NCBI GenBank assembly: GCA_035629175.1 | Contig: DASPIL010000060.1 | Span: 1-64,000 of the forward strand | From: Verrucomicrobiia bacterium | GTDB lineage: Bacteria; Verrucomicrobiota; Verrucomicrobiia; Limisphaerales; DASXHY01 | Length of the DNA: 64,000 nt | Reading direction: 5' to 3' | Shown here: piece by piece, positions 1-64,000 of the stretch | Numbering within the stretch: the first letter of the stretch is position 1 | Layout: every line of letters starts with the position of its first letter | Position numbers and translations under genes: made by a program | Notes under the pieces: model-generated | Told to the model about the DNA's origin: nothing | The model's database searches: none | Seen by the model: only the letters and a program-made list of their open reading frames with translations

Positions 1-25
1 CCCTGCACCCCCCTTGCGGGGCGCC

Positions 26-108
26 CGGCGAGTGGGACCCATGCGCACGATCGGAGCCGCGAACGAGCGTTCGAGGTCCGGCTCCGATCGGCGCTACCCC
101 ACTCGCCG
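26..108. repeat. Long two-stem inverted repeat
   Basis: Outer arms 26-36 and 98-108 are perfect reverse complements (11 bp). Inner arms 48-59 and 79-90 are perfect reverse complements (12 bp), separated by an asymmetric internal loop (37-47 versus 91-97). The structure could form as RNA or as a cruciform. There is no U-tract directly after it, so it is not an obvious terminator. Confidence 0.6.
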
Positions 109-146
109 ACCACCCCGTCGAGCCGCTTCGCGGACAAGATAGTCAG

Positions 147-172
147 GTCACTTCCGCTCCGCGCGAAGTGAC
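147..172. repeat. Short hairpin
   Basis: The arms GTCACTT (147-153) and AAGTGAC (166-172) are perfect reverse complements around a GC-rich 12-nt middle. Three A and three T residues follow on the plus strand. It could be a weak terminator for a gene left of the window, but the T-run is poor. Confidence 0.4.
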
Positions 173-377
173 AAATTTAGATCAGGACTTGACCCCTCTC
201 TCCCCAGCCCTCTCCTCCACTCTGAGTGGAAGAGAGGGAGAAGATGGATCGGCAATTCCAATCAACGATCCCCAATCTTTAATCTCCGAGCTTTAATCGC
301 AGTCACTCAGATTCCCAATCTCCACCAAACCACCTTCCCTTGCCGCTGCTGAACGTTTGCATTAGCTTCCGGCCATT

Positions 378-1532
378 ATGGACAGCAACGACGTTCCCCC
401 GAATTCCGCGACGCCGCCTCCGCCTCCACCGCCCCCCTTGACTCCGCCACCCGTCATCGTTCCGGCGGCGGCCGCACGGCAACCGCGGCGCGGGCGCGGG
501 TGGATGGTGCTCGCCCTCGTTTTGCTGGTGTTTCTTCTCTTCAGCATGCTCCTCAACTTCAGCCAGTTGACGGGCGGCGTCGGCGCAGGCACAGGCGGCT
601 TGCGCACTGCAGGACCGCGGCTTGACGAAACGCTGCTTGAGGACAATGGCGCTTCCGCAAAGATTGCCGTCATTGACCTGGATGGAATCATCACGAGCCG
701 CGCGCTCGATCAGAGTGGTTTCACCATGGTCGATCTCATCAAGGCGCAACTCGAACTCGCCAAGGAGGATGACAACGTCAAGGCCGTCGTCCTGCGCGTC
801 GATTCACCCGGCGGCGAGGTGCTCGCGTCCGATGAGATTTATCGAATTATTGGTGATTTCCAGGACGAAACTGGCAAGGCGGTTGTCGCATCGATGGGGA
901 ATCTAGCTGCGTCGGGGGGCTATTATATTTCCGCGGCATGCCGCTGGATCGTTGCCAATGAGTTGACCATTACGGGCAGCATTGGCGTGATCATGAGCAC
1001 GTGGAATTATCGCGGTTTGATGAACCGCGTCGGGCTGCAACCTCAGGTTTACAAAAGCGGGAAGTTCAAGGACATGTTGAGCGGCGATCGTGAACCCCAT
1101 GAGATTCCAGCCGAAGAACGCGCAATGGTGCAGCAACTCATTGACGACACCTACGGACGCTTCAAGGAGGTCGTCGCAGAAGGACGGGAGCAGGCAAAGC
1201 AGGCGAATCGGGACGCAGGCAGAGAGCTGGCGGACAATTGGGCCGACTTTGCAGATGGCCGCGTGCTTTCCGGAACGCAAGCGTATGACCTTGGCCTGGT
1301 CGACCAGCTCGGCAACTTCCATGATGCCGTTGCCAAGGCGGCGAGCATTGGCGGCATTGATGACCCCAAGCGCGTGAACATTGTTCGATACCAGCAGCGG
1401 TACAGCCTTTCGGATCTGTTGAACATCTTCGGCCAAAGTGAAGCCCGCACGATCAAGGTGGATCTTGGAATTGAACCGCCCAAGCTGCAGGCGGGGCAAT
1501 TGTATTTCATCGCCCCCACGATGATCCACTGA
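378..1532 (+). CDS. sppA: Signal peptide peptidase SppA-like membrane serine protease (S49)
   Basis: Family S49 proteases cleave remnant signal peptides and other membrane peptides with a Ser-Lys dyad. The protein has 384 residues. Residues 1-40 are a proline-rich cytoplasmic tail with a run of eight prolines. One membrane anchor spans about 43-62, and the S49 domain about 95-320. The motif around Ser179 (GNLAASGGYY) supplies the nucleophile. Lys231 (KSGKFKD), 52 residues downstream, fits the general base, the same spacing as Ser147/Lys199 of the Bacillus enzyme. The ATG at 378 is the first plausible start; no strong ribosome site precedes it. A terminator follows at 1571. The proline-rich tail is unusual; the rest looks like a complete short-form SppA. 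Confidence 0.9.
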   Translation: MDSNDVPPNSATPPPPPPPPLTPPPVIVPAAAARQPRRGRGWMVLALVLLVFLLFSMLLNFSQLTGGVGAGTGGLRTAGPRLDETLLEDNGASAKIAVIDLDGIITSRALDQSGFTMVDLIKAQLELAKEDDNVKAVVLRVDSPGGEVLASDEIYRIIGDFQDETGKAVVASMGNLAASGGYYISAACRWIVANELTITGSIGVIMSTWNYRGLMNRVGLQPQVYKSGKFKDMLSGDREPHEIPAEERAMVQQLIDDTYGRFKEVVAEGREQAKQANRDAGRELADNWADFADGRVLSGTQAYDLGLVDQLGNFHDAVAKAASIGGIDDPKRVNIVRYQQRYSLSDLLNIFGQSEARTIKVDLGIEPPKLQAGQLYFIAPTMIH

Positions 1533-1570
1533 CCCCCGCCGAGCGCATCCTCCCCACTGCTCGCATCACT

Positions 1571-1600
1571 CCGCGGTTGCGTTTGCAACTGCGGCTTTTC
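1571..1600 (+). terminator. Rho-independent terminator after sppA
   Basis: Arms 1571-1580 and 1585-1594 form a 10-bp stem with one G-T wobble and a GTTT loop. CTTTTC follows directly on the plus strand. The hairpin is 38 nt past the sppA stop, so it probably separates sppA from the next gene. Confidence 0.6.
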
Positions 1601-1778
1601 GTGCGCGTTGTGCCATCGTCGCAACCTGTGACGCGCAGCCCGCGTCTCATTGACACAGGCCGTGGCGACAAAACCCCATAAACAGCGAGGTTTTGCACTG
1701 ATACGCCACTGGCACAACACCCGCTTTCGACATTGAACAGGCACACTCAAAGTTGTGTCACAGAATTAGAAAGCCGTT

Positions 1779-2468
1779 ATGATTTTTGATCCGCTCTACA
1801 TTGTGTTCATGCTGCCGGGATTGCTGCTGGGCCTATGGGCGCAGATGCGACTCTCAAGCGCTTACAACCGCTATATCCGCGTGGGGACAAGTTCAGGTCT
1901 CAGCGGCGCGCAGGCCGCGCGTGAAATTCTCGACAACGCCGGGCTCTACAACGTGCCCGTCGAACAGGTTCCTGGCCGCCTGACAGATCATTACGATCCG
2001 CAGCGGCGCGCGCTGTTTCTTTCATCGGAGAATTTCCAGGGACGCTCGCTGGCAGCGGTGGGGGTCGCGGCGCATGAAGCGGGACACGCGCTTCAACATC
2101 AGGCTGCGTATGGTCCCTTGAATTTTCGCATGGCCATGGTGCCGATCACGCAATTTGCCAGCAAAGCATGGATGGGCATCCTGCTGCTCGGATTTATTGT
2201 GGGAGGAGCCTACTTCTCAAAATTTGTGTGGGCCGCAATCGCCATTTTTTCTGTCATCGCATTGTTTCAGATCATCACTTTGCCAGTTGAATTTGATGCC
2301 AGCCGCCGCGCCAAGGAAAGGTTGCTGCAGCTTGGGATCGTTCATAGCGGGGAGAGTGACGGCGTCAGCAAAGTGCTCAGCGCAGCGGCGTTGACTTATG
2401 TCGCAGCAATGGTTTCAGCGGTGATGACACTGCTGCATTTGTTGCTGATCGCGCGCAATCGCAACTGA
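1779..2468 (+). CDS. Zinc metallopeptidase, YugP type, membrane-embedded
   Basis: This 229-residue protein matches the neutral zinc metallopeptidase family of Bacillus YugP (Pfam Zn_peptidase_2), a membrane family of largely unknown substrate. It opens with a membrane segment (about 3-21). It carries the zinc-binding motif HEAGH at 99-103 within AAHEAGHALQHQ, then two hydrophobic segments (about 132-165). The segment PVEFDASRRA (Glu171, Asp173) probably gives the third zinc ligand, as in M48-like enzymes. A last membrane helix ends near the C-terminus. The length is normal for the family. The ATG at 1779 starts a hydrophobic helix directly; the upstream sequence is only weakly purine rich. 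It seems to stand alone. Confidence 0.88.
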   Translation: MIFDPLYIVFMLPGLLLGLWAQMRLSSAYNRYIRVGTSSGLSGAQAAREILDNAGLYNVPVEQVPGRLTDHYDPQRRALFLSSENFQGRSLAAVGVAAHEAGHALQHQAAYGPLNFRMAMVPITQFASKAWMGILLLGFIVGGAYFSKFVWAAIAIFSVIALFQIITLPVEFDASRRAKERLLQLGIVHSGESDGVSKVLSAAALTYVAAMVSAVMTLLHLLLIARNRN

Positions 2469-2585
2469 TGGCGGGCAACAATCCCCATACCAGCCACATG
2501 TGCCATTTGTTAATTCCAAACCAGAATGTGGAGAAGGTGGCAAAACGAACCTTTCGGCCCAGCAGGCCGGGAATCCCAAGCTCTT

Positions 2586-3728
2586 ATGGTCGCAAAAGCC
2601 AAACATCAAAAGCCAGTTGCCAAGCGCACTAGCCGAACGCACGGACGCGTGACGCGGGTCAAGCCGCCACGCCCCGCGCCAGCCCGGAACGGATCACGTC
2701 TGCATCCGCAGCATGCCGCCCCGAGCCCAAAAATAACCCCTGGTCCGCAGGAATCCGTGCCCGCCCCGATCGTTGTGACGGCCAGTGGAACGTCCGCGCC
2801 CGCCGACGAAAACGCGTTGGAACTGGACCAGGCCGCGATCATTGCAGCCGAGGAAGCAGAACGCAAAGCCGCGCGGCCGGTTGAGCGGGAACGCACCAGC
2901 TACGACGGCGACACTGCCATCAAGCTTTACCTCCGCGAGATCGGCCAGGTGAAATTGCTCACCCCTCAGGAGGAGATCGAACTCGCCGCGCGGATCAAGA
3001 AAGGTGACAAAAAAGCGCGCGAGCAAATGATCAAGGCGAACCTGCGCCTCGTCGTCAAAATCGCCCGCGACTACGAAGGCATCGGCCTGCCGCTCCTGGA
3101 TCTCATCAGCGAAGGAAACATTGGGTTGATGAAAGCCGTTGAACGATTCGATCCTTCAAAAGGCGGCAAGCTTTCCACCTACGGTTCGTGGTGGATCAAG
3201 CAATCGATCAAGCGCGCGCTGGCGAATCAGTCCAAGACCATTCGCCTGCCCGTTCACCTCGTCGATAAGATTTCAAAAATGCGACGCACCGCCATGCGCT
3301 TGCAGGAGGAACTCGGGCGCGAGCCGACGGATGATGAGTTGGGCGGCGAGCTCGGCATCTCGGCCTCACGCGTTGCTCAAATGCGGCTCGCTGCGATCCG
3401 CCCGGCGTCGCTCGATGCTCCGATTGGCGATGAGGATTCGAACAATTTCGCCGAAGTGGTGCAGGATGAAGCTGCCGACACGCCGTACGAGCAGCTCGAG
3501 GAAAAAACTGTAACCCGCATGCTCCAGGAGATGATCAAGACCCTGGACCCGCGGGAGGCAACGATCCTTCGCGCCCGGTTCGGACTGGATGGCGGACCTG
3601 AAAAGACTCTTGAGGAAGTGGGCGAGAAGTTCGGGGTGACTCGCGAACGGGTTCGGCAAATCCAGAACATCGCGCTGAAGAAGCTTCGAAAGATGATCGA
3701 AAAACTCGAGGCCACGAAGGCCAAGTAG
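2586..3728 (+). CDS. rpoD: Sigma-70 family RNA polymerase sigma factor (RpoD/group 2 type)
   Basis: This 380-residue protein recruits RNA polymerase core to promoters. Region 1.2 covers about 107-140, region 2 about 145-216 (ANLRLVVKIARDYEG, then the DPSKGGKLSTYGSWWIKQ segment for -10 binding and melting). Region 3 covers about 225-300 and region 4 about 310-372, with helix-turn-helix GVTRERVRQIQ. Region 1.1 is not recognisable. In its place are about 105 residues rich in Lys/Arg then Pro/Ala, probably disordered. The reading frame also opens at an ATG at 2526. I prefer 2586 because the extra 20 residues look uncoding, but neither start has a good Shine-Dalgarno. It could be the housekeeping factor or a close group 2 paralogue; a second rpoD elsewhere would decide. 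Confidence 0.85.
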   Translation: MVAKAKHQKPVAKRTSRTHGRVTRVKPPRPAPARNGSRLHPQHAAPSPKITPGPQESVPAPIVVTASGTSAPADENALELDQAAIIAAEEAERKAARPVERERTSYDGDTAIKLYLREIGQVKLLTPQEEIELAARIKKGDKKAREQMIKANLRLVVKIARDYEGIGLPLLDLISEGNIGLMKAVERFDPSKGGKLSTYGSWWIKQSIKRALANQSKTIRLPVHLVDKISKMRRTAMRLQEELGREPTDDELGGELGISASRVAQMRLAAIRPASLDAPIGDEDSNNFAEVVQDEAADTPYEQLEEKTVTRMLQEMIKTLDPREATILRARFGLDGGPEKTLEEVGEKFGVTRERVRQIQNIALKKLRKMIEKLEATKAK

Positions 3729-3855
3729 CGCATTTTTCACTGTGGTGGTGGTTCTGCGGCCATCGAGTCCCTGCTTAAACGAGTGCTTTGGAACGCCGGC
3801 GTAAAATCCGGGGTGATTAAAAGAGGGTGAAATCACTGCGATCTGTAAACCGCTT

Positions 3856-3895
3856 GACTCTCACCCCGTGAGGCGCCCGCAGGGCGAGAGGGGGA
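3856..3895. repeat. CTCTC/GAGAG-type imperfect palindrome
   Basis: CTCTCACCCC on the left pairs loosely with GCGAGAGGGGG on the right across a GC-rich middle. It resembles the palindromes at 193-242 and 4050-4090, so the three look like members of one dispersed family. Confidence 0.45.
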
Positions 3896-3920
3896 ATGAA
3901 ATCGTCTCTGAACCTGCACC

Positions 3921-4004
3921 TCTGCTTCCTCTGCGAGCTCCTGTTAAAAGATTCAGGTGCAGTTCGGCTCCGCAAAGGGTTTAACAGGAGGCGGCAGAGA
4001 TCGC
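3921..4004. repeat. Long imperfect hairpin with TTTAACAGGAG arm
   Basis: CTCCTGTTAAA (3938-3948) and TTTAACAGGAG (3980-3990) are perfect 11-bp reverse complements. CTCTGC near 3929-3934 and GCAGAG near 3994-3999 extend the pairing outward. From memory, TTTAACAGGAG-type elements recur between genes in Verrucomicrobiota genomes; I could not search for them. Confidence 0.5.
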
Positions 4005-4194
4005 AAAGACGAAAAAAAGACCCCTGCTGTGTATGTGGCTGCATCCCGCCCCCGGCCCCCCTCCTCCGGCTTCGCTCGGCAGAGGGGGAGTTTAAATCCA
4101 CCAGTTTTGCTCACCCACTTTTAGCCGGACCCGTAAAGTCATTCTGGCCGTCCACGAATTGCAATTTTCCGAACACCTGCAATGATACGGGCCA

Positions 4195-6072
4195 ATGAAA
4201 TTCGCTTCGCTCCGTATCAAGGGCGCAACGTTCCTGCTGACCCTGCTCGCCCTTGTCACTGCTAATGCCTCCTCCACTCTTCCGTTGACGCCGGCCGAAC
4301 TGTTGCGCGATTGCGGCGGCGCGTTTCGGGGAACAATCCTTGGCTCCACCAGCTATCGCGGATCAAATGGCTTGATCTTCACACGAACCGATGTCCGTGT
4401 GGACGAAACTTTCAAAGGGACGCTGCCGCGAGTGGTGCGACTTGTCCACCGCGGAGGAGCGGTCGCCGGCGAGGATGAACTTTTCGGCCTTTCGCCGACG
4501 CTGATTCAAGGGCAGGAATATCTTCTCTTCGTGAACCGGAACGCATCAGGCGTCCTGCATTGTCCCGAAGGGCCCGCCTCTGCCGTCCTGTTAAATGGCA
4601 CACCCGCAACCCATCGAATCCTCCAGGAAGTCCGCCAACAGGTTGGCGGCGAACCTTTGCCGGGCGACGACGGCACGGACCAGGAGGGCTCGATCCAACC
4701 CGTTCCACAGGCGATCACGGGCATGCTGCAGGGCGTCAACTCGCGGTTCGTTCAACCCGATCGCGGCGAGCCGATCCCTTACATAATTGATGCAAACGCT
4801 CTCCCGGCAGGAATCACGTTCGAGCAGGCGACCAACGCAGTGCGCGAGGCACTCGACGCATGGGCATCGGTAACCAGTTTGAAATTCGCCCTGGAAAGCA
4901 TCGAAAGTTTTGGACAGGGAGCGGATGCAGTCGCCCTCAATGACGGAAAACTGCGGCTTCAACTCCATGACATCTACAGCCGAATTGAGGGTTCGAGCGT
5001 GCTCGGGATTGGAGGCCGTTCGGCTTCCACGAGCGCGTTGAGCAACGGATGGAACCTTGGAGGCCGGGTGAACGATACTGAATTTCGCCGCACTGGCCGC
5101 GGCTACGTTGTTTTGAAGCACGACCATTCCACGATGCAAAATCTTGCAACGTTCACCGAAGTGCTCTGCCACGAAATCGGCCATGCGCTGAACCTCGCCC
5201 ATTCGAGTGAAGTCCCGACTGCCGATCCGCTCCTGCTTGAGGCGATGATGTATTACCTCGCGCATGCAGATGGGCGCGGCGCCACGCTAGGAGCCTATGA
5301 TCCTCCAATCATCCAGCAGATCTATCCTGCGAACACGCCACCGTTCACGTTCCATCGAATGCTCGATGTCATCACGGCGCCGAGCACGCCTGAAGTTCCT
5401 GGGATCAATGAAGTGGAAGCGCGTGGTTACGATCTGCAACCCACCGATCTGACGATGGAAACTGCCGAAGCGAGCGCCGCGAACGGATCGTTCTCGATTG
5501 CAGACCGGCTCATTCGTTACACACCGAATGGTTATTACAATGACAGTGCGCGGCTGAATCCCGCCGGGGGTTCATCGTGGGATTCCATTTACGTCCGCTT
5601 TTCGGATGGCACGAATGCTTCGCCCTACGCGCGAATTCGAGTCATCTCGCTGCGCGGCGATGGCTACGAGCCCTCGGACGGTTTGCCCGATTACTGGATG
5701 CTGAACTTCTTCGGTCATGAGGATCCACGTTCCGACGACCTGTCGCGCGCAAACGATGACGCCGACGGGGATGGCATGACGAACCTGCAGGAGTATCTGG
5801 CGGCTACGCATCCAACATCCTCCGGCTCCGCACTGCGGATTGCGATGAACTCGGCGGGCGTCCTGGAAGTGCCAGTCAAACCTTTCGATCCCTACGACAG
5901 TCTGACCTCAACGAACCTCGTCGATTGGATCCGGGCAGCTTCACCGCTTGTGTCGACAAACGCTTCGGCGGAAGAACTCACTGCATTGCCGCAAACCGCC
6001 GTGACCGCAGTGATATCGAATTCACCCGCATCATCACCCCATCTATTTTTCCGCGTGGAGAAAATTCCGTAG
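4195..6072 (+). CDS. Secreted matrixin-type zinc metalloprotease
   Basis: A 625-residue exported protein with a signal peptide (about 1-27, cut near ANASS). Residues 30-150 form a beta-rich region of unknown role. The zincin domain spans about 185-380. It holds HEIGHALNLAH with ligands His326, His330 and His336 and catalytic Glu327, the extended metzincin signature. A Met-Met pair at 351-352 may give the Met-turn. Residues about 515-545 contain a DADGDGMTNLQEY calcium-binding-type repeat (thrombospondin type 3/EF-hand-like). The last 60 residues follow the SL..TNLVDW...LFFRVEKIP pattern shared by other secreted proteins in this window. The ATG at 4195 directly starts the signal peptide. It is convergent with the AraC gene. 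Confidence 0.82.
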   Translation: MKFASLRIKGATFLLTLLALVTANASSTLPLTPAELLRDCGGAFRGTILGSTSYRGSNGLIFTRTDVRVDETFKGTLPRVVRLVHRGGAVAGEDELFGLSPTLIQGQEYLLFVNRNASGVLHCPEGPASAVLLNGTPATHRILQEVRQQVGGEPLPGDDGTDQEGSIQPVPQAITGMLQGVNSRFVQPDRGEPIPYIIDANALPAGITFEQATNAVREALDAWASVTSLKFALESIESFGQGADAVALNDGKLRLQLHDIYSRIEGSSVLGIGGRSASTSALSNGWNLGGRVNDTEFRRTGRGYVVLKHDHSTMQNLATFTEVLCHEIGHALNLAHSSEVPTADPLLLEAMMYYLAHADGRGATLGAYDPPIIQQIYPANTPPFTFHRMLDVITAPSTPEVPGINEVEARGYDLQPTDLTMETAEASAANGSFSIADRLIRYTPNGYYNDSARLNPAGGSSWDSIYVRFSDGTNASPYARIRVISLRGDGYEPSDGLPDYWMLNFFGHEDPRSDDLSRANDDADGDGMTNLQEYLAATHPTSSGSALRIAMNSAGVLEVPVKPFDPYDSLTSTNLVDWIRAASPLVSTNASAEELTALPQTAVTAVISNSPASSPHLFFRVEKIP

Positions 6073-6126
6073 ACGGCTCGCGGGGTGCGGGGCGGAGTTC
6101 CGCGTCGCGGAGGCGTGGCGCTGCAA

Positions 6127-7026
6127 TCAACCCTTCTTGGCAGGCGGCGGGTTGAATTTCTTGCGACGATATTCCGAGGGCCGCCAGCCTATCCACTTGG
6201 TGAACGCGTTCGAGAAGACAAACGGGTTTTGATACCCGATTTCGTGGGCGATCGAGTCGATGGTCTTCTCCGTCGTGGCAAGTAATTCGGCCGCGCGCCG
6301 CATTCGCAGATAGGTCACCTGGTGCATCGGGCTTCTTCCCAACTGCCGGCGGCAGAGACGTCGCAGGTGTTCGTTGCTGTAGCCGGCCTCCTTGGCAAGG
6401 CGGCCCAGGCTCCATTCATCCGAAAGATTGTGAGCCACACGTTCCCAGAGGAGCCGTAGTTGATCCGGCTGATCCGACGGCTGGGCAAACCGCAACACGT
6501 AAGCGTGAACAAGGTCGGTCCATTCCTGGATCAAAGTTGGCTGCGCCGGCCCGTTGCATTCATACATCAGGCCGAGAATAGCGGAGCGAAGCGGGAGCGG
6601 GTCGTACTTGGCCATGACCGGCGTTGTGACACCTGCGATCGGGCGCTGTTCTGTGGGACGTTGATAACAGACCCAGCAGAATTCCCACTTCCCGGTGGGC
6701 ATGGTCTCGAAGGCATTCAGCGTGTGCGCCGGTAGAAGGCAGGCGAAACCCTCTTCACAAACGCGCCAGCGTCCGTCAATCAGCACCCTTCCCTTTCCAC
6801 CGATGCACGCGAGGAAATAGGTGGTTGTCTGCTTGGTTCTGACGATCTTCGTCGGGGGAGCCGATTCCTGGATGCCAATATGAATCATTTGATACTGATT
6901 CAAGGTCTGGCAGACGGGGAAGTCATCGATCCACGGCCGGGATTCGACATTGGCGGCGCGAACGCCCCGCATGCGGGTGCGCGAGCTGTGAACGGTGATA
7001 TCGGTCAACTCACCCGTTTGAATCAT
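6127..7026 (-). CDS. AraC family transcriptional regulator
   Basis: This 299-residue regulator has an N-terminal cupin-like sensor (about 25-170) and a C-terminal double helix-turn-helix AraC/XylS domain (about 195-290). The first helix pair is WSLGRLAKEAGYSNEHLRR. The second ends in the family signature FVFSNAFTKWIGWRPSEYR. Such proteins usually sense a sugar through the cupin and activate nearby catabolic genes. It lies on the same strand as the pseudopilin and the large secreted protein (7249-11890) but after a terminator, so it probably has its own promoter in 7027-7200. The neighbouring arabinofuranosidase makes a plant-sugar signal plausible. The ligand is unknown. Confidence 0.88.
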   Translation of the reverse strand: MIQTGELTDITVHSSRTRMRGVRAANVESRPWIDDFPVCQTLNQYQMIHIGIQESAPPTKIVRTKQTTTYFLACIGGKGRVLIDGRWRVCEEGFACLLPAHTLNAFETMPTGKWEFCWVCYQRPTEQRPIAGVTTPVMAKYDPLPLRSAILGLMYECNGPAQPTLIQEWTDLVHAYVLRFAQPSDQPDQLRLLWERVAHNLSDEWSLGRLAKEAGYSNEHLRRLCRRQLGRSPMHQVTYLRMRRAAELLATTEKTIDSIAHEIGYQNPFVFSNAFTKWIGWRPSEYRRKKFNPPPAKKG

Positions 7027-7196
7027 AAATCGCGCCGATCATACGGAGGGCTCTCTGGTTTGGCTATTGGAATGAGGATACGCAGCCAGACGTGACGAGG
7101 GTAAGGGTAACAGACGACATGTTTTGGTGGGGTGCATGTTCGGTTACTGAATCTGAGCAGGGCTGCAATCGGAGTGCTCGAATGCGTTTGATGTTA

Positions 7197-7230
7197 AAAT
7201 AAAAAGGCCGCGCCTCTTCGGGCGCGGCCT
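7197..7230 (-). terminator. Rho-independent terminator of the pseudopilin operon
   Basis: Arms 7205-7214 and 7221-7230 form a perfect 10-bp G/C-rich stem with a 6-nt loop. Read on the minus strand it is followed by TTTTTATTTT. It lies 19 nt past the pseudopilin stop codon and should end transcription of the 11890-7249 unit before the AraC gene. Confidence 0.8.
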
Positions 7231-7248
7231 GGATTTTATTGGAAACGG

Positions 7249-8067
7249 CTACCACCAGAAGGTTGGGCAACTTTGGTTGGCCGCCGGAAAAAGAACTCCA
7301 CTGCCCCGGACAACCATCAATTCAAATTTCCGCCATTCGATGTGGCCATCCAGCATCGCTAAGTTTCCTCCCAAAGGAACTCTCCCCTTCATGTGCGGAG
7401 TCAAATGTCGCTTGGCAAAACTGCCTGTGTCGATGTCATCGTAGTGGTACCCCCCTGAATACTTCTTCGCCGTGTCATTTTCGGTGTTCCGGGAGATAGT
7501 TGCATCAGCGATAAATACCCTGTCGGTTGGCGGCTGCGGGGGGAGCGTGATCGGTCCGAACTTTATGGGTTCTGGTGTCACGCGCCGATTATGGTTGGTT
7601 GGGTTGAGTGCGGGCGTCCCAGGAAGGGTCAGCGCATAGCCCACGGCGCGGTAACCACCCGTTAGGTTCCAAAGGGCCAGGTTGTCCTGGTCATTGAAAC
7701 GCGTGGCCGTACCGGGACAAAAAGCGACCTTCAGGAAGTTTTGGTTGGCAGCCAGCATCGCGTCGGCTGCAGATCTGGGCAGATCCCAGATCCAAAAACC
7801 ACCGGCCCCTGACGGGAATTTATCATTGTTGTCGAACGCATATCCCAGCATGGCTATGCTCATCTGCCGCAGATTGTTCATGCACTGCGTTCGCTTCGCC
7901 TTGTCCTTCGCTTTTGAAAGCGCAGGCAGGAGCATGGCTGCGAGGATGGCGATAATTGCGATAACCACCAGCAATTCAATGAGCGTAAAGCCGCCCGCCC
8001 GCCGCCGATCAACCTGCCGGGCAGATCGGCTGGTTCCGTCGAATGCATTCTCTCGTTCGTTCAACAT
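7249..8067 (-). CDS. Type II secretion-like pseudopilin (prepilin, H-X9-DG group)
   Basis: A 272-residue prepilin. After a charged leader (MLNEREN...RRRAGG) the prepilin peptidase site is Gly26/Phe27, with the conserved Glu at position 5 of the mature protein. The helix [20 protein letters not shown] leads into [23 protein letters not shown]. Near the C-terminus, MLDGHIEW fits the H-X9-DG class, which is greatly expanded in Verrucomicrobiota, Planctomycetota and Lentisphaerota. AAAGAAAG stands about 10 nt before the ATG. The gene is 70 nt downstream of the large secreted protein with a strong hairpin between them, and a terminator follows. Probably a periplasmic pseudopilus-like component; the cargo is not known. 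Confidence 0.88.
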
Positions 8068-8087
8068 AGCTTTCGCTTTCTTTGTAA

Positions 8088-8112
8088 GGGGAGCCGGCCT
8101 GCACCGGCCCCC
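8088..8112 (-). other. Intercistronic hairpin
   Basis: GCCGG (8093-8097) pairs with CCGGC (8104-8108), and after one bulged A, GGGG (8088-8091) pairs with CCCC (8109-8112). It sits in the 70-nt gap between the large secreted protein and the pseudopilin and has no U-run. It is more likely an mRNA-processing or stabilising structure than a terminator. A comparable hairpin lies at 35074-35100. Confidence 0.55.
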
Positions 8113-8137
8113 CGATTCTAAACCGGTTTCCGCTGAG

Positions 8138-11100
8138 CTAACGCCGCAGCCGGAAGAACCGCATGTCGCCGGAAATCGCGACCGTCAGGCTGTAACCGTC
8201 GAGACCCAACGTCGGCGTTCCCAAAACGGTCTGCCAGTTCGGCGACGTCAGGCTGTCGGTCGCCTCCAGCACAAGGTTCGGATCTGCACCCCAGCTCAAC
8301 GTAACCATGCCGCCTGACACACTGACCCCAAGCGCAGCACCGCTCGAATAATCCAGCATAAAGCTGCCAAACTGAACCTGCCGTTGCACCCCACCAGTGC
8401 CTGTCCAAGGTCCGGCCATCACGCCGACCTGCATCGGCCGTCCGGCAAATTGCAGCAAGCTGTAGGCTGTGTTGTTTGGAACACGGCGCCAGGCATCCGT
8501 CTCGTTCAAGCGCTTGTAGAACGTGAAGTTAGTTCCCTGAGACCGGATAATCAGCATCCAGAAGTTGGTGTCGTTGGCGTCGGGCTGCGTGTTCTGGGAC
8601 ACTGCGTTGTCGATGTTTCGGCGGGCATAGGTGCCAATGCCAAACTCATCGAAACGCGTGAGCGATACCCAGTATTCTCCGGCAGTGTTCGTACCATCCG
8701 CGTTCGTCACTGCGTAACCCATCGGCAGTCCGAGGATTGAATTGCTGACAGCATATCCGCGGGCCAGCAAGCCTGGTTGATTGAAGGCAGTCGCGTCAAA
8801 GGTCTCGATCTTGACCGCCGCTTGGAAATCACCTGGCACGAACTTGTAGAGGAAGAATCCTCCGACATTTCCGTTTTCCCAGCCGTCGCCCGCCGAAGTA
8901 ATCGTTAAGGCGCCGTTGGTTGTAATATTTGCGTCGGCCACTGTGGTTCCGGATCCTGCAAGCGGTTCGTAGAGCGAGCCCGGAATTGGATTGTTGCCTT
9001 CGGCAGGACTATACAATCCATCCCACCCGGAGCCAGCCACGCCTGCCACAAGGTAATCCCTCGAGGTTTCGAAGCTGTCCACGAACGCCGGTGCGCGAAC
9101 CGTGATTTGCGTCACGTTGGTCATGCCGCTGAACACAGTTGTGATTGGCGCTGAGCCGAGAGCGACGCCTGTGAGAACTCCGTTGAGTACTTTGATGATG
9201 TTTGTGTCGCCAGAGCTGACTGCGGCAGTAGCACTGACATTGACAGGAACGCCGTTATAACTGGCAAGCACGCTCAACTGGCCGATGCCTCCCAGCGGAA
9301 TGCCGCCGGCGAGCGTCGCCTGGATTTGCTGCAGGAAGCCCGCTGGCAGGCTGCTGGAAATGCCCGGCCCATAGGTCGCCGTGCTTCCCGAACCGGCAAA
9401 TGTGTAAACTGCAGCGTAATAGGTCACGCCAGGCGTGAGCCCGGTGACGGTCACTGTATTGTTGGTCGACGCGGGCGAGCTAGAAGCAAACACCACGAAG
9501 TTGCCGCTGCCGAGGCCGGTCGCAGGAGTGCCGAATGAAGCGTTCGCTACGATCGGCTGCCCTAAGCTCGGCTGCACCGAGACCGGAGCGCTGGCGCGCA
9601 TCACCACGATGCTTGGAACAGGGTTGCCGCTGCCATCAGCCGCCACCCAATCCAAAGTCATCGAGAGATTCTGGTTCAGCGTAATCTCCAGGTCGCTAGC
9701 CGCAGCAGGGGAAGGCGACCCGCTGACAACGTCGGCTGCATCGAGGGTGAAGGAGCGGACTACCGCTGTGCCCGTCACGCCTGACTGTGTTTGCTGCGCG
9801 ATTCCAACCTGCATTGGAGCATCATTGGTCGCGGTGGCGAGGACGATGTTGGTCACATACGTCCATTGAGTCGCGGCCGCCGTCTTCTCGTAGAAATAGA
9901 AGTTTGTGGACTGGACGCGTTGAACAAGGAGCATCGTATTCGCCGCAGCAGGGCCGGCCGCCACGAAGGTCGTGTTGCCTCCGGTCTGCGTACGGCGGAC
10001 GGAAGTGGTTCCGTTCTGAATCTTCCAATAATTCACATGATTCTCGCTGGTGCCTGGCGCCGGGCCACCCGTGGTCGGATTGTAGAGGCGGGCCATGATG
10101 CCAACGGCGCTCGTTGCGAGCGTGTTCATCGTGTTGATTTCAACGATCGCCTGGAAATCTCCGGACAATCCGTTGCGGGTCCCCGGAACGATCTTGAACA
10201 GGAAGGGACCATCATTGGCTGTGCCCTGCCATGTGGATTGGGCGGATGAAACAAACAGTCCGTTTGTGCTGGTGATCTGCGAATCCATTTGCAGGCCTGT
10301 GCCCGGGCCATCGCCGCCCGGAACCGCTCCAGGCACATCGCCGAAACTTAAGTATTGGCCATCCCAGATTGTCCCGACGGCGCCATTCAACTTGAAGTCG
10401 TTGGTGGACGAGAAGTTCTCTGTCAGGACAGGAGCGTGCACAAGGATGTTGGTGCTAAGGACGAAACTTCCAAAGGTGCCAGTGATGTTGGCATTGCCAA
10501 CCGAAATGCCGCTAACGACCCCTCCAATGGCTTCAGCCACTGCCAAATCGTCGGATATCCAGGCGGTGTCGACAGTTTGATCACTGGTTTCTCCAGTGCT
10601 GAAGCTGGCGATCAAACGAACGGACGTTGCACCGCCGGCCGGGATATCGCGCTGCGCGACGCGGAGGGAAGCGCCTGTGATCACGCCGGGTCCGGCAAAC
10701 ACATTCGTTGCAGGACTGGTCGTGTTGTAAACCGTGGACGATCCCGTTCCGCTATACTCATATACAGCGACAGTGTAGTTGCGATTATTGGCGCCCAGGT
10801 TTGAAACCGTAACGCTCGATCCAGCGCCATTGTAAACTGCATAGGTTTGTGATCCGCCAACGAGGGTGCCCGCAGTGGCGAATGCTGAATTCGCCTCGTA
10901 GGTGCGGCCATTAATCGGATTGTGCTGTATCACGCCGCCCTGCCGAACCAGCACCAGGCTGTTGTTCGCCGGATTGCCCTTAGTCCATGAGAACGTGAGC
11001 GCTCCGTTCACGTTTGTTCCGGTCGTGGTGAGGTTTGAAGGCGCGGAAGGTTGTGTGGGAAAGCTGATGTTTGGACCGCTCAGTTCGAAGTTATCGAACA

Positions 11101-11890
11101 TGGCGTCGCGCGCTGCCGCGTTGAACGATGCCGAGGCAATGCCCACCTGAAGCGGAAGGCCATTCCAATCACTGCGCGTGAGCGTTCCACCAATCAACCC
11201 ATTCGTCACCTGACTCCACGCATCAACCGAGTTGGTCTTCACGTAGAAGGTAAATGTGTTTCCGACGCGGGTGATTCGGAAGAATCGGGAGCTTGTGATT
11301 TCGGTGTTGCTTCCTGGGACATTCAATTCCTGGTTTGCACCGTTTGTGGAGATGCGGATTTGGGAATCGATATTGAACTCGTTAAAGCGCCAGAGCCGCA
11401 CGGAGTTTTCCACGGCGTTAGTCGAAGTGGTGCTGAAGGGGGCGCCCGAGTTGTTTGTATGATAAGCGCGAACCATCAGTCCGGCGAAGTGAAACGCCTG
11501 GTTGTCGTAGCTCGTCCCGCCAGAAATCGTAAAGGGAACGTTTTCCACGGACATGTCAAAATCGCCATCAACCAGCTTGTAGGCGAAGAATCCGTCATTG
11601 TCGCCGCCGGACCATGAAGTACCTGACGAGCGAACGGAAAAGAAACCGCCGCCGAACTCAGTCGTGTTCGCGATCAGCGTGTTTCCAGACCCGTCGCCCG
11701 CCGCAACTGCTCCCGGAATGTCGCCGAGGCGCATATATAATCCATCCCAATTGGATTCGCCGATGATTCCGTTCCCAACATAATCGAACGGAACATCAAA
11801 AGTGTTGTTCAGCGTCGCCGCGTGAGCCGTAAGGCCTACAGCAGATGCAGCCAGCAATGACGCTGTGATTTTTCCAACGAGGTTTATCAT
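8138..11890 (-). CDS. Large secreted protein with three repeated beta-sandwich modules and FN3 domains
   Basis: A 1250-residue exported protein with signal peptide (1-24, TAHAA). Three homologous modules of about 230 residues lie at 30-270, 490-715 and 937-1180. Each opens with an (N/I/G)WDG-L/Q-Y...GDIPG-type segment and later has FF-K-V-GDF; they resemble concanavalin-like lectin/glucanase folds. Between them lie FN3-like domains (about 280-400 and 730-850) and BIG2-like segments (about 405-490 and 855-935). The C-terminal 50 residues follow the SL.SPNW..V...FFRLRR tail pattern seen in other secreted proteins here. It shares a transcript with the pseudopilin and is divergent from the GH127 gene, suggesting polysaccharide binding. 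No catalytic motif was found. The family is not one I can name. Confidence 0.75.
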
Positions 11891-12488
11891 AGAACGGTTT
11901 GGGGTTTGGGGGTTTTCCGATCCGAACAGGAAATGAGCCGATGCGCAGGACGCAGACAGCCGTGCAAAGTCGAATTCCCTTCTTTCCCGTAAAGGGCAAC
12001 AGACGTCGTCAGTCTGCTTTTCGTTTTGGGCACGTTGTGACGCTAATCAAGAAGTTCAACAGAGCACATAACCCAAATCCACAGCCCCATATTGCAAATC
12101 CACGCTGGAAACTGATTCGTTGCATCCAGCGCCGTTCGAAACCCGCGCAACCAAACTGGCCGCATCACCCAACGCTGAACAAGCGATTCGAAGCGAGGGC
12201 GCTGCAGCTTCCGATACGCTTCAACTGGATCTCTGCAATCGACTGCGAACGATATCCAAGGCAGTCAGTGAGAAGCATCGGGCCTTTCTTTCAATCGCCG
12301 CGAAGCCAGCGCCATCGAGGCGGCATATCCCAAATGCACCGCCACCTATCGCAATTCATCCTGCGTACGGAAATGCATTGAATGCAGCCGCCTTCCCGGC
12401 TTATTAACGATCTGGATCCCTCGCCGGCACTTCAACGCTGCTGTGCAATCGATCCTCATTTCGCCAGCGCACAGCAACATCGCGACCC
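11891..12488. other. Divergent intergenic region between the large secreted protein and the GH127 gene
   Basis: No gene is supported in these 598 nt. A 160-codon plus-strand frame (11899-12381) starts with TTG and has no recognisable features. A small inverted repeat CAGAC-N7-GTCTG lies at 12000-12016, about 110 nt upstream of the minus-strand start, and might be an operator. A possible promoter for the plus-strand gene is listed separately at 12378-12407. Confidence 0.5.
12378..12407 (+). promoter_or_regulatory. Possible sigma-70 promoter for the GH127 gene
   Basis: TTGAAT (12378-12383) and TATTAA (12402-12407) are spaced by 18 nt on the plus strand, about 80 nt before the ATG at 12489. The match is fair and unsupported by anything else. 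Confidence 0.35.
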
Positions 12489-15400
12489 ATGAAAAAAATC
12501 CTCCTCGTCGTCAGTTCGCTCGTTCTCATCCACGCGCACCGCCCGCCCGCCCACGCACAGGGCGATGGTGATCAGTTCCTCGACGGAATTGGCGAAACTG
12601 CTCTCGTCGCACGCTATTTGTTCAACGGAAGCCCCCAGGACCTTTCCCGCAACAGCCACCATGCAACGCTGAATGGTGCAACGAACGCATTCACCGATGA
12701 TCCCCGGTTTGGCAGGGTCTTGTCACTAAATGGAACGAGCCATGTGAATTTGCCGGGCGATCTTCTTGATGATCACGAGAGCCTGAGCGTCACGGGCTGG
12801 CTGTTCTTGCGTTCTGCCGACCCGTGGCAACGCTTCTTCGATTTCGGACAGGACACCACACACTATTTCTTTTGCACGCCCGTTGGAGCCGGACCCGACG
12901 ACGGATTTCGAGCGCGCATTACCTCGGAAGGCTGGGAATCGGAACAAGGGCCGGCCGCACCGCGCCTTTCGACAAATCAATGGATTCACATCGCCGTAAC
13001 GCTCGATGCTGCACAGAAGAGGCTGAACACCTATGTCAATGGCAGGCGCGTTGCGCAATCGAGCAACGTCAATTTGAACATGGCGCAGGTGTTGAGCGAA
13101 ACAGGTTCGGAAAATCATTTGTATATTGGCAGGTCGCAGTTCGACAGCGATCCCCACCTCGATGCGCGTTTGCACGATGTGCGCATCTACAGCATCGCGC
13201 TCACTGATCAGCAGGTCGCCACGATCTATTCCAACAAACTGTCAGGAGCGAGCGGCAGCACGAGCGCGTCCATCTCAGGATCTTCAACGAGCGGAGCAAA
13301 AGCGTTCATGGCCGGCATCACGAGCGTGTCGGATGTGACTGCCGAAACGACTGTCGGGCACCTGCCAAAGCTTCCCTTCACTGTTCCAGCGGCTGATGCG
13401 AATCAAACAACAGGTCTCATGGTGCGCGTCATCTGGCCATCGCCCTCGAACAACGTGCAGGTGCTTCAGCCTGGCAGCTACTCCATCACTGGCATCGTGG
13501 CGGGCACCGCATTCAAGCCTGTGGCGAAAGTGACCGTCAAACGCGGGTCCGCCGCCCCGGCACCGGCGCGAGTGCTTGAGACGTTTCCGTTGAACCGCGT
13601 CACGCTTGAACGCGACGAGCAACAACGTGAAACGCAGTTCATGAAGAATCGGAACAAGTTCATGCAGGGCCTGGCGGAATCGAATCCCGACCGTTATCTC
13701 TACATGTTCCGCGACGCATTCGGCCAGCCGCAGCCGGACGGCGCACAGGCCTTGCGCGGGTGGGACAGCCAGACGACCCGTTTGCGCGGTCATGCCACGG
13801 GCCATTACCTGACCGCCATTGCGCAGGCCTGCGCGAGCTCAGGCTACGACCCCGCGCTGCAGTCGAACTTCGTTCGCAAGATGAATTACCTGATCGATAC
13901 CCTCCATGATCTTTCGAGCCGTTCCGGAATGCCGACAAACGCAGGTGCGGCTGCCGTCGCCGATCCCACGGCAGTTCCGTTCGGGCCCGGAAACACGAAT
14001 TACAATTCCGACCTGAGCACCAACGGCATTCGCACTGATTACTGGAATTGGGGCAAGGGGTTCATCAGCGCGTATCCGCCGGACCAATTCATCATGCTGG
14101 AACAAGGCGCAACCTACGGAACGCGCAACACGCAAATCTGGGCGCCCTATTACACACTGCATAAAATCCTGGCGGGGCTGCTCGACTGCTATGAAGTCGG
14201 CGGCAATGAGAAGGCATTGCAGATCGCAAGGAACATGGGGCTGTGGGTTCATGCGCGCCTGAGCCAGCTGCCGGCCGCGACACGGATCAGCATGTGGAAC
14301 CGCTACATCGCGGGTGAGTACGGCGGCATGAACGAAGTCATGGCGCGGCTGAATCGGCTCACGAACGATGCCCGATTCCTGGAAGGCGCGCGTCTGTTTG
14401 ATAACATCAATTTCTTCTTCGGAGATTCAAACTTCACCCACGGCCTCGCGTTCAATGTCGACACGATTCGCGGCAAGCACGCCAACCAGCACATTCCGCA
14501 GATCACCGGCGCGCTTGAGACGTATCGCGGCTCAAATGATCCAAAGTATTATCGAGTTGCAGAGAACTTCTGGGACATCACGCGGCACAGTTATATGTAC
14601 AGCATCGGCGGAGTCGCTGGCGCAAAGAATCCGAACAACGCGGAATGCTTCACCGCCCATCCTGACACATTGTTCGCGAACGGGTTCGCAAACGGCGGGC
14701 AGAACGAGACCTGCGCAACGTACAACCTGCTGAAGCTGAGTCGCTACCTTTTCCAGTTCGATCCAGAGGCGCGGTACATGGATTATTACGAGCAGGCCCT
14801 CTACAACCATATTCTGGCATCCGTCGCCGAGAACAATTCCGGCAACACCTATCACGTGCCGTTGAACCCGGGCGCCCGCAAACAATTCGGGAATGGAAAC
14901 ATGAGCGGCTACACGTGCTGCAACGGCACGGCGATCGAAAGCAGCACGAAGCTGCAGGATTCCATCTACTTCCGCAGCGCGAACAATGACGCCCTCTATG
15001 TGAACCTCTACGTGCCTTCGACACTCACGTGGTCCGAGCGCAGCGTCACGGTTCGGCAACGGACGGATTTTCCTTACGAAGATTCGGTTCGGATCGTGGT
15101 GAATGGGGAAGGCGCTTTTGACCTGCGCCTGCGAGTTCCGATGTGGGCGGCAAAAGGTTTCCACGTGAAAATCAATGGTGAGCAGCAATCCATTTCCGGG
15201 ACACCCGGCACCTATCTTTCGCTGCAACGCACCTGGAAGAGCAACGACACTGTGGAAATCAGGATGCCGTTTGGGTTCCGGCTTGAGCGGCTCATGGATC
15301 AGCCAAACATCGCGAGCGTCTTTTTCGGCCCTGTTCTGCTGGCGGCTGAGGAGCCGGACGCGCGCACAACGTGGCAGCCTGTGACATTGAACGGCAGTGA

Positions 15401-15524
15401 TCTTTCTGAATCGATCAAGGGTGATCCCGCCTCACTTCGTTTTACGATCGGTGATGCGAAGTTGAAACCGTTCTTTGAAACCTACGATCGGCATTCCGTT
15501 TACTTCGACGTGACGCTCCAGTAG
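12489..15524 (+). CDS. Secreted LamG plus GH127-like beta-L-arabinofuranosidase
   Basis: A 1011-residue exported glycosidase. The signal peptide ends near PAHAQ (24). A LamG/concanavalin-like lectin domain spans about 35-245 (ARYLFNGS...VRIYSIAL..QQ). A linker and a beta domain ending at about 352 precede the DUF1680/GH127 alpha/alpha-barrel (about 365-1000). GH127 enzymes cleave terminal beta-L-arabinofuranose using a zinc-bound cysteine nucleophile. Here Glu740 and Cys742 (QNETCATYN) plus Cys810-Cys811 (GYTCCNGTAIES) match the Glu338/Cys340/Cys417/Cys418 set of Bifidobacterium HypBA1, which makes Cys810 the likely nucleophile. The ATG at 12489 begins the signal peptide. Substrate is probably arabinan, arabinogalactan or hydroxyproline-linked arabinose; related specificities within DUF1680 cannot be excluded. 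Confidence 0.87.
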   Translation: MKKILLVVSSLVLIHAHRPPAHAQGDGDQFLDGIGETALVARYLFNGSPQDLSRNSHHATLNGATNAFTDDPRFGRVLSLNGTSHVNLPGDLLDDHESLSVTGWLFLRSADPWQRFFDFGQDTTHYFFCTPVGAGPDDGFRARITSEGWESEQGPAAPRLSTNQWIHIAVTLDAAQKRLNTYVNGRRVAQSSNVNLNMAQVLSETGSENHLYIGRSQFDSDPHLDARLHDVRIYSIALTDQQVATIYSNKLSGASGSTSASISGSSTSGAKAFMAGITSVSDVTAETTVGHLPKLPFTVPAADANQTTGLMVRVIWPSPSNNVQVLQPGSYSITGIVAGTAFKPVAKVTVKRGSAAPAPARVLETFPLNRVTLERDEQQRETQFMKNRNKFMQGLAESNPDRYLYMFRDAFGQPQPDGAQALRGWDSQTTRLRGHATGHYLTAIAQACASSGYDPALQSNFVRKMNYLIDTLHDLSSRSGMPTNAGAAAVADPTAVPFGPGNTNYNSDLSTNGIRTDYWNWGKGFISAYPPDQFIMLEQGATYGTRNTQIWAPYYTLHKILAGLLDCYEVGGNEKALQIARNMGLWVHARLSQLPAATRISMWNRYIAGEYGGMNEVMARLNRLTNDARFLEGARLFDNINFFFGDSNFTHGLAFNVDTIRGKHANQHIPQITGALETYRGSNDPKYYRVAENFWDITRHSYMYSIGGVAGAKNPNNAECFTAHPDTLFANGFANGGQNETCATYNLLKLSRYLFQFDPEARYMDYYEQALYNHILASVAENNSGNTYHVPLNPGARKQFGNGNMSGYTCCNGTAIESSTKLQDSIYFRSANNDALYVNLYVPSTLTWSERSVTVRQRTDFPYEDSVRIVVNGEGAFDLRLRVPMWAAKGFHVKINGEQQSISGTPGTYLSLQRTWKSNDTVEIRMPFGFRLERLMDQPNIASVFFGPVLLAAEEPDARTTWQPVTLNGSDLSESIKGDPASLRFTIGDAKLKPFFETYDRHSVYFDVTLQ

Positions 15525-15538
15525 GCAGCCGGCAAACC

Positions 15539-15554
15539 GCAGGCTTCAGCCTGC
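15539..15554. repeat. GCAGGC-TTCA-GCCTGC hairpin
   Basis: Perfect 6-bp arms enclose a TTCA loop, 14 nt past the GH127 stop. No U-tract follows on the plus strand. It resembles short dispersed palindromes frequent between genes in this group. Confidence 0.4.
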
Positions 15555-15616
15555 TTCACCATTAAATCGGCGCGGCGTGTGGAACTTGCACCCGCGTCCT
15601 GATGCAGCAACACCGT

Positions 15617-15640
15617 AAGCCGCGTGCAACGCGGCGCTCC
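15617..15640 (-). repeat. GGAGCG-stem-CTT dispersed element, copy 1
   Basis: On the minus strand the order is GGAGCG, CCGCG, a TTGCA loop, CGCGG, CTT. The copy at 57730-57752 has the same GGAGCG and CTT flanks but a different, self-complementary stem (CGGCG/CGCCG). Compensatory stem change with conserved flanks suggests a structured element. Confidence 0.45.
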
Positions 15641-15651
15641 AGGCGCGCAGA

Positions 15652-15683
15652 CAAAAAAAGGCCGCTGTCGTCAAACAGCGGCC
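15652..15683 (-). terminator. Rho-independent terminator of the pirin-YceI operon
   Basis: Arms 15660-15668 and 15675-15683 make a perfect 9-bp stem with a 6-nt loop. On the minus strand it is followed by seven T residues. It lies 18 nt past the YceI stop codon. Confidence 0.8.
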
Positions 15684-15701
15684 ATCGTTTAAAAAGCAGC
15701 A

Positions 15702-16310
15702 TCAGCGAGTCGCGTAACCGGCGATGCTCAGCGTGAGTTCGATTTCGTCCGAGACCTTGTCTTCGTTCTTTCCAGGCTGGATGTTAAAATCACTCCGCTT
15801 GATGCTGAAGCTCGATCGGATGACAAGCAGGTCGCCTTTCATGTTTGGCATGCGCGCGGCGAGTTTGTCCTTCAGGTAAGTGAGCTTTACGGGGACCGTG
15901 ATTTCCTTGGTAATTCCCTTCAGCGTAAAGGTTCCCACGGCATCAGCAGTCGTGCTATCACCCTCGGTTTTCACGTTCTTCAGCGACTTGGCTTCGAACG
16001 TGATCTCCGGGTGTTTCTTCGCATCCATCCAGCCTTCACTCAGCATGTGATCACGCATCATGGCGTTTCCGACGGTCAGCGTTTCCGTCGCAACCACGAT
16101 CTTCCCGGTCGTGGCAGATGGCTTGGCGGGGTCAAACGTCACTTTGCCGGAGATTCCACTGGCGCTGCCGCTGATGGTTTCCAGTGGAGCGTCCATTTTG
16201 AACGCGGCGTGATTTACGCCCTTGGGATCCTTGAAGTCGAAGGTGAGCGGCTCGGCCGACGCGGATGCGGCGGCGAGAACAAGTGAGAGAATGGTCAGGG
16301 ATGTTTTCAT
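15702..16310 (-). CDS. YceI family periplasmic lipid-binding protein
   Basis: A 202-residue protein with a clean signal peptide (1-19, ASASAEP) and a YceI-like beta-barrel domain (about 22-200). Family members are lipocalin-like and bind isoprenoid or fatty-acyl chains in the periplasm; physiological roles are mostly unknown. Typical family segments are GKIVVATETLTVGNAMMRDHM, HPEITFEAKSL, GTFTLKGITKEITVPVKLTY and SSFSIKRSDFNI. It is the last gene of a three-gene unit with a pirin and a small membrane protein, starting 15 nt after the latter, and is followed by a strong terminator. Length is normal. Confidence 0.9.
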   Translation of the reverse strand: MKTSLTILSLVLAAASASAEPLTFDFKDPKGVNHAAFKMDAPLETISGSASGISGKVTFDPAKPSATTGKIVVATETLTVGNAMMRDHMLSEGWMDAKKHPEITFEAKSLKNVKTEGDSTTADAVGTFTLKGITKEITVPVKLTYLKDKLAARMPNMKGDLLVIRSSFSIKRSDFNIQPGKNEDKVSDEIELTLSIAGYATR

Positions 16311-16325
16311 GGATTAATCGGATTG

Positions 16326-16583
16326 TTATTGTGCGTTGCGTTTTTTTCGAAACAGAAATGAGACGCCGCCCAGCAGCGCCGCCGACCCCAGTGTGATCGA
16401 TAGAAAATCAAGGCCGGGCACCCACTTTTTCTGCCATTGGATGTGATCGAGCCCGGTGACTTCATCAACTGTTCGGACCTGAACCTGGTTCTTGGTCCAG
16501 CCCGTGTTCGCGCCGGCAGCGGCCCACCAGGAGACCCCCGCCAGCGCGACGAGAACAGCAAGTATCCGCAAAGCGTTTTTCAT
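16326..16583 (-). CDS. Small membrane protein of unknown function
   Basis: An 85-residue protein read from the ATG at 16583. The frame also opens upstream at 16622, but that start would overlap the pirin gene and adds a non-hydrophobic leader. It has an N-terminal hydrophobic segment (about 4-24, a signal anchor) and a second near the C-terminus (about 60-76, LSITLGSAALLGGVSFLF) ending in a basic RKKRNAQ tail. The polar middle contains WTKNQVQVRTVDEVTGLDHIQW and should face the periplasm. Its position between the pirin and YceI genes with short gaps (19 and 15 nt) points to co-transcription. I do not recognise the family. Confidence 0.65.
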   Translation of the reverse strand: MKNALRILAVLVALAGVSWWAAAGANTGWTKNQVQVRTVDEVTGLDHIQWQKKWVPGLDFLSITLGSAALLGGVSFLFRKKRNAQ

Positions 16584-16602
16584 GGTTCGCGCGCAGGATA
16601 GC

Positions 16603-17298
16603 TCAGTTAAGGTCGAAGACAAGCGCCTGCGCCGTTTGCCCGGCTGCCAACTGCAACTCGGCTTCGTCGCTTACCGCAGCACCGTCGCCTGTAACGAGAC
16701 GCTTTCCGTTGAGCGCCAGTTCACCTTGTGCGACCTGCAGCCAGACATGACGCCCCGGCTTGATCAGATGTTTCACAGTATCACCCCCGCCGAGCTTGGC
16801 GACGTAGACATCGGCATCCTGATTGATCCGGATTGAACCCTCGCGTCCATCGCCTGAGGCAATCAGGTGCATGCGCCCGCTTCCGGCCGAAGCAAAGGAT
16901 TGCTCAGCGTAATCCGGCTTTGCGCCCTTGCGATCCGGCCGGATCCATATCTGCAGCAGGTGCACGGGCTCGATCGGTGAATAATTTGTCTCGCTGTGCA
17001 GAATCCCGGTCCCCGCGCTGATGCGCTGCACATCGCCGGACTTCATCACCGCAGTGTTGCCCATGCTGTCGCGATGCTGCAGTGCGCCGGACAGCACGTA
17101 TGTGATGATTTCCATGTCGCGATGCGGGTGCATGTCAAAGCCGCCGCCGCCAGCAACCACGTCGTCGTTGATGACTCGCAGGGTGCGAAATCCCATCCAC
17201 TTGGGGTCATGGTAATCGGCAAACGAAAACGAGTAGTGCGTGTTCAACCAGCCATGATCAGCATGGCCGCGTTCTTTGCTCTTCCGGATCGTCATCAT
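16603..17298 (-). CDS. Pirin family protein (bicupin, YhhW-like)
   Basis: A 231-residue bicupin. The N-terminal cupin carries the metal ligands His57, His59, His101 and Glu103 (MHPHRDMEI and GILHSETN), the same positions as in E. coli YhhW, a quercetin 2,3-dioxygenase in vitro. Pirins are otherwise poorly understood and are often linked to redox sensing. The C-terminal half is a metal-free cupin. It is the first gene of the pirin / small membrane protein / YceI unit and diverges from the sigma54 activator at 17474. The intergenic array of AACGC/GCGTT half sites at 17427-17480 could serve its promoter too. Confidence 0.9.
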   Translation of the reverse strand: MMTIRKSKERGHADHGWLNTHYSFSFADYHDPKWMGFRTLRVINDDVVAGGGGFDMHPHRDMEIITYVLSGALQHRDSMGNTAVMKSGDVQRISAGTGILHSETNYSPIEPVHLLQIWIRPDRKGAKPDYAEQSFASAGSGRMHLIASGDGREGSIRINQDADVYVAKLGGGDTVKHLIKPGRHVWLQVAQGELALNGKRLVTGDGAAVSDEAELQLAAGQTAQALVFDLN

Positions 17299-17426
17299 AG
17301 TATTTCCTTTTCAGTCTTCGAGTTATGTCCGTTCACAATCTGCAATGCGAGGATCGTGCCAACCTCCCATTCGAGCGTTATTCATTTGTTTCCGTCCATT
17401 TCGCGCTAAAAAGGGCGCCAGTCAGC

Positions 17427-17480
17427 AACGCGTTTGCGTTTTTCAACGCGCTCGCGTTGTTGTTAACGCACAAATGCGTT
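17427..17480. promoter_or_regulatory. Array of six alternating AACGC/GCGTT half sites
   Basis: Within 54 nt the half sites alternate in orientation: AACGC 17427, GCGTT 17436, AACGC 17445, GCGTT 17454, AACGC 17465, GCGTT 17476. Spacers are 4, 4, 4, 6 and 6 nt, giving overlapping dyads in both senses. This is the intergenic region between divergent pirin and sigma54-activator genes. It looks like a multi-site operator; it could also fold as a hairpin. The last site overlaps one candidate start codon (17474). Confidence 0.55.
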
Positions 17481-19006
17481 GCAGTTTCACTGGCCGGCTG
17501 CATGTTGTGCGCGTGCCCGCAAAACCGGCAACAACGGATGGCGACACCACGCTCCTGACGCGCGGCGAAGTTGAGAACCTTCGCCGCGGCAACGCCTTGT
17601 GGGCGGGCAATCGCGGGGAACGCGAGGAGTTCTTTCGCACGATCCTGGAAAGCCTCGCCGAAGGCTTGCTGATTACCGACGACAGAAGCCGGATTCTTTA
17701 CGTCAACCGCCAACTCGCTGAAATAACGGGTTATACGAAGGACGAGTTGATCGGGCGCACGAGCTTTGAACTGCTGCTCGATCCGCAAGACTGGCCAGCG
17801 CAGAAGCGGCGGCTCAGCGAGCGCCTTTCGGGCAAGAGCGAGGTCTACGAACACCAGTTAATTCGCAAGGATGGCGAACGCCATTGGGTCAGGGTCTGTG
17901 CCACGCCGTATTTCGACAGCCGCTGCAAAATCATCGGCACCATCGGATCTGTCACGTGCATCGAGCGGACCAAGTCGCTCGAGCGGGACAATGAAGTCCT
18001 GCTCGACGAATTGCGGGCCACTTCGAATTTCGGAAGCATCATTGGCCGCAGCCCGTCGCTTGCGAAGGTCCTTGAGCAGATCAAAGTGGTTGCTCCGACC
18101 CAGGCGAACGTGCTGATTCTCGGCGAGTCTGGAACAGGCAAGGAACTTGTCGCGCGCGCGATTCACGAGAACAGCGATCGCCGCGCCCGTCCACTCGTCC
18201 GTGTGAATTGCGCGAGCATTCCGAAGGAACTTTTTGAGAGCGAGTTCTTCGGGCATGTCCGCGGCGCGTTCACAGGCGCGATCAAGGACCGCGTCGGACG
18301 ATTTGAACTCGCGGATGGCGGCACCCTGTTTCTGGATGAAGTCGGCGAGATTCCGCTGGATCTGCAGGCGAAGCTGCTGCGTGTGCTTCAGGAGGGACAG
18401 TTTGAAAAGCTTGGCGAGGACAGGACGCGATCGGTGAACGTGCGTGTCATTGCGGCGACCAACCGCGATCTCCTGGCCGAGGCGCGAGCGGGACGTTTTC
18501 GCCAGGACCTTTATTTCCGCCTCAGCGTGTTCCCCGTCGAGGTCCCTCCCTTGCGCGAGCGGGTAGAAGACATTGCGCCGCTCGCCGAATTCTTTGTTCA
18601 ACAATCGTCGGAGCGCCTTCGCACGGATGCTCCGCGGCTCACACGCGAGCAGGTTCGGCAGTTGGAGGATTACGATTGGCCCGGCAATGTGCGCGAACTG
18701 CAAAACGTCATCGAGCGCGCCACGATCCTGTTTGCAAGCCGCGGTCGGATGGAATTCGGGCTTCAGCAGAATTCCGGGCCGGCGTCGCGGACTCGGGGTC
18801 GTGGTCGCGAAGGCATTCATCAGGAGGCGCTGCCCGCGCTCAAGGACCAGGAGGAACAACTCATTCTGCAGGCGCTGGAGAAAACGAACTGGAAAATTTA
18901 TGGCAATGATGGCGCGGCTGCGCTGCTGGGAATGAAGCCGACGACATTGTCGTCGCGCGTGCAACGGCACGGGTTGAAACGGGATCCGCGGAAAGGCCGG
19001 CCCTAG
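17474..19006 (+). CDS. PAS-domain sigma54-dependent transcriptional activator
   Basis: About 510 residues from the ATG at 17474. A PAS sensor spans about 49-169. The AAA+ sigma54-interaction domain spans about 187-425, with Walker A GESGTGKE (217-224), the sigma54-contacting loop GAFTGA (264-269) and Walker [11 protein letters not shown] (about 284-293). A Fis-type helix-turn-helix closes the protein (about 462-502). The intact GAFTGA loop means it can activate sigma54 polymerase. The start is uncertain: GTG at 17507 or 17513 are alternatives. A longer frame from TTG 17276 would run inside the divergent pirin gene and is unlikely. No receiver domain is present, so the PAS domain should sense a ligand or redox state. 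glcF follows after 7 nt. Confidence 0.82.
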
Positions 19007-19013
19007 AAGCACA

Positions 19014-20318
19014 ATGGCGGGCCACCTGAAGAACCTGGATTACCGCATAGTGCAACAATGCATGCACTGCGGGCTCTGCCTTCCCACCTGCCCCACCTAC
19101 GACGCCACCCATGTTGAGCGGAACAGCCCGCGCGGGCGGATCGCCCTGATGCGCGCGATTGCAGACGGGCAACTGGAGGCGACGCGCACTTTCTGCGAAG
19201 AAATGTATTTTTGCCTGGGATGCCTCGCCTGTCAGACGGCGTGTCCCGCTGGCGTGAACTACGCCGAACTCTTTGAACGCGCCCGGGCGGACGTGGAACA
19301 AAGTGGCGCCCTGGATTCGGCGAAGCGGAGCGCGATCCGGCGCGTCGCCCTCGATTGGTTGTTCTCCGATCTGCGCCGACTCCGAATGTTAGGGCGCGGA
19401 TTGCGGCTGTATCAACGCTCAGGCATGCAGCGGCTGGTTCGACGGAGCGGGGCATTGAAGCTTTTGCCAAAACGATTGCAGGCGCTGGAATCGCAAACAC
19501 CCGCGATCCAGCCTGAATTTTCCGCTGAACGAATTCGAGAAGTGACTCCCGCTGCGGGCACGCGGCGGTTCCGCGTCGCGATGCTCACGGGGTGCGCGCA
19601 GGATTTGATCTACAGCGATGTGAACCGGGACACCGTGGAAGTGCTGGCGCGCAACGGTTGCGAAGTCATTTCGCACGCGCAACAGCATTGCTGCGGTTCG
19701 ATCTTCGCGCATAACGGAGAACTGGAAGCCGCGCAGCGCTTGGCGCGCCGCAACCTGGATCAGTTTCCGCCGGCCGATTTCGACGCCATCATCAGCAACG
19801 CGGGTGGATGCGGTTCACACCTGAAACACTTCAGCCGATTGCTCGCCGGCGATCCGCATTATCTCGCGCGGGCGGAAGCTTGGGATCGCAAGGTGCGGGA
19901 CGTCCACGAATGGCTCGTCGAGATCGGGTTCGAGCCGGTTCGCCCCGCAATGCGCGATGAACCCGTGACGGTGACCTATCACGAGTCCTGCCATCTTTGT
20001 CACGGCCAGAAAATCACGATGCAGCCGCGCCAGATTCTTTCAAGTCTCCCGGGCGTTCGACTCATTGAATTGACTGAGAGCTCCTGGTGTTGCGGCAGCG
20101 CGGGTATCTATAATTTGATCCAGCCCGAAATGGCTGGGCAGCTGCTCCAGCGCAAGCTCGACCACATTGTTTCAACGGGCGCCCATACTGTCGCCACAGC
20201 CAATCCGGGCTGCCTTCTCCAGTTGGAGAACGGCGCCAGGGAGCGCGGCATTCGCTTGCGCATCGTTCACCCCATCACCCTGCTCGCCGAGGCATATCGA
20301 AACAGCTCCCGAACCTAG
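19014..20318 (+). CDS. glcF: Glycolate oxidase iron-sulfur subunit GlcF
   Basis: A 434-residue cytoplasmic electron-transfer subunit of glycolate dehydrogenase, which oxidises glycolate to glyoxylate with GlcD and GlcE. Two 4Fe-4S motifs of form CxxCxxCxxxCP lie at Cys16-Cys26 (CMHCGLCLPTCP) and Cys67-Cys77 (CLGCLACQTACP). Two cysteine-rich CCG domains follow (QQHCCGSIF and SSWCCGSAGIYN, with CHLCHGQK between). The ATG lies 7 nt after the sigma54 activator, so the two are probably co-transcribed. glcD and glcE are not in the window, so partners must be elsewhere; a lactate-utilisation type role is possible. Length matches GlcF. Confidence 0.87.
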   Translation: MAGHLKNLDYRIVQQCMHCGLCLPTCPTYDATHVERNSPRGRIALMRAIADGQLEATRTFCEEMYFCLGCLACQTACPAGVNYAELFERARADVEQSGALDSAKRSAIRRVALDWLFSDLRRLRMLGRGLRLYQRSGMQRLVRRSGALKLLPKRLQALESQTPAIQPEFSAERIREVTPAAGTRRFRVAMLTGCAQDLIYSDVNRDTVEVLARNGCEVISHAQQHCCGSIFAHNGELEAAQRLARRNLDQFPPADFDAIISNAGGCGSHLKHFSRLLAGDPHYLARAEAWDRKVRDVHEWLVEIGFEPVRPAMRDEPVTVTYHESCHLCHGQKITMQPRQILSSLPGVRLIELTESSWCCGSAGIYNLIQPEMAGQLLQRKLDHIVSTGAHTVATANPGCLLQLENGARERGIRLRIVHPITLLAEAYRNSSRT

Positions 20319-20364
20319 GGCCGTGCGAGGTTTTTCAAGCGGCTTAAAAAGGCCCTCCGTTTTT
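20317..20364 (+). terminator. Probable terminator after glcF
   Basis: AGGGCC (20317-20322) pairs with GGCCCT (20351-20356), with an inner TTTTT/AAAAA pairing that leaves an 8-nt bulge. Five T residues follow at 20360-20364. The stem begins inside the glcF stop codon. Confidence 0.45.
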
Positions 20365-20401
20365 CCCAATTGCAATTCTGGTTTGCGGACTAGATTGCTG
20401 C

Positions 20402-21793
20402 ATGAGCGTAACATTCCGGATTGAAAAGGATTCCATGGGGGAGATGCGAGTCCCGGCGGATGCCTATTACGCCGCACAGACTGCGCGTGCAGCGGAAAAC
20501 TTCCCGATCAGCGGCTGGCGCATGCCGCGCACGATGATTCGCGCTCTCGGATTGATCAAGAAGCATGCGGCCGCTGCAAACCTGCAACTGGACGGCCTGC
20601 CCGAGGACATCACCCGCGCCATCCAGGCGGCTGCGCAGGAGGTCATCGATGGCAAATGGGATCACCAGTTCGTGGTCGACATTTTTCAGACGGGTTCGGG
20701 GACTTCCACAAACATGAACGCCAACGAAGTCATCGCGAATCGCGCAATCGAACTTCGCGGCGGAAGGCGGGGCGACGGTTCGATTCACGCGAACGATCAC
20801 GTGAATCGAGGACAATCCAGCAACGACGTAATACCCACCGCGATCCACATCGCTGCGCTCGGTGCCATTTCGCAGCAGCTGATCCCTGCACTGGGCGGAT
20901 TGCACCATGCCTTGACCGCGAAAGCGCAGGAATTCGATGACGTTCTCAAGATCGGCCGAACCCACCTGCAGGACGCCACGCCGATTCGGCTCGGCCAGGA
21001 ATTCAGCGGATTTGCAGCGCAAGTTCTCGCGAACATGGAGCATGTTCGCCAGGTGTCGCAGAATCTTGGCAACCTCGCGCTTGGCGGCACCGCAGTCGGA
21101 ACGGGAATCAATTCGCATCCAGAATTCGCACAACGCACAATCGCAGGCATTGCCCGGGAAACCGGCCTTGAACTCCGGGAAGCCCGAAATCATTTCGCGG
21201 CGCAATCCAGCATCGATGCTGTGGTGCAAACGAGCGGTGCGCTTCGTGCCCTCGCGACCATGCTCATCAAAATTGCCAACGACCTGCGCTGGCTGGGATC
21301 GGGTCCGCGTTGCGGGCTGGGCGAGTTGAAGCTCCCCGCGACGCAGCCGGGATCGTCGATCATGCCGGGCAAGGTGAATCCCGTGATGTGCGAAATGATG
21401 ATTCAGGTGGGGGCTCAGGTGATTGGGCACGACGCGACGATTGGATTTGCCGCAACGTTCGGGAATTTTGAATTGAACACGATGCTGCCGGTTTCAGCGC
21501 ACAATCTGTTGTCGTCGACCGAGCTCCTGACAAACGCAACGAAGGTCTTCACGACGCGCTGCGTGGCGGGGATTGAAGCGGATCGCGAACGTTGCGAATC
21601 CAACATTGAACAGAGCCTCGCCATGTGCACCGTGCTGGTCCCGGAGATCGGATACGACGCCGCGGCGAAAATTGCCAAGCAGGCATATCAGAGCGGACGC
21701 ACGGTTCGGGAAGTTGCTGCTGAAGCGAGCGCGCTCGACAAGGCAACGCTTGACCGTTTGTTGGATCCGCGAAGCCAGACAGAACGCGGGTAA
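20402..21793 (+). CDS. fumC: Fumarate hydratase class II
   Basis: A 463-residue homotetrameric fumarase of the iron-independent class, interconverting fumarate and L-malate in the TCA cycle. The fumarase/aspartase signature GSSIMPGKVNP lies at 317-327, with Ser318 the expected catalytic base. THLQDATP around His188 and the HVNRGQSSND segment (133-142) also match FumC. Aspartase would carry KTQLQDAVP instead, so FumC is preferred. Length is normal. The ATG at 20402 is 83 nt past glcF with a probable terminator between, so it may be a separate unit. It converges on the minus-strand operon ending at 21823. Confidence 0.95.
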   Translation: MSVTFRIEKDSMGEMRVPADAYYAAQTARAAENFPISGWRMPRTMIRALGLIKKHAAAANLQLDGLPEDITRAIQAAAQEVIDGKWDHQFVVDIFQTGSGTSTNMNANEVIANRAIELRGGRRGDGSIHANDHVNRGQSSNDVIPTAIHIAALGAISQQLIPALGGLHHALTAKAQEFDDVLKIGRTHLQDATPIRLGQEFSGFAAQVLANMEHVRQVSQNLGNLALGGTAVGTGINSHPEFAQRTIAGIARETGLELREARNHFAAQSSIDAVVQTSGALRALATMLIKIANDLRWLGSGPRCGLGELKLPATQPGSSIMPGKVNPVMCEMMIQVGAQVIGHDATIGFAATFGNFELNTMLPVSAHNLLSSTELLTNATKVFTTRCVAGIEADRERCESNIEQSLAMCTVLVPEIGYDAAAKIAKQAYQSGRTVREVAAEASALDKATLDRLLDPRSQTERG

Positions 21794-21822
21794 GAGCGCG
21801 CGCACGTTTTCACGTCGCAGTT

Positions 21823-23025
21823 TCAAACGCGCAGGAAAAGCTGGCGGCGATACATCCAAAAGAGCACCAGCCATAACACGAGCAGAACAAGGCTCCCGCG
21901 CAGGAGAGGTTCGTATGCGCTGCCGATCACTCCAAACACCTGCGGACCGAAATGCGTGACGAGCGTCGAGACAATGAAGCCGGGGAAGAGGTGAGCTATG
22001 ACATACGCCGCAATTGAATTCATTCCAATCACGACGAGAACAAACGCCCAGCGGCGAAATCCCCGAACATCAATGACATAATACAGCGCCGCGAGAATCA
22101 GCAGGCACCAACCCCCGCTGAAGAGCGTCCAGCTCGGCGTCCAGATGCGCTTGACCACGGGGCAAATGCCCGTCGCACCGAGCAAGATTCCCAGCAGCAG
22201 GGTTGCGGCGCCCGTGACAAGCAGCCATCGGATTTTATCCCCGGATGCCCGCGCACCACGCAGAACCGCACCTGCAAGCAACCCGAAAATCATTGTTCCC
22301 AAGGTTGGAATGAAGCTGAGCGTTGCGTAACCGCCCGCATTGGCGATAAAAGGTTGTTCCCTGGGAAAAAGGTTCAGGAACCATGTGTCGAACGCCCACG
22401 CGAGGTTTGTGTTTTTTGCCCAATGGGCAGAGAAGCCAGAAATAGGCCTGCCTGCGTCCTCCTGTGGCACGGGATACAAGGCGAAGGCCAGCCAATAGGC
22501 GATTAGAACAAACGCCAGTGAGCTCCATTGCACGCGGCGCGATTGGAACCCCAGCAAATACAGCAGCGGATAGCCAAGGCCGATTTGCGTCAGGGTGTCT
22601 TCAAAGGTCCAATTCGTTTGCGGCTGGCCAACCGACCTCAGGAGGATTCCCAGAAAGACGAGCATCACCGCCCGCCAGCAGGCATGTGCCGTTCGCTGCC
22701 ATTGCGGCTGGCCGATGTGTGAGCGGCGGGCAAGCGAGAAAGGAAGCGCGACTCCTACCAAAAAGGTGAATGAAGGCTGGATCAAATCGTGCAATGAACA
22801 TCCGATCCATTCGACGTGCGATTGGTGATAACAGAGGATCCGCCAAAACGCATTGCCAGGAACATTTGTCGAAACGCTGCAGAACTCCAGAACCTCAGCC
22901 ATCATCAGCAACATCACGGCTCCGCGATAGGCATCCAATGACCCAACACGAACTGCGGCCAAAGCTGGAGTTCCCGCTGCGGCAAGGCTGCCCTGTTTCG
23001 GTGCAAGCGGGACGACGGAAGACAT
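21823..23025 (-). CDS. HGSNAT/DUF5009-type membrane acyltransferase
   Basis: A 400-residue polytopic membrane protein with about ten predicted helices. Family segments include [17 protein letters not shown] (about 27-43), [25 protein letters not shown] (about 73-97) and the terminal [10 protein letters not shown]. This is the family of heparan-alpha-glucosaminide N-acetyltransferase and bacterial DUF5009 proteins. The human enzyme transfers acetyl from acetyl-CoA across the membrane to terminal glucosamine. The His in SLHDLIQP is a candidate catalytic residue. It is the last gene of the ten-gene operon, 22 nt after the DUF4832 gene. Re-acetylating de-N-acetylated amino sugars at the membrane would suit the locus; this is inference. 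Confidence 0.78.
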
Positions 23026-23047
23026 ACGCGCGCGGGCTGCGGCAGGC

Positions 23048-25546
23048 CTATTGGAGCGTCAGTTTCAAGCGAAGAAATCCAGTCGCTTCGGGACTGGTGT
23101 AGCTGGCTCTCAGTGACGTGGGCGCGTTTTCGAGGACGGTGACCGCGTCTGCCGACCACGCCGGCGGTTGCAGCACAGGCGAACTCTGCACCTCGTATTG
23201 GACATCCTTCACGCCCGGTCCTTTGAATACCGAAAGGATCAACGTCGCGTTGGTATAACTGAAGTTCAAGTAAGCGGTGTTTTCGGCAACGGTGGGATTC
23301 AATCCGACTGCGTATTCCAAAAGGTTCACGCGTCCGTCAAGATCCGGGTCTGCCTCAGGCAAGCCATTGACGGGGTTCGAAGGGAAATGCCGCGCGTTCC
23401 AGCGCTCGTAGGTTTCCGCAATCGAAGAGAACTCGAGCACCGGCACTTCTGATCCGGCGGGTGCCGCGTTGGTAGCGCTGTGATTGATGATGATTGTATG
23501 GTGCAGCCGATGATAGCCGGTTGCAGGTTCCCATACCGAACCCAGCACTGCGCCTGCGCTGGACAACGCGTTCGAGTTCGCCAGCCGAATCGCATAGGGA
23601 ACCGAGTCATACAATGACGGCGCGGGGTCTGGCAGGTTCAACAGCAGCTCGTATTCGCCCGTGGGAATATCCGATGGCAATGCCAATTCCGCATGTATCA
23701 CGTGGTTGCTCCCGGGAAGCCATCGGCGCGGGTCGGCGTTGCGAGACAGTGCGGCAAAATATTTCTGATCGCCTTGCGCGTTGCGCAGGATCAACTCGAG
23801 ACCGCGAGGATTGTAGGGCGCCGCGAATCCGATGTTGCGAAGTGTCAGGGTCAAAGGCATCACCTGCCCTGGTTGCGCCTCGTTGCGAAATATTCCCGAA
23901 ATTAATTCGATGCGATAACCCAGGCGCCGCTTGATGTCATCGATACAACCGTGCTGCACCCACTTGTTGTTCACATTGGCATTGTAGCCCTGGTGCAAAT
24001 ACGAGTAGTGAAACAACGCCATGTCGGGATCGGCGTTTCCGCCAGCGGATTCACAATCGTCGGTCGGCGGGTTCAGCATGCAGGTTTCGCCACCGACAGG
24101 CGTGTAGCGCGAATCCTGGGCGGTGTAGTTGCGAAGGTTGATGACATCCTGCCCCGAAGTTCCACTGCCGACATCATAATCGGCAAACGTGCCGGCGTCG
24201 GTTGAATCGGCGAGGAAGCAATCGTTGTGAAATCCGATGCGCGAAGCGTCGCTGCCGCTGAAAGCCTGGAGAGCGGTCAATCCAGCGGCTCCCGTGATCG
24301 CGGTGGGGCCATGCACAAACTTCTGCTTCATTTGCGGCGTGCGAGCCTGCACGGCGCGTTCGACTGGCACCGCCGCCAGCAGCGCCCCAAGCACCTCGGA
24401 ACGGTCCCTCCAGTTTTGCGCGGTAGCCTGGCCATTCGTGTAGAAGACGTCGGTGAAATAACCTTCGCCCCACGCCGCAATGAATCCCTGCTGCACCACG
24501 GCAATGACGTCGCTGTTCTTCTTCAACACGGGCGCCAGTTGCGCGATGTGCTCGAGAATTCGTGCCTTGCTCGGTTCGTTGAACGGGCGTGTTTGATCCT
24601 GGTTGTAGGCGAAGCGGACGATTGCCTTCACGCCCTGCGCACGGATGGAATTGAAGTCCGCCTGAATCAACGCCAGGTAGTTCGAGCTGATTGGCGCGTT
24701 CACAAAGGTGTCGAGATAGAATAACCGCAGGAGCAGCGTGATCTTTGCGTTGTAGGTGTTGCCCGGCGAATTCCTGCCGTTGATGCGATACGACGCAAGG
24801 TTGGACGGAACCGAACTGGGCGAGCTCGCGTGATTTTCGGCCTGAATGTAAAAACCCCGTTCCGGATTCGCGATGTCCTCATTCGATGCGGAGTAGGTGT
24901 TCGTCGTAAAACCTTCTGCAAAGGTGACGTTCGTGACCGCGGCAAACGTGTAAGCCAGGCCTCCTGCAGTGGACGGCGCCCATTCGGCGCTGACGAATCC
25001 CGCTGTTTCGGATTCGAGAACGATCGCGATGGCGGGATGTGTGAACACGGGCGCACCGCCGGAAGCGTACGAGGCGTGGCGCGAAATGCGTGCTTCGAAC
25101 TCGGTGCCCGGTTCACCGGGCGCTGCAGCCCAGTTCAGACCGTGGATCGCACCTTCGTTAAAACCCCCATTTTTCTGCTGATACCCTCCGCCCGCTTGAA
25201 CGAGCAACTCGGATCCAACCAGGCCATTGGCGCTGAATCCCGTCGCCGGATTCTGATCGGCATCGACAAAGAGGTTCTGCAACGGAGTGAACGGATTCGC
25301 GGGTTCCCGAATGGTGAACTTCAGGTAGAGGTAATCGTCGTCGTTCGCGAGATGAATGGTTTCGTAATCGACCGCATTGGTAACACTCAGCATCTGGCTG
25401 TGCGCCAGCGGCACCCCTGCCCAATCGTCGAATGCTCCATCGATGGTGATGTGTTTGAATGTCCCCGCGTGAGCGGCGAGAGCGTGAATGCATGCGCACA
25501 CGGCGAGACGCCGGCAGAGGCGGGAAAGAGAATGGGATGCGTTCAT
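23048..25546 (-). CDS. Secreted CBM9-like + DUF4874 + DUF4832 protein, candidate glycosidase
   Basis: An 832-residue exported protein. I chose the ATG at 25546 because it begins a signal peptide (1-27, AAHAG). The frame extends upstream to 25849 but only as an overlap of the epimerase gene. AAGGAAG about 12 nt before 25546 supports this. A CBM9-like module spans 28-210 ([20 protein letters not shown]), the same module found twice in the 35114 protein. DUF4874 spans about 217-395 and DUF4832 about 405-640. The pair reads as a TIM-barrel-like unit. Glu361 in AAWGEGYF and Glu487 in VGGETC are spaced like clan GH-A acid/base and nucleophile. The C-terminal tail ends [11 protein letters not shown]. 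Activity is unproven. Confidence 0.78.
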
Positions 25547-25574
25547 ACGTGCGGCTTCCTTCGAGGTTGCGGGT

Positions 25575-26492
25575 CTACTTGCGGTGGCGAAAAAAATGGA
25601 CGGTGGCATCGAGGCCCTCCTGAAAGTTGCCTGAGGGCTTGAACCCCGCGTCGCGAAGTTTGTCGACCGCGGCGAGCGAATGCCTGACATCACCAGCACG
25701 CTCCGGCGTGTACTCCAGTTTCGAATGGGAGCCCGACACGCGGCAGATCGTCGCGGCGAGCTCGTTGATGGTGATGCGTTCGCCGTAACCGACATTGAAC
25801 ACGCCCGTCGCCTGCGACTCCGTTCCAAAAAAGGCATTGGCCGCAGCAACGTCCTTCACATAGACAAAATCCCGCGTCTGCCCGCCATCGCCGTGAATGG
25901 TGATCGGCTCATTCTTTACAGCGCGATCTATGAAGATCGGGACCGCTGCCGCGTATTGGCTTTTTGGATCCTGCCTGGGGCCAAACACATTGAAATAGCG
26001 CAGGCACGCCGTGGCGAGCCGGCCTTCAGCCGTGAACATGCGGCAATAGAATTCACCATCGAGCTTCGTTATTGCGTAAGGGCTCTTCGGCTCCGGCAGC
26101 ATCGTTTCCAGTTTCGGCGTGACCGGATTGTCGCCGTAGATCGCCGCCGAACTGCTGAGCACCAGCTTCCTGACCTTCGCCCGCTCGGCCTCCTCCAGGA
26201 CAATCACCGTTCCAGTCGTGTTGATTTCATTGCACTCGATCGGCTTGTGCATTGATTCCGGGACGCTGACCATCGCCGCCAGGTGGAAAACAAAATCCAC
26301 CTGCTGCATGGCAGCGCGCACCGCGTTGCGATCGCAGATCGAGCCTTCGATGAACTCGTGATCCAATCCCGCAAGATTGTGCCGGTTGCCGGATCGAAGG
26401 TTGTCGAGCACGCGAACCTCCGCCCTGCGCTGAAAATGCTCGACGATATGGCTGCCGATAAAGCCCGAGCCGCCAGTGACGAGAACTCTCAT
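25575..26492 (-). CDS. NAD-dependent UDP-sugar 4-epimerase
   Basis: A 305-residue extended short-chain dehydrogenase. The NAD-binding glycine motif is TGGSGFIGS (6-14). The catalytic tyrosine and lysine are Tyr139 and Lys143 (SPYAITK), with a serine in VLSSSAAIYG (about 113-115). Sequence features (SPYAITKLDGEFYC, FGPRQDPKSQYAAAVPIF) place it near UDP-GlcNAc/GalNAc and UDP-glucose 4-epimerases such as GalE and WbpP. Its start codon overlaps the kinase stop as ATGA. Next to an N-acetylhexosamine 1-kinase and a nucleotidyltransferase, interconversion of UDP-GalNAc and UDP-GlcNAc is the likeliest reaction. A decarboxylase or dehydratase of the same fold cannot be excluded. Confidence 0.88.
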   Translation of the reverse strand: MRVLVTGGSGFIGSHIVEHFQRRAEVRVLDNLRSGNRHNLAGLDHEFIEGSICDRNAVRAAMQQVDFVFHLAAMVSVPESMHKPIECNEINTTGTVIVLEEAERAKVRKLVLSSSAAIYGDNPVTPKLETMLPEPKSPYAITKLDGEFYCRMFTAEGRLATACLRYFNVFGPRQDPKSQYAAAVPIFIDRAVKNEPITIHGDGGQTRDFVYVKDVAAANAFFGTESQATGVFNVGYGERITINELAATICRVSGSHSKLEYTPERAGDVRHSLAAVDKLRDAGFKPSGNFQEGLDATVHFFRHRK

Positions 26493-27577
26493 TGCAGGTG
26501 CTCCACGAGTTGGTTCATCTGCTCCTCCTGCTGCTCGATGGATTCGACCAGCTTGAACTGGGTTCGGCAGCGATCCAGGTTGTGTCCATTGCGATGCACT
26601 TTGAAATAGGTGTCGCCTGCAAGATAATCCGTCAGAAAGCGGATGCCGATTTCAAACGTGATCAACCGTCCTGAAAACGCAAGCAGCCGCTTTTCGTCGG
26701 CGGTCAGAAAATCCCCTGCGGATTCGAGGTATCCTCGGATGAGGGCTTCATACATCGGAAACTGCATGGTGACGCGCGACAGATCCAGCTCGTCTTCCTT
26801 CGCGGGGCTGGTTGTGGTTCGGACCATGTCGCCAAAGTCATACAACGCCAGGCCGGGCATGAGCGTGTCGAGATCAACAACGCAAATCCCTTCGCCAGTT
26901 TCTTCGTCGAGCATCACGTTGTTGAACTTGGTGTCATTGTGCGTCACGCGCTCGGGCAGCCCTGCATTGATCAGGCCGCCAACGATGCCAGCCCTGTTCA
27001 ACGCGAATTCAATTTCCGCCGCTGCGGATGCGGCGCGGTTCGCAGCATCGTTTTCAATGGCCGCCTGAAGCGCTTTGAATCGCTTGGGTGTGTGATGGAA
27101 ATCCGGGATGGTGTTGTTCAATGGCGGCGCGGGCAGATCAGCCAGCAGCTTTTGAAACTGCCCGTACGCCTTTGCAGCTTCATAAGCCTGACTTGGGGAA
27201 TTCACGGCATCGTAGGAACGCGCGTTCTCGATGAAGAGATACGCACGCCAGAAATTCCCATGTTCATCCTGATTGAAAACGCGGCCGTCACGCGCGGGAA
27301 TCAGCGTCAGCACACGACGGCTGCTATCGGGCGCGCCCGCAAGCTTCGCCGCAAGATGCGCCGTCACCCGCTGGATGTTTTCCATCACCGCGGGTGGGTT
27401 GCTGAAGATGCGATGATTGATGCGTTGAACGATGTAGCGGGTCGGATTGCCAGCCACATTGAAAACGACGCAATAGGTGTCGTTGATATGGCCGCTCCCG
27501 TAGGCTTCCGCGGACCGGAATTCGCCGAAAATCTGGAACGCCGCTGTCACGGCCCGAATGTCGTGGTTCGCAGTCAC
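26489..27577 (-). CDS. nahK: N-acetylhexosamine 1-kinase-like phosphotransferase (NahK type)
   Basis: A 362-residue APH-fold kinase, close to the 359 residues of Bifidobacterium longum NahK, which phosphorylates GlcNAc and GalNAc at C1 using ATP. The catalytic loop THNDTKFNNVML gives Asp215 and Asn219. The metal-binding motif VVDLDTLMPGL gives Asp235. Both are characteristic of this subfamily. The GTG at 27577 is chosen because it overlaps the upstream stop as GTGA; the frame to 27673 lies inside the preceding gene. Databases often label homologues as mucin desulfatases, a historical misnomer. It is coupled to the nucleotidyltransferase before it and the epimerase after it. Substrate specificity within N-acetylhexosamines is inferred. 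Confidence 0.82.
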   Translation of the reverse strand: MTANHDIRAVTAAFQIFGEFRSAEAYGSGHINDTYCVVFNVAGNPTRYIVQRINHRIFSNPPAVMENIQRVTAHLAAKLAGAPDSSRRVLTLIPARDGRVFNQDEHGNFWRAYLFIENARSYDAVNSPSQAYEAAKAYGQFQKLLADLPAPPLNNTIPDFHHTPKRFKALQAAIENDAANRAASAAAEIEFALNRAGIVGGLINAGLPERVTHNDTKFNNVMLDEETGEGICVVDLDTLMPGLALYDFGDMVRTTTSPAKEDELDLSRVTMQFPMYEALIRGYLESAGDFLTADEKRLLAFSGRLITFEIGIRFLTDYLAGDTYFKVHRNGHNLDRCRTQFKLVESIEQQEEQMNQLVEHLQ

Positions 27578-28467
27578 TGCCAAAGCCTTTCCGGATAGTG
27601 GCCGTCCCGGACCAGTTGCCGGATTCCCTGTTCGACGTGCGGGCGATCCTCGCGATAGGTGACGCCAAACCATTGGGCATTGGTCCGGAGGACTTTCACG
27701 CGTTTGCGTCCGTTCTGGACAAGGCTGTTGATCAGGCCGGGAATGTAGAATTCCGATTTTTGTTCGTGCCCGTGCTCTTCAAGGAACTTCTGGAAGTGCT
27801 CGCGCAATTCGCAAAACAAATCGGACTGGAATCCCCACATGTTCATCGAAACCAGTTCGTCACCCGTGAGCACCTGCGCGCCGCCCGAGGCATCGCGATA
27901 CCGGGCGCGATTTCCATCCTTCTCAATGCCGACCACCTCCCGGACATCCTGAAGCTCGCCGCCAGCCGATTGGCAGACTCCGCGTGCAACACTGCCAAAT
28001 TCCGACAACGTGTTCCGCAGAACAAATGCAACCATGGCGTAATCGGGATTGGACGGATTCAAATGATCGGCGAGCAGGCGGAACGATTCCGTCCCGTAAA
28101 AGTCATCGGCGTTGATCACTCCAAAAGGCCCCCTGATGACGTCGGCGCCCATCAGAATGGCGTGTCCCGTTCCCCAGGGCTTTTGCCGGCCCTCGGGGAC
28201 AGTGAAGCCGGGTGGAAGGGAGGTCAGCTCCTGGTAAACGTAATCGACCGAAATAAACGGTTCAAAGCGGCTTCCGATCCTTTCCCGAAACGCCGCTTCG
28301 ATGTCCCGGCGGATCACAAAAACGAGATGGTCAAACCCGGCGCGGATCGCGTCGTGCACCGAGTAATCGATGATCGTTTCACCCGAAGGCCCGACTGGAT
28401 CAATCTGTTTGAGGCCGCCGTAGCGGCTGCCCATTCCAGCGGCCAGCACCAGTAATGTCTTATGCAT
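27574..28467 (-). CDS. Sugar-1-phosphate nucleotidyltransferase
   Basis: A 297-residue NTP transferase from the ATG at 28467. The signature LVLAAGMGSRYGGLKQ (about 5-20) binds the nucleotide, and VINADDFYG (around residue 110) supplies the metal-binding Asp. Members couple a sugar 1-phosphate to UTP, dTTP or another NTP with release of pyrophosphate. The ATG overlaps the previous gene's stop by 8 nt and its own stop overlaps the kinase start, so all three should be translated together. Following the kinase product, UDP-GalNAc or UDP-GlcNAc is the expected output. The nucleotide is not decided by the sequence. Confidence 0.82.
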   Translation of the reverse strand: MHKTLLVLAAGMGSRYGGLKQIDPVGPSGETIIDYSVHDAIRAGFDHLVFVIRRDIEAAFRERIGSRFEPFISVDYVYQELTSLPPGFTVPEGRQKPWGTGHAILMGADVIRGPFGVINADDFYGTESFRLLADHLNPSNPDYAMVAFVLRNTLSEFGSVARGVCQSAGGELQDVREVVGIEKDGNRARYRDASGGAQVLTGDELVSMNMWGFQSDLFCELREHFQKFLEEHGHEQKSEFYIPGLINSLVQNGRKRVKVLRTNAQWFGVTYREDRPHVEQGIRQLVRDGHYPERLWQ

Positions 28468-29176
28468 CAATTTGAAAACGGAGAGCGGGCTCAAACGCGA
28501 GAAATCCCCATTCGCGCTGCCGATGAAAATCAGGGTGCAGATGCGGCGATGTGCACGAGATCACGGGTTGGGGAATACCGCGCGTGTAATCGTAACGCGC
28601 AAATGAAAATCGCCAGCGGGCAAGTTCGAGCGATGCGTCGTGGCCGCTCACAATGCGCGAAGGCACTTCGGCATACACCTGCCAGCCATTGCCCGAAACC
28701 CAGGTTTGGGAATGAAAGGCCGCGTCCCGCAAGAGGACCGGCGTGAGGTCGCGAGTCCGCCGCGCGTTCTCGATCGCGGCAACATCGGGATAACGCAACT
28801 GGAGGCGATGATTGTTCGGCGTCACATGAAGCTCGACATAGCTCTCGTGCGCATCCGCCCCCAGAAACATCTCAAAAACATCGCCGATCTCCCAAGTGCG
28901 CTGGTTCAGCTGCGTTGCATTGCTGAAGACATCTTCATCCTGCAACTCAGCGAACAGGTGAAGGGACGTGTTGCGCCATCCCAGTTGAACGTATGCAGGC
29001 GCAAACCGGGGTTCCTCCCTGGCAAGCCACGCCTGGCGCAATCCGCAACGCGGCGCCGTGGCAAAGGCGCGGCGGACTTCCGAAAGCTGCGATGCATCGA
29101 ACGGCGGAATTTCCGGGCAGTGTATTTTAGGGAGTGGTTCCGCTGCAGGTTCATTGACAGGTCTGACAGTTTGCAT
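28460..29176 (-). CDS. CBM9-like carbohydrate-binding protein, apparently cytoplasmic
   Basis: A 238-residue protein from the ATG at 29176, preceded at 5 nt by AGGAG (complement of 29182-29186), the clearest ribosome site in the locus. A frame to 29200 would overlap nagB. The fold looks like carbohydrate-binding family 9 / DOMON-related proteins: LHLFAELQDEDVFSNATQ, WEIGDVFEMFLG, SYVELHVTPNN and WQVYAEVPSRIV. Single-domain cytoplasmic homologues occur beside sugar catabolic genes, but their function is unknown. No signal peptide or membrane segment is seen. Its 3' end overlaps the nucleotidyltransferase start. Confidence 0.75.
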   Translation of the reverse strand: MQTVRPVNEPAAEPLPKIHCPEIPPFDASQLSEVRRAFATAPRCGLRQAWLAREEPRFAPAYVQLGWRNTSLHLFAELQDEDVFSNATQLNQRTWEIGDVFEMFLGADAHESYVELHVTPNNHRLQLRYPDVAAIENARRTRDLTPVLLRDAAFHSQTWVSGNGWQVYAEVPSRIVSGHDASLELARWRFSFARYDYTRGIPQPVISCTSPHLHPDFHRQREWGFLAFEPALRFQIDA

Positions 29177-29184
29177 GCGTGCTC

Positions 29185-29955
29185 CTAAACCTGCTGCCAC
29201 TCCGGCTTGTTTTCATAAACCCAGCGATAATATTCCGCCCGCTTGAGTTTTCCTGCGGCCGCTGAATCCACGCACAACTTCGCATTCACGTGCATCTGGA
29301 GAATGGACGCGGGATTCAGCGCTGTCAGCGGGCCTTCGACCGCGGCGGCGACGGCCCTCGCCTTCCTTGCGCCAAACGCCAGCAGGAGGCATTGACGCGC
29401 CTCCATGATTGTTCCCAGCCCCATGGTGATTACGTGTTGTGGAACATTCTCCGCCCCATCGAAATACTTCGCGTTGTCCCGGCGGGTTCCACGCGTAAGC
29501 GTTTTGATCCGCGTGCGTGAAGCCAGCGACGAGGTGGGTTCGTTGAACCCGATGTGGCCATCCGTGCCAATCCCGAGCACCTGAAGGTCAATGCCTCCCG
29601 CCTTCGCAATCTTCCGTTCATAATCGGCACAAAACAGCGGAATGTCCGCAGCCTGGCCGTCCGGGATGTGCACGTTCCTGCGGGAAATATTCACGTGCTG
29701 AAACAAGTTTTCCCACATGAAACTGTGATAGGACTGGGAATGATCGGGAGCCAATCCGACATATTCGTCGAGGTTGAACGTCGTCACCCTGCGCCAGTCG
29801 AGCTTCATTTCGGCGAGGGCGCGATAGAGCAGCAATGGCGTGCTTCCTGTCGCCAAACCCAAAACGGCGTTGGGTTTCGAACGAATGCAGCGCGCAACGA
29901 TCCGCGCAGCCACTTCGGTGGCGGCGGCCGCATCGCGTTGAATGATGATTTCCAT
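29185..29955 (-). CDS. nagB: Glucosamine-6-phosphate deaminase
   Basis: A 256-residue NagB converting glucosamine 6-phosphate to fructose 6-phosphate plus ammonia. Active-site motifs are LDEYVGL (Asp63, Glu64) and GIGTDGHIGFNEP (Asp132, His134, Glu139). All are shifted by nine from E. coli Asp72, Asp141, His143 and Glu148, so the catalytic set is complete. SRTRIKTLT and the NPASILQMH segment are also typical. Its ATG is 6 nt after the PIG-L deacetylase stop. No nagA is present. In Bacteroidota some NagB proteins are, as I recall, fused to a PIG-L domain, which suggests the neighbour makes its substrate. It provides the step into glycolysis. Confidence 0.92.
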   Translation of the reverse strand: MEIIIQRDAAAATEVAARIVARCIRSKPNAVLGLATGSTPLLLYRALAEMKLDWRRVTTFNLDEYVGLAPDHSQSYHSFMWENLFQHVNISRRNVHIPDGQAADIPLFCADYERKIAKAGGIDLQVLGIGTDGHIGFNEPTSSLASRTRIKTLTRGTRRDNAKYFDGAENVPQHVITMGLGTIMEARQCLLLAFGARKARAVAAAVEGPLTALNPASILQMHVNAKLCVDSAAAGKLKRAEYYRWVYENKPEWQQV

Positions 29956-29961
29956 TTTTCT

Positions 29962-30819
29962 TCAGCCGCGGCCGAGCCGCCGATTCAAATTTTCCCGGAC
30001 ACCGGACTCGAACCTTTGGATGAATTTGCAGGCATATTCCGTGATATCGAGCGTCGTGTCCTGCACCAGCGGCGTGAGATCCATTCCGAAAATCACCTGC
30101 GATGCGCAGTCGGTGGCGTGCGGCTGATGGAAGGTCGCGTTTGCGGCGCGCCGCCCCATGGCAGCCAGGTCGTAACGCTTACCGCCTGCGATCTGTGAAT
30201 GGAAGACCGCGTTCAACTCAGCAGCAAGGGCGTCATGTCCGCTGACGTCCATCACCACTTTGCTTTCGTCGGGAAGCCAGTCCAGATTCCGCCACACTTC
30301 GCAGCCCCAGACTCGTCGCGGCCGCTCGGATGCGGGAAGTTCGCGAAGGGCTTGAATCGCTGCGACCGCAACACCGATGTGCGTGTCATGCTTGTCCGCC
30401 AGGTTGTGGGTGTAAACAACTTCGGGAGTCGTCGCGGCGAGAATGGTTTTCAGATCCTCGCGCAATCGATCGTCGTTCGGACTTTTCACCACGCTGCTGG
30501 AATGCCCCAATTGAATCATCACGCCGTAACGTCCCTTTTCAGCAGCCGCGTTCTGTTCCCGTATCCTGGCCTCCATCATCTGCTCATCGGTGAAGGCGGC
30601 GAAAGGACCCGTTCGCGCGCTGCCAGAGCCATTCGTGCATGTGACACCGCCAAACCATTTGTCGTTCTCCGCGAAGCACTCCGTGATTCCATGAAACGCC
30701 ATGAACTCGAGATCGTCCTGGTGAGCGCCAATCCCGAGGTGAGTGATGCGCCTCAACGCATCGTGCAGCGGGCATTTGTCGGGCACGAACACGCCCGCGT
30801 TCGACTGGTGCAACTTCAT
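29962..30819 (-). CDS. PIG-L family N-acetylglucosaminyl deacetylase
   Basis: A 285-residue LmbE/PIG-L hydrolase, zinc-dependent N-deacetylase fold. The metal motif is GAHQDDLEF, a variant of AHPDDE with Gln for Pro, and the distal motif NLADKHDTHIG supplies the histidine ligand. The ATG at 30819 is 2 nt past the stop of the GH109-like gene; a frame from 30873 would overlap it. Residues after VVYTHN match PIG-L enzymes acting on small GlcNAc compounds. Located directly upstream of nagB in a locus without nagA, it is a candidate to deacetylate GlcNAc, GlcNAc-6-P or GalNAc derivatives. No signal peptide is seen, so it should act in the cytoplasm. Confidence 0.85.
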   Translation of the reverse strand: MKLHQSNAGVFVPDKCPLHDALRRITHLGIGAHQDDLEFMAFHGITECFAENDKWFGGVTCTNGSGSARTGPFAAFTDEQMMEARIREQNAAAEKGRYGVMIQLGHSSSVVKSPNDDRLREDLKTILAATTPEVVYTHNLADKHDTHIGVAVAAIQALRELPASERPRRVWGCEVWRNLDWLPDESKVVMDVSGHDALAAELNAVFHSQIAGGKRYDLAAMGRRAANATFHQPHATDCASQVIFGMDLTPLVQDTTLDITEYACKFIQRFESGVRENLNRRLGRG

Positions 30820-30821
30820 AG

Positions 30822-32258
30822 TCAAGTCGTCTGCGTCATCCGCGCTATGCCAAGCGGCTGCATCGTCCGCCATAGGCCTCGCGTGAAATCAGGGATGCTG
30901 ACCGGCGCGCTCCCGGAGGCGACCGAGCGCGTCGATATTTCCATGATACTGCTCCAAGCCGCAGCATCGTAGACAACGCTGTCGGGCGTGACCCCGCGTC
31001 GAAGGGTGTCCATCACGCGCCAGTTCATTACGAAATCCATTCCGCCATGACCGCCGCCGCGCGCACGCTCCTCCAGTTGCTTCCACAGCGGATGCGTGAA
31101 TTTGTCGCGCATGAGTTTCAGGTCGGCATCGTTGAGCCAATCATGGGATCCCCGCGCGCCCAGCCCATGAATCCCTGGGTCGTTGATCGACAGCCGCGCC
31201 GGGTAGTCGAAGAACGCGCCGCCGCTGCCGCACATCGCGTTGATCCGGTTGTACGGCCGCGGCGTGACAACATCATGCTGCACCATGATCGTGCGGCCGA
31301 GTTCCGTCTTGATGAGCGACGTGTTCATGTCGCCGCAGATATATTTTTCGCCCGCGTGCCTGCCGTTGTTGGGCTGGCGTTCGTCGCGGTATTTTGTCAG
31401 CGACACCTCGGGCGAACTCATTGACACGAGAAACTTGAATTGATCCCCGCGCCCGATTCCCAGCGTCTGGGCAACGGGACCAAGGCCGTGCGTTGGGTAC
31501 AGGTTTCCATCCTGCCGCGAGTGATACGCTCGGCGCCATTCGCCTTCGCCGTTCAAGTCGAAGAGAACGGTGCGAAGATCGTGGATGTAGGCGCACTCCG
31601 CGTGATTCAATTCCCCCAGGACGCCTTCCCGCGCGAGGTTCAGGACAAACAGTTCATTCTCTCCGTAGCAGCAATTCTCCAGCATGATGCAATGGCGCTG
31701 AGTCCGCTCGCTGGTGTCCACCAGCGTCCAGCATTCCGCCACGCTTTCCGCAGCCGAGACCTCGAGCAATGCATGCTTCCCCTGCTCCATCGCACGCACA
31801 GCCATCGGCACATGCCACTTCCAGGGTGTCGCAATGTAAACAGCGTCGATGTCATCGCGGTCGACCATTTTCTCCCAGATTTCTTCGGTCCCGCTGTAAA
31901 CCTCGGGACGCTTGCGGCGCTTCTTCTCACACGCATCTGCCCCGGCCTTCGCCCGATCGTCGCGCCAATCGCACACAGCCACTACCTCGACGAAATCCAT
32001 GTTCAGACAATCGTTGAGATGTGTCATGCCGCGATGAAGGCCGATGACTCCGACCCGCACGCGTTCCAGTGGCGGCGTGGTGAGATCATGAACAGGCTTG
32101 TTTCCGGCGGGCCTGCGCGGTGAGGCCGGAGATTTGCCCGATGCCATGACATCCTGGCCAGGTGTCGAACATCCCGACAATCCCGTCATGGAAGCGCCCA
32201 ACCCCGCGAGGGTTGAAGCCTTGAGAAAATGGCGCCGTGAAAAGTTGGAGTCGTTCAT
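30822..32258 (-). CDS. GH109-like alpha-N-acetylgalactosaminidase, Tat-exported lipoprotein
   Basis: A 478-residue Gfo/Idh/MocA-fold protein. The N-terminus has a twin-arginine motif SRRHFLK (Arg8-Arg9) and a lipobox LSGC (Cys30). The Rossmann motif is VGVIGLHRG (about 69-77). Segments STPWEWH-like ATPWKWHVPMAV, ENCCYGENELFVLN, YIHDLR, GNLYPTHGLGPV (His257), GDMNTSLIKT, RTIMVQHDVVTPRPY and GGHGGMDFVM follow glycoside hydrolase family 109 closely. That family cleaves alpha-GalNAc by an NAD-dependent redox mechanism and occurs in Akkermansia and Elizabethkingia. Here it would release GalNAc in the periplasm for the porter encoded 12 nt upstream. Other oxidoreductases share the fold, so activity needs proof. 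Confidence 0.85.
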   Translation of the reverse strand: MNDSNFSRRHFLKASTLAGLGASMTGLSGCSTPGQDVMASGKSPASPRRPAGNKPVHDLTTPPLERVRVGVIGLHRGMTHLNDCLNMDFVEVVAVCDWRDDRAKAGADACEKKRRKRPEVYSGTEEIWEKMVDRDDIDAVYIATPWKWHVPMAVRAMEQGKHALLEVSAAESVAECWTLVDTSERTQRHCIMLENCCYGENELFVLNLAREGVLGELNHAECAYIHDLRTVLFDLNGEGEWRRAYHSRQDGNLYPTHGLGPVAQTLGIGRGDQFKFLVSMSSPEVSLTKYRDERQPNNGRHAGEKYICGDMNTSLIKTELGRTIMVQHDVVTPRPYNRINAMCGSGGAFFDYPARLSINDPGIHGLGARGSHDWLNDADLKLMRDKFTHPLWKQLEERARGGGHGGMDFVMNWRVMDTLRRGVTPDSVVYDAAAWSSIMEISTRSVASGSAPVSIPDFTRGLWRTMQPLGIARMTQTT

Positions 32259-32270
32259 ACAGGAATGCTT

Positions 32271-34040
32271 TCAGCGTTTGCCCTGAAAATGTTCTTCAAT
32301 TTCTTCAAGCGTCTTCCCCTTCGTTTCCGGCAGAAAGAACGCGGCGGTGATGAAATAAACCACCGTGCACCCTGCGAAGAGGAAAAACAGCGTGGAGTAG
32401 CCATACCGCCCGACCGTCGGCAAAAAGGTCGCGGCGATGATTGTGGAAACCGCCTGGTTGATCAGGAGCGCGATGCTCATGCCATTCGAGCGAATCCGGG
32501 TTGGCATCAATTCCGACAACGCCAGCCAGACGCAAACGCCTGGACCGATTGCGAAGAATGCCATGAAGACAAAGAGAAACCCAGCCACGAGCCATCCGCT
32601 TTGTTCGGTGGGGACTGGCGTGATCAGGGCGTTCTCAATTCGGAGCGGCGCGGTTTGCGCTGCTTCGACGTCGGCGAAAGGATTCGAGAAGAACGCCACC
32701 ACGCGGTTGTTCGGCACGCAGTTCTCGCGCCTGATTTCGATTGGCTTCGCCAGCGCGTCGTCGGAACGCACAACACTCGTCGCGGCACGGAAATCACCAT
32801 AGGAATAAATGACGATCAGTGAGGCTGGCGTTTTAACGGCCTTCTCCCCTCCAATGCGCGAGAGCAATTCCTGATCGAACGCCAGGGTGAGCGTCTGTTG
32901 GGTCGAGACCTGCGACTGCACAATGTCGCGGGCATCGACACGCTGCTTCTCCGTGCGGTGAAACATCATGCCTGCGCAAATCAGCGACACAATGATTCCC
33001 GCGCTGCCCAGAGACAGGAGAAATTTTCTGCCTTTGCGATCGACAAGGATGACGCCAACGATCGTCAGCAGAAAATTGACAGTGGTGAGAATGACATAAC
33101 CGAGGTGTGCCTGGCGGTCGTCAAGGCCCGCCTGCAGGAGAATCGTGGCATTGTAGCCAATGATTGAATTGACGCCCGTGGCCTGGTTGCAGGCGAGGAT
33201 CACGCACGCGAGCACGAATGGAATCACGTATTTCCGGCGCAACAATGACTCGCGAATACGTTCGCCCGTGGTTGATGTGCTGGCCCGTTCGGATGCAATC
33301 GCTTCCTCCATTTCACGGAGTTCGACGTCGACCTGGGCAGCGGAGCGCGATCGCGACAACGCTGCGCGAGCGGCGTCAAGCCGGCCGCGCCGATAAAGCC
33401 AGCGCGGAGATTCAGCAACCATCAGGCTGCCCGCGACAAATAAAATCCCGGGGGGCAGCGAAACCCAGAAGATGCTGCGCCACGCTTTGTCCTTGAACGC
33501 GAAAAGCCTGTCCGGATCCCCGAGCTTCGCGACTTCTTCAACCTGGTGGCTGTAGTAAAAACCGATGATTGCCGCCGCGACAATGCCCAGCGTCAGCAGC
33601 CACTGGAAGATCCCCGTTCCCTTGCCCCGGTTGGCTGCGCCAAGGCATTCAGCGAGATACAACGGAATGACCACGCCGATCAGGCCCGCGCTGATTCCCT
33701 GCAACAATCGTCCAAACACAAGCGGGCCATATCCATCGGCGAGCGCGATCATTGGGATGCTGATGACGAACAGAATGCCGCTCGCAGCCATCACCTTCTT
33801 GCGCCCGAGAAGGTCGGCGAGCGCGCCCGCGAACAAGGTGGAAATCACGCTGCCCAGCAGCACCGCGGCAACGATGAACGACAACTGTCCCGCGCTGAGC
33901 CCCGAAGTTGCCTCCAGGTAAGGCAGCGCGCCTGAGATGATTCCAACATCGACGCCGTAGAGAAGCCCGCCGAGCCCGGCAACGAGCAGGAGGAAGCGAT
34001 TGTAACCCTTCTTGTCGTCGGCGCTGGGGTGATCAGTCAT
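32271..34040 (-). CDS. MFS sugar porter with large extracytoplasmic insertion
   Basis: A 589-residue proton-coupled transporter of the sugar porter family, read from the ATG at 34040. Signatures include GGLLYGVDVGIISGAL in helix 1, GALADLLGRKK between helices 2 and 3, SPRWLYRRGR after helix 6, NQATGVNSIIGY in helix 7, DRKGRK between helices 8 and 9, and PETKGKTLEEIEEHF after helix 12. About 120 residues (roughly 361-480) are inserted between helices 9 and 10, where the family has a short outside loop. Typical members have about 450-480 residues. It is the first gene of the ten-gene operon, so it should import the sugar released by the GH109-like enzyme. Confidence 0.88.
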   Translation of the reverse strand: MTDHPSADDKKGYNRFLLLVAGLGGLLYGVDVGIISGALPYLEATSGLSAGQLSFIVAAVLLGSVISTLFAGALADLLGRKKVMAASGILFVISIPMIALADGYGPLVFGRLLQGISAGLIGVVIPLYLAECLGAANRGKGTGIFQWLLTLGIVAAAIIGFYYSHQVEEVAKLGDPDRLFAFKDKAWRSIFWVSLPPGILFVAGSLMVAESPRWLYRRGRLDAARAALSRSRSAAQVDVELREMEEAIASERASTSTTGERIRESLLRRKYVIPFVLACVILACNQATGVNSIIGYNATILLQAGLDDRQAHLGYVILTTVNFLLTIVGVILVDRKGRKFLLSLGSAGIIVSLICAGMMFHRTEKQRVDARDIVQSQVSTQQTLTLAFDQELLSRIGGEKAVKTPASLIVIYSYGDFRAATSVVRSDDALAKPIEIRRENCVPNNRVVAFFSNPFADVEAAQTAPLRIENALITPVPTEQSGWLVAGFLFVFMAFFAIGPGVCVWLALSELMPTRIRSNGMSIALLINQAVSTIIAATFLPTVGRYGYSTLFFLFAGCTVVYFITAAFFLPETKGKTLEEIEEHFQGKR

Positions 34041-34221
34041 CGGATTGTTTTGATTCAATGTGCGGCAAGCCTGTGGCCGAATTCAACCCTTGGAAATAAG
34101 CCGCGGTTGGGATTGCGCTGCCCGAGTGGGCCTGATGGCTCGGAGATTGGATGGACGCCCGAAAGCGATGCAGATCCGGAATCGCAGGCACGACAACTTC
34201 AGAATCCATTTCAGCAGAACG

Positions 34222-35052
34222 TCACTTCGGACTCGCAATGTTGGCTGGCGGCACCCAACCCGCATTCCAGTTCAACGTCCATAAATCCCTCAACTTGACC
34301 ACCTGCGCATGTCCGTCGACGAATGCGATGTTGATGGCGCCAGGCAGATTCGCACTCGATGTCAGGCTTCGAGGTGCTGAACCTGGCGATGCGCCGCCGT
34401 GGCGCGCGAGTGAAATGCGGCCCATGTCGGTGTCCGCGTTGCCCTTGTACAGGTCCTTCGCCGGCCCTTCCGTTGCCTTCGGCCATGCATCGATCCACAT
34501 GGCATCAGCGAACAAGGGTGTCGTCGCCGAACTGCGAATCGCACTCTCTGCACCGTATCGCCATGAGAGCGGCGTGCCGAACGTGCGATCAGTCGAATAC
34601 GTGCCGCTGTAAAGCCAGCCATTGAATGCATAACTGCCCTGGTAATTCGTTGCGGTGGGAGCCCACTTCCACATCTGGTCGGCCGCCCCATACGTGTACT
34701 GCGCGCTGAAATCCGTGCGCGTGGTCGGCAGGGATGCCGTGGGGCACGCCCGAACGGCTTCGACCTGCGCGTGGTAGGACATCAGGATCGCCATCCACAG
34801 GTTCTGGTTGGCGGTGTATTGGAATGACTTGTTGTAATCGCCGACGTAGAGCGCGTAGGCCACCGACAGCTGCTTCAGGTTGCTGACACAATTGATGTCC
34901 TTGGCCTTGAGCTTGGCGCGCGACAACGCCGGCAGCAGCATCGCCGCGAGGATCGCAATGATCGCGATCACCACAAGCAACTCAATCAGTGTGAAGCCGC
35001 TTCGGGCCGAACCCATTCGCCTTGAGACCAGCGTTCGCATCCTGTTTTTCAT
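34222..35052 (-). CDS. Type II secretion-like pseudopilin (H-X9-DG group), second copy
   Basis: A 276-residue prepilin. A basic leader ([19 protein letters not shown]) precedes [20 protein letters not shown] with Glu at mature position 5. [24 protein letters not shown] then parallels the pseudopilin at 7249. ARHGG and AFVDGHAQ near the C-terminus fit the H-X9-DG group. It starts 61 nt downstream of the CBM9/Ig protein, with a strong hairpin in the gap, the same arrangement as at 8067-11890. The sugar porter start is 181 nt downstream without a clear terminator, so read-through into the catabolic operon is possible. Cargo is unknown. Confidence 0.87.
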
Positions 35053-35073
35053 ACCATTTCAGAGTCGATTCCA

Positions 35074-35100
35074 GCCGGGAACACAGTGTGTGTCCCCGGC
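35074..35100 (-). other. Intercistronic hairpin
   Basis: Arms 35074-35085 and 35089-35100 form a 12-bp stem with a single A-C mismatch and a GTG loop, ending in a GCCGGG/CCCGGC clamp. It lies between the large secreted protein and the pseudopilin, as the hairpin at 8088-8112 does. There is no U-tract, so processing or mRNA stabilisation is more likely than termination. Confidence 0.6.
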
Positions 35101-35113
35101 CGGATGAGAGGAA

Positions 35114-37783
35114 TCATTGCGCCAGCCGGAAGAATCGCACGGCGTCGGATGCAGGGACGATCAGCGGGTTCGTCGCGGCCGGGACATTCGTCCATGACCC
35201 CGAGTTGAGTGAAGAGGCTGACTGTAGAGCGCCATTGGATTCCCAAATGACGGCGGTGTTGCCACCGGGAACCCGCGCAATCGCGAGCCCGCCCAGCGGC
35301 AGGGCCGGAACCGTCACCGGCGCGCCGTCCACATATGTCAGAACTCCGCCATCCCACGGCGCCATGTTCACTGCGACGAATCCGGGCGTCATTCCCTGGA
35401 ACAGGAACGTGATGGTGTTCGTCGGGAACACAGGCGTTCCGTCGGAAGCAAAGGTCGCGTCCTTCGAGAAGCGGAATTCAAAGTCCGTTCCAGGCGCTGC
35501 AGGAAGGCTCAGCCAGTTGAGTCCATTGATGGCGCCCTCATTGAACCCGCCATTCTTCTGCTGATAGCTGAATCCGCTCTGGATGAGGAGCTCGGAGCCG
35601 ATCGCCGAATAACCGGTATTCGGATCCGCATCGGTGTTGAAAAACATGTTCACGTAGGCCGGGAACTGGCCCGCCGATGCAGGAATGTCATGCCAGAGAG
35701 TGACTCGGAAGTAATAGAAATCCGCGTCGTCAAACATGTAGATTTCCTTGAAGTCGGCCGCGCCGTCCATTCCTTCGGGCCCGCTGTAGATCGGCGTGAC
35801 GCCTTCCCAGTCGCCAAAGCTGCCATCGATCGTGATGCCGCGCGTGAAGGACGCCATCGTGTTCACAGTATTTCCAAAGCGATCCTCCACCCCGTTCACC
35901 GTCACGGAATAGAGTGTCCCGAGAGTCAAGGGGGCGCTTGTGGTCAGGATCACCTGCGTCGCATCGCCTGGGTTGACGACGGCGCTGGAAACTCCCGCTC
36001 CGCCGCTCAGCGTGTAAAAGGCGGCGTTGGCGGCCGTCGCTGCATCCAGCGGTTCCGCAAACGTAATCACCACCTGGCTGGCGGCCGCGGCGATGTCCGT
36101 GATGGAAGGTGCCAGCGTGTCCGCGAGCACTGTGAGAAGTGCAGTCCTGCTGTTCGTTGCGCCAGCGGGGTTGCTGACAACGACATGATAATTTCCCGCG
36201 TTCGTCAGGTTTGCAGAAGCGATGACAAACGTGGCGTTCGTCTCACCCGCCAGGGCGGTTGCGCCGCGATACCATTGATACTGCACGAGCGCAGAACCCG
36301 ATGCGGCAACGCCGAACGTGGCGGTTCGCCCTTCCAGGACCACGGCGTCAGCGGGCAGTCCGGGATTCGTAAACACAACTGGCGTGCTCGTCACTGTGAG
36401 CGTCGCCGCGCGCGTTGTATTGGTCGAAATGGCATTCTCAATTCGCAGTGAATAAGTTCCCGCATCGTTGGTAAGCACCATCGGAATGGTGAATATCGCA
36501 TTCGTGGCACCATTGATCGGATTGCCGTTTCTGAGCCATTGATATGCCAACGGGCCGCTTGCCAGGATGTCCGCACTGAATGTCACGGGCTGGCCGCCCA
36601 CCACGGTCTGGTTTGCGGGCCGATTCGTATCGACGATGATGATGGGGTACGAAACAGAAGCTGTCAGCGACATCCCAAAGACCATGTCTGCCGCGCTGCC
36701 CGCAGCCTGATGCACTTCGACCTCGAGAATGTTATCGCCAATGATGAGCGGCCCGCCCGAGAACCCCGTGATCTGCGGGCTGCCGGCCGGGTTATTTGTT
36801 CCCGTGGCCGCGGTGGCGTGGGTGATGTTCCCCGCTGGCATGCGAACACGGCGGACTTCGGTGCCGTTGAGATAATACACAGCCCCGTCGCTCAGGTAAT
36901 TCGTCACCACAAACGCGACATTCGCGGTCTCGTGGTTCCAGTTGAAATGCGTGCGAAAATAATAGGTGTTCGCGCCAGCCGGGAGCGGCGTCTGGATGGC
37001 TGGGTAACTGCCCGGGCTTGGAGTAAAACCGAACAACCCCATGCCCGCGGTCCACGGCGCCTGCGAATCATCGTATGCCTGTTCCAGCCAGTTGGTGCCC
37101 AGGTCGGTGCCGGACGCATTCACCTGCCATGAGGTTCCGCCCAGAGTGACCAGCGCAAGGTTTTCGGTGAGAACCGATGGCGGAGCCTCAAACGTGTAGG
37201 GCAGCCCACCCGCAACTTTCGGCGCCCATTCAACATTCACAAAGCTGGCATTATCGGATTCCAGCACGAACGCGATGGTTTCTGCCGCGAACACAGGAAC
37301 GCCGTCCGTGACGTAGGTGGCGTTGCGCGAGATGCGCACTTCAAATTCGCTGCCAGGCGCGGCTGGGGCGGCCTGCCAGTCCAGGCCGGCGATCCCTCCC
37401 TCGTTAAACGCGCCGTTCTTTTCCTGGTACCCTGCGCCGCCCTGAATGAGCATTTCGGATCCCACATAGCCGCCCGCGTTGAAACCGGTGCCGGGATTGT
37501 TGTCGGAATCGACGAAAATGTTTTGAAGGAACGTGAACGGGTCACCCGAACCGTAAATAGTGAAACGGATGTAGAGATAATTCTCGTCGTTGGCGACGTA
37601 GATATCCTTGTAGGCGATCGTCTCAGTGTTGCCCTGCTCCTGCGTGTGCGCGAGCGGCACGCCGGCCCAGTCTCCGAATGAACCGTCGATGGTGATGTGT
37701 TTGAACGTGCCGGCAGCCGCGCCGCCAGTTCCGCAGAGCGTGGCCAGCAGGATCGCCAGCGTTTTGCATCCAGTCATTTTCAT
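35114..37783 (-). CDS. Secreted protein with two CBM9-like modules and Ig domains
   Basis: About 889 residues from the ATG at 37783 (37789 is equally possible). The frame continues to 37906 without coding character. Signal peptide 1-25 (GGAAAG). The first CBM9-like module (about 26-205) opens with [21 protein letters not shown] jelly-roll-like region follows (about 205-385), then two Ig-like domains (about 385-555, QWLRNGNPINGATN and QWYRGATALAGETN) and a BIG5-like domain (about 555-645). A second CBM9-like module lies at about 645-830. The C-terminal tail ends VRFFRLAQ. No catalytic motif is visible; binding of the target glycan at the cell surface is the likely role. It stands between the lacI-type gene and the pseudopilin and has a good promoter. 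Confidence 0.75.
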   Translation of the reverse strand: MKMTGCKTLAILLATLCGTGGAAAGTFKHITIDGSFGDWAGVPLAHTQEQGNTETIAYKDIYVANDENYLYIRFTIYGSGDPFTFLQNIFVDSDNNPGTGFNAGGYVGSEMLIQGGAGYQEKNGAFNEGGIAGLDWQAAPAAPGSEFEVRISRNATYVTDGVPVFAAETIAFVLESDNASFVNVEWAPKVAGGLPYTFEAPPSVLTENLALVTLGGTSWQVNASGTDLGTNWLEQAYDDSQAPWTAGMGLFGFTPSPGSYPAIQTPLPAGANTYYFRTHFNWNHETANVAFVVTNYLSDGAVYYLNGTEVRRVRMPAGNITHATAATGTNNPAGSPQITGFSGGPLIIGDNILEVEVHQAAGSAADMVFGMSLTASVSYPIIIVDTNRPANQTVVGGQPVTFSADILASGPLAYQWLRNGNPINGATNAIFTIPMVLTNDAGTYSLRIENAISTNTTRAATLTVTSTPVVFTNPGLPADAVVLEGRTATFGVAASGSALVQYQWYRGATALAGETNATFVIASANLTNAGNYHVVVSNPAGATNSRTALLTVLADTLAPSITDIAAAASQVVITFAEPLDAATAANAAFYTLSGGAGVSSAVVNPGDATQVILTTSAPLTLGTLYSVTVNGVEDRFGNTVNTMASFTRGITIDGSFGDWEGVTPIYSGPEGMDGAADFKEIYMFDDADFYYFRVTLWHDIPASAGQFPAYVNMFFNTDADPNTGYSAIGSELLIQSGFSYQQKNGGFNEGAINGLNWLSLPAAPGTDFEFRFSKDATFASDGTPVFPTNTITFLFQGMTPGFVAVNMAPWDGGVLTYVDGAPVTVPALPLGGLAIARVPGGNTAVIWESNGALQSASSLNSGSWTNVPAATNPLIVPASDAVRFFRLAQ

Positions 37784-37919
37784 AGGCATGGGTTTGGGGT
37801 CTGTTTGAGGTTGCCTCCGGCACGATCCCGAAAGGGAAAAACCACACACGTCCCGGCAGGAAGGAATTCCAGCAAAGAGCCCGTGCGAGTTTTGGATGGC
37901 AAGCATTGGACTGGTGCGA

Positions 37920-37948
37920 CCTTATGCCCGTGCCCGTTTCCCTGTCAA
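37920..37948 (-). promoter_or_regulatory. Probable sigma-70 promoter of the amino-sugar locus
   Basis: On the minus strand TTGACA (complement of 37943-37948, a perfect -35) is followed after exactly 17 nt by ATAAGG (complement of 37920-37925). It lies between the LacI gene and the CBM9/Ig gene and would give a leader of about 130 nt. The -10 is only fair. Confidence 0.5.
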
Positions 37949-38012
37949 CACCTATTTAGCACATGATAATCAGGCGCCAAACCACAGTCACCCAGCCGCC
38001 CACCAGCACCCA

Positions 38013-39026
38013 TCAGGACTGCGCCACGACGGAAAGTGCGCTCGCGCGCAACGAGGATTCCCGAATCACCAGCTTCGGTTTCAGCACGGTTTTCTGCGGC
38101 TTGAGGGCGGTTGCCGAATCCATTCGTTCCATCAGGAACTGCCACCCCGTGGCGCACATCGCCGCCACCGGTTGAACAAGGGTGGTCAGCGGCGTCTCCA
38201 GGTATTCCGTGTCCTGGATGCCGTCGCATCCCACGAGCGCCACCTGGCCAGGAACGCGCACGCCCATGTCGCAGAGCCCGCGATAGATTCCCAGCGCGAC
38301 GTCATCGGAATGGCAAAAGATCGCGTCCGGTCTCCCATTGTCCCGCACGTAATCCTGAATCAACTGACGAACGATGGGCCGTTGTTGTTCCGTGAGCGGG
38401 TAATAAATGAACTCAGGTTTCAAACCGGCCTTCTGCATGGCTTTGACATAGCCGGCGCGCCTCGATGCAGCGGGTGCATTTCCGCGCACGAATGTCGCGT
38501 GCGCAATGCGGCGGTATCCGGAACTGAGGAGATGCTCCATCACCTCAAGGGTGCCCGCCAGCAGATCCACCTGGACGGCGTCTGCGCTGGGGATGCAGTT
38601 CACGCCCATGCTGATGATCGGCACGCGCGATCCCGAGGGGGACTTGCGATAAATGTCCGCCTGATCGGGCGCGTCCACGACGATAATGCCATCCATCGGC
38701 ACGTGCGAGAGCATCTGCTGATCCTTCGCGATGCTGACTTCGCTCACGATCAATTCGTGCCGCGCCGCTTTGACCAGGCGGTTCAATTCACGGGAGACGT
38801 GTGTGTAATGCGTTGAGATCTGGTCGGGAATCCAGAGGCCGATGATTCCGCTGCGGCCCTTCTTGAGCGCGCGCGCGTAGGGATTCGGCCGATAACCCAT
38901 TTCCCGCGCGGCAGCCAGGATTCGTTCGCGCGATTCCTGCGAAATCTGAGGGTACCCCGAGAGAGCGAAGGTGACTAACTGACGCGATACACCAAGTTTT
39001 CGCGCGATCTGTGCCTGGGTAACCAT
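38013..39026 (-). CDS. LacI family transcriptional regulator
   Basis: A 337-residue regulator. The helix-turn-helix lies at about 3-25 (TQAQIARKLGVSRQLVTFALSG), followed by the hinge (ILAAAREMGYRPNPYARAL, about 36-54) and a periplasmic-binding-protein-like effector domain (about 62-335). LacI proteins repress or activate sugar genes and release DNA on binding a sugar. It is the first of thirteen co-directional genes of the amino-sugar locus, 229 nt before the CBM9/Ig gene. Control of the promoter at 37920-37948 is the simplest hypothesis. The effector is unknown; N-acetylhexosamines or their phosphates would fit. Confidence 0.9.
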   Translation of the reverse strand: MVTQAQIARKLGVSRQLVTFALSGYPQISQESRERILAAAREMGYRPNPYARALKKGRSGIIGLWIPDQISTHYTHVSRELNRLVKAARHELIVSEVSIAKDQQMLSHVPMDGIIVVDAPDQADIYRKSPSGSRVPIISMGVNCIPSADAVQVDLLAGTLEVMEHLLSSGYRRIAHATFVRGNAPAASRRAGYVKAMQKAGLKPEFIYYPLTEQQRPIVRQLIQDYVRDNGRPDAIFCHSDDVALGIYRGLCDMGVRVPGQVALVGCDGIQDTEYLETPLTTLVQPVAAMCATGWQFLMERMDSATALKPQKTVLKPKLVIRESSLRASALSVVAQS

Positions 39027-39355
39027 TGGTCCGGTTGTAACACAATCACCTGCTCCAACAAGAGAACAAAGTGCGCAGAGCGGGTTTCCCGGGAATTTCT
39101 GAACAAGGCGTTTAGTTCGAAGCCCGCCGTTTTCCTGAGTGGCGGCGCACCCAAAAACCCGAGGAACTCAAACGCGGTAACAGAGCGCAGGCTCGCTCTC
39201 AAGTCCGGGCGCTAGGTTCCTCGATCAGCTTAAGCCTGCAAGTCGGCGCTCCGGCGTCGTGGATTGCTGACTGTGCGTTGCCATTCGCCCACGCGCTGGC
39301 AAGCTTCCCCACTCAAGCTCCGTTGCAGATCGGGGGCGGTTCAAGAGTGCGCTGA
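39027..39355. other. Intergenic region with terminator-like hairpin
   Basis: No gene is supported between the LacI start and the esterase stop. It contains the hairpin described at 39153-39223. A tRNA was considered because of paired arms and a GGTTCC sequence, but no anticodon arm or CCA-proximal stem is present. The LacI promoter should lie in 39027-39150; none stands out. Confidence 0.5.
39153..39223 (-). terminator. Possible terminator of the esterase operon
   Basis: CGAGGAAC (39160-39167) and GTTCCTCG (39216-39223) are perfect complements, and AGAGCG/CGCTCT (39182-39187, 39194-39199) form an inner stem. Read on the minus strand the structure is followed by GGTTTTT. The long loop makes it an unusual terminator, 133 nt past the stop. 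Confidence 0.35.
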
Positions 39356-40111
39356 TCAACGACGTTGTTTCAGCAGCCACTCATACAATTCCGGATTTGC
39401 GAACGTCTGCGTCCACGAATCGTGTTCGGCTTCGGGGTAGACTGTCAGCGTGACGTTCGTGCAGCCGTAGCGTTTTAGGAACTCAACAGCGCGCTCCGAT
39501 TCCGCGAGCGGGACAACGGGATCCCGCGCTCCATGATAAGCGCGCACAGGAAGATTTCGCAGCGCGGTGCGTTGTTCCTCCGTCTTCAATCCCAGCAGGT
39601 CGATGCGCTCGCCGCCTCCGCAAATGGGAACCGCCGCCGCAAGGCGCTCAGGATGCGCCATCAGAAATTTCCAAGTGCCGTAGCCTCCCATGCTCAAGCC
39701 CGCCAGGTAGACGCGCGAACGATCCACCCGGAATCGTTCCGACGCATCGTCCAGCAGTTTCAATACGCCCTCCGTCTGCCAATATTCGCCCGCCGGACAT
39801 TGCGGGGCGATGATGATGAAAGGGAAGTGACGGCCTTCATTCACGAGTTTCAACGGCCCGTGAACTGCCACCCTTTGCACATTGGTTCCCCGCTCTCCCG
39901 CGCCGTGAAGAAACAGTAGAATTGGCCACTGGCGCTCGGGATCGGCGTCGTAATCTTTCGGAACATATTGCAGATACTGGAGCTCGCCCTTTTTTGTTGC
40001 GCTCCACGAGACCTTGCCTGAAGTCACCGCCCCCGGTTGTGGCGGGTTCGCGTTCGGGCTGGCGCATCCAATCATGAGAACCAGGAGCAATAGCGAATGG
40101 AATTTCATCAC
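39356..40111 (-). CDS. Lipoprotein alpha/beta-hydrolase (esterase / PHB depolymerase-like)
   Basis: A 251-residue exported lipoprotein: LMIGC puts the lipidated cysteine at 16. The alpha/beta-hydrolase fold has oxyanion segment LFLHGAGERG (about 67-76), nucleophile Ser140 in GLSMGG, Asp197 in GARDPVV and His230 in AEHDSW, a complete triad. Similar small enzymes are annotated as dienelactone hydrolase, prolyl oligopeptidase-like or feruloyl/acetyl esterases; the substrate is not evident. The ATG overlaps the previous stop as ATGA. It ends a three-gene coupled operon with two paralogous secreted proteins. Confidence 0.83.
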   Translation of the reverse strand: MMKFHSLLLLVLMIGCASPNANPPQPGAVTSGKVSWSATKKGELQYLQYVPKDYDADPERQWPILLFLHGAGERGTNVQRVAVHGPLKLVNEGRHFPFIIIAPQCPAGEYWQTEGVLKLLDDASERFRVDRSRVYLAGLSMGGYGTWKFLMAHPERLAAAVPICGGGERIDLLGLKTEEQRTALRNLPVRAYHGARDPVVPLAESERAVEFLKRYGCTNVTLTVYPEAEHDSWTQTFANPELYEWLLKQRR

Positions 40112-40668
40112 GGGTTCAACGGTGCTTTCGATTTTATGACGCCCGAAGCCACAACAGCATTGGGATCGGGCTGTGACTCATCCCAGATTCCGAGCCAGTA
40201 ATGCAGCTGCGCCTGGATCGTCGTTACTGCCGGCTTGCCCTTTCGCGCGGGAACCTCGGTACGGGTGATGAGCGCGCTGCCGCGCGAATGATGGCTTGTC
40301 GCATCGTAGACATAGCCAAAACGCTTCAATCCACCGGCACTGTTTGTTTGCGACTCGGGAAATGCAAGCCGGAACACCTGGCACCGAAACAGGTTGGGAT
40401 CGTTGACATTCACAACCTCCAGCGAATCCCCCACGGCTTCCGCGTCAAAATGCAGCACGAGCGCAAGGTTCTCCGTCGAGATGCCCGCGTTTGCCGCGCA
40501 ACGTTGAATGAAGGTACGATCCGTCACCTGGGTGGTGACAAGCCGGTTGGAAACGGAACGGGTTTCCGTGCCCTGATATGAAACAATCCATCGCGGCTGC
40601 GCGGCTGCAGGCACGGTCGCGATCAGCGCTGCGACGGCCAGTGCGGAAAGGGAGATCAATCGATTCAT
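40108..40668 (-). CDS. Secreted protein of unknown function, paralogue B
   Basis: A 186-residue protein from the ATG at 40668, which overlaps the upstream stop as ATGA and begins a signal peptide (MNRLISLSALAVAALIATVPAAAQ). The frame extends to 40752 but only over the preceding gene. The mature protein is beta-rich and is clearly homologous to the gene before it. Shared segments are (V/I)(T/N)DRT(F/L)I, NLAL-type NL(A/V)L(V/A)FH(F/P), GDS(L/I)E(V/I)VN, F(A/G)YVY and RG(S/T)A(L/I)(I/L)T. I know no family with these features. It sits between its paralogue and a lipoprotein esterase. Confidence 0.7.
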   Translation of the reverse strand: MNRLISLSALAVAALIATVPAAAQPRWIVSYQGTETRSVSNRLVTTQVTDRTFIQRCAANAGISTENLALVLHFDAEAVGDSLEVVNVNDPNLFRCQVFRLAFPESQTNSAGGLKRFGYVYDATSHHSRGSALITRTEVPARKGKPAVTTIQAQLHYWLGIWDESQPDPNAVVASGVIKSKAPLNP

Positions 40669-41282
40669 TGGGCGGGTTTTATGGGTTTGTTGACTTTGAA
40701 TGTTCCAGAGCAGAAGCGCAGGTTGTTGCTGCCCTCGGGCAACTGATACCACTGCATCTGGCCGCTCACGATGAAGCGGTTCGTCCTGCCCTGTTTGTTC
40801 ACGAGCGCCTGCTCGGTCAGGATCGCCGTGCCGCGGGAAAACTCCGCCTGATACAGGTTGTAGACATAGGCGAATCTTCGTTCCACCGTGCCGTTCCGCG
40901 TTGTCACGGCGGCAGTCTCAGGAAAGAAGAGCGGAAACACGGTGGTCACATGCGCGCCCGTCCTCGCATTCACAATCTCAATGCTGTCTCCGCGCGCGTC
41001 GACGTTGGGATGAAACGCCAGAACCAGATTGCGGTAGTTGGTTACTCCAGCACGCCCCGCCCATTCGAGGATCAATGTGCGATCGTTTATCGCGCGTCTC
41101 ACGGCTTTGCCGCTTGAATCAACAGTGTCACAAACACCCTTGAACGTAAGACGATGAAGGGTTTGGGCATGGCCCGGAAAACACGCGGGCCCCAACGCGA
41201 GCATTGCGCCCAGCAGATGCGGAGCTACAAAGGATCGAATCTTCACGCCGTTGATTTTCCCGAATGTGCGCCCGAGAAACAT
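40665..41282 (-). CDS. Secreted protein of unknown function, paralogue A
   Basis: A protein of about 205 residues from the ATG at 41282. GTG 41246 is an alternative that starts closer to the hydrophobic signal stretch (APHLLGAMLALGPACFPGHAQ). The open frame reaches 41477 but would collide with the divergent transpeptidase gene. The mature part (from about QTLHRLTFKG) parallels paralogue B: INDRTLILEWAG, NLVLAFHPN, GDSIEIVN, RRFAYVYN, RGTAILTEQ. Its stop overlaps the next start as ATGA. Function unknown; co-translation with an esterase suggests a shared envelope task. Confidence 0.65.
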   Translation of the reverse strand: MFLGRTFGKINGVKIRSFVAPHLLGAMLALGPACFPGHAQTLHRLTFKGVCDTVDSSGKAVRRAINDRTLILEWAGRAGVTNYRNLVLAFHPNVDARGDSIEIVNARTGAHVTTVFPLFFPETAAVTTRNGTVERRFAYVYNLYQAEFSRGTAILTEQALVNKQGRTNRFIVSGQMQWYQLPEGSNNLRFCSGTFKVNKPIKPAQ

Positions 41283-41391
41283 GGGGCCATTTACCGGCAG
41301 GTTTGTGCCTACTCGTCTGGATGCGCATTTGCCCCTCTGACGATTGACCCGGCGCGGAGCTTTGCCCACATTGCGGCGGGTGACGAGTTCC

Positions 41392-41940
41392 ATGAATGAC
41401 GCATTGCCGCCACGCTTTTTCGACGCGGTCGAAATCGCTGGCATCCCGTTCAGCCAACACCTGCTCCGAATTCGCATTCATCAACAGCAAATGTTTCTGT
41501 ACATCAAAGGGTCGGAAGAACACGCCTCAGCGTATCGCGTGAAGCGAAACTTCCTGATTTCGACGTCGCGCTTTGGCATTGGGCAACAGGAGGGATCGAA
41601 TCGGACGCCTCTCGGATTGCACTGCGTGAAGGAAATGATTGGAGGCACATGGCCCGCGGGCACGGTATTCAAGGGACGGGAGCCTGTTGGATTCACCTGG
41701 GCGGGAATGCCCGATGCAAAGATCACGACACGGATTCTCTGGCTGGATGGTTTGCAACCTGGCCTCAATCGCGGTGGCAACGTGGATTCACACGCCCGTT
41801 ACATTTACATTCACGGCACGGCAGACCAGCGCAGCCTCGGCCGCCCTGGATCGTGCGGCTGCATTCACATGGCAGATCGCGATTTGGTCCCTTTGTTTCA
41901 TCAGCTTCCGCCTGGAACGCTGGTATGGATCGAAGAGTGA
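41392..41940 (+). CDS. L,D-transpeptidase (YkuD) family protein
   Basis: A 182-residue YkuD-domain protein from the ATG at 41392. The family forms 3-3 peptidoglycan cross-links or attaches lipoproteins through a cysteine thioester. His141 in YIYIHGT and Cys157 in GSCGCIHM give the His-Cys pair. The usual S-H-G-C motif is S-C-G-C here, placing a second cysteine where histidine normally stands. Another YkuD-typical segment is TPLGLHCV (about 72-79). No signal peptide or anchor is seen from this start; a frame to 41344 adds a few basic residues but no export signal. It diverges from the paralogue operon. Confidence 0.8.
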   Translation: MNDALPPRFFDAVEIAGIPFSQHLLRIRIHQQQMFLYIKGSEEHASAYRVKRNFLISTSRFGIGQQEGSNRTPLGLHCVKEMIGGTWPAGTVFKGREPVGFTWAGMPDAKITTRILWLDGLQPGLNRGGNVDSHARYIYIHGTADQRSLGRPGSCGCIHMADRDLVPLFHQLPPGTLVWIEE

Positions 41941-42059
41941 TCGGGGCATTTGCCGGTGCAAACAGCGCGTTTTCAAAAACCCCGGTGTGCTCCTTTTTCA
42001 CCAGCTTTTATTGGATGGATCGCCGCAGGCAACGGACATGTTCCTGCCGCTCATAACGC

Positions 42060-42087
42060 TTGCCAAACGGATTGCCCTCTTTAGATT
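42060..42087 (+). promoter_or_regulatory. Probable promoter of the yajC-secDF operon
   Basis: TTGCCA (42060-42065) and TAGATT (42082-42087) are 16 nt apart on the plus strand. They lie 26 nt upstream of the yajC ATG, giving a short leader. Confidence 0.4.
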
Positions 42088-42113
42088 AGCGGCTCATTTT
42101 GGATATTAATATT

Positions 42114-42458
42114 ATGGACGTGTACAACTTGAGCATCCTTTTCGCGGCGCAAGCGGCGCCCACGCAGCAGAATACCACGGGTGAGTTGCTGCGGATGGTT
42201 GGAACGTTCGTCATATTTGGTGCCATATTCTATTTCGTCCTCATTCGCCCCCAACAGAAGCGCGCCAAGCAGCAGGCCGAGATGCTCAAAGCCCTCAAGC
42301 GCGGCGACAAGATCGTCACCTCTGGCGGAGTCGTGGGGATTATTTCATCTTTGAAGGACAAGACCCTGACCATAAAGTCCGACGACGCCAAGCTGGAAAT
42401 CACACGCGGCGCGGTCGCCGAAGTCTTGGAACGTTCCGGCGATTCCAGCGACTCGTGA
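42114..42458 (+). CDS. yajC: Preprotein translocase subunit YajC
   Basis: A 114-residue accessory subunit of the Sec holotranslocon. One membrane helix (about 29-47, VGTFVIFGAIFYFVLIRPQ) leads into the family signature RPQQKRAKQQAEMLKALKRGDKIVTSGG. The cytoplasmic tail is short and charged. The ATG at 42114 is preferred over a TTG at 42099. It is 31 nt upstream of secDF, the usual partner, in the standard order yajC-secD-secF. Confidence 0.92.
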   Translation: MDVYNLSILFAAQAAPTQQNTTGELLRMVGTFVIFGAIFYFVLIRPQQKRAKQQAEMLKALKRGDKIVTSGGVVGIISSLKDKTLTIKSDDAKLEITRGAVAEVLERSGDSSDS

Positions 42459-42489
42459 TCGTCAGCCCACTGTCCAAGCATTCCCTGTC

Positions 42490-45084
42490 ATGAACCGAAA
42501 CCACCTCTGGAAACTGCTGCTCGTCATCTTTCTCACCGCCTGGGCGGTTTACGAGATGACTCCGCCCACGGCCCGTCCGCTCATCCCGTATTTCCAAACG
42601 CGGGCGGTCAATCAGGACGCCACATTGCGGGGGATCGTTGAACGCGCCAAAGCTGCTGAAGCCGCGCGGCCTGATCATGAGTACGGCCATTTGCTGGAGG
42701 CTATTGGCACCAACGACATCAGCCGTTACTTCCCCTTTTACGAAGCCAAAACGCAAACGCGTCCGACCACCTATATATTAAACAAGCTGCAGAAGGAGGC
42801 CGCGGGCAAGATCAAGCTGGGAATCGACCTTGCGGGCGGAACCTCGTTCCTGGTGGAAATGAACACGAACGAACTCGTCTCAACCGAGATCGTCACCGTC
42901 ACGAACTCCGCGGGACAGGTGCAAACCGTGACGAACGTTGTGAACGACGTCGACGTGAGCAGCGCGTTGTCCCAGGCGGTCGAGGTGTTTTGGAAGCGCG
43001 TGGATGCCCTGGGCGTGGCCGAGCCCGTGATCCAGCCGCAGGGCGATAATCGCATTCTCATCCAATTGCCCGGTCTTTCCGAAGAGGTCATCCAGGATGC
43101 GCGGAATCGGATTCAGAAGGTTGCCTTCCTCGAGTTTCGCCTGGTGCATCCGCAAAGCGAACAATTGCTGAGCCAGGGAGTTGGCGCACCCGGTTACCAG
43201 ATTCTGACACAGATTCAAGTTCAGCCCGATGGCAGCAAGGTGGCGGAACGCTACCTCGTGCGGCGGCGCCCGGAAATTGTAGGCGGCATTTCCCGCGCTG
43301 ACCTCAGCCGCGACAATCTCGGCCGGCCTGAAATCCTCTTCACTCTCGAACCTAAGGCAGCCGAAAAATTCGCGCAGGTAACCCGCGACAACGTCGGAAA
43401 CCTTCTCGCCATTGTGCTCGACGGCGAACTGCAGAGCGCCCCGCGGATCAACAGTGAAATTCCTGGCGGGCGCGGAACGATTTCCGGCCGTTACACGGAA
43501 CAGGAGGCGCGAACCCTGGTAAGCGTCCTCGAGAACCCCTTGAAGGCGCCCGTTCACATCATCAGCGAAAGCCAGGTGGATCCCACCCTCGGCAGCGATT
43601 CGGTTTCCAGCGGAGTGCGCGCAGCCACCTACGGCCTGATCGGTGTCAGCATTTTCATGCTGGGCTACTACCTCCTCGCAGGCCTCGTCGCCAATGTGGC
43701 GTTGATGCTGAACATTCTCATCCTGATGGGGGCGATGTGCGCCATCAATGCGACCCTCACCCTGCCGGGTATCGCGGGTATCGTGCTGACGGTGGGCATG
43801 GCTGTCGATGCGAACGTCCTGATCTTCGAACGTATTCGCGAGGAGCTTGCGGCCGGGAAATCGCTCCGTGGCGCGGTGAGTGCAGGCTACAACAAAGCGT
43901 TTGGAACGATCTTTGACTCCAACCTGACGACGTTGATCTCCTCAATCATCCTGATTTTCATGGGAACAGGCCCCGTCAAGGGATTCGGTGTTACCCTGAC
44001 GATCGGTGTGGGCATCAGCATGTTCACTGCGCTGGTGGTGACGCGTCTGGCGTTCGACTTCCTGATTGCAAGGAACGTCATCCGCACTCTCCCGATGCTG
44101 CAGATCATTCGCGGGAGCAATATCAATTTCATGCGCTGGGCGGTGCCCGCCTTCGTGGCTTCATGGCTTCTGATCGTGGCCGGCAACGGTTATGGCATCT
44201 TCGGCCGGGGTGCTGACGTCTTCGGCGTGGAGTTTTCCGGCGGCGAAACCGTGAAAATGAGCTTCGATAAGGCGCACAAGGTCGATGTGGACCGGCTGCG
44301 CGAGGCGGCGCAGAGCGTGGCGGGCGGCGATGTGCTGATCAATTACGAAGGTGACGTCGCCAGCGGAACGGAAAATCTCCGCGTCACTGCGCGTGCGTTC
44401 GACGCTGATGGAGAGCAGGCGGTCGGCGAGAAGATTTTTGAGCATCTCCGAACCACCTTCCCCGAGGCGAAGTTTGGCGGCGAATCAGGCCGCCCACTCG
44501 GCATTGAGCGCGTCGGCCCCACCATGGGCCAGGAGATTACACGCACGGCGATCATCGCGTCGTGTCTCGCCATGTTCGGCATCCTGATCTATGTCGCGTT
44601 TCGATATGAGTTCTCGTTCGCTGTTGGCGCTGTGGTCGCGCTGGTCCATGACGTCCTTATGACACTCGGCTGCTACTTCCTTGCAGGCCGTGAACTGAAT
44701 GCGACATCGGTTGCGGCGCTGCTCACCATCATTGGATTTTCAATCAACGACACCATCGTGATCTTTGACCGTGTGCGCGAGGACCTGAAGCTGGGCATCC
44801 GCGGGAGCTTCGTTGAAATCATGAACAAGGCTCTCAACCAGACGTTGAGCCGCACGATCATCACGTCGGGAACAGTCTTCATTTCGACCCTCTGCCTCTA
44901 TCTGTTCGGCGGCGGTGTGATCAACGATTTCGCGTTCACCTTCCTGGTCGGCATTATCAGCGGAACATTCTCCACGATCTATATCGCGTGCTTCATTGTC
45001 CTGCGCTGGCATAAAGGGCAGCGGCCGAGCATCGGCAATCCGCAGATGTCGGTTCAGACTGCGGCCCCCGTTGTGGGCAAGTAA
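42490..45084 (+). CDS. secDF: Fused protein translocase SecDF
   Basis: An 864-residue fusion of SecD and SecF, which uses the proton gradient to pull exported proteins through SecYEG. The SecD half (about 1-555) has helix 1 near the N-terminus, LGIDLAGGTSFLVEMN (about 113), a long periplasmic P1 region and five helices with GIAGIVLTVGMAVDANVLIFERIREEL. The SecF half (about 555-864) has FSGGETVKMSF and IIGFSINDTIVIFDRVRED. Both halves retain the conserved membrane aspartates. Fusion is common in Bacillota, Bacteroidota and the PVC group. It follows yajC and precedes terC by 12 nt. Confidence 0.95.
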   Translation: MNRNHLWKLLLVIFLTAWAVYEMTPPTARPLIPYFQTRAVNQDATLRGIVERAKAAEAARPDHEYGHLLEAIGTNDISRYFPFYEAKTQTRPTTYILNKLQKEAAGKIKLGIDLAGGTSFLVEMNTNELVSTEIVTVTNSAGQVQTVTNVVNDVDVSSALSQAVEVFWKRVDALGVAEPVIQPQGDNRILIQLPGLSEEVIQDARNRIQKVAFLEFRLVHPQSEQLLSQGVGAPGYQILTQIQVQPDGSKVAERYLVRRRPEIVGGISRADLSRDNLGRPEILFTLEPKAAEKFAQVTRDNVGNLLAIVLDGELQSAPRINSEIPGGRGTISGRYTEQEARTLVSVLENPLKAPVHIISESQVDPTLGSDSVSSGVRAATYGLIGVSIFMLGYYLLAGLVANVALMLNILILMGAMCAINATLTLPGIAGIVLTVGMAVDANVLIFERIREELAAGKSLRGAVSAGYNKAFGTIFDSNLTTLISSIILIFMGTGPVKGFGVTLTIGVGISMFTALVVTRLAFDFLIARNVIRTLPMLQIIRGSNINFMRWAVPAFVASWLLIVAGNGYGIFGRGADVFGVEFSGGETVKMSFDKAHKVDVDRLREAAQSVAGGDVLINYEGDVASGTENLRVTARAFDADGEQAVGEKIFEHLRTTFPEAKFGGESGRPLGIERVGPTMGQEITRTAIIASCLAMFGILIYVAFRYEFSFAVGAVVALVHDVLMTLGCYFLAGRELNATSVAALLTIIGFSINDTIVIFDRVREDLKLGIRGSFVEIMNKALNQTLSRTIITSGTVFISTLCLYLFGGGVINDFAFTFLVGIISGTFSTIYIACFIVLRWHKGQRPSIGNPQMSVQTAAPVVGK

Positions 45085-45096
45085 GCGGCCGCGCAG

Positions 45097-46089
45097 ATGG
45101 ATACCACTCTCGAAATCTCGGCCTGGCATTGGGCGGGATTCATCGCCAGCATCCTCGTCTTCCTGGCGCTGGATTTGGGTGTCTTCCATCGTCATGCGCA
45201 CGTCGTCCGTTTCAAGGAGGCGCTAGCCTGGACCTTTGTCTGGTTCACGACTGCAATCCTGTTCGGCCTGGTCATCGCACCCTCAATGGTTGAAAACTGG
45301 GGACGCGACGAAAGCGTGGAGTTCGTCACGGGTTATCTCATCGAGCTATCACTCTCGATGGATAACGTCTTCGTGATCGCCTTGATCTTCGGGTACTTCC
45401 GGATTCCGGCAGAGTATCAGCATCGCGTGCTGTTCTGGGGCATTCTGGGCGCATTGATCATGCGCGGTCTGATGATTGGCGCGGGCGTCGCCCTGATCTC
45501 GGCGCTGCACTGGGTGCTCTACCTGTTCGCGGCGCTCCTGATTTTCAGCGGCATCAAAATGATGTTTGTCGAGACGGACGTTGAGCCGGAAAAAAACCCG
45601 GTGATTCGTCTCGCGCGGCGGTTGTATCCCGTATGTCCGCACCTGGATGGGCAGAAGTTCACGACCGACTGGAACGGGCGCCTTGCGCTGACGCCGCTGG
45701 CGCTGGTGCTCCTGATGGTCGAAACAACGGACCTCGTGTTCGCCCTCGACTCCATCCCGGCCATCTTCGCAGTCACCACCAAGCCTTTCATCATCTTTAC
45801 ATCGAACGTCTTTGCGATTCTCGGGCTGCGCTCGCTCTATTTCGTACTCGCGGGTGCGATCGGTTATTTCCGATACCTGAAATACGGGCTTTCGCTCGTG
45901 CTGGTTTTCATTGGAATCAAGATGCTGCTGGCTCCGCATCATCCGCCGGAAAAATGGTTTCAGGTCAAGATCCCAACGGGAGTTTCGTTGTCGGTTGTTG
46001 CCGGAATCATTCTGATTTCGATCCTCGTTTCGGTTATTGCAGCGAGGCGCGAGCAGAAGCGCAGTGGTAGCGCAACAAAACTGCCGTGA
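45097..46089 (+). CDS. TerC family integral membrane protein
   Basis: A 330-residue polytopic protein with about nine helices. TerC proteins export metals such as manganese, in some bacteria at the Sec translocon to load exported enzymes. The two signature segments are LSLSMDNVFVIALIFGYF (about 87-104) and VETTDLVFALDSIPAIFAVT (about 208-227), each with the membrane aspartates thought to bind the ion. Length and topology are normal for the Alx/YgjT-like branch. The ATG is 12 nt past secDF, so it is in the same unit, which suits a link between metal supply and secretion. Confidence 0.9.
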   Translation: MDTTLEISAWHWAGFIASILVFLALDLGVFHRHAHVVRFKEALAWTFVWFTTAILFGLVIAPSMVENWGRDESVEFVTGYLIELSLSMDNVFVIALIFGYFRIPAEYQHRVLFWGILGALIMRGLMIGAGVALISALHWVLYLFAALLIFSGIKMMFVETDVEPEKNPVIRLARRLYPVCPHLDGQKFTTDWNGRLALTPLALVLLMVETTDLVFALDSIPAIFAVTTKPFIIFTSNVFAILGLRSLYFVLAGAIGYFRYLKYGLSLVLVFIGIKMLLAPHHPPEKWFQVKIPTGVSLSVVAGIILISILVSVIAARREQKRSGSATKLP

Positions 46090-46120
46090 CGTTCCACTGG
46101 AGTTGCGGTATTCACCCGGC

Positions 46121-47854
46121 ATGAAGTTTCGGTGGTCGATTGCTCCGTGGGATCCGCTCATGGTTGGCCAGTTCTCCAGGGAACTCCAGGTTTCCACGCT
46201 TCTCGCGCAATGCCTGCTCAACCGGGGCTTCTCGTCGGCCGATCACACCGCCCGTTTCCTGGAACCGCGCCTCGCGAATCTCGCCGATCCCATTCTGCTC
46301 CCGGACATGGATCGGGCCGTGGCCCTGCTGCTCACGGCTCGGGAAGAGCGCCAGCCGCTCGTGATTTTCGGGGACTATGATGTTGACGGTGTCACCTCCA
46401 CGGCATTGCTGCTCGAAGTGTTCGAACACCTCGGCATCGTGGCCGAAGCCTATCTGCCGCGTCGGATGGACGAGGGTTACGGGCTGAGCCAGGAAGCGGT
46501 GGAGAACTGCCTTCGAAAATTTCCAGCAACGCTGGTCCTCGCCGTCGATTGCGGATCCACGTCCGTGGAAACCATCCGCGACCTGGCACAACGCGGCGTT
46601 CAGACGATCGTGCTCGATCATCATCAGGTGTGCGATCCCGCTCCCGACGCGGCTGCGCTGGTGAATCCTCAGCGTTCGCTGAGGGCGGGCCCCGGCGCGG
46701 GTGCGTTCACGGAACTGTGCTCCGCCGGCCTGGCTTTCAAGCTGGCGCACGCTCTCGTTAAGAAAAGCCGCGAACTCGGCATTCCCGGAGCCGCCGACTA
46801 CGATCTGCGCCCGCTCCTGGATCTCGTAGCGTTGGGAACCATTGCCGACATCGTGCCACTCATCGGCGAAAACCGGATCCTGGTTGCCTCAGGGTTGGCG
46901 CGCCTGAATCGCACCGAGCGGCCAGGGCTTCTCGCTTTGAAGCAGGTGGCGGGGATTACATCGCCGCTCGGAACCTATGAAGCCGGCTTTCAGCTCGCCC
47001 CCCGCCTCAACGCCGCAGGCAGGCTGGAAACGGCCGAGGATGCCCTGCGCCTGCTCCGTGCCAAAAGTATTGATGAAGCCCTTCCGCTCGCCCGCACCCT
47101 GGATGAGCGGAATCGCGAACGGCAAACCATTGAACGGAGCATTGTCGATGACGTGATCGGCGCGATCCGTGCGAAGTTTGATCCCACGAAAGATTTCGTC
47201 ATTGTGGAAGGACAACTGCCCTGGCACATCGGGGTTGTGGGCATCGTTGCCTCGCGCGTGCTCCAGGAGTTTTATCGGCCCACCATCATTGTTGGCGGAG
47301 ACGGGGCGCATTGGCGCGGTTCCGGTCGCAGCATTGCAGGGTTCGATCTGGCGGCGGCGTTGCGCGAGTGCAGCAGCCTGCTCGTTCGGCATGGCGGCCA
47401 TGCGATGGCTGCGGGAGTAACGCTCGCGACCGGCAACCTCGAGGCGCTCCGCGTGCGCTTGAACGAACTGGCGCGACAACACTTGAAGACGGATGACCTG
47501 CATCCGCCTTTGCGATTGGACGCCGAAGTCAGCCTCAGCGATCTCACGCTGGGCCGGTTGCAGGAATTGGATCGACTGCGTCCCACGGGCCAGGGGAATC
47601 CCACCATCCAACTCTGCTCCCGCGGATTGACACACCAGCGACCTCTGCAACGCGTGGGGGCCAATCGCCAGCACGTCAAGATGTGGGTGACCGATGGAAC
47701 GGCCGGACACGAAGCGGTGTGGTGGGGGGCCGGCAATGGTTCACTTCCGGTCGGCCAATTCGATCTCGCCTTTGCACCGCAGGTGAATGAATTCAATGGA
47801 AGACGTTGCGTTCAACTGAAGGTGCTCGACTGGCGCACAACCGGGGCCAGGTAG
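46121..47854 (+). CDS. recJ: Single-stranded-DNA-specific exonuclease RecJ
   Basis: A 577-residue 5'-3' single-strand exonuclease acting in recombination and mismatch repair. DHH phosphoesterase motifs are FGDYDVDGVTSTALL (about 84-98, motif I), AVDCGSTS (motif II), VLDHHQV (motif III) and GTIADIVPL (motif IV). The DHHA1 domain carries RSIAGFDL and GGHAMAAG. A C-terminal OB-like domain follows. The ATG at 46121 begins MKFRWSIAPWD, typical of RecJ. The frame to 46037 overlaps terC and is rejected. All metal-binding motifs are intact. Confidence 0.94.
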   Translation: MKFRWSIAPWDPLMVGQFSRELQVSTLLAQCLLNRGFSSADHTARFLEPRLANLADPILLPDMDRAVALLLTAREERQPLVIFGDYDVDGVTSTALLLEVFEHLGIVAEAYLPRRMDEGYGLSQEAVENCLRKFPATLVLAVDCGSTSVETIRDLAQRGVQTIVLDHHQVCDPAPDAAALVNPQRSLRAGPGAGAFTELCSAGLAFKLAHALVKKSRELGIPGAADYDLRPLLDLVALGTIADIVPLIGENRILVASGLARLNRTERPGLLALKQVAGITSPLGTYEAGFQLAPRLNAAGRLETAEDALRLLRAKSIDEALPLARTLDERNRERQTIERSIVDDVIGAIRAKFDPTKDFVIVEGQLPWHIGVVGIVASRVLQEFYRPTIIVGGDGAHWRGSGRSIAGFDLAAALRECSSLLVRHGGHAMAAGVTLATGNLEALRVRLNELARQHLKTDDLHPPLRLDAEVSLSDLTLGRLQELDRLRPTGQGNPTIQLCSRGLTHQRPLQRVGANRQHVKMWVTDGTAGHEAVWWGAGNGSLPVGQFDLAFAPQVNEFNGRRCVQLKVLDWRTTGAR

Positions 47855-47917
47855 AATCCACGCCACAATATGTTTTCAGGCTCGGATTTTTTTTGACGGC
47901 TGCATAGCCTCCCTCGC

Positions 47918-48619
47918 TTGCAAACAGCCCCACTGCATACCACAGCGATTATCGTCGCGGCCGGCCGCGGAACCCGCATGGGGCCGAACGTCGACAAAAT
48001 ATTTCTCGAACTCGCCGGCCGGCCGGTGATTGCGCACACGTGGCAGCGCTTCGCGGATTCACCCTCAATCACCGACATCGTTCTCGTCGTTCGTTCGGGA
48101 ATGGAAGCAGCGTTCCACGATTTGGCAGCGGCATTTCATCTGGCCAAGCCTTATCAACTCGTCGCGGGTGGCGCGGAACGCCAGGACTCAGTTTGGAACG
48201 GATTGTCCGCAGCAGGCAGCAACACCGAAGTTGTGGCGATTCAGGACGGCGCGAGACCCTGCACATCGGAACGGCTGATTGCCGCGACCATCGAGGCGGC
48301 CTGGCGGTCCGGAGCGGCCGTCGCGGCACGGACGATCACCGACACAATCAAGGAGTCCGCCGACGGACACACGGTCCTGCGGACGTTAGATCGTTCCCGT
48401 TTATGGTCCGTTCAGACGCCGCAAGCCTTTCGAAGGGACGTGCTGCTGCGCGCCCTCGACGAAGTGCGCCGCCGCGGATTGCGGGTGACGGACGACACTG
48501 CGGCTTGCGAGCTGACAGGGCAGCCTGTTCAACTCGTGTCGTCTACCGATCCGAATCCGAAGGTCACACGTCCTGAGGATCTGCCCTACATTCAATGGCT
48601 ATTGCGATCCTTGGCTTGA
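47918..48619 (+). CDS. ispD: 2-C-methyl-D-erythritol 4-phosphate cytidylyltransferase IspD
   Basis: A 233-residue enzyme of the non-mevalonate isoprenoid pathway that joins CTP to methylerythritol phosphate. The nucleotide-binding loop is IIVAAGRGTRMGPNVDK (about 10-26). IQDGARP (about 110) and TDDTAACEL (about 191) are further family signatures, and NPKVTRPEDL lies at the end. No ATG precedes the binding loop in frame, so the start must be the TTG at 47918 or a similar rare codon. A T-run precedes it at 47888-47895. It is 63 nt past recJ. Confidence 0.93.
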   Translation: MQTAPLHTTAIIVAAGRGTRMGPNVDKIFLELAGRPVIAHTWQRFADSPSITDIVLVVRSGMEAAFHDLAAAFHLAKPYQLVAGGAERQDSVWNGLSAAGSNTEVVAIQDGARPCTSERLIAATIEAAWRSGAAVAARTITDTIKESADGHTVLRTLDRSRLWSVQTPQAFRRDVLLRALDEVRRRGLRVTDDTAACELTGQPVQLVSSTDPNPKVTRPEDLPYIQWLLRSLA

Positions 48620-48650
48620 ACGATGAACCAGGCTGGGCCAACCTTTTGCC

Positions 48651-48818
48651 ATGAACTTTCTCGGTGCGATTTTTGCGTATGCCTTCATGGCATTTGTTCT
48701 CGGTTGGGGCGTGCTGCAAGCCGTGCACGGGAATTACTGGCTGCTCGTGATCGGATTCGTCGCTTACATGGCCATGCTGATCAAGCTCGGCTGTCTTCCT
48801 CCGAAGACAGGCCACTGA
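48651..48818 (+). CDS. Small two-helix membrane protein
   Basis: A 55-residue protein, MNFLGAIFAYAFMAFVLGWG to LPPKTGH. Two hydrophobic segments (about 3-21 and 28-46) surround a short QAVHGNYW turn, so it is likely a helical hairpin in the membrane. It lies 31 nt after ispD on the same strand. Its stop ends one base before the end of a convergent small gene. I do not recognise the family, but coding is supported by the sharp hydrophobic pattern. Confidence 0.6.
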   Translation: MNFLGAIFAYAFMAFVLGWGVLQAVHGNYWLLVIGFVAYMAMLIKLGCLPPKTGH

Positions 48819-48819
48819 C

Positions 48820-48999
48820 TCAGTCCCGGCGCTGGCCCAGCAGGAAACCGACGACGCAACCCAGCACCGCTGCGAACGCGATGCTCGACCACGTGTTCTC
48901 ATGCACGTAATCGTCTGTCACGCGGCTGACATTGCGTGCAGTGTCGGAAGCCTTCTTCTGAAAATCCTGAAGCCGGTTGGTCATGTCTTTGGTGTTCAT
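48820..48999 (-). CDS. Small membrane protein of the ElaB/YqjD (DUF883) type
   Basis: A 59-residue protein. The N-terminal half is an amphipathic helix (MNTKDMTNRLQDFQKKASDT). It is followed by VHENTWSSIAFAAVLGCVVG, a single C-terminal membrane helix, and ends QRRD. The H-E-N-x-W-S-S-I-A-F-A-A pattern and C-terminal anchor are those of the ElaB/YqjD/DUF883 family. Those are inner-membrane proteins that bind ribosomes in stationary phase in E. coli. Length is short for the family. It is tail to tail with the small gene at 48651. Confidence 0.7.
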   Translation of the reverse strand: MNTKDMTNRLQDFQKKASDTARNVSRVTDDYVHENTWSSIAFAAVLGCVVGFLLGQRRD

Positions 49000-49066
49000 G
49001 CGGCGAATATAGATCCATGAGCCCGATTGCCCACTAGGGCTGCTACCCCAAATCGTTCATCAATCA

Positions 49067-49243
49067 ATGCGTGCCGTTGTTCAACGCGTCTCACAAGCCG
49101 CGGTCACTGTGACCGTCCGTGATCGCTTCAAGGAGCAACTCGCACGAGATTTCGGACGTCCCGTTGAAGTGGGAGAACTTGGCGCCGACAGGAAAGTCAG
49201 CCTCGATAACGATGGACCCGTCACCCTCATCGTCGACTCCAAA
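49067..49243 (+). pseudogene. dtd: Remnant of D-aminoacyl-tRNA deacylase (dtd) with internal deletion
   Basis: Residues 1-16 (MRAVVQRVSQAAVTVT) match the N-terminus of Dtd. Residues 18-59 (DRFKEQLARDFGRPVEVG, then VSLDNDGPVTLIVDSK) match its C-terminus. About 90 residues in between are absent, including the catalytic SQFTL motif, and the frame stays open across the junction. The NDGPVT motif remains. The usual phenylalanine and methionine of GEFGADMKV have changed to leucine and arginine, which suggests decay. After the normal end point the frame runs on into the antisense of the histidine kinase gene. I read it as a pseudogene left by an in-frame deletion. Confidence 0.75.
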
Positions 49244-49255
49244 CTCGGGAGTAAA

Positions 49256-50752
49256 TCATGCGCTCGGGAGCCGGACCACAAAGGTCGTCCCCTGCCCTTC
49301 GCGACTCCGCACATCGATCGTGCCCCCGTGTGCTTCAACAATCGAACGGCAGATCGCCAGCCCAAGACCGGAATGCCCCTGCGCGGATGTCCTCGCGGCG
49401 TCGATGCGATAGAAGCGCTTGAACACATTTGCCTGATGTTCGGAGGAAATGCCGGGCCCGTCATCCACCACCTCGACTATGGCAAAACGCTGTTCGCTTC
49501 GGGTCTTCACGTGGATGTTGCCTCGCTCGCGGTTGTAGTGAATCGCATTTGAAACGAGATTGGTGATCACCTGCCCCAGCCGCTCGGAGTCGCCAACGCA
49601 TGGCGCGTCGCGCAAGTCCACTGTGATCTGGATCTGCTTGTCCGAAGCAAGGGGCCGCAGCTGGTCAATGCATTCTCCTGCTATCGGCGCAAGGTTCACC
49701 GCCGAACGGCGCAAGTTCTCCTGTCCGGCGTCCAGCCGCGCCAATTCAAGCAGTGATTCCAACAACCTCCGCATTCGCTGAGCTGAGCGATGGCACGCCT
49801 CGATCGTTGCGCGATACTCATCTGCGCTGCGCTCGCGATTCAGAGCAGACTGCGTCTGCGTGAGCATTACTGAAACTGGAGTTCGCAATTCATGCGCGGC
49901 ATCCGAGGTGAATTGCTTTTGCTGGCCGAATGCCGCCTCGAGCCGCGCGAATGTGCCGTTGAGAATGCCCGCGAGTTCCCCAAGTTCGCTTTCCGTGTCC
50001 GCCACGCTGATGCGATGCGAAAGGTCACCCCCGGAAATTCGATTGGCTGTTTCCGTGATGCTGCGAATCGGCCGCGTTGCGCGAGCCGCAAGCCAGCCGC
50101 CGCCAGCCAGGCCAAAGATAAGGATCACCGCGCCGACGGTTGCCAGCCGAACCGCTACCTTTCGAAGCTCACGTTGTTCCGGGAGGATCGATCCGCCAAC
50201 CAGCAATGAGTCGCCCTGTGGCGTGACCAGCAGCACTTCGCGCCACGTGTCGCGGGTTTCCGGCGATTGAACCCCGCGCGGGCCCCGCAATTCGGGACGA
50301 GAAAGTGATGAAGGGGCATTCGTGGATTGCGAGACGCGCACGCCTTCGCGATTCCACGCCGCATAATAAAAATCGTTCGCCGTGCCATCGTCAAACAGCG
50401 CTGTCTGATGAGGCGTGATGCGGAATTCCGCAGGCCGGCGATTCGGTCGCTGGAATCGCGGCAGCCCATCCCCGCGATCGGGTCGTCCATCGGAGTCCAT
50501 GAACGGTGGCCGCTCCGGAACGTTGAATCGATCGCCCGCCCCATTTCCTGGCATGGGCGGACGTTCGCGAGGACCAAGCGGACGCCACGCTCCCGCGAGC
50601 ATGTGTGCGCGCCGCTCGAGCTCCAGATCCAGCTGGCGCCATTGACGCGCGCTTTGAAGTTGGTAAGCCGTGACACCAAACCCAACCAGCACAGCCAGAA
50701 GAATGAGTCCGTACCAGAGCTGCAGCTGCCATCGAATCGATTTGATGGTCAT
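49256..50752 (-). CDS. Sensor histidine kinase
   Basis: A 498-residue membrane kinase from the ATG at 50752, 12 nt after the response regulator. Helix 1 spans about 11-30 and helix 2 about 203-222. Between them is a periplasmic domain of about 170 residues whose first part is rich in Pro, Arg and Asp. HAMP follows (about 222-275), then HisKA with His287 in DAAHELRTPVS. The ATPase domain has the N-box NLVSNAIHYN, G1 VVDDGPGIS and G2 HSGLGLAI. All boxes are intact. Together with the OmpR-type regulator it forms a two-component pair; the signal is unknown. Confidence 0.92.
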   Translation of the reverse strand: MTIKSIRWQLQLWYGLILLAVLVGFGVTAYQLQSARQWRQLDLELERRAHMLAGAWRPLGPRERPPMPGNGAGDRFNVPERPPFMDSDGRPDRGDGLPRFQRPNRRPAEFRITPHQTALFDDGTANDFYYAAWNREGVRVSQSTNAPSSLSRPELRGPRGVQSPETRDTWREVLLVTPQGDSLLVGGSILPEQRELRKVAVRLATVGAVILIFGLAGGGWLAARATRPIRSITETANRISGGDLSHRISVADTESELGELAGILNGTFARLEAAFGQQKQFTSDAAHELRTPVSVMLTQTQSALNRERSADEYRATIEACHRSAQRMRRLLESLLELARLDAGQENLRRSAVNLAPIAGECIDQLRPLASDKQIQITVDLRDAPCVGDSERLGQVITNLVSNAIHYNRERGNIHVKTRSEQRFAIVEVVDDGPGISSEHQANVFKRFYRIDAARTSAQGHSGLGLAICRSIVEAHGGTIDVRSREGQGTTFVVRLPSA

Positions 50753-50764
50753 GAAAACAAACAA

Positions 50765-51415
50765 TTACTCCACGCAATATCCATGGCCCCGCCGCGTGGT
50801 GATCACATCGGGTCCCAATTTCTTGCGAATGTTTGAGACGTGAACATCCAGCAAATTCGAAAGCGTGCTGTCATCTTCATCGAACAAATGCTCGTAGAGC
50901 GCGGTCCGGCTCACAACCTGACCGCGGTGCAATGCAAGAAATTCCAGCAACGCATACTCGCGCGCTGTAACTGTGACAAGCTCCCCCCGCCGCGACACCA
51001 CCCTGGCCGCCATGTCGATCGTTATGTCCCCGATTTCGAGGATGTTGCGCGTCTGGCCCGCGCTGCGGCGGATCAGCGCGCGAACACGGGCGAGCAACTC
51101 GTGAAGGTCGAAGGGTTTGACCAGGTAATCATCGGCGCCATTGTCGAGGCCGCGAATACGCTCGCGCGTCCGGTCGCGGGCGGTGAGCATCAGCACGGGG
51201 GTTTTCTTCGTGCGCCGCAATTTCTCAAGCACGCTCCAGCCGTCGCGCTTGGGAAGCATTACATCCAGCACGAGCGCGTCGTATTCCCACGTCTCGGCCT
51301 TGTAGAGCCCTTCCTCGCCATCCGTCGCGGTATCAACGGCATAACCTTCATCCCTGAATGTCTGGGCGAGGCTGCTCAGCAGATCGGGCTCGTCCTCAAT
51401 GATCAATATTCTCAT
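50765..51415 (-). CDS. OmpR/PhoB-type response regulator
   Basis: A 216-residue regulator from the ATG at 51415, which starts MRILIIEDEPD. The longer frame to 51679 overlaps the Fe-S carrier gene and the terminator. The receiver domain (1-115) has the acidic pocket Glu8-Asp9, phospho-acceptor Asp51 in LVLDVMLPK and Lys101 in YLVKPFD. The winged-helix DNA-binding domain (about 125-216) ends in the TRRGHGYCVE hairpin. It precedes its kinase by 12 nt. A bidirectional terminator lies upstream of its start. Confidence 0.93.
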   Translation of the reverse strand: MRILIIEDEPDLLSSLAQTFRDEGYAVDTATDGEEGLYKAETWEYDALVLDVMLPKRDGWSVLEKLRRTKKTPVLMLTARDRTRERIRGLDNGADDYLVKPFDLHELLARVRALIRRSAGQTRNILEIGDITIDMAARVVSRRGELVTVTAREYALLEFLALHRGQVVSRTALYEHLFDEDDSTLSNLLDVHVSNIRKKLGPDVITTRRGHGYCVE

Positions 51416-51467
51416 CGGCTCTCGAGCGGAATGTAGGGCGGCCCACCTTAACGCGAGATGAAGGACA

Positions 51468-51506
51468 ATAAAAAAGCCGTCCCGCGTCGCACGGAACGGC
51501 GTTTTT
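51468..51506. terminator. Bidirectional terminator between the Fe-S carrier and the two-component genes
   Basis: GCCGT (51476-51480) pairs with ACGGC (51496-51500), with a GTTTTT run on the plus side and an A-run on the other (51468-51475) that reads TTTTTTATT on the minus strand. Inner CCG/CGG pairing extends the stem. It lies 22 nt past the Fe-S carrier stop. Confidence 0.65.
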
Positions 51507-51527
51507 GAGCCTGGCGGAATATCGTGC

Positions 51528-51875
51528 TCAGGCCTGAAATGATTTGCCGCAGCCACAGCTCTGGCGGGCATTGGGGTTTGCAATCTTGAAACCGCCACCG
51601 GTGAGGGCGTCGCTGAAATCAACCTGCGTTCCCTTGAGGTACTGCGCGCTGAACGGATCCACGACCACGGCCACACCATGCATTTCCACGATCAGGTCGT
51701 CCCCGCGCTTTTCATCGAAAACCATGGAATACTGCATGCCCGAACACCCACCCTGCTCCACGTAAACCCGCATGATTTTTCCCGCATTCTCAGGAAGCCC
51801 GAGCATCGCCTTCACCTCCTCCGCAGCGGCGGAAGTGAGCGTAATGACTGGATCAGGGCTGGCGATGGTTTCCAT
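51528..51875 (-). CDS. erpA: A-type iron-sulfur carrier (ErpA/IscA/HesB family)
   Basis: A 115-residue protein that passes Fe-S clusters to apoproteins. The three conserved cysteines are Cys44 in EQGGCSGMQY and Cys107 and Cys109 in SCGCGKSF. The segment GVAVVVDPFSAQYLKGTQVDF is also typical. The ATG at 51875 (METIASPDPVITLTS) is preferred; the frame up to 51932 adds a leader that overlaps the TPR gene. It lies between the TPR protein and a terminator. Assignment to ErpA over IscA or SufA is a guess from the absence of a suf or isc operon nearby. Confidence 0.88.
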   Translation of the reverse strand: METIASPDPVITLTSAAAEEVKAMLGLPENAGKIMRVYVEQGGCSGMQYSMVFDEKRGDDLIVEMHGVAVVVDPFSAQYLKGTQVDFSDALTGGGFKIANPNARQSCGCGKSFQA

Positions 51876-51928
51876 ATGAGACACAGCGAAGCTAACTGCC
51901 GATCCAGACGCTGTCAAACCGCGATGCG

Positions 51929-54565
51929 TCATTGTGCTGCCGTGCCGCTAGAACCGCGTACCTGTTCCAGTGCGCGCAATCGGCGGCGCTCGAGCGTGGC
52001 ATGCACGGCTGGGGGAAGATTCGGAGTTGCCTGCAGCGATCGATAAATGTTCACAGCCTGCGGCCATTTGCCGAGCAACTCTGCCATGCGAGCCGTTTCG
52101 AGACCCGCCTTCTGATACCAAAACGCATCGTTTGCCTCGTCGCGGCGAATCTCCTCAAATTCGAAAGCATCGGCATAGTGTGCCAGGGCCTCTTCCCGCA
52201 GGGCGTGCTGCTCGGCGCCGCCCTTACCCTCCGCGCGCGCTTCGGCAATGATTCCAATTCCAATCTTCGCCTGGCGCCGCATGCCCGTGGTGGCTGTTTC
52301 CGCGGTGATCACCTTGTTGTAGGCTTCGACCGCGCGATCGTATGCGCGGGGATTCTGCAGCCCCATTTCCTTGAAACAATCGCCCAAGCGACCCCAGGCG
52401 AGCGGAGCCTGTGCATTCGTCGGAAACGATTTCAAAACGAGATTGAAATATCCGGCGGCCTCTTCGAGATCTGCAATGCGGTTGCTGGCGCCCGCTTCAT
52501 TCCGCGCCATGCACGCATCGCCCGCCGCAATTGCAGCCTTTACTTTCAGATCGTTCGGCGACCTCGGATTGGCGATGACATTCGTGAAGTACGAAATCGC
52601 GTCCTTGTAGCTGAGCCGGGCCATCGCCGCGGCGCCGGCACGCAGGTGGGCAAGGAAGAACAGGTCGCTTCCCGCGTAGTTGGTCGTGTACGGATAATTC
52701 TCCTCCGCCTTCCCGTAGTTGCCCTGCTTGAAGAAGTAATCGCCGATCCACCAGCGGGCACGCGGCGCAAGGTCATGCCCCGGATATTTCCTGACGAATT
52801 GGTCGAACAACTCGAGCGCGTTGGTTTCGCTGCCAGCCATGGCGGTATCCCACGCGCGCGCGAACTGCACTTCGGGCACCTGCGGATGATTGGTGTAGCT
52901 CGCAATCCAAGCGTCATAATTCGTGATCGCCGCAGCCCAGTTGCCTTCCCTCTCATAGGTGCGCGATACGGCCATCCCCACCTGGGGCAGCAAAGGCGAC
53001 CCGGCATCGGCAAATCGTTCCTCGAATTCGATCAGCAACTCCCGCGCGCGAACCGGTTCGTTGTTCTGCGCAAATCCTTCGGCAACGAGGAAGAGGCAAC
53101 GATCGCCCATCAGCCCATCGGGATACCATTCCAGCAATTGGTGCAGCGCGTTCGTGGCTGCTGGAAGATTCGTCAGCGCGACCGCCGCGCGCACCGCCTG
53201 GTAGAGCGCCTGTTCCAGAAGCCCATGCTTCACCTCCGGGACGGCCGCATACGTGTTGACCACGTCCTGATACGCCTGCAGCGCCGGCTGCAGCTGGCCC
53301 GCGGAAAAAAAAGTGTCCGCGAGCTTGAACCGCGCAACCGCCTGGTCCTCGGGCAATGGCAGGCGTTCCATTGCGTTGCGAAATGCGGCGCCCGCGGCCG
53401 GATAATTGGTGCTGTACCAAAGGCACCAACCCTTCCCCAGCCACGCCTTCCCTGCGAGCGAACTGCCGGGAAAATTCGTCAGCAGCAGGTCGAAATGCGT
53501 TTGCGCCTGCAACAGCAAATTCGTCTGCACTTCAGCCCCCGTGGCCGCCTGCTTTAACTGCAACTCACCCAGCGCCAGCAACACTCCGTCTGATGCCTGG
53601 CTCTGCGGAAAATCCCGCCGAAACTGTTCCAGCCGGCGCACTGCATCGGCTGGCCGGCTGAGTTCAGTGATCTTAAACAATGCCGTGCGCTGATGTTCAA
53701 CCGGGACGCCGTTCGTAAGATTCTGTTCGTAACACGCAACCGCGTCTTCCACGCGTTTCATTCTCTCGAAAATGCCGCCCAGCAGCTCGAAAGTTTCCGC
53801 CCGCAACGCAGGACTGCCTGCCTGCTGTGCAAGCGGAAGCAAATTGGTCGCAGCCGTCCGCGCCTCGTCCATGCGCCCGCTCGTTAGATCAATGCGGGTT
53901 TGCAGATGCAAGCGGCGCCATGCCGCCTCGGGTGTGAGGTTGAGTTGATTCAACCGGCCGACAGCCTCAGCGGCGTGCTCCGGCCGTCCAAGCTTGAGCT
54001 CCGCTTCGCCCAGTAGAATCCATCCTCGCGCCATCCAGGCATTCGTATTCCAATGTGCCTCAATCCGAAAAGGCTGGTTGGTGCTGTTCAACAACCCGGT
54101 GACATCAGGCCACGCTTCCATTCGGGCAAGTGCCGTTGCCTGCCCAATCACGGCTTCAAGGCAATTCGTCGATTCAGGAAACTGCTGGATCAACTCCGCA
54201 AAGGCGCCCGCCGCAGCCGGGAAGTTGCTGTTCCCCATGTGCGCGTGTGCGATCCAATATAAATACAAATCGCCGAGTTCCAGAGCGCGATGCTGGTTCG
54301 CCTTTAACACGTCGACCGCGGCGGTGTAGCGTCGATCCTTCACCAGGGCCTGAGCCTGGAACAGAACGGCTTCGGGCACGCGGAATGAAGTGGGGAAGTT
54401 GGTGACAAATACCGAGAAATCCTGCGCCGCAAGTGACCAGAGTTCGTTGTTGAACTTTCGGGCGGCGCTGTTGAACGCGTTGTTCTCCGCATTGCCTGAA
54501 GCCGCGCGCAAAGGCATCACTCCCGCGCATACCAGGAACAGCAACATGTATCGGCGCCAAGCCAT
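51929..54565 (-). CDS. Exported tetratricopeptide-repeat protein
   Basis: An 878-residue protein from the ATG at 54565, which begins a signal peptide (MAWRRYMLLFLVCAGVMPLRAASG). A TTG at 54598 would add eleven residues. The rest is almost entirely helical TPR and YbgF/BamD-like repeats, for example AAQDFSVFVTNFPTSFRVPEA, AGAFAELIQQFPESTNC and ALELFDQFVRKYPGHDLAPRA. Each repeat has the pattern of a helix pair ending in a (F/Y)P segment. Such proteins scaffold envelope complexes in the periplasm; partners are unknown. It lies 36 nt after uvrA and just upstream of the Fe-S carrier. Confidence 0.8.
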   Translation of the reverse strand: MAWRRYMLLFLVCAGVMPLRAASGNAENNAFNSAARKFNNELWSLAAQDFSVFVTNFPTSFRVPEAVLFQAQALVKDRRYTAAVDVLKANQHRALELGDLYLYWIAHAHMGNSNFPAAAGAFAELIQQFPESTNCLEAVIGQATALARMEAWPDVTGLLNSTNQPFRIEAHWNTNAWMARGWILLGEAELKLGRPEHAAEAVGRLNQLNLTPEAAWRRLHLQTRIDLTSGRMDEARTAATNLLPLAQQAGSPALRAETFELLGGIFERMKRVEDAVACYEQNLTNGVPVEHQRTALFKITELSRPADAVRRLEQFRRDFPQSQASDGVLLALGELQLKQAATGAEVQTNLLLQAQTHFDLLLTNFPGSSLAGKAWLGKGWCLWYSTNYPAAGAAFRNAMERLPLPEDQAVARFKLADTFFSAGQLQPALQAYQDVVNTYAAVPEVKHGLLEQALYQAVRAAVALTNLPAATNALHQLLEWYPDGLMGDRCLFLVAEGFAQNNEPVRARELLIEFEERFADAGSPLLPQVGMAVSRTYEREGNWAAAITNYDAWIASYTNHPQVPEVQFARAWDTAMAGSETNALELFDQFVRKYPGHDLAPRARWWIGDYFFKQGNYGKAEENYPYTTNYAGSDLFFLAHLRAGAAAMARLSYKDAISYFTNVIANPRSPNDLKVKAAIAAGDACMARNEAGASNRIADLEEAAGYFNLVLKSFPTNAQAPLAWGRLGDCFKEMGLQNPRAYDRAVEAYNKVITAETATTGMRRQAKIGIGIIAEARAEGKGGAEQHALREEALAHYADAFEFEEIRRDEANDAFWYQKAGLETARMAELLGKWPQAVNIYRSLQATPNLPPAVHATLERRRLRALEQVRGSSGTAAQ

Positions 54566-54601
54566 GACGGACTGTACGGTTCGATTCCCCAGGTTCAAAG
54601 T

Positions 54602-57600
54602 TCAAACTCCTGGGCCGGAACCCTGCAGCACGGCCTTCAGGTAGCGGCCCGTGTGGCTTTCCGGGGAAAGCACGACCTGTTCGGGCGTGCCCTGCGCAAC
54701 AATCCGCCCGCCTCCGTCGCCACCCTCCGGCCCCAGGTCGATCACCCAGTCCGCCGTCTTGATCACGTCGAGGTTGTGCTCGATGATCAGCAGCGTATTT
54801 CCAGATGCACGCAAGCGGAACAGCACTTCGAGCAGCTTTGCGACGTCGTGGAAATGCAGGCCGGTCGTGGGCTCATCGAGAATGTAAAGCGTTCGCCCGG
54901 TTGCCTTGCGGCTCAATTCAGCGGCGAGTTTGATGCGTTGCGCTTCGCCCCCGCTCAAGGTTGTTCCTGACTGTCCCAGCCGAATGTAACCCAGCCCAAC
55001 CTCAGCAAGGGTCAGCAGTGGATCATAAATCTGCGGCACTGCGCGAAAGAATGTCACTGCTTCGTCCACGGTCATCTCAAGCACGTCGGCAATGTTCAAT
55101 CCCTTGTAGGTGATCTCGAGCGTCTCGCGATTGTACCGCCGGCCGTTGCATGCTTCGCATGTGACATAAACCGGAGGAAGAAAATGCATCTCAATCTTGA
55201 TCAAACCGTCGCCTTCGCACTTTTCGCAACGGCCGCCCTTCACGTTGAAACTGAATCGCCCCGATTCGTAACCGCGAATCTTCGCTGCGGGCAGGCGCGC
55301 GAACAGATCGCGAATCGCATTGAACATCCCTGTGTAGGTTGCAGGATTGCTGCGCGGGGTGCGTCCGATCGGTGTCTGGTCAATCACGATGACCTTGTCC
55401 AGTCCTTCGTATCCTTTCAGTTCGCGATGCGCCCCCGGCCTGTCCTTCGATCCGAAAAACTTTCGAAACAACGCGCGCCGCAGAATGTCATCCACAAGGG
55501 TGCTCTTGCCGGATCCGCTCACGCCCGTCACGCAGGTGAACAGTCCAATGGGAAACCGGAAGTCCACATTCTTGAGATTGTTTTCCGTTGCGCCAAGCAC
55601 CTCGATCCAGCCCCGGTCGGCTGAAGCTTTTTTTCGTTCCTTGGGAACCGCGACATTCAACTCGCCCGTGAGATATCGCGCAGTCATGGAGCGCGTGCTT
55701 GTGAGGATTTCGGACAATGTTCCTGCAGCGACGAGTTCGCCACCCCGCACCCCGGCGCCGGGACCGAGATCGAGGATGTAATCCGCTTTTCGGATGGTGT
55801 CGGCGTCATGTTCAACCACGAGCACCGAGTTTCCGAGATCACGCAATCCTTCGAGTGTTCGGAGAAGGCGATCGTTGTCGCGCTGATGCAGGCCAATGCT
55901 GGGTTCGTCGAGAATATAGAGAACGCCGACCAGCCCGGCGCCGATCTGCGTTGCCAACCGGATCCGCTGGGCTTCACCGCCGCTGAGGGTTCCGCTCTCG
56001 CGGTTCAGCGTGAGATACCCGAGACCCACATTTTTTAGGAAGCCAAGGCGGGCACGGATTTCCTTGATGATCTCCGTCGCGATCTTCTGCTGGAATTCGG
56101 AGAGCACCAGCGCTTCAAAAAATCGGTCCGCTTTCTCGACCGACAACGCGCAGACATCCATGATCGAAAGCCCGGGCAAAGCCGGTGAATCATCTGCAGG
56201 AGTGGCGGCCCGCGCGCCATTCGAAGAGGCGTTCTGCGCGGCTGGAATCGAACCCGTTCCCAGCCGCACGGCCAGGATCTCGGGTTTCAACCGGCGCCCG
56301 CGGCACGCGTCACAGAATTGAGGGCTCATGAATCCCTTCAAACGGTTTCGTGTGAATTCGCTCTCGCTCTCCTCATACAGCCGGCCCAGGTTGGGAATCA
56401 CACCTTCGAACGGCCGCGTTGCGGTGCTGACCTTGCCGGCGCGCCAGAACTTGAATTCGATTTCTGCATCGCCAGTCCCCCACATCAAGCGCCGTCGAAA
56501 ATCTTCAGGAAGATCCTTGTACGGAACGTCCATGCTCACTCCGAAATGAGAAGCCATCGCACGAAGCATTGCCTTGTAATACACGATCATCCGTTTGCCG
56601 CCCCGGCGCCATGGCAGGACAGCGCCCTGTTCCAATGTCTTTTCCGCATCGGGCACAACGAGGCCTTCATCAAATACCATTTTTTGACCCAGCCCGTGGC
56701 ATACCGAACAGGCACCGATGGGGGCGTTGAAAGAAAAATGTTTGGGCGTCAGACGATCGTAGCTCTTGCCCGTCGCCGGGCTGACGTTTCGGTTCGAATG
56801 AAGCGTCTCGATCCACTGCGTTGCCCGCGGCGTGCTGTCCGGAGTCCGTTGAACTGGGGATCCAGAACCGGACGCGACAGGGGGATCATGCAAGGTGACC
56901 AGCGTGCCCTCGCCCCACTTCAGGGCAGTCTCAACCGAATCGCTCAGTCGGACGCGGATCTTTTCGTCAATCACGAGACGATCCACAACAGCCTCTATTG
57001 TGTGCCGCGCCTTCGGATCCAGCTTCACGCGGACATTGTTCGTGAGTTCAATGACCTCGCCATCGATGCGCGCGCGGACGAATCCCTCGCGGCCGAGGCG
57101 CTCAACCACATCCCGAAATTCGCCCTTCTGCTCCCGCACCACAGGCGCAAGAATCATCACGCGGGTGCGAGCCGGCAGCGCGAGGATGCGATCCACAATG
57201 TCACTCGTGCTTTGAGTGACAATAGGCACCCCGGTTTCCGGGCAATAGGGCTGTCCCACGTGCGCATAGAGGAGGCGCAGGTAATCGTAGATTTCCGTCG
57301 TGGTGGCGATGATCGAACGCGGACTCGATCCTGATCCACGCTGTTCGATCGAAATGGCAGGTGAAAGCCCTTCAATGTAGTCAACGTCAGGCTTCTGCAT
57401 CTGGTCAAGAAACTGCCGCGCATAGGCGGAAAGAGACTCAACGTATTTGCGCTGACCCTCCGCATAGATCGTATCGAATGCCAGGGATGACTTGCCGGAC
57501 CCGCTCAAACCCGTGATGACGACGAGCTTGTCGCGGGGAATGGAGAGCGTGAGGTTCTTGAGATTATGCTCACGCGCACCGCCGATCCTGATGAATTCCT

Positions 57601-57607
57601 TGCTCAC
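54602..57607 (-). CDS. uvrA: Excinuclease ABC subunit A
   Basis: A 1001-residue damage-recognition ATPase of nucleotide excision repair. The first ATPase module has Walker [21 protein letters not shown] (about 33-52), and the second has [10 protein letters not shown]. The ABC signatures are [16 protein letters not shown] and [15 protein letters not shown]. Zinc-binding pairs are CSVCHGLG with QFCDACRG, and [11 protein letters not shown] with [12 protein letters not shown]. It is about 60 residues longer than typical because of Pro/Ser/Ala-rich insertions, for example after [10 protein letters not shown]. The start is the GTG at 57607. All motifs look intact. Confidence 0.96.
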
Positions 57608-57729
57608 ACTTCAAAGTTTCCGTGATGAATCAATCGGGAAACTTACTTCGAACTGTGACGGAAGCAAAGCTTCGGCTTCCACTGAAACTTAAAAGCGGTG
57701 CCTCTGACACGGTCCCAAACCCCAACTCA

Positions 57730-57752
57730 GGAGCGCGGCGTTTGCGCCGCTT
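57730..57752 (+). repeat. GGAGCG-stem-CTT dispersed element, copy 2
   Basis: The order is GGAGCG, CGGCG, loop TTTG, CGCCG, CTT. It matches the element at 15617-15640 in flanks and layout but not in stem sequence. It lies in the 238-nt gap between the protease stop and the uvrA start, where no gene is seen. Confidence 0.45.
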
Positions 57753-57845
57753 GAGCGTGCGCGACCCGCAGGATAAGCATTTTGACCGTTCAGTAGCGTC
57801 CTGCGCTTACACGCGAGCACCGGGCTCTTATCGAAAGCCCTGCTC

Positions 57846-60800
57846 CTACGGCAACTTGATAACGCGGTAAAACTTGGTCGGCGGCGCAGGTGGCGGGGGT
57901 TGTGTGCCGTCATCGAAGAACGAGTATACGCCGTTGGTAAAGCTATGCGGCGGTGGCGTGTTCGTTGAAGTCAAATTCGGCACAAATGGAACCCACGAGA
58001 CTGGCAGGTTCGTGGTCCATTGAACCTGGTAAAGCGATTCTGCCAATCCAGCCCATTGGATCCTCAATCCCGTGCTCTCAGGCGTGATTCGAATTGAAGG
58101 CGGGGGCGGTGTCAGGTTGACCGAAATGCCCTCCACCACGCGCAGGAACTGGATCCCGTTGGTTACAGGCACGCAATAGGTGGTCGTGAAGTCGGTCGCG
58201 ACGATCGTCGGCGATATCGCCACCCAGTTCGTCGACGCGAGATCAGTCGTCCCCTGCACATGATATGGCACGCCTGGAAGCGAGTTCCACGTCGCGCAGA
58301 ACTGGCCTGGATTGCCGCCCATCGGCGCGCCATACACAATGTTCGTCAGCACAATCGGCTGTCCCGTGACGGTCCATTCCGTCGCCTTCACGCTGTAACT
58401 CGCGGACAGCCCAGACATGTTCACAACGGTCAGGAACCACTCTCCAGGTGCCAGCACAACCGGGCTCGAATTCGTTGTGACAATGATCAACTCGTCATTG
58501 AGGAATGGATTGTCACTCAAGTAATCGAAGTCGCCGAGCGATGGGAGAGGGAAGCCGCGATTGACAACCAGCGCCACGTCGCCATCAGGCCCATTGACTT
58601 CGAACTGCACCCGGGCTGCCGTATTGGAAACGACATACCGGTAATACTCCTCACTGCCGGCACCCACTGTGTCCAGATACGGTATGCCGTTGGTCAGCGT
58701 GACAATGCCCGCCAGATTGTTCGTGAACTCCGAGGCCACGATCGTGAAGACATTGCTTGCGAAGCTTCGGTTGAACACACCGAGATACCAGCGCCCTGGT
58801 GTCAGCGCAAAAGGCGTCGAGTTGGTGAAGATGACTATCTGTTCATCCACGGTCCCGGGATTGAAGCTGCCGTACTGGTTGTTGCCCAAGGTTGGCAACG
58901 GACCGCCGCGGCGCGCGACGAGGTCAAAGTTTCCGCTCATGTTCGTCAGGCGGAACATCGCGGCCGTTGCGTTGGTCGAAACGTCGAAGAAGAAGTATTG
59001 CGGCACTGTGCTGTCAGTGTTGGTGCTCGTCACCGGCACACCGTTCTGCAGCGCCCTGATGTCGAATTCAACCTTGAATGAAATAATGGCGTTCGTCGCG
59101 CTGTCGCACGGATTGCGCACCCCAATGTAGTATCGGCCTCCCGGCACAATCTGCGGCAGCGTCAAGGTTCCGTTGGTGCTGCTTAGGACCCTTATGCCCG
59201 AGGTGCCGGACAAGGCGATCGGGCCATTGGTAGTGGGAAGACTATTCGTCGTGAAGAACACATCCACGGGCAGCGTCGAGGAGATGAGGGTGTTGGTCGC
59301 AAAGCGCGCCCACACCGGCACATCCACCCTGTACACCTGCATGCCGCAGGGCGGTATGCTGTTGGTCACAGGCACGTCATGGAGCAGCTGCGTCCCGTCG
59401 GCCACTTCACGGTCAAAAACAAAGCGCAATTGCCATGCAACCAAAACCGGTGGCGGCGTATTGGTCCCAGTGCCGCCCACCCGATTGTCCAACACCTCCA
59501 GCTTCCACTCCCCAAGCGCGTTGTCGCCGCGCAGTTCTTCCAGTGATTCCTCGGGGAAATTGAAGCTGACGTTGGAAGTCACCTCCCCAATCCCGTATTG
59601 CCCCTCTGATTTTCCTGTCACGAAGGCAGCGTTTTCGGCGTCCTGCCATCGGCCGCCGTAGAAAAAGTCGATGAAGCCAAAGTCCTGGGCGAGTGCTCCG
59701 CCGCCGTTATTCGGTTCTCCTGGAAACCAATTTCTATATGTGGACGTTTCACCACTGATCCAGACGAAATTCGCCATGTGAGCGGGTACCGGGAGCGTTG
59801 GATTATTCGCAAAGCTGCGAAGTCCAATCCACAGATTGCGATTCACCCCGCCGTACGATCGGAATGTGTTATTAAGCCACGTGTCCTCGGCCGCGCTGCG
59901 CACCGTCGCGAGATGGCCGCCAAGTGCATTCGCCCAAGCCTCCGCCTGGGTCCATGTACTGTTATCAAACAAATAGTAGTAATGACCGTTGACGGGACTT
60001 AACACCGGACCCGCCACTACCGGAATCCCAGCGGGGACCGTAGATGGGCCCTCCCTGAACGGCGGCAATGCAAACTTGATTGGCACATGGGCGAAGTTCG
60101 TATTTTCGGAGAACACGAAGTAGGAGCCGGTCTGGGCAACGATCCGCGAAACGTAACGCCAGATGGTTCCGGGATTGTTGGGGTTGTTATCCTTGTTCAC
60201 AACTACCCTGAGCACGGTCTCTAATCCAGGACCAAAGGGAATCGTGAGAGTTCCAGAGCCTGTGAGCAATCCGCTGCTGAAAATGTTGGCCGTCCCGTAA
60301 TACACATCAATCGAATCGGGCACCGTCAGGAAATCGAAATCGATGACGAGCACCCCACTGGGGATTCCCGCGATGGGTATCAAATTGGTTGCAGAGACAA
60401 AGGTTCCTTCCGACAGGTTCGTCTGGACCAGTTCCTCAAATTCAATATTACCCAGGTTGCCGGATGTTCCGCCCCGGTTTTCAAAGAGCAGGATGCGTTT
60501 TCGATTTGGCGCAACCAGCGTCAAGGCAAGGTCTGAAATGCGCGCGTGCTGAATCGCGACACCCACATCCACACGGGCAATGCGCCGATCAAACGGCACG
60601 TTGTTTGTGGAGTACATCACCGCATCGTCAGGTAGCGGTTCGGGCCCGAACTTGGTCAGGTCGATCGTCGCCACTGGCCTTACGTCGAGTTTAACCTTCA
60701 TCACCACTCGGACGGACTGCGCGACATCGTTCGGATTAAAGATTCCAATGAAATACCGGCCCGACTGCAGAGGCGGCACGCTGTTGGTATCAATCGTCAA

Positions 60801-63800
60801 CGTGTTCGTTGTCTCCGCCGCCACCGGCGGCAGCGGCATGAAGTAATCGTACACGGTTCGGGATGGGAACTCATCCCGCCGCACATAAAGTTCGAGCGGA
60901 AGTGTGTTTCCGACAACACTGACTGTGAAATTGGTCGCCTCAACGGGAACATCAAAGAACGTGAATCCGAAACTGTTTGGTTGAATGGTGAGGTCAACCA
61001 CGCCATCACTATCAAAGGCACGATCCAACCGGACCCGAAGCCGGTTCACCCGGCCCGTCGCCCCCGGAGAGCTGTCCAGTTCAGTCAATAACCACAGGCC
61101 TTCTCCGCGCTCACCCACAAAATCACGCAGGCTCCCAGGACCGTCAGAACGTTGCGCAAGGGTGGGATTATTTTCCTCATTGTCCTCGAACATCATGCTC
61201 ACCACTCCACTGCCAGGACGATGATTGTGAAGCACCACGGACTTGCGGTTATGGCTCAGATTGCCAACAAGGTCCCCAAGATTGGTATGTGTGATCGTCA
61301 GATTGGTGACAATCACGCGGCGCACGTCAATCGGCTGAACACAAATCGCGAGAACCCTCGCAATACCAGGATCGTCAGGGAACCCGTCTGGAATCGGCGC
61401 TGGAACAGGGATGCCCCGCATCGTGATTCCCGTGCCGTCATCTTCGCTGAACGGTTCCTCACTGAATCCCCCAAAGAAAGCATACTCAGCTGCCTGATGA
61501 TCCGGTGCATGGATTCCAATATAATACGCGCCCCCCACTGCGTTGGTGAGAGCAATGACTTCTGTGCCGAAGCGCGAGAGCGCCTTGGATGTATTCGGGC
61601 TCGCAATGACTGTTTCATCCAGCGACAACAATCGCGGATCGGTGCTGACATACATGTCAATGTCCGCCTCCACCCGCGTCGACTCGGGAACATTGAAATA
61701 ATTGGTCGTGCCCATGCGCGGCGTCGAAAGCGTCGGAGGCAGGAACGTCACAAATGCCGCGTACTGGAAACTCTCCGTGTTCGTCAGCACGTAGAAGTGC
61801 CATTGGTTTGTCGTCCCCATGTAGAGAACGCCGTTGGTGGCCAGCGGTCCCCACACTGTGGTTCCCGGCATGGGCAAGGGCACCTGCCTGTTCCCAATCA
61901 ACGGTGAATTGGCGCCCACGTGCTGGTTCAGGAGCATGCCGCCGGTAATGCGCGGTTCATCATTGGTTTCTCCACCGTCCTCTGCAAACTGGTTCGTCAT
62001 GTAGGTGACGTTCGTGAACGCAAATGACACCGACTGCGGAGCTTCAGTGATTGTCAGCGCGTTGCTGACCGCGCCGTTGCCCACAGAAATCACCAGCGCA
62101 TAATCCTGGGCAACCTGGTTGGTATGCGCCGTCACCGCGTTCACATTCACGCTGCGGCCCAGAACCGTAATGGAATAATTGGTCCCCAGCGGTTGCGGAA
62201 TGAAGACGTTCTCCACGTTGTTCACGACGTCATAGGCCGGAACGGCATTGGTGCTCCATGGCTGGCCCCCGTTGCCACCCGGAACAAAATCATTCCCGAA
62301 ATAAACCAGCCCGCTATCCAGGTTGGTCACGATCAGGTCCAGATCGTTGACCAGCTTGATCCCCGCAGCGGGATTGCCAGGCGGGTCCGTCCACACAAGC
62401 GTCATGCGCAATGTTTGAGTTAGCGCGTTGGTCGCCACCGCCACATTCATGGTCCGCCGCTGCGCAGTCGTCAACGCATTGGTCGGATTCTGCTCGAAGA
62501 CAATCATTGGGCTCGGCTGCGTTCCCCGCAATTGCCCAAGCGCCACCGCCGCGTCGTTGGTTCTTAGACCCGACGGAACGCTGTTGGTCAGGTTGATCAA
62601 TCCCCAGCCCTGGTAATTGCGGTTGTCACTGCCATCCTTCTTCACGTCCAGGTCGTAAATCGGATTCACCGGGCGCGCCCCATTGATCAGCATCGCTTTC
62701 ATCAGCGCCGGACTGGGAGGCGCAATCCCCAGGCGGTTGGTGAAATAATCGGCAATCAACGCCAGCATCCCCGAAACCACGGGCGCGGCCATGCTCGTGC
62801 CCGATTCGTATCGATACTCATCGCCCAACTGCGTGTTGAGGTTGCTCAACACTTCAAAGTAATTCCCCAGCTCGTTGGTCAGGACCTTGATGATCTCCAC
62901 ATCATAACGAACCGGAACGTTCGTTGGATTTCCAACGGCAAAAAACCAATCGGCATCGGTGATCAGGCCCGTTGCCGGCGGAATCCGAATCTCATTGATT
63001 CCCGACGGATCACCTGTGTCCGGCCGATCCCCAAGACGCGCATAAATCGGCATCTCCGCCACCGCGGGCCGCGTGTTGAACACGCGGATGATCAGTTCCA
63101 CCGCGTTCTCGTCTACGTAAACGGAATCGGGCTGAAGACCTTCGGCTTCCACCAGTTGATCAGCCCGCACTTCATGCACGAAGCTCGTCGGATTGTAATA
63201 GGCCGCTTCGTCCCAGTCAGGGGACCGCGTCGACACCAGGAACACTCCCGGCGCAACGACATCTGGCTTGAACCGACCGAAATCTCCTTCCACTCCGATG
63301 CCTGTATTGCCACGTGCAGAAAAGGCCGCAACCTGGTCGTTCGAATCAGTCTCCGCAAGCCACACCGCGTTGGTTTCGTCGCGCAGCTCAACCTCGTTCG
63401 TGATGCTGCGCAGCATCTCAATCGCTCCAACAGAGATGACGTTCTTCGCGTTTGCCGGTGAAAGCACGCTCTGCGCGCGTCCATTTAAACCGTTGTCATC
63501 ACCGCCGCCATCGTTTCCCGCAGAGAAGACGTACGTTACGCCCCGTGATCCCGTGACACCTGGAAGCGAATCACGCACCGCCGCGTCAAATGATGCAGAG
63601 GCGATGTCATAGGCGGTGTCCCCGTAACCCCAGCTGTTATTGGAAATCAGGACGTTCGTCCGCGCCCCGCTCTCCTGCAAATTGAGGTCAGTGCGGTCGA
63701 TTTCCGTCGACATCGCCCAGATCGTTGAAAGCGGCGCAATGCCCCGGAACTGGCCGTCGACCGCTGGAAGAAATGATCCCGCCGCGTTGGAAACTGTCGT

Positions 63801-64000
63801 CGATCGGCTGCCGTTGCCCGCAATGATCCCAGCCACGTGCGTCCCGTGCCCGTTTGGATCGTTGGTGCTCGCAGGCCCGAACACGCGTCCAAGAAGATCG
63901 GGATGACTGCCATTCACCCCCGAATCGTTCACAGCCACCATGATGTTCGACCCGGAAAGCCCCAGATAGTTGTTCGCGTTGGTCGCGCCCACCACGACGC
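57846..64000 (-). CDS. Giant subtilisin-like (S8) protease with P-domains and C-type lectin domain, 5' end outside window
   Basis: The reading frame stays open to the window edge, leaving about 2050 C-terminal residues. The catalytic triad is Asp24 (AVNDSGV), His53 (NGHGTHVAG) and Ser401 (SGTSMAAP), with Asn161 (SAGND) for the oxyanion hole (numbering from 63995). About 145 residues are inserted between VVAPG (around 250) and the serine. Two proprotein-convertase P-domains follow (around TNLTITHTNLGDLVGNLSHN and DVGVAIQHARISDLALTL). A C-type lectin-like domain has AEAWANALGGHLATV, an EPNNGG motif and WQDAEN. Repeated PPC-type beta modules and two copies of the W...FFR-type tail complete it. 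Surface-located proteolysis is likely. Confidence 0.85.
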   Translation of the reverse strand, partial: VVVGATNANNYLGLSGSNIMVAVNDSGVNGSHPDLLGRVFGPASTNDPNGHGTHVAGIIAGNGSRSTTVSNAAGSFLPAVDGQFRGIAPLSTIWAMSTEIDRTDLNLQESGARTNVLISNNSWGYGDTAYDIASASFDAAVRDSLPGVTGSRGVTYVFSAGNDGGGDDNGLNGRAQSVLSPANAKNVISVGAIEMLRSITNEVELRDETNAVWLAETDSNDQVAAFSARGNTGIGVEGDFGRFKPDVVAPGVFLVSTRSPDWDEAAYYNPTSFVHEVRADQLVEAEGLQPDSVYVDENAVELIIRVFNTRPAVAEMPIYARLGDRPDTGDPSGINEIRIPPATGLITDADWFFAVGNPTNVPVRYDVEIIKVLTNELGNYFEVLSNLNTQLGDEYRYESGTSMAAPVVSGMLALIADYFTNRLGIAPPSPALMKAMLINGARPVNPIYDLDVKKDGSDNRNYQGWGLINLTNSVPSGLRTNDAAVALGQLRGTQPSPMIVFEQNPTNALTTAQRRTMNVAVATNALTQTLRMTLVWTDPPGNPAAGIKLVNDLDLIVTNLDSGLVYFGNDFVPGGNGGQPWSTNAVPAYDVVNNVENVFIPQPLGTNYSITVLGRSVNVNAVTAHTNQVAQDYALVISVGNGAVSNALTITEAPQSVSFAFTNVTYMTNQFAEDGGETNDEPRITGGMLLNQHVGANSPLIGNRQVPLPMPGTTVWGPLATNGVLYMGTTNQWHFYVLTNTESFQYAAFVTFLPPTLSTPRMGTTNYFNVPESTRVEADIDMYVSTDPRLLSLDETVIASPNTSKALSRFGTEVIALTNAVGGAYYIGIHAPDHQAAEYAFFGGFSEEPFSEDDGTGITMRGIPVPAPIPDGFPDDPGIARVLAICVQPIDVRRVIVTNLTITHTNLGDLVGNLSHNRKSVVLHNHRPGSGVVSMMFEDNEENNPTLAQRSDGPGSLRDFVGERGEGLWLLTELDSSPGATGRVNRLRVRLDRAFDSDGVVDLTIQPNSFGFTFFDVPVEATNFTVSVVGNTLPLELYVRRDEFPSRTVYDYFMPLPPVAAETTNTLTIDTNSVPPLQSGRYFIGIFNPNDVAQSVRVVMKVKLDVRPVATIDLTKFGPEPLPDDAVMYSTNNVPFDRRIARVDVGVAIQHARISDLALTLVAPNRKRILLFENRGGTSGNLGNIEFEELVQTNLSEGTFVSATNLIPIAGIPSGVLVIDFDFLTVPDSIDVYYGTANIFSSGLLTGSGTLTIPFGPGLETVLRVVVNKDNNPNNPGTIWRYVSRIVAQTGSYFVFSENTNFAHVPIKFALPPFREGPSTVPAGIPVVAGPVLSPVNGHYYYLFDNSTWTQAEAWANALGGHLATVRSAAEDTWLNNTFRSYGGVNRNLWIGLRSFANNPTLPVPAHMANFVWISGETSTYRNWFPGEPNNGGGALAQDFGFIDFFYGGRWQDAENAAFVTGKSEGQYGIGEVTSNVSFNFPEESLEELRGDNALGEWKLEVLDNRVGGTGTNTPPPVLVAWQLRFVFDREVADGTQLLHDVPVTNSIPPCGMQVYRVDVPVWARFATNTLISSTLPVDVFFTTNSLPTTNGPIALSGTSGIRVLSSTNGTLTLPQIVPGGRYYIGVRNPCDSATNAIISFKVEFDIRALQNGVPVTSTNTDSTVPQYFFFDVSTNATAAMFRLTNMSGNFDLVARRGGPLPTLGNNQYGSFNPGTVDEQIVIFTNSTPFALTPGRWYLGVFNRSFASNVFTIVASEFTNNLAGIVTLTNGIPYLDTVGAGSEEYYRYVVSNTAARVQFEVNGPDGDVALVVNRGFPLPSLGDFDYLSDNPFLNDELIIVTTNSSPVVLAPGEWFLTVVNMSGLSASYSVKATEWTVTGQPIVLTNIVYGAPMGGNPGQFCATWNSLPGVPYHVQGTTDLASTNWVAISPTIVATDFTTTYCVPVTNGIQFLRVVEGISVNLTPPPPSIRITPESTGLRIQWAGLAESLYQVQWTTNLPVSWVPFVPNLTSTNTPPPHSFTNGVYSFFDDGTQPPPPAPPTKFYRVIKLP

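Follow-up and report, generated by a model that had tools for sequence, protein, structure and literature searches.

A Probable Secreted Glycosidase with DUF4874 and DUF4832 Domains, Encoded in a Hexosamine Operon of a Verrucomicrobiia Bacterium and Proposed To Act on α-Linked GalNAc/Galactosamine Polymers

Results

The window, a 64,000-nucleotide stretch of DNA from a Verrucomicrobiia bacterium, contains ten close-packed genes on the minus strand that run from position 34058 to position 21823. In reading order these encode an MFS transporter, GH109, PIG-L, NagB, a 246-aa protein, a nucleotidyltransferase, an N-acetylhexosamine 1-kinase (NahK), an epimerase, the DUF4874/DUF4832 protein, and a NagX-like protein. 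The coordinates of these genes and of the features within the DUF4874/DUF4832 protein are presented in Table 1. An earlier note, made from the sequence of this stretch, had placed the DUF4832 gene inside a glycan locus, and the hexosamine genes of the operon (GH109, NahK, NagB, PIG-L, and NagX) agree with that description. The GH109 gene of the operon is the only one detected in the 5.4 Mb genome. NagB and PIG-L are encoded by two genes in the window and by a single fused gene in relatives from the Bacteroidota. Neither a glycosyltransferase nor a hydrolase belonging to one of the known galactosaminidase families was seen among the genes of the window operon. NagX is required for the use of glucosamine according to fitness data and was proposed to N-acetylate a periplasmic amino sugar (PMC9007349). 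Judged from its sequence, the window copy, which scores below the equivalog cut-off, may have the same role.

Table 1. Features of the DUF4874/DUF4832 Locus (Positions in the Window)
Feature	Position	Strand	Evidence or remark
NagX-like transmembrane amino-sugar N-acetyltransferase	21823..23025	minus	142 bits, below equivalog cut-off of 480
DUF4874/DUF4832 protein, 832 aa, predicted secreted glycosidase	23048..25546	minus	ORF from ATG, Pfam
C-terminal domain, ~residues 704-832	23048..23437	minus	common to many other large proteins of same order
Modelled core, residues 205-700: (β/α)8 barrel and C-terminal β-sandwich	23447..24934	minus	AlphaFold2
Glu487 codon, end of barrel strand 7 (GGE)	24086..24088	minus	81/81, 33/35
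Asp442 codon, end of barrel strand 6 (HND)	24221..24223	minus	81/81, 33/35
Glu361 codon, loop after barrel strand 4 (GFIAAWGE)	24464..24466	minus	81/81, 35/35
N-terminal CBM9-like module, residues 24-212	24911..25477	minus	structure model matches
GalE-like nucleotide-sugar epimerase	25575..26492	minus	
N-acetylhexosamine 1-kinase (NahK type)	26489..27673	minus	E 7e-78 to 4ocj
Sugar-1-phosphate nucleotidyltransferase	27574..28494	minus	PF00483 E 1.4e-7; adjoins NahK in Rufibacter
246-aa protein without Pfam match	28460..29200	minus	kept beside DUF4832 in genome G022
NagB glucosamine-6-phosphate deaminase	29185..29955	minus	above cut-off
PIG-L deacetylase	29962..30873	minus	fused to NagB in Bacteroidota relatives
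GH109 with Tat signal	30822..32258	minus	6t2b, E 4.5e-118
MFS sugar transporter	32271..34058	minus
Two CBM9-like modules and Ig-like domains, probable glycan-binding protein	35114..37906	minus
LacI-type regulator	38013..39026	minus	kept with locus in G022

The DUF4832 gene is read from position 25546 to position 23048, and the plus strand of the same interval contains stop codons. The start ATG is found 28 bp past the stop codon of the upstream epimerase gene. The reading frame singled out by the earlier note is a real minus-strand gene in which both DUFs were detected. DUF4874 (PF16173) occupies residues 227-406 as a full profile (E 1.6e-39, 135.5 bits against a Pfam cut-off of 30.1) and is followed by DUF4832 (PF16116) at residues 436-657, also as a full profile (E 3.1e-58, 197.5 bits against a cut-off of 29.2). 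The hydrophobic N-terminus, which ends in AHA-G, reads as a putative Sec signal peptide. The C-terminal domain is possibly a cell-surface or sorting domain. Neither the window protein nor the 81-row profile retrieved a relative in sequence searches of the PDB, and a phage search gave no match.

The core of the protein was modelled with AlphaFold2 using the 81-row alignment, and the model has a pLDDT of 94.5 and a pTM of 0.93. A single (β/α)8 barrel spans both DUFs, as anticipated by the earlier note, which had read the two domains as one barrel-like unit. The eight barrel strands comprise residues 27-35, 65-73, 103-109, 144-148, 194-197, 233-240, 280-284, and 312-314 in the numbering of the model. 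A short turn that follows strand 4 contains Glu361 (model residue 157), and the last residues of strand 7 include Glu487 (model residue 283). In the PDB, the core matches glycosidases in fold. GH5_4 (Z 13.8, rmsd 4.0 over 242 residues) is tied with the GH14 β-amylase (Z 13.1, rmsd 4.0 over 236 residues), and Foldseek returned a mannanase (E 1.8e-8) and a β-amylase (E 2.7e-7). GH14 and GH5 are thus fold neighbors of the window protein at Z values of about 13-14, whereas no relation in sequence was detected; Pfam gave no GH14 match to the window protein, and an hhalign comparison with the single usable GH14 sequence was uninformative. Glyco_hydro_114 (PF03537; GH114/GH191) is not among the Pfam matches of the window protein up to an E value of 1, and the galactosaminidases of GH114, GH135, and GH166 are absent among the fold matches listed.

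Enzymes of clan GH-A carry one catalytic glutamate at the C-terminal end of strand 4 and another at that of strand 7, separated by about 5 Å, and an Asn is usually, not universally, found directly before the acid/base Glu. GH5 is a retaining family of clan GH-A, whereas the GH14 β-amylases are inverting enzymes that act on α-1,4 links; in both families, the catalytic acids are near strands 4 and 7. The earlier note had compared Glu361 and Glu487 with the catalytic pair of clan GH-A. Their positions along the chain fit this comparison as topology, but the residue before Glu361 is Gly rather than Asn, and GH5 is tied with GH14 among the fold matches. Since Gly360 directly precedes Glu361 in all rows (81/81 and 35/35), unlike the usual Asn, the protein was not filed in clan GH-A.

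The translation confirmed the positions given by the earlier note for Glu361, within GEGYF, and for Glu487, within GGETC and 126 residues further on. Relatives were sampled from the phylum, from plasmid records, and from 84,980 species genomes, the last of which provided 80 loci. Glu361, Asp442, and Glu487 are all invariant in the alignment of close relatives (81/81), the value for Glu361 being partly by construction because the genome-scan pattern includes the Glu361 motif. There is no exact match to this pattern in 40 of the 81 rows, which must have entered via the second pattern or another stretch. Asp442 is inside the second pattern, and Glu487 is outside both. A divergent set of 35 rows was chosen for diversity and includes members from E. 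coli, Treponema, Actinomyces, Subdoligranulum, and Phocaeicola. In this set Glu361 is found in 35/35 rows and Glu487 and Asp442 each in 33/35, and the next acid is found in 28/35. These residues are the three most conserved acids in both alignments, and the conservation of the two glutamates, on which the proposal of the earlier note depended, therefore holds in close and distant relatives alike. Glu487 and Asp442 are missing together in the same two divergent members, as expected if both acids act together. Those members (L034 1189-2850 and L047 553-2307) retain Glu361 and could, from their sequences, be inactive or altered enzymes. No family member from Streptococcus was found in the plasmid-record searches, which returned other taxa only.

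The model of residues 24-212 has a pLDDT of 72.8 and matches CBM74 (Z 11.1) and the CBM9 structures 7nwn (Z 9.3) and 1i82 (Z 8.9), as judged against a plateau of about Z 7. Pfam, including its CBM9 models, gave no match to these residues; the CBM9-like module described by the earlier note was recovered by the structure model and not by Pfam. The same module is present twice in the window gene at 35114-37906 and is also found in surface PKD lipoproteins encoded at the relatives' loci. From this recurrence, the enzyme and the surface binders probably have one glycan in common.

In neighborhoods extending up to 10 kb from each of the 80 relatives, NahK is found at 19/80 loci (0.3 expected), GH109 at 18/80 (0.4 expected), NagX at 31/80 (0.8 expected), NagB at 11/80, and SusC at 40/80. 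The chance expectations were calculated from whole-genome counts in 20 of these species (approximately 1.1 copies of NahK, 1.7 of GH109, and 3.2 of NagX), and the resulting Poisson values are extreme yet overstated, the loci being related and the GalNAc neighborhood occurring mainly in one broad clade. The GalNAc-type loci span the Hymenobacteraceae, Sphingobacteriaceae, Chitinophagaceae, and others, together with the different phylum of the window itself; the relatives' loci also carry SusC/D and lipoproteins with the CBM9-like module. In G022, another genome of the order to which the window belongs, genes for LacI, the 246-aa protein, DUF4832, NagX, and a protein that bears CBM9 are kept together. 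Some of the relatives' GalNAc loci contain a GH31 with an E value of 4e-200 to a solved GH31 α-galactosidase. The latter is reportedly specific for α-1,4-galactobiose, which would fit galactosaminogalactan. No paper on GH31 and galactobiose in Pedobacter was found in a literature search. A 668-aa family without a Pfam, NCBIfam, or PDB match is encoded in GalNAc loci, at L092 12440-14443 and at six other relatives' loci and may be an undescribed glycan enzyme.

In the phylogenetic tree, a 64-row clade with a support of 100 includes the window protein, which is near its base, and the relative from G022. This clade contains 32 of the 33 GalNAc-locus members and 0 Pel-locus members. The named relatives of the window protein are mostly environmental species.

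The statement of the earlier note that these DUFs have no assigned activity is outdated. A 2025 paper in mBio reports that SIR_1591, a DUF4832 protein that Streptococcus intermedius encodes in a Pel operon, is a glycoside hydrolase that disperses aggregates of the GalNAc-rich Pel polymer with an activity comparable to that of PelA (PMC12345266). The association of DUF4832 with Pel operons had already been noted (PMC7112168). As described there, SIR_1591 shares with the window protein the DUF4832, a TIM barrel with a β-strand domain, and the link to a GalNAc-rich polymer, and its fold was likened to that of β-amylase, as the window protein also matches GH14. SIR_1591 differs in being a membrane-anchored protein of 468 aa encoded within a Pel synthesis operon. 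The paper names DUF4832 only and reports no CBM9-like module, and no mutants of SIR_1591 residues were found in its accessible text (PMC12345266).

In seven loci of the Flavobacterium group, DUF4832 is found beside DUF2194, GH114, a PelG-like protein, and PelF. The PelF match is 134.6 bits against an NCBIfam cut-off of 100, and the PelG-like match is weak (E 0.0047). PelF is part of Pel synthesis, and this link of DUF4832 to PelF is independent of the published SIR_1591 case. Known GH114 enzymes cut α-1,4-galactosaminans, and several of the families GH114, GH135, GH166, and GH191 act on GalNAc/GalN polymers (PMC12054363). The endo-α-1,4-galactosaminidases of GH114 (Ega3), GH135 (Sph3), GH166 (PelA), and GH191 are (β/α)8 barrels like the window protein but use an Asp/Glu pair rather than the Glu/Glu pair proposed here.

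Discussion

The window protein is very likely a glycosidase that uses Glu361 and Glu487. A galactosaminan is on balance the favored substrate, a choice held with little more than even confidence. Taken together, the protein is probably a secreted and endo-acting glycosidase for an α-linked GalNAc/GalN polymer that resembles Pel or galactosaminogalactan. From the computed gene, barrel, residue conservation, operon, and conserved neighborhood, we infer the following pathway. The CBM9-like N-terminal module would dock on the glycan, which would be hydrolyzed by the DUF4874/DUF4832 barrel with Glu361 and Glu487 as the catalytic pair and with the assistance of Asp442. The target would most likely be a Pel- or galactosaminogalactan-like polymer of α-linked GalNAc and galactosamine; chitosan and chondroitin match the gene neighbors less well. 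The exported GH109 would trim the released pieces, NagX would re-acetylate free galactosamine, and the MFS carrier would import the sugar. NahK would then convert it to GalNAc-1-phosphate, which would be channeled into central metabolism by the nucleotidyltransferase, epimerase, PIG-L, and NagB.

The same type of hydrolase could instead be directed at another GalNAc glycan, of host type or otherwise; examples are mucin O-glycans, chondroitin fragments, and structures like those of blood groups. This is considered unlikely. The mucin PUL BT4240-50 of B. theta resembles the GalNAc-type loci in combining a GalNAc kinase, GH109, SusC/D, and a surface lipoprotein for the use of GalNAc, and its kinase also serves chondroitin sulfate (PMC11992087). 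It differs in having an M60 peptidase and a GH2 for mucin, and DUF4832 is not mentioned in that paper (PMC11992087). No M60 mucin peptidase-like gene was found in the relatives' GalNAc-type loci by a crude motif scan. A host glycan is also disfavored by the presence of NagX, which implies an unacetylated amino sugar, by the mostly environmental origin of the named relatives, and by the tie of the family to the PelF loci and to SIR_1591. A retaining enzyme of the GH-A type acting on a β-linked glycan, as the earlier note implied, is improbable. GH5_4 is the best fold match, and one member of the family carries a GH3 fusion next to GH16, but the inverting, α-1,4-acting GH14 ties with it, Gly is found where Asn would be expected, and the neighboring GH109 and GH31 belong to families known mainly for α-linked sugars.

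It is very doubtful that the barrel is dead and the protein serves only to bind a glycan. The two divergent members without Glu487 and Asp442 indicate that inactive forms may exist, but the window protein retains all three acids, and activity is reported for a family member, SIR_1591. Equally remote is a role in the processing of a self-made exopolysaccharide rather than in feeding. In Flavobacterium, and likewise on a plasmid of E. coli, members of the family adjoin synthesis clusters, whereas the genes of the window operon are catabolic and include no visible glycosyltransferase. Because the window protein groups with GalNAc-locus members near the base of a clade that holds no Pel-locus member, feeding on an α-linked GalNAc/GalN polymer is the better reading, short of proof.

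More tentatively, and with somewhat more doubt than confidence, DUF4874/DUF4832 may constitute a new GH family whose active site is Glu-Asp-Glu, and these loci may represent an undescribed utilization system of Verrucomicrobia-like bacteria and the Bacteroidota for cationic α-1,4-galactosaminans (Pel and fungal galactosaminogalactan). Environmental bacteria would thus eat the biofilm polymer of other microbes. A literature search retrieved no publication that describes a utilization locus for galactosaminogalactan, nor a dedicated pathway for the consumption of Pel or galactosaminogalactan. The glycoside hydrolase activity of a DUF4832 protein is already published; the context of the ten-gene operon and the occurrence of the same genes around relatives across the Bacteroidota are new here. 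If the proposal is correct, a mechanism, a substrate class, and three candidate catalytic residues would become available for a widespread unassigned family. Both Pel and galactosaminogalactan serve as polymers of pathogen biofilms, and there is a demand for enzymes able to cleave them as dispersal agents.

The substrate appears to vary within the DUF4832 family, whose members occur in differing contexts, as exemplified by the fusion to GH3. In this protein from Bacteroides finegoldii (L059 5878-9975), DUF4874-DUF4832 is fused to GH3 and encoded beside GH16 and SusC/D, which suggests other substrates within the family. A plasmid of E. coli (IncY typing) carries a DUF4832 gene (L158 6818-8221) that ends a cluster of glycosyltransferase and tyrosine-kinase genes and adjoins galE. 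The genome of the window has a second DUF4832 locus (L157 3665-6088, contig C11), and both loci are near closely related pseudopilin-like proteins (E 1.8e-115), the window copy being found at 34222-35052. Elsewhere in the window, a 1250-aa frame at 8138-11890 has no Pfam or NCBIfam match, and a GH127-type protein with a laminin-G-like domain, weakly similar to aceric acid hydrolase, is encoded at 12489-15524.
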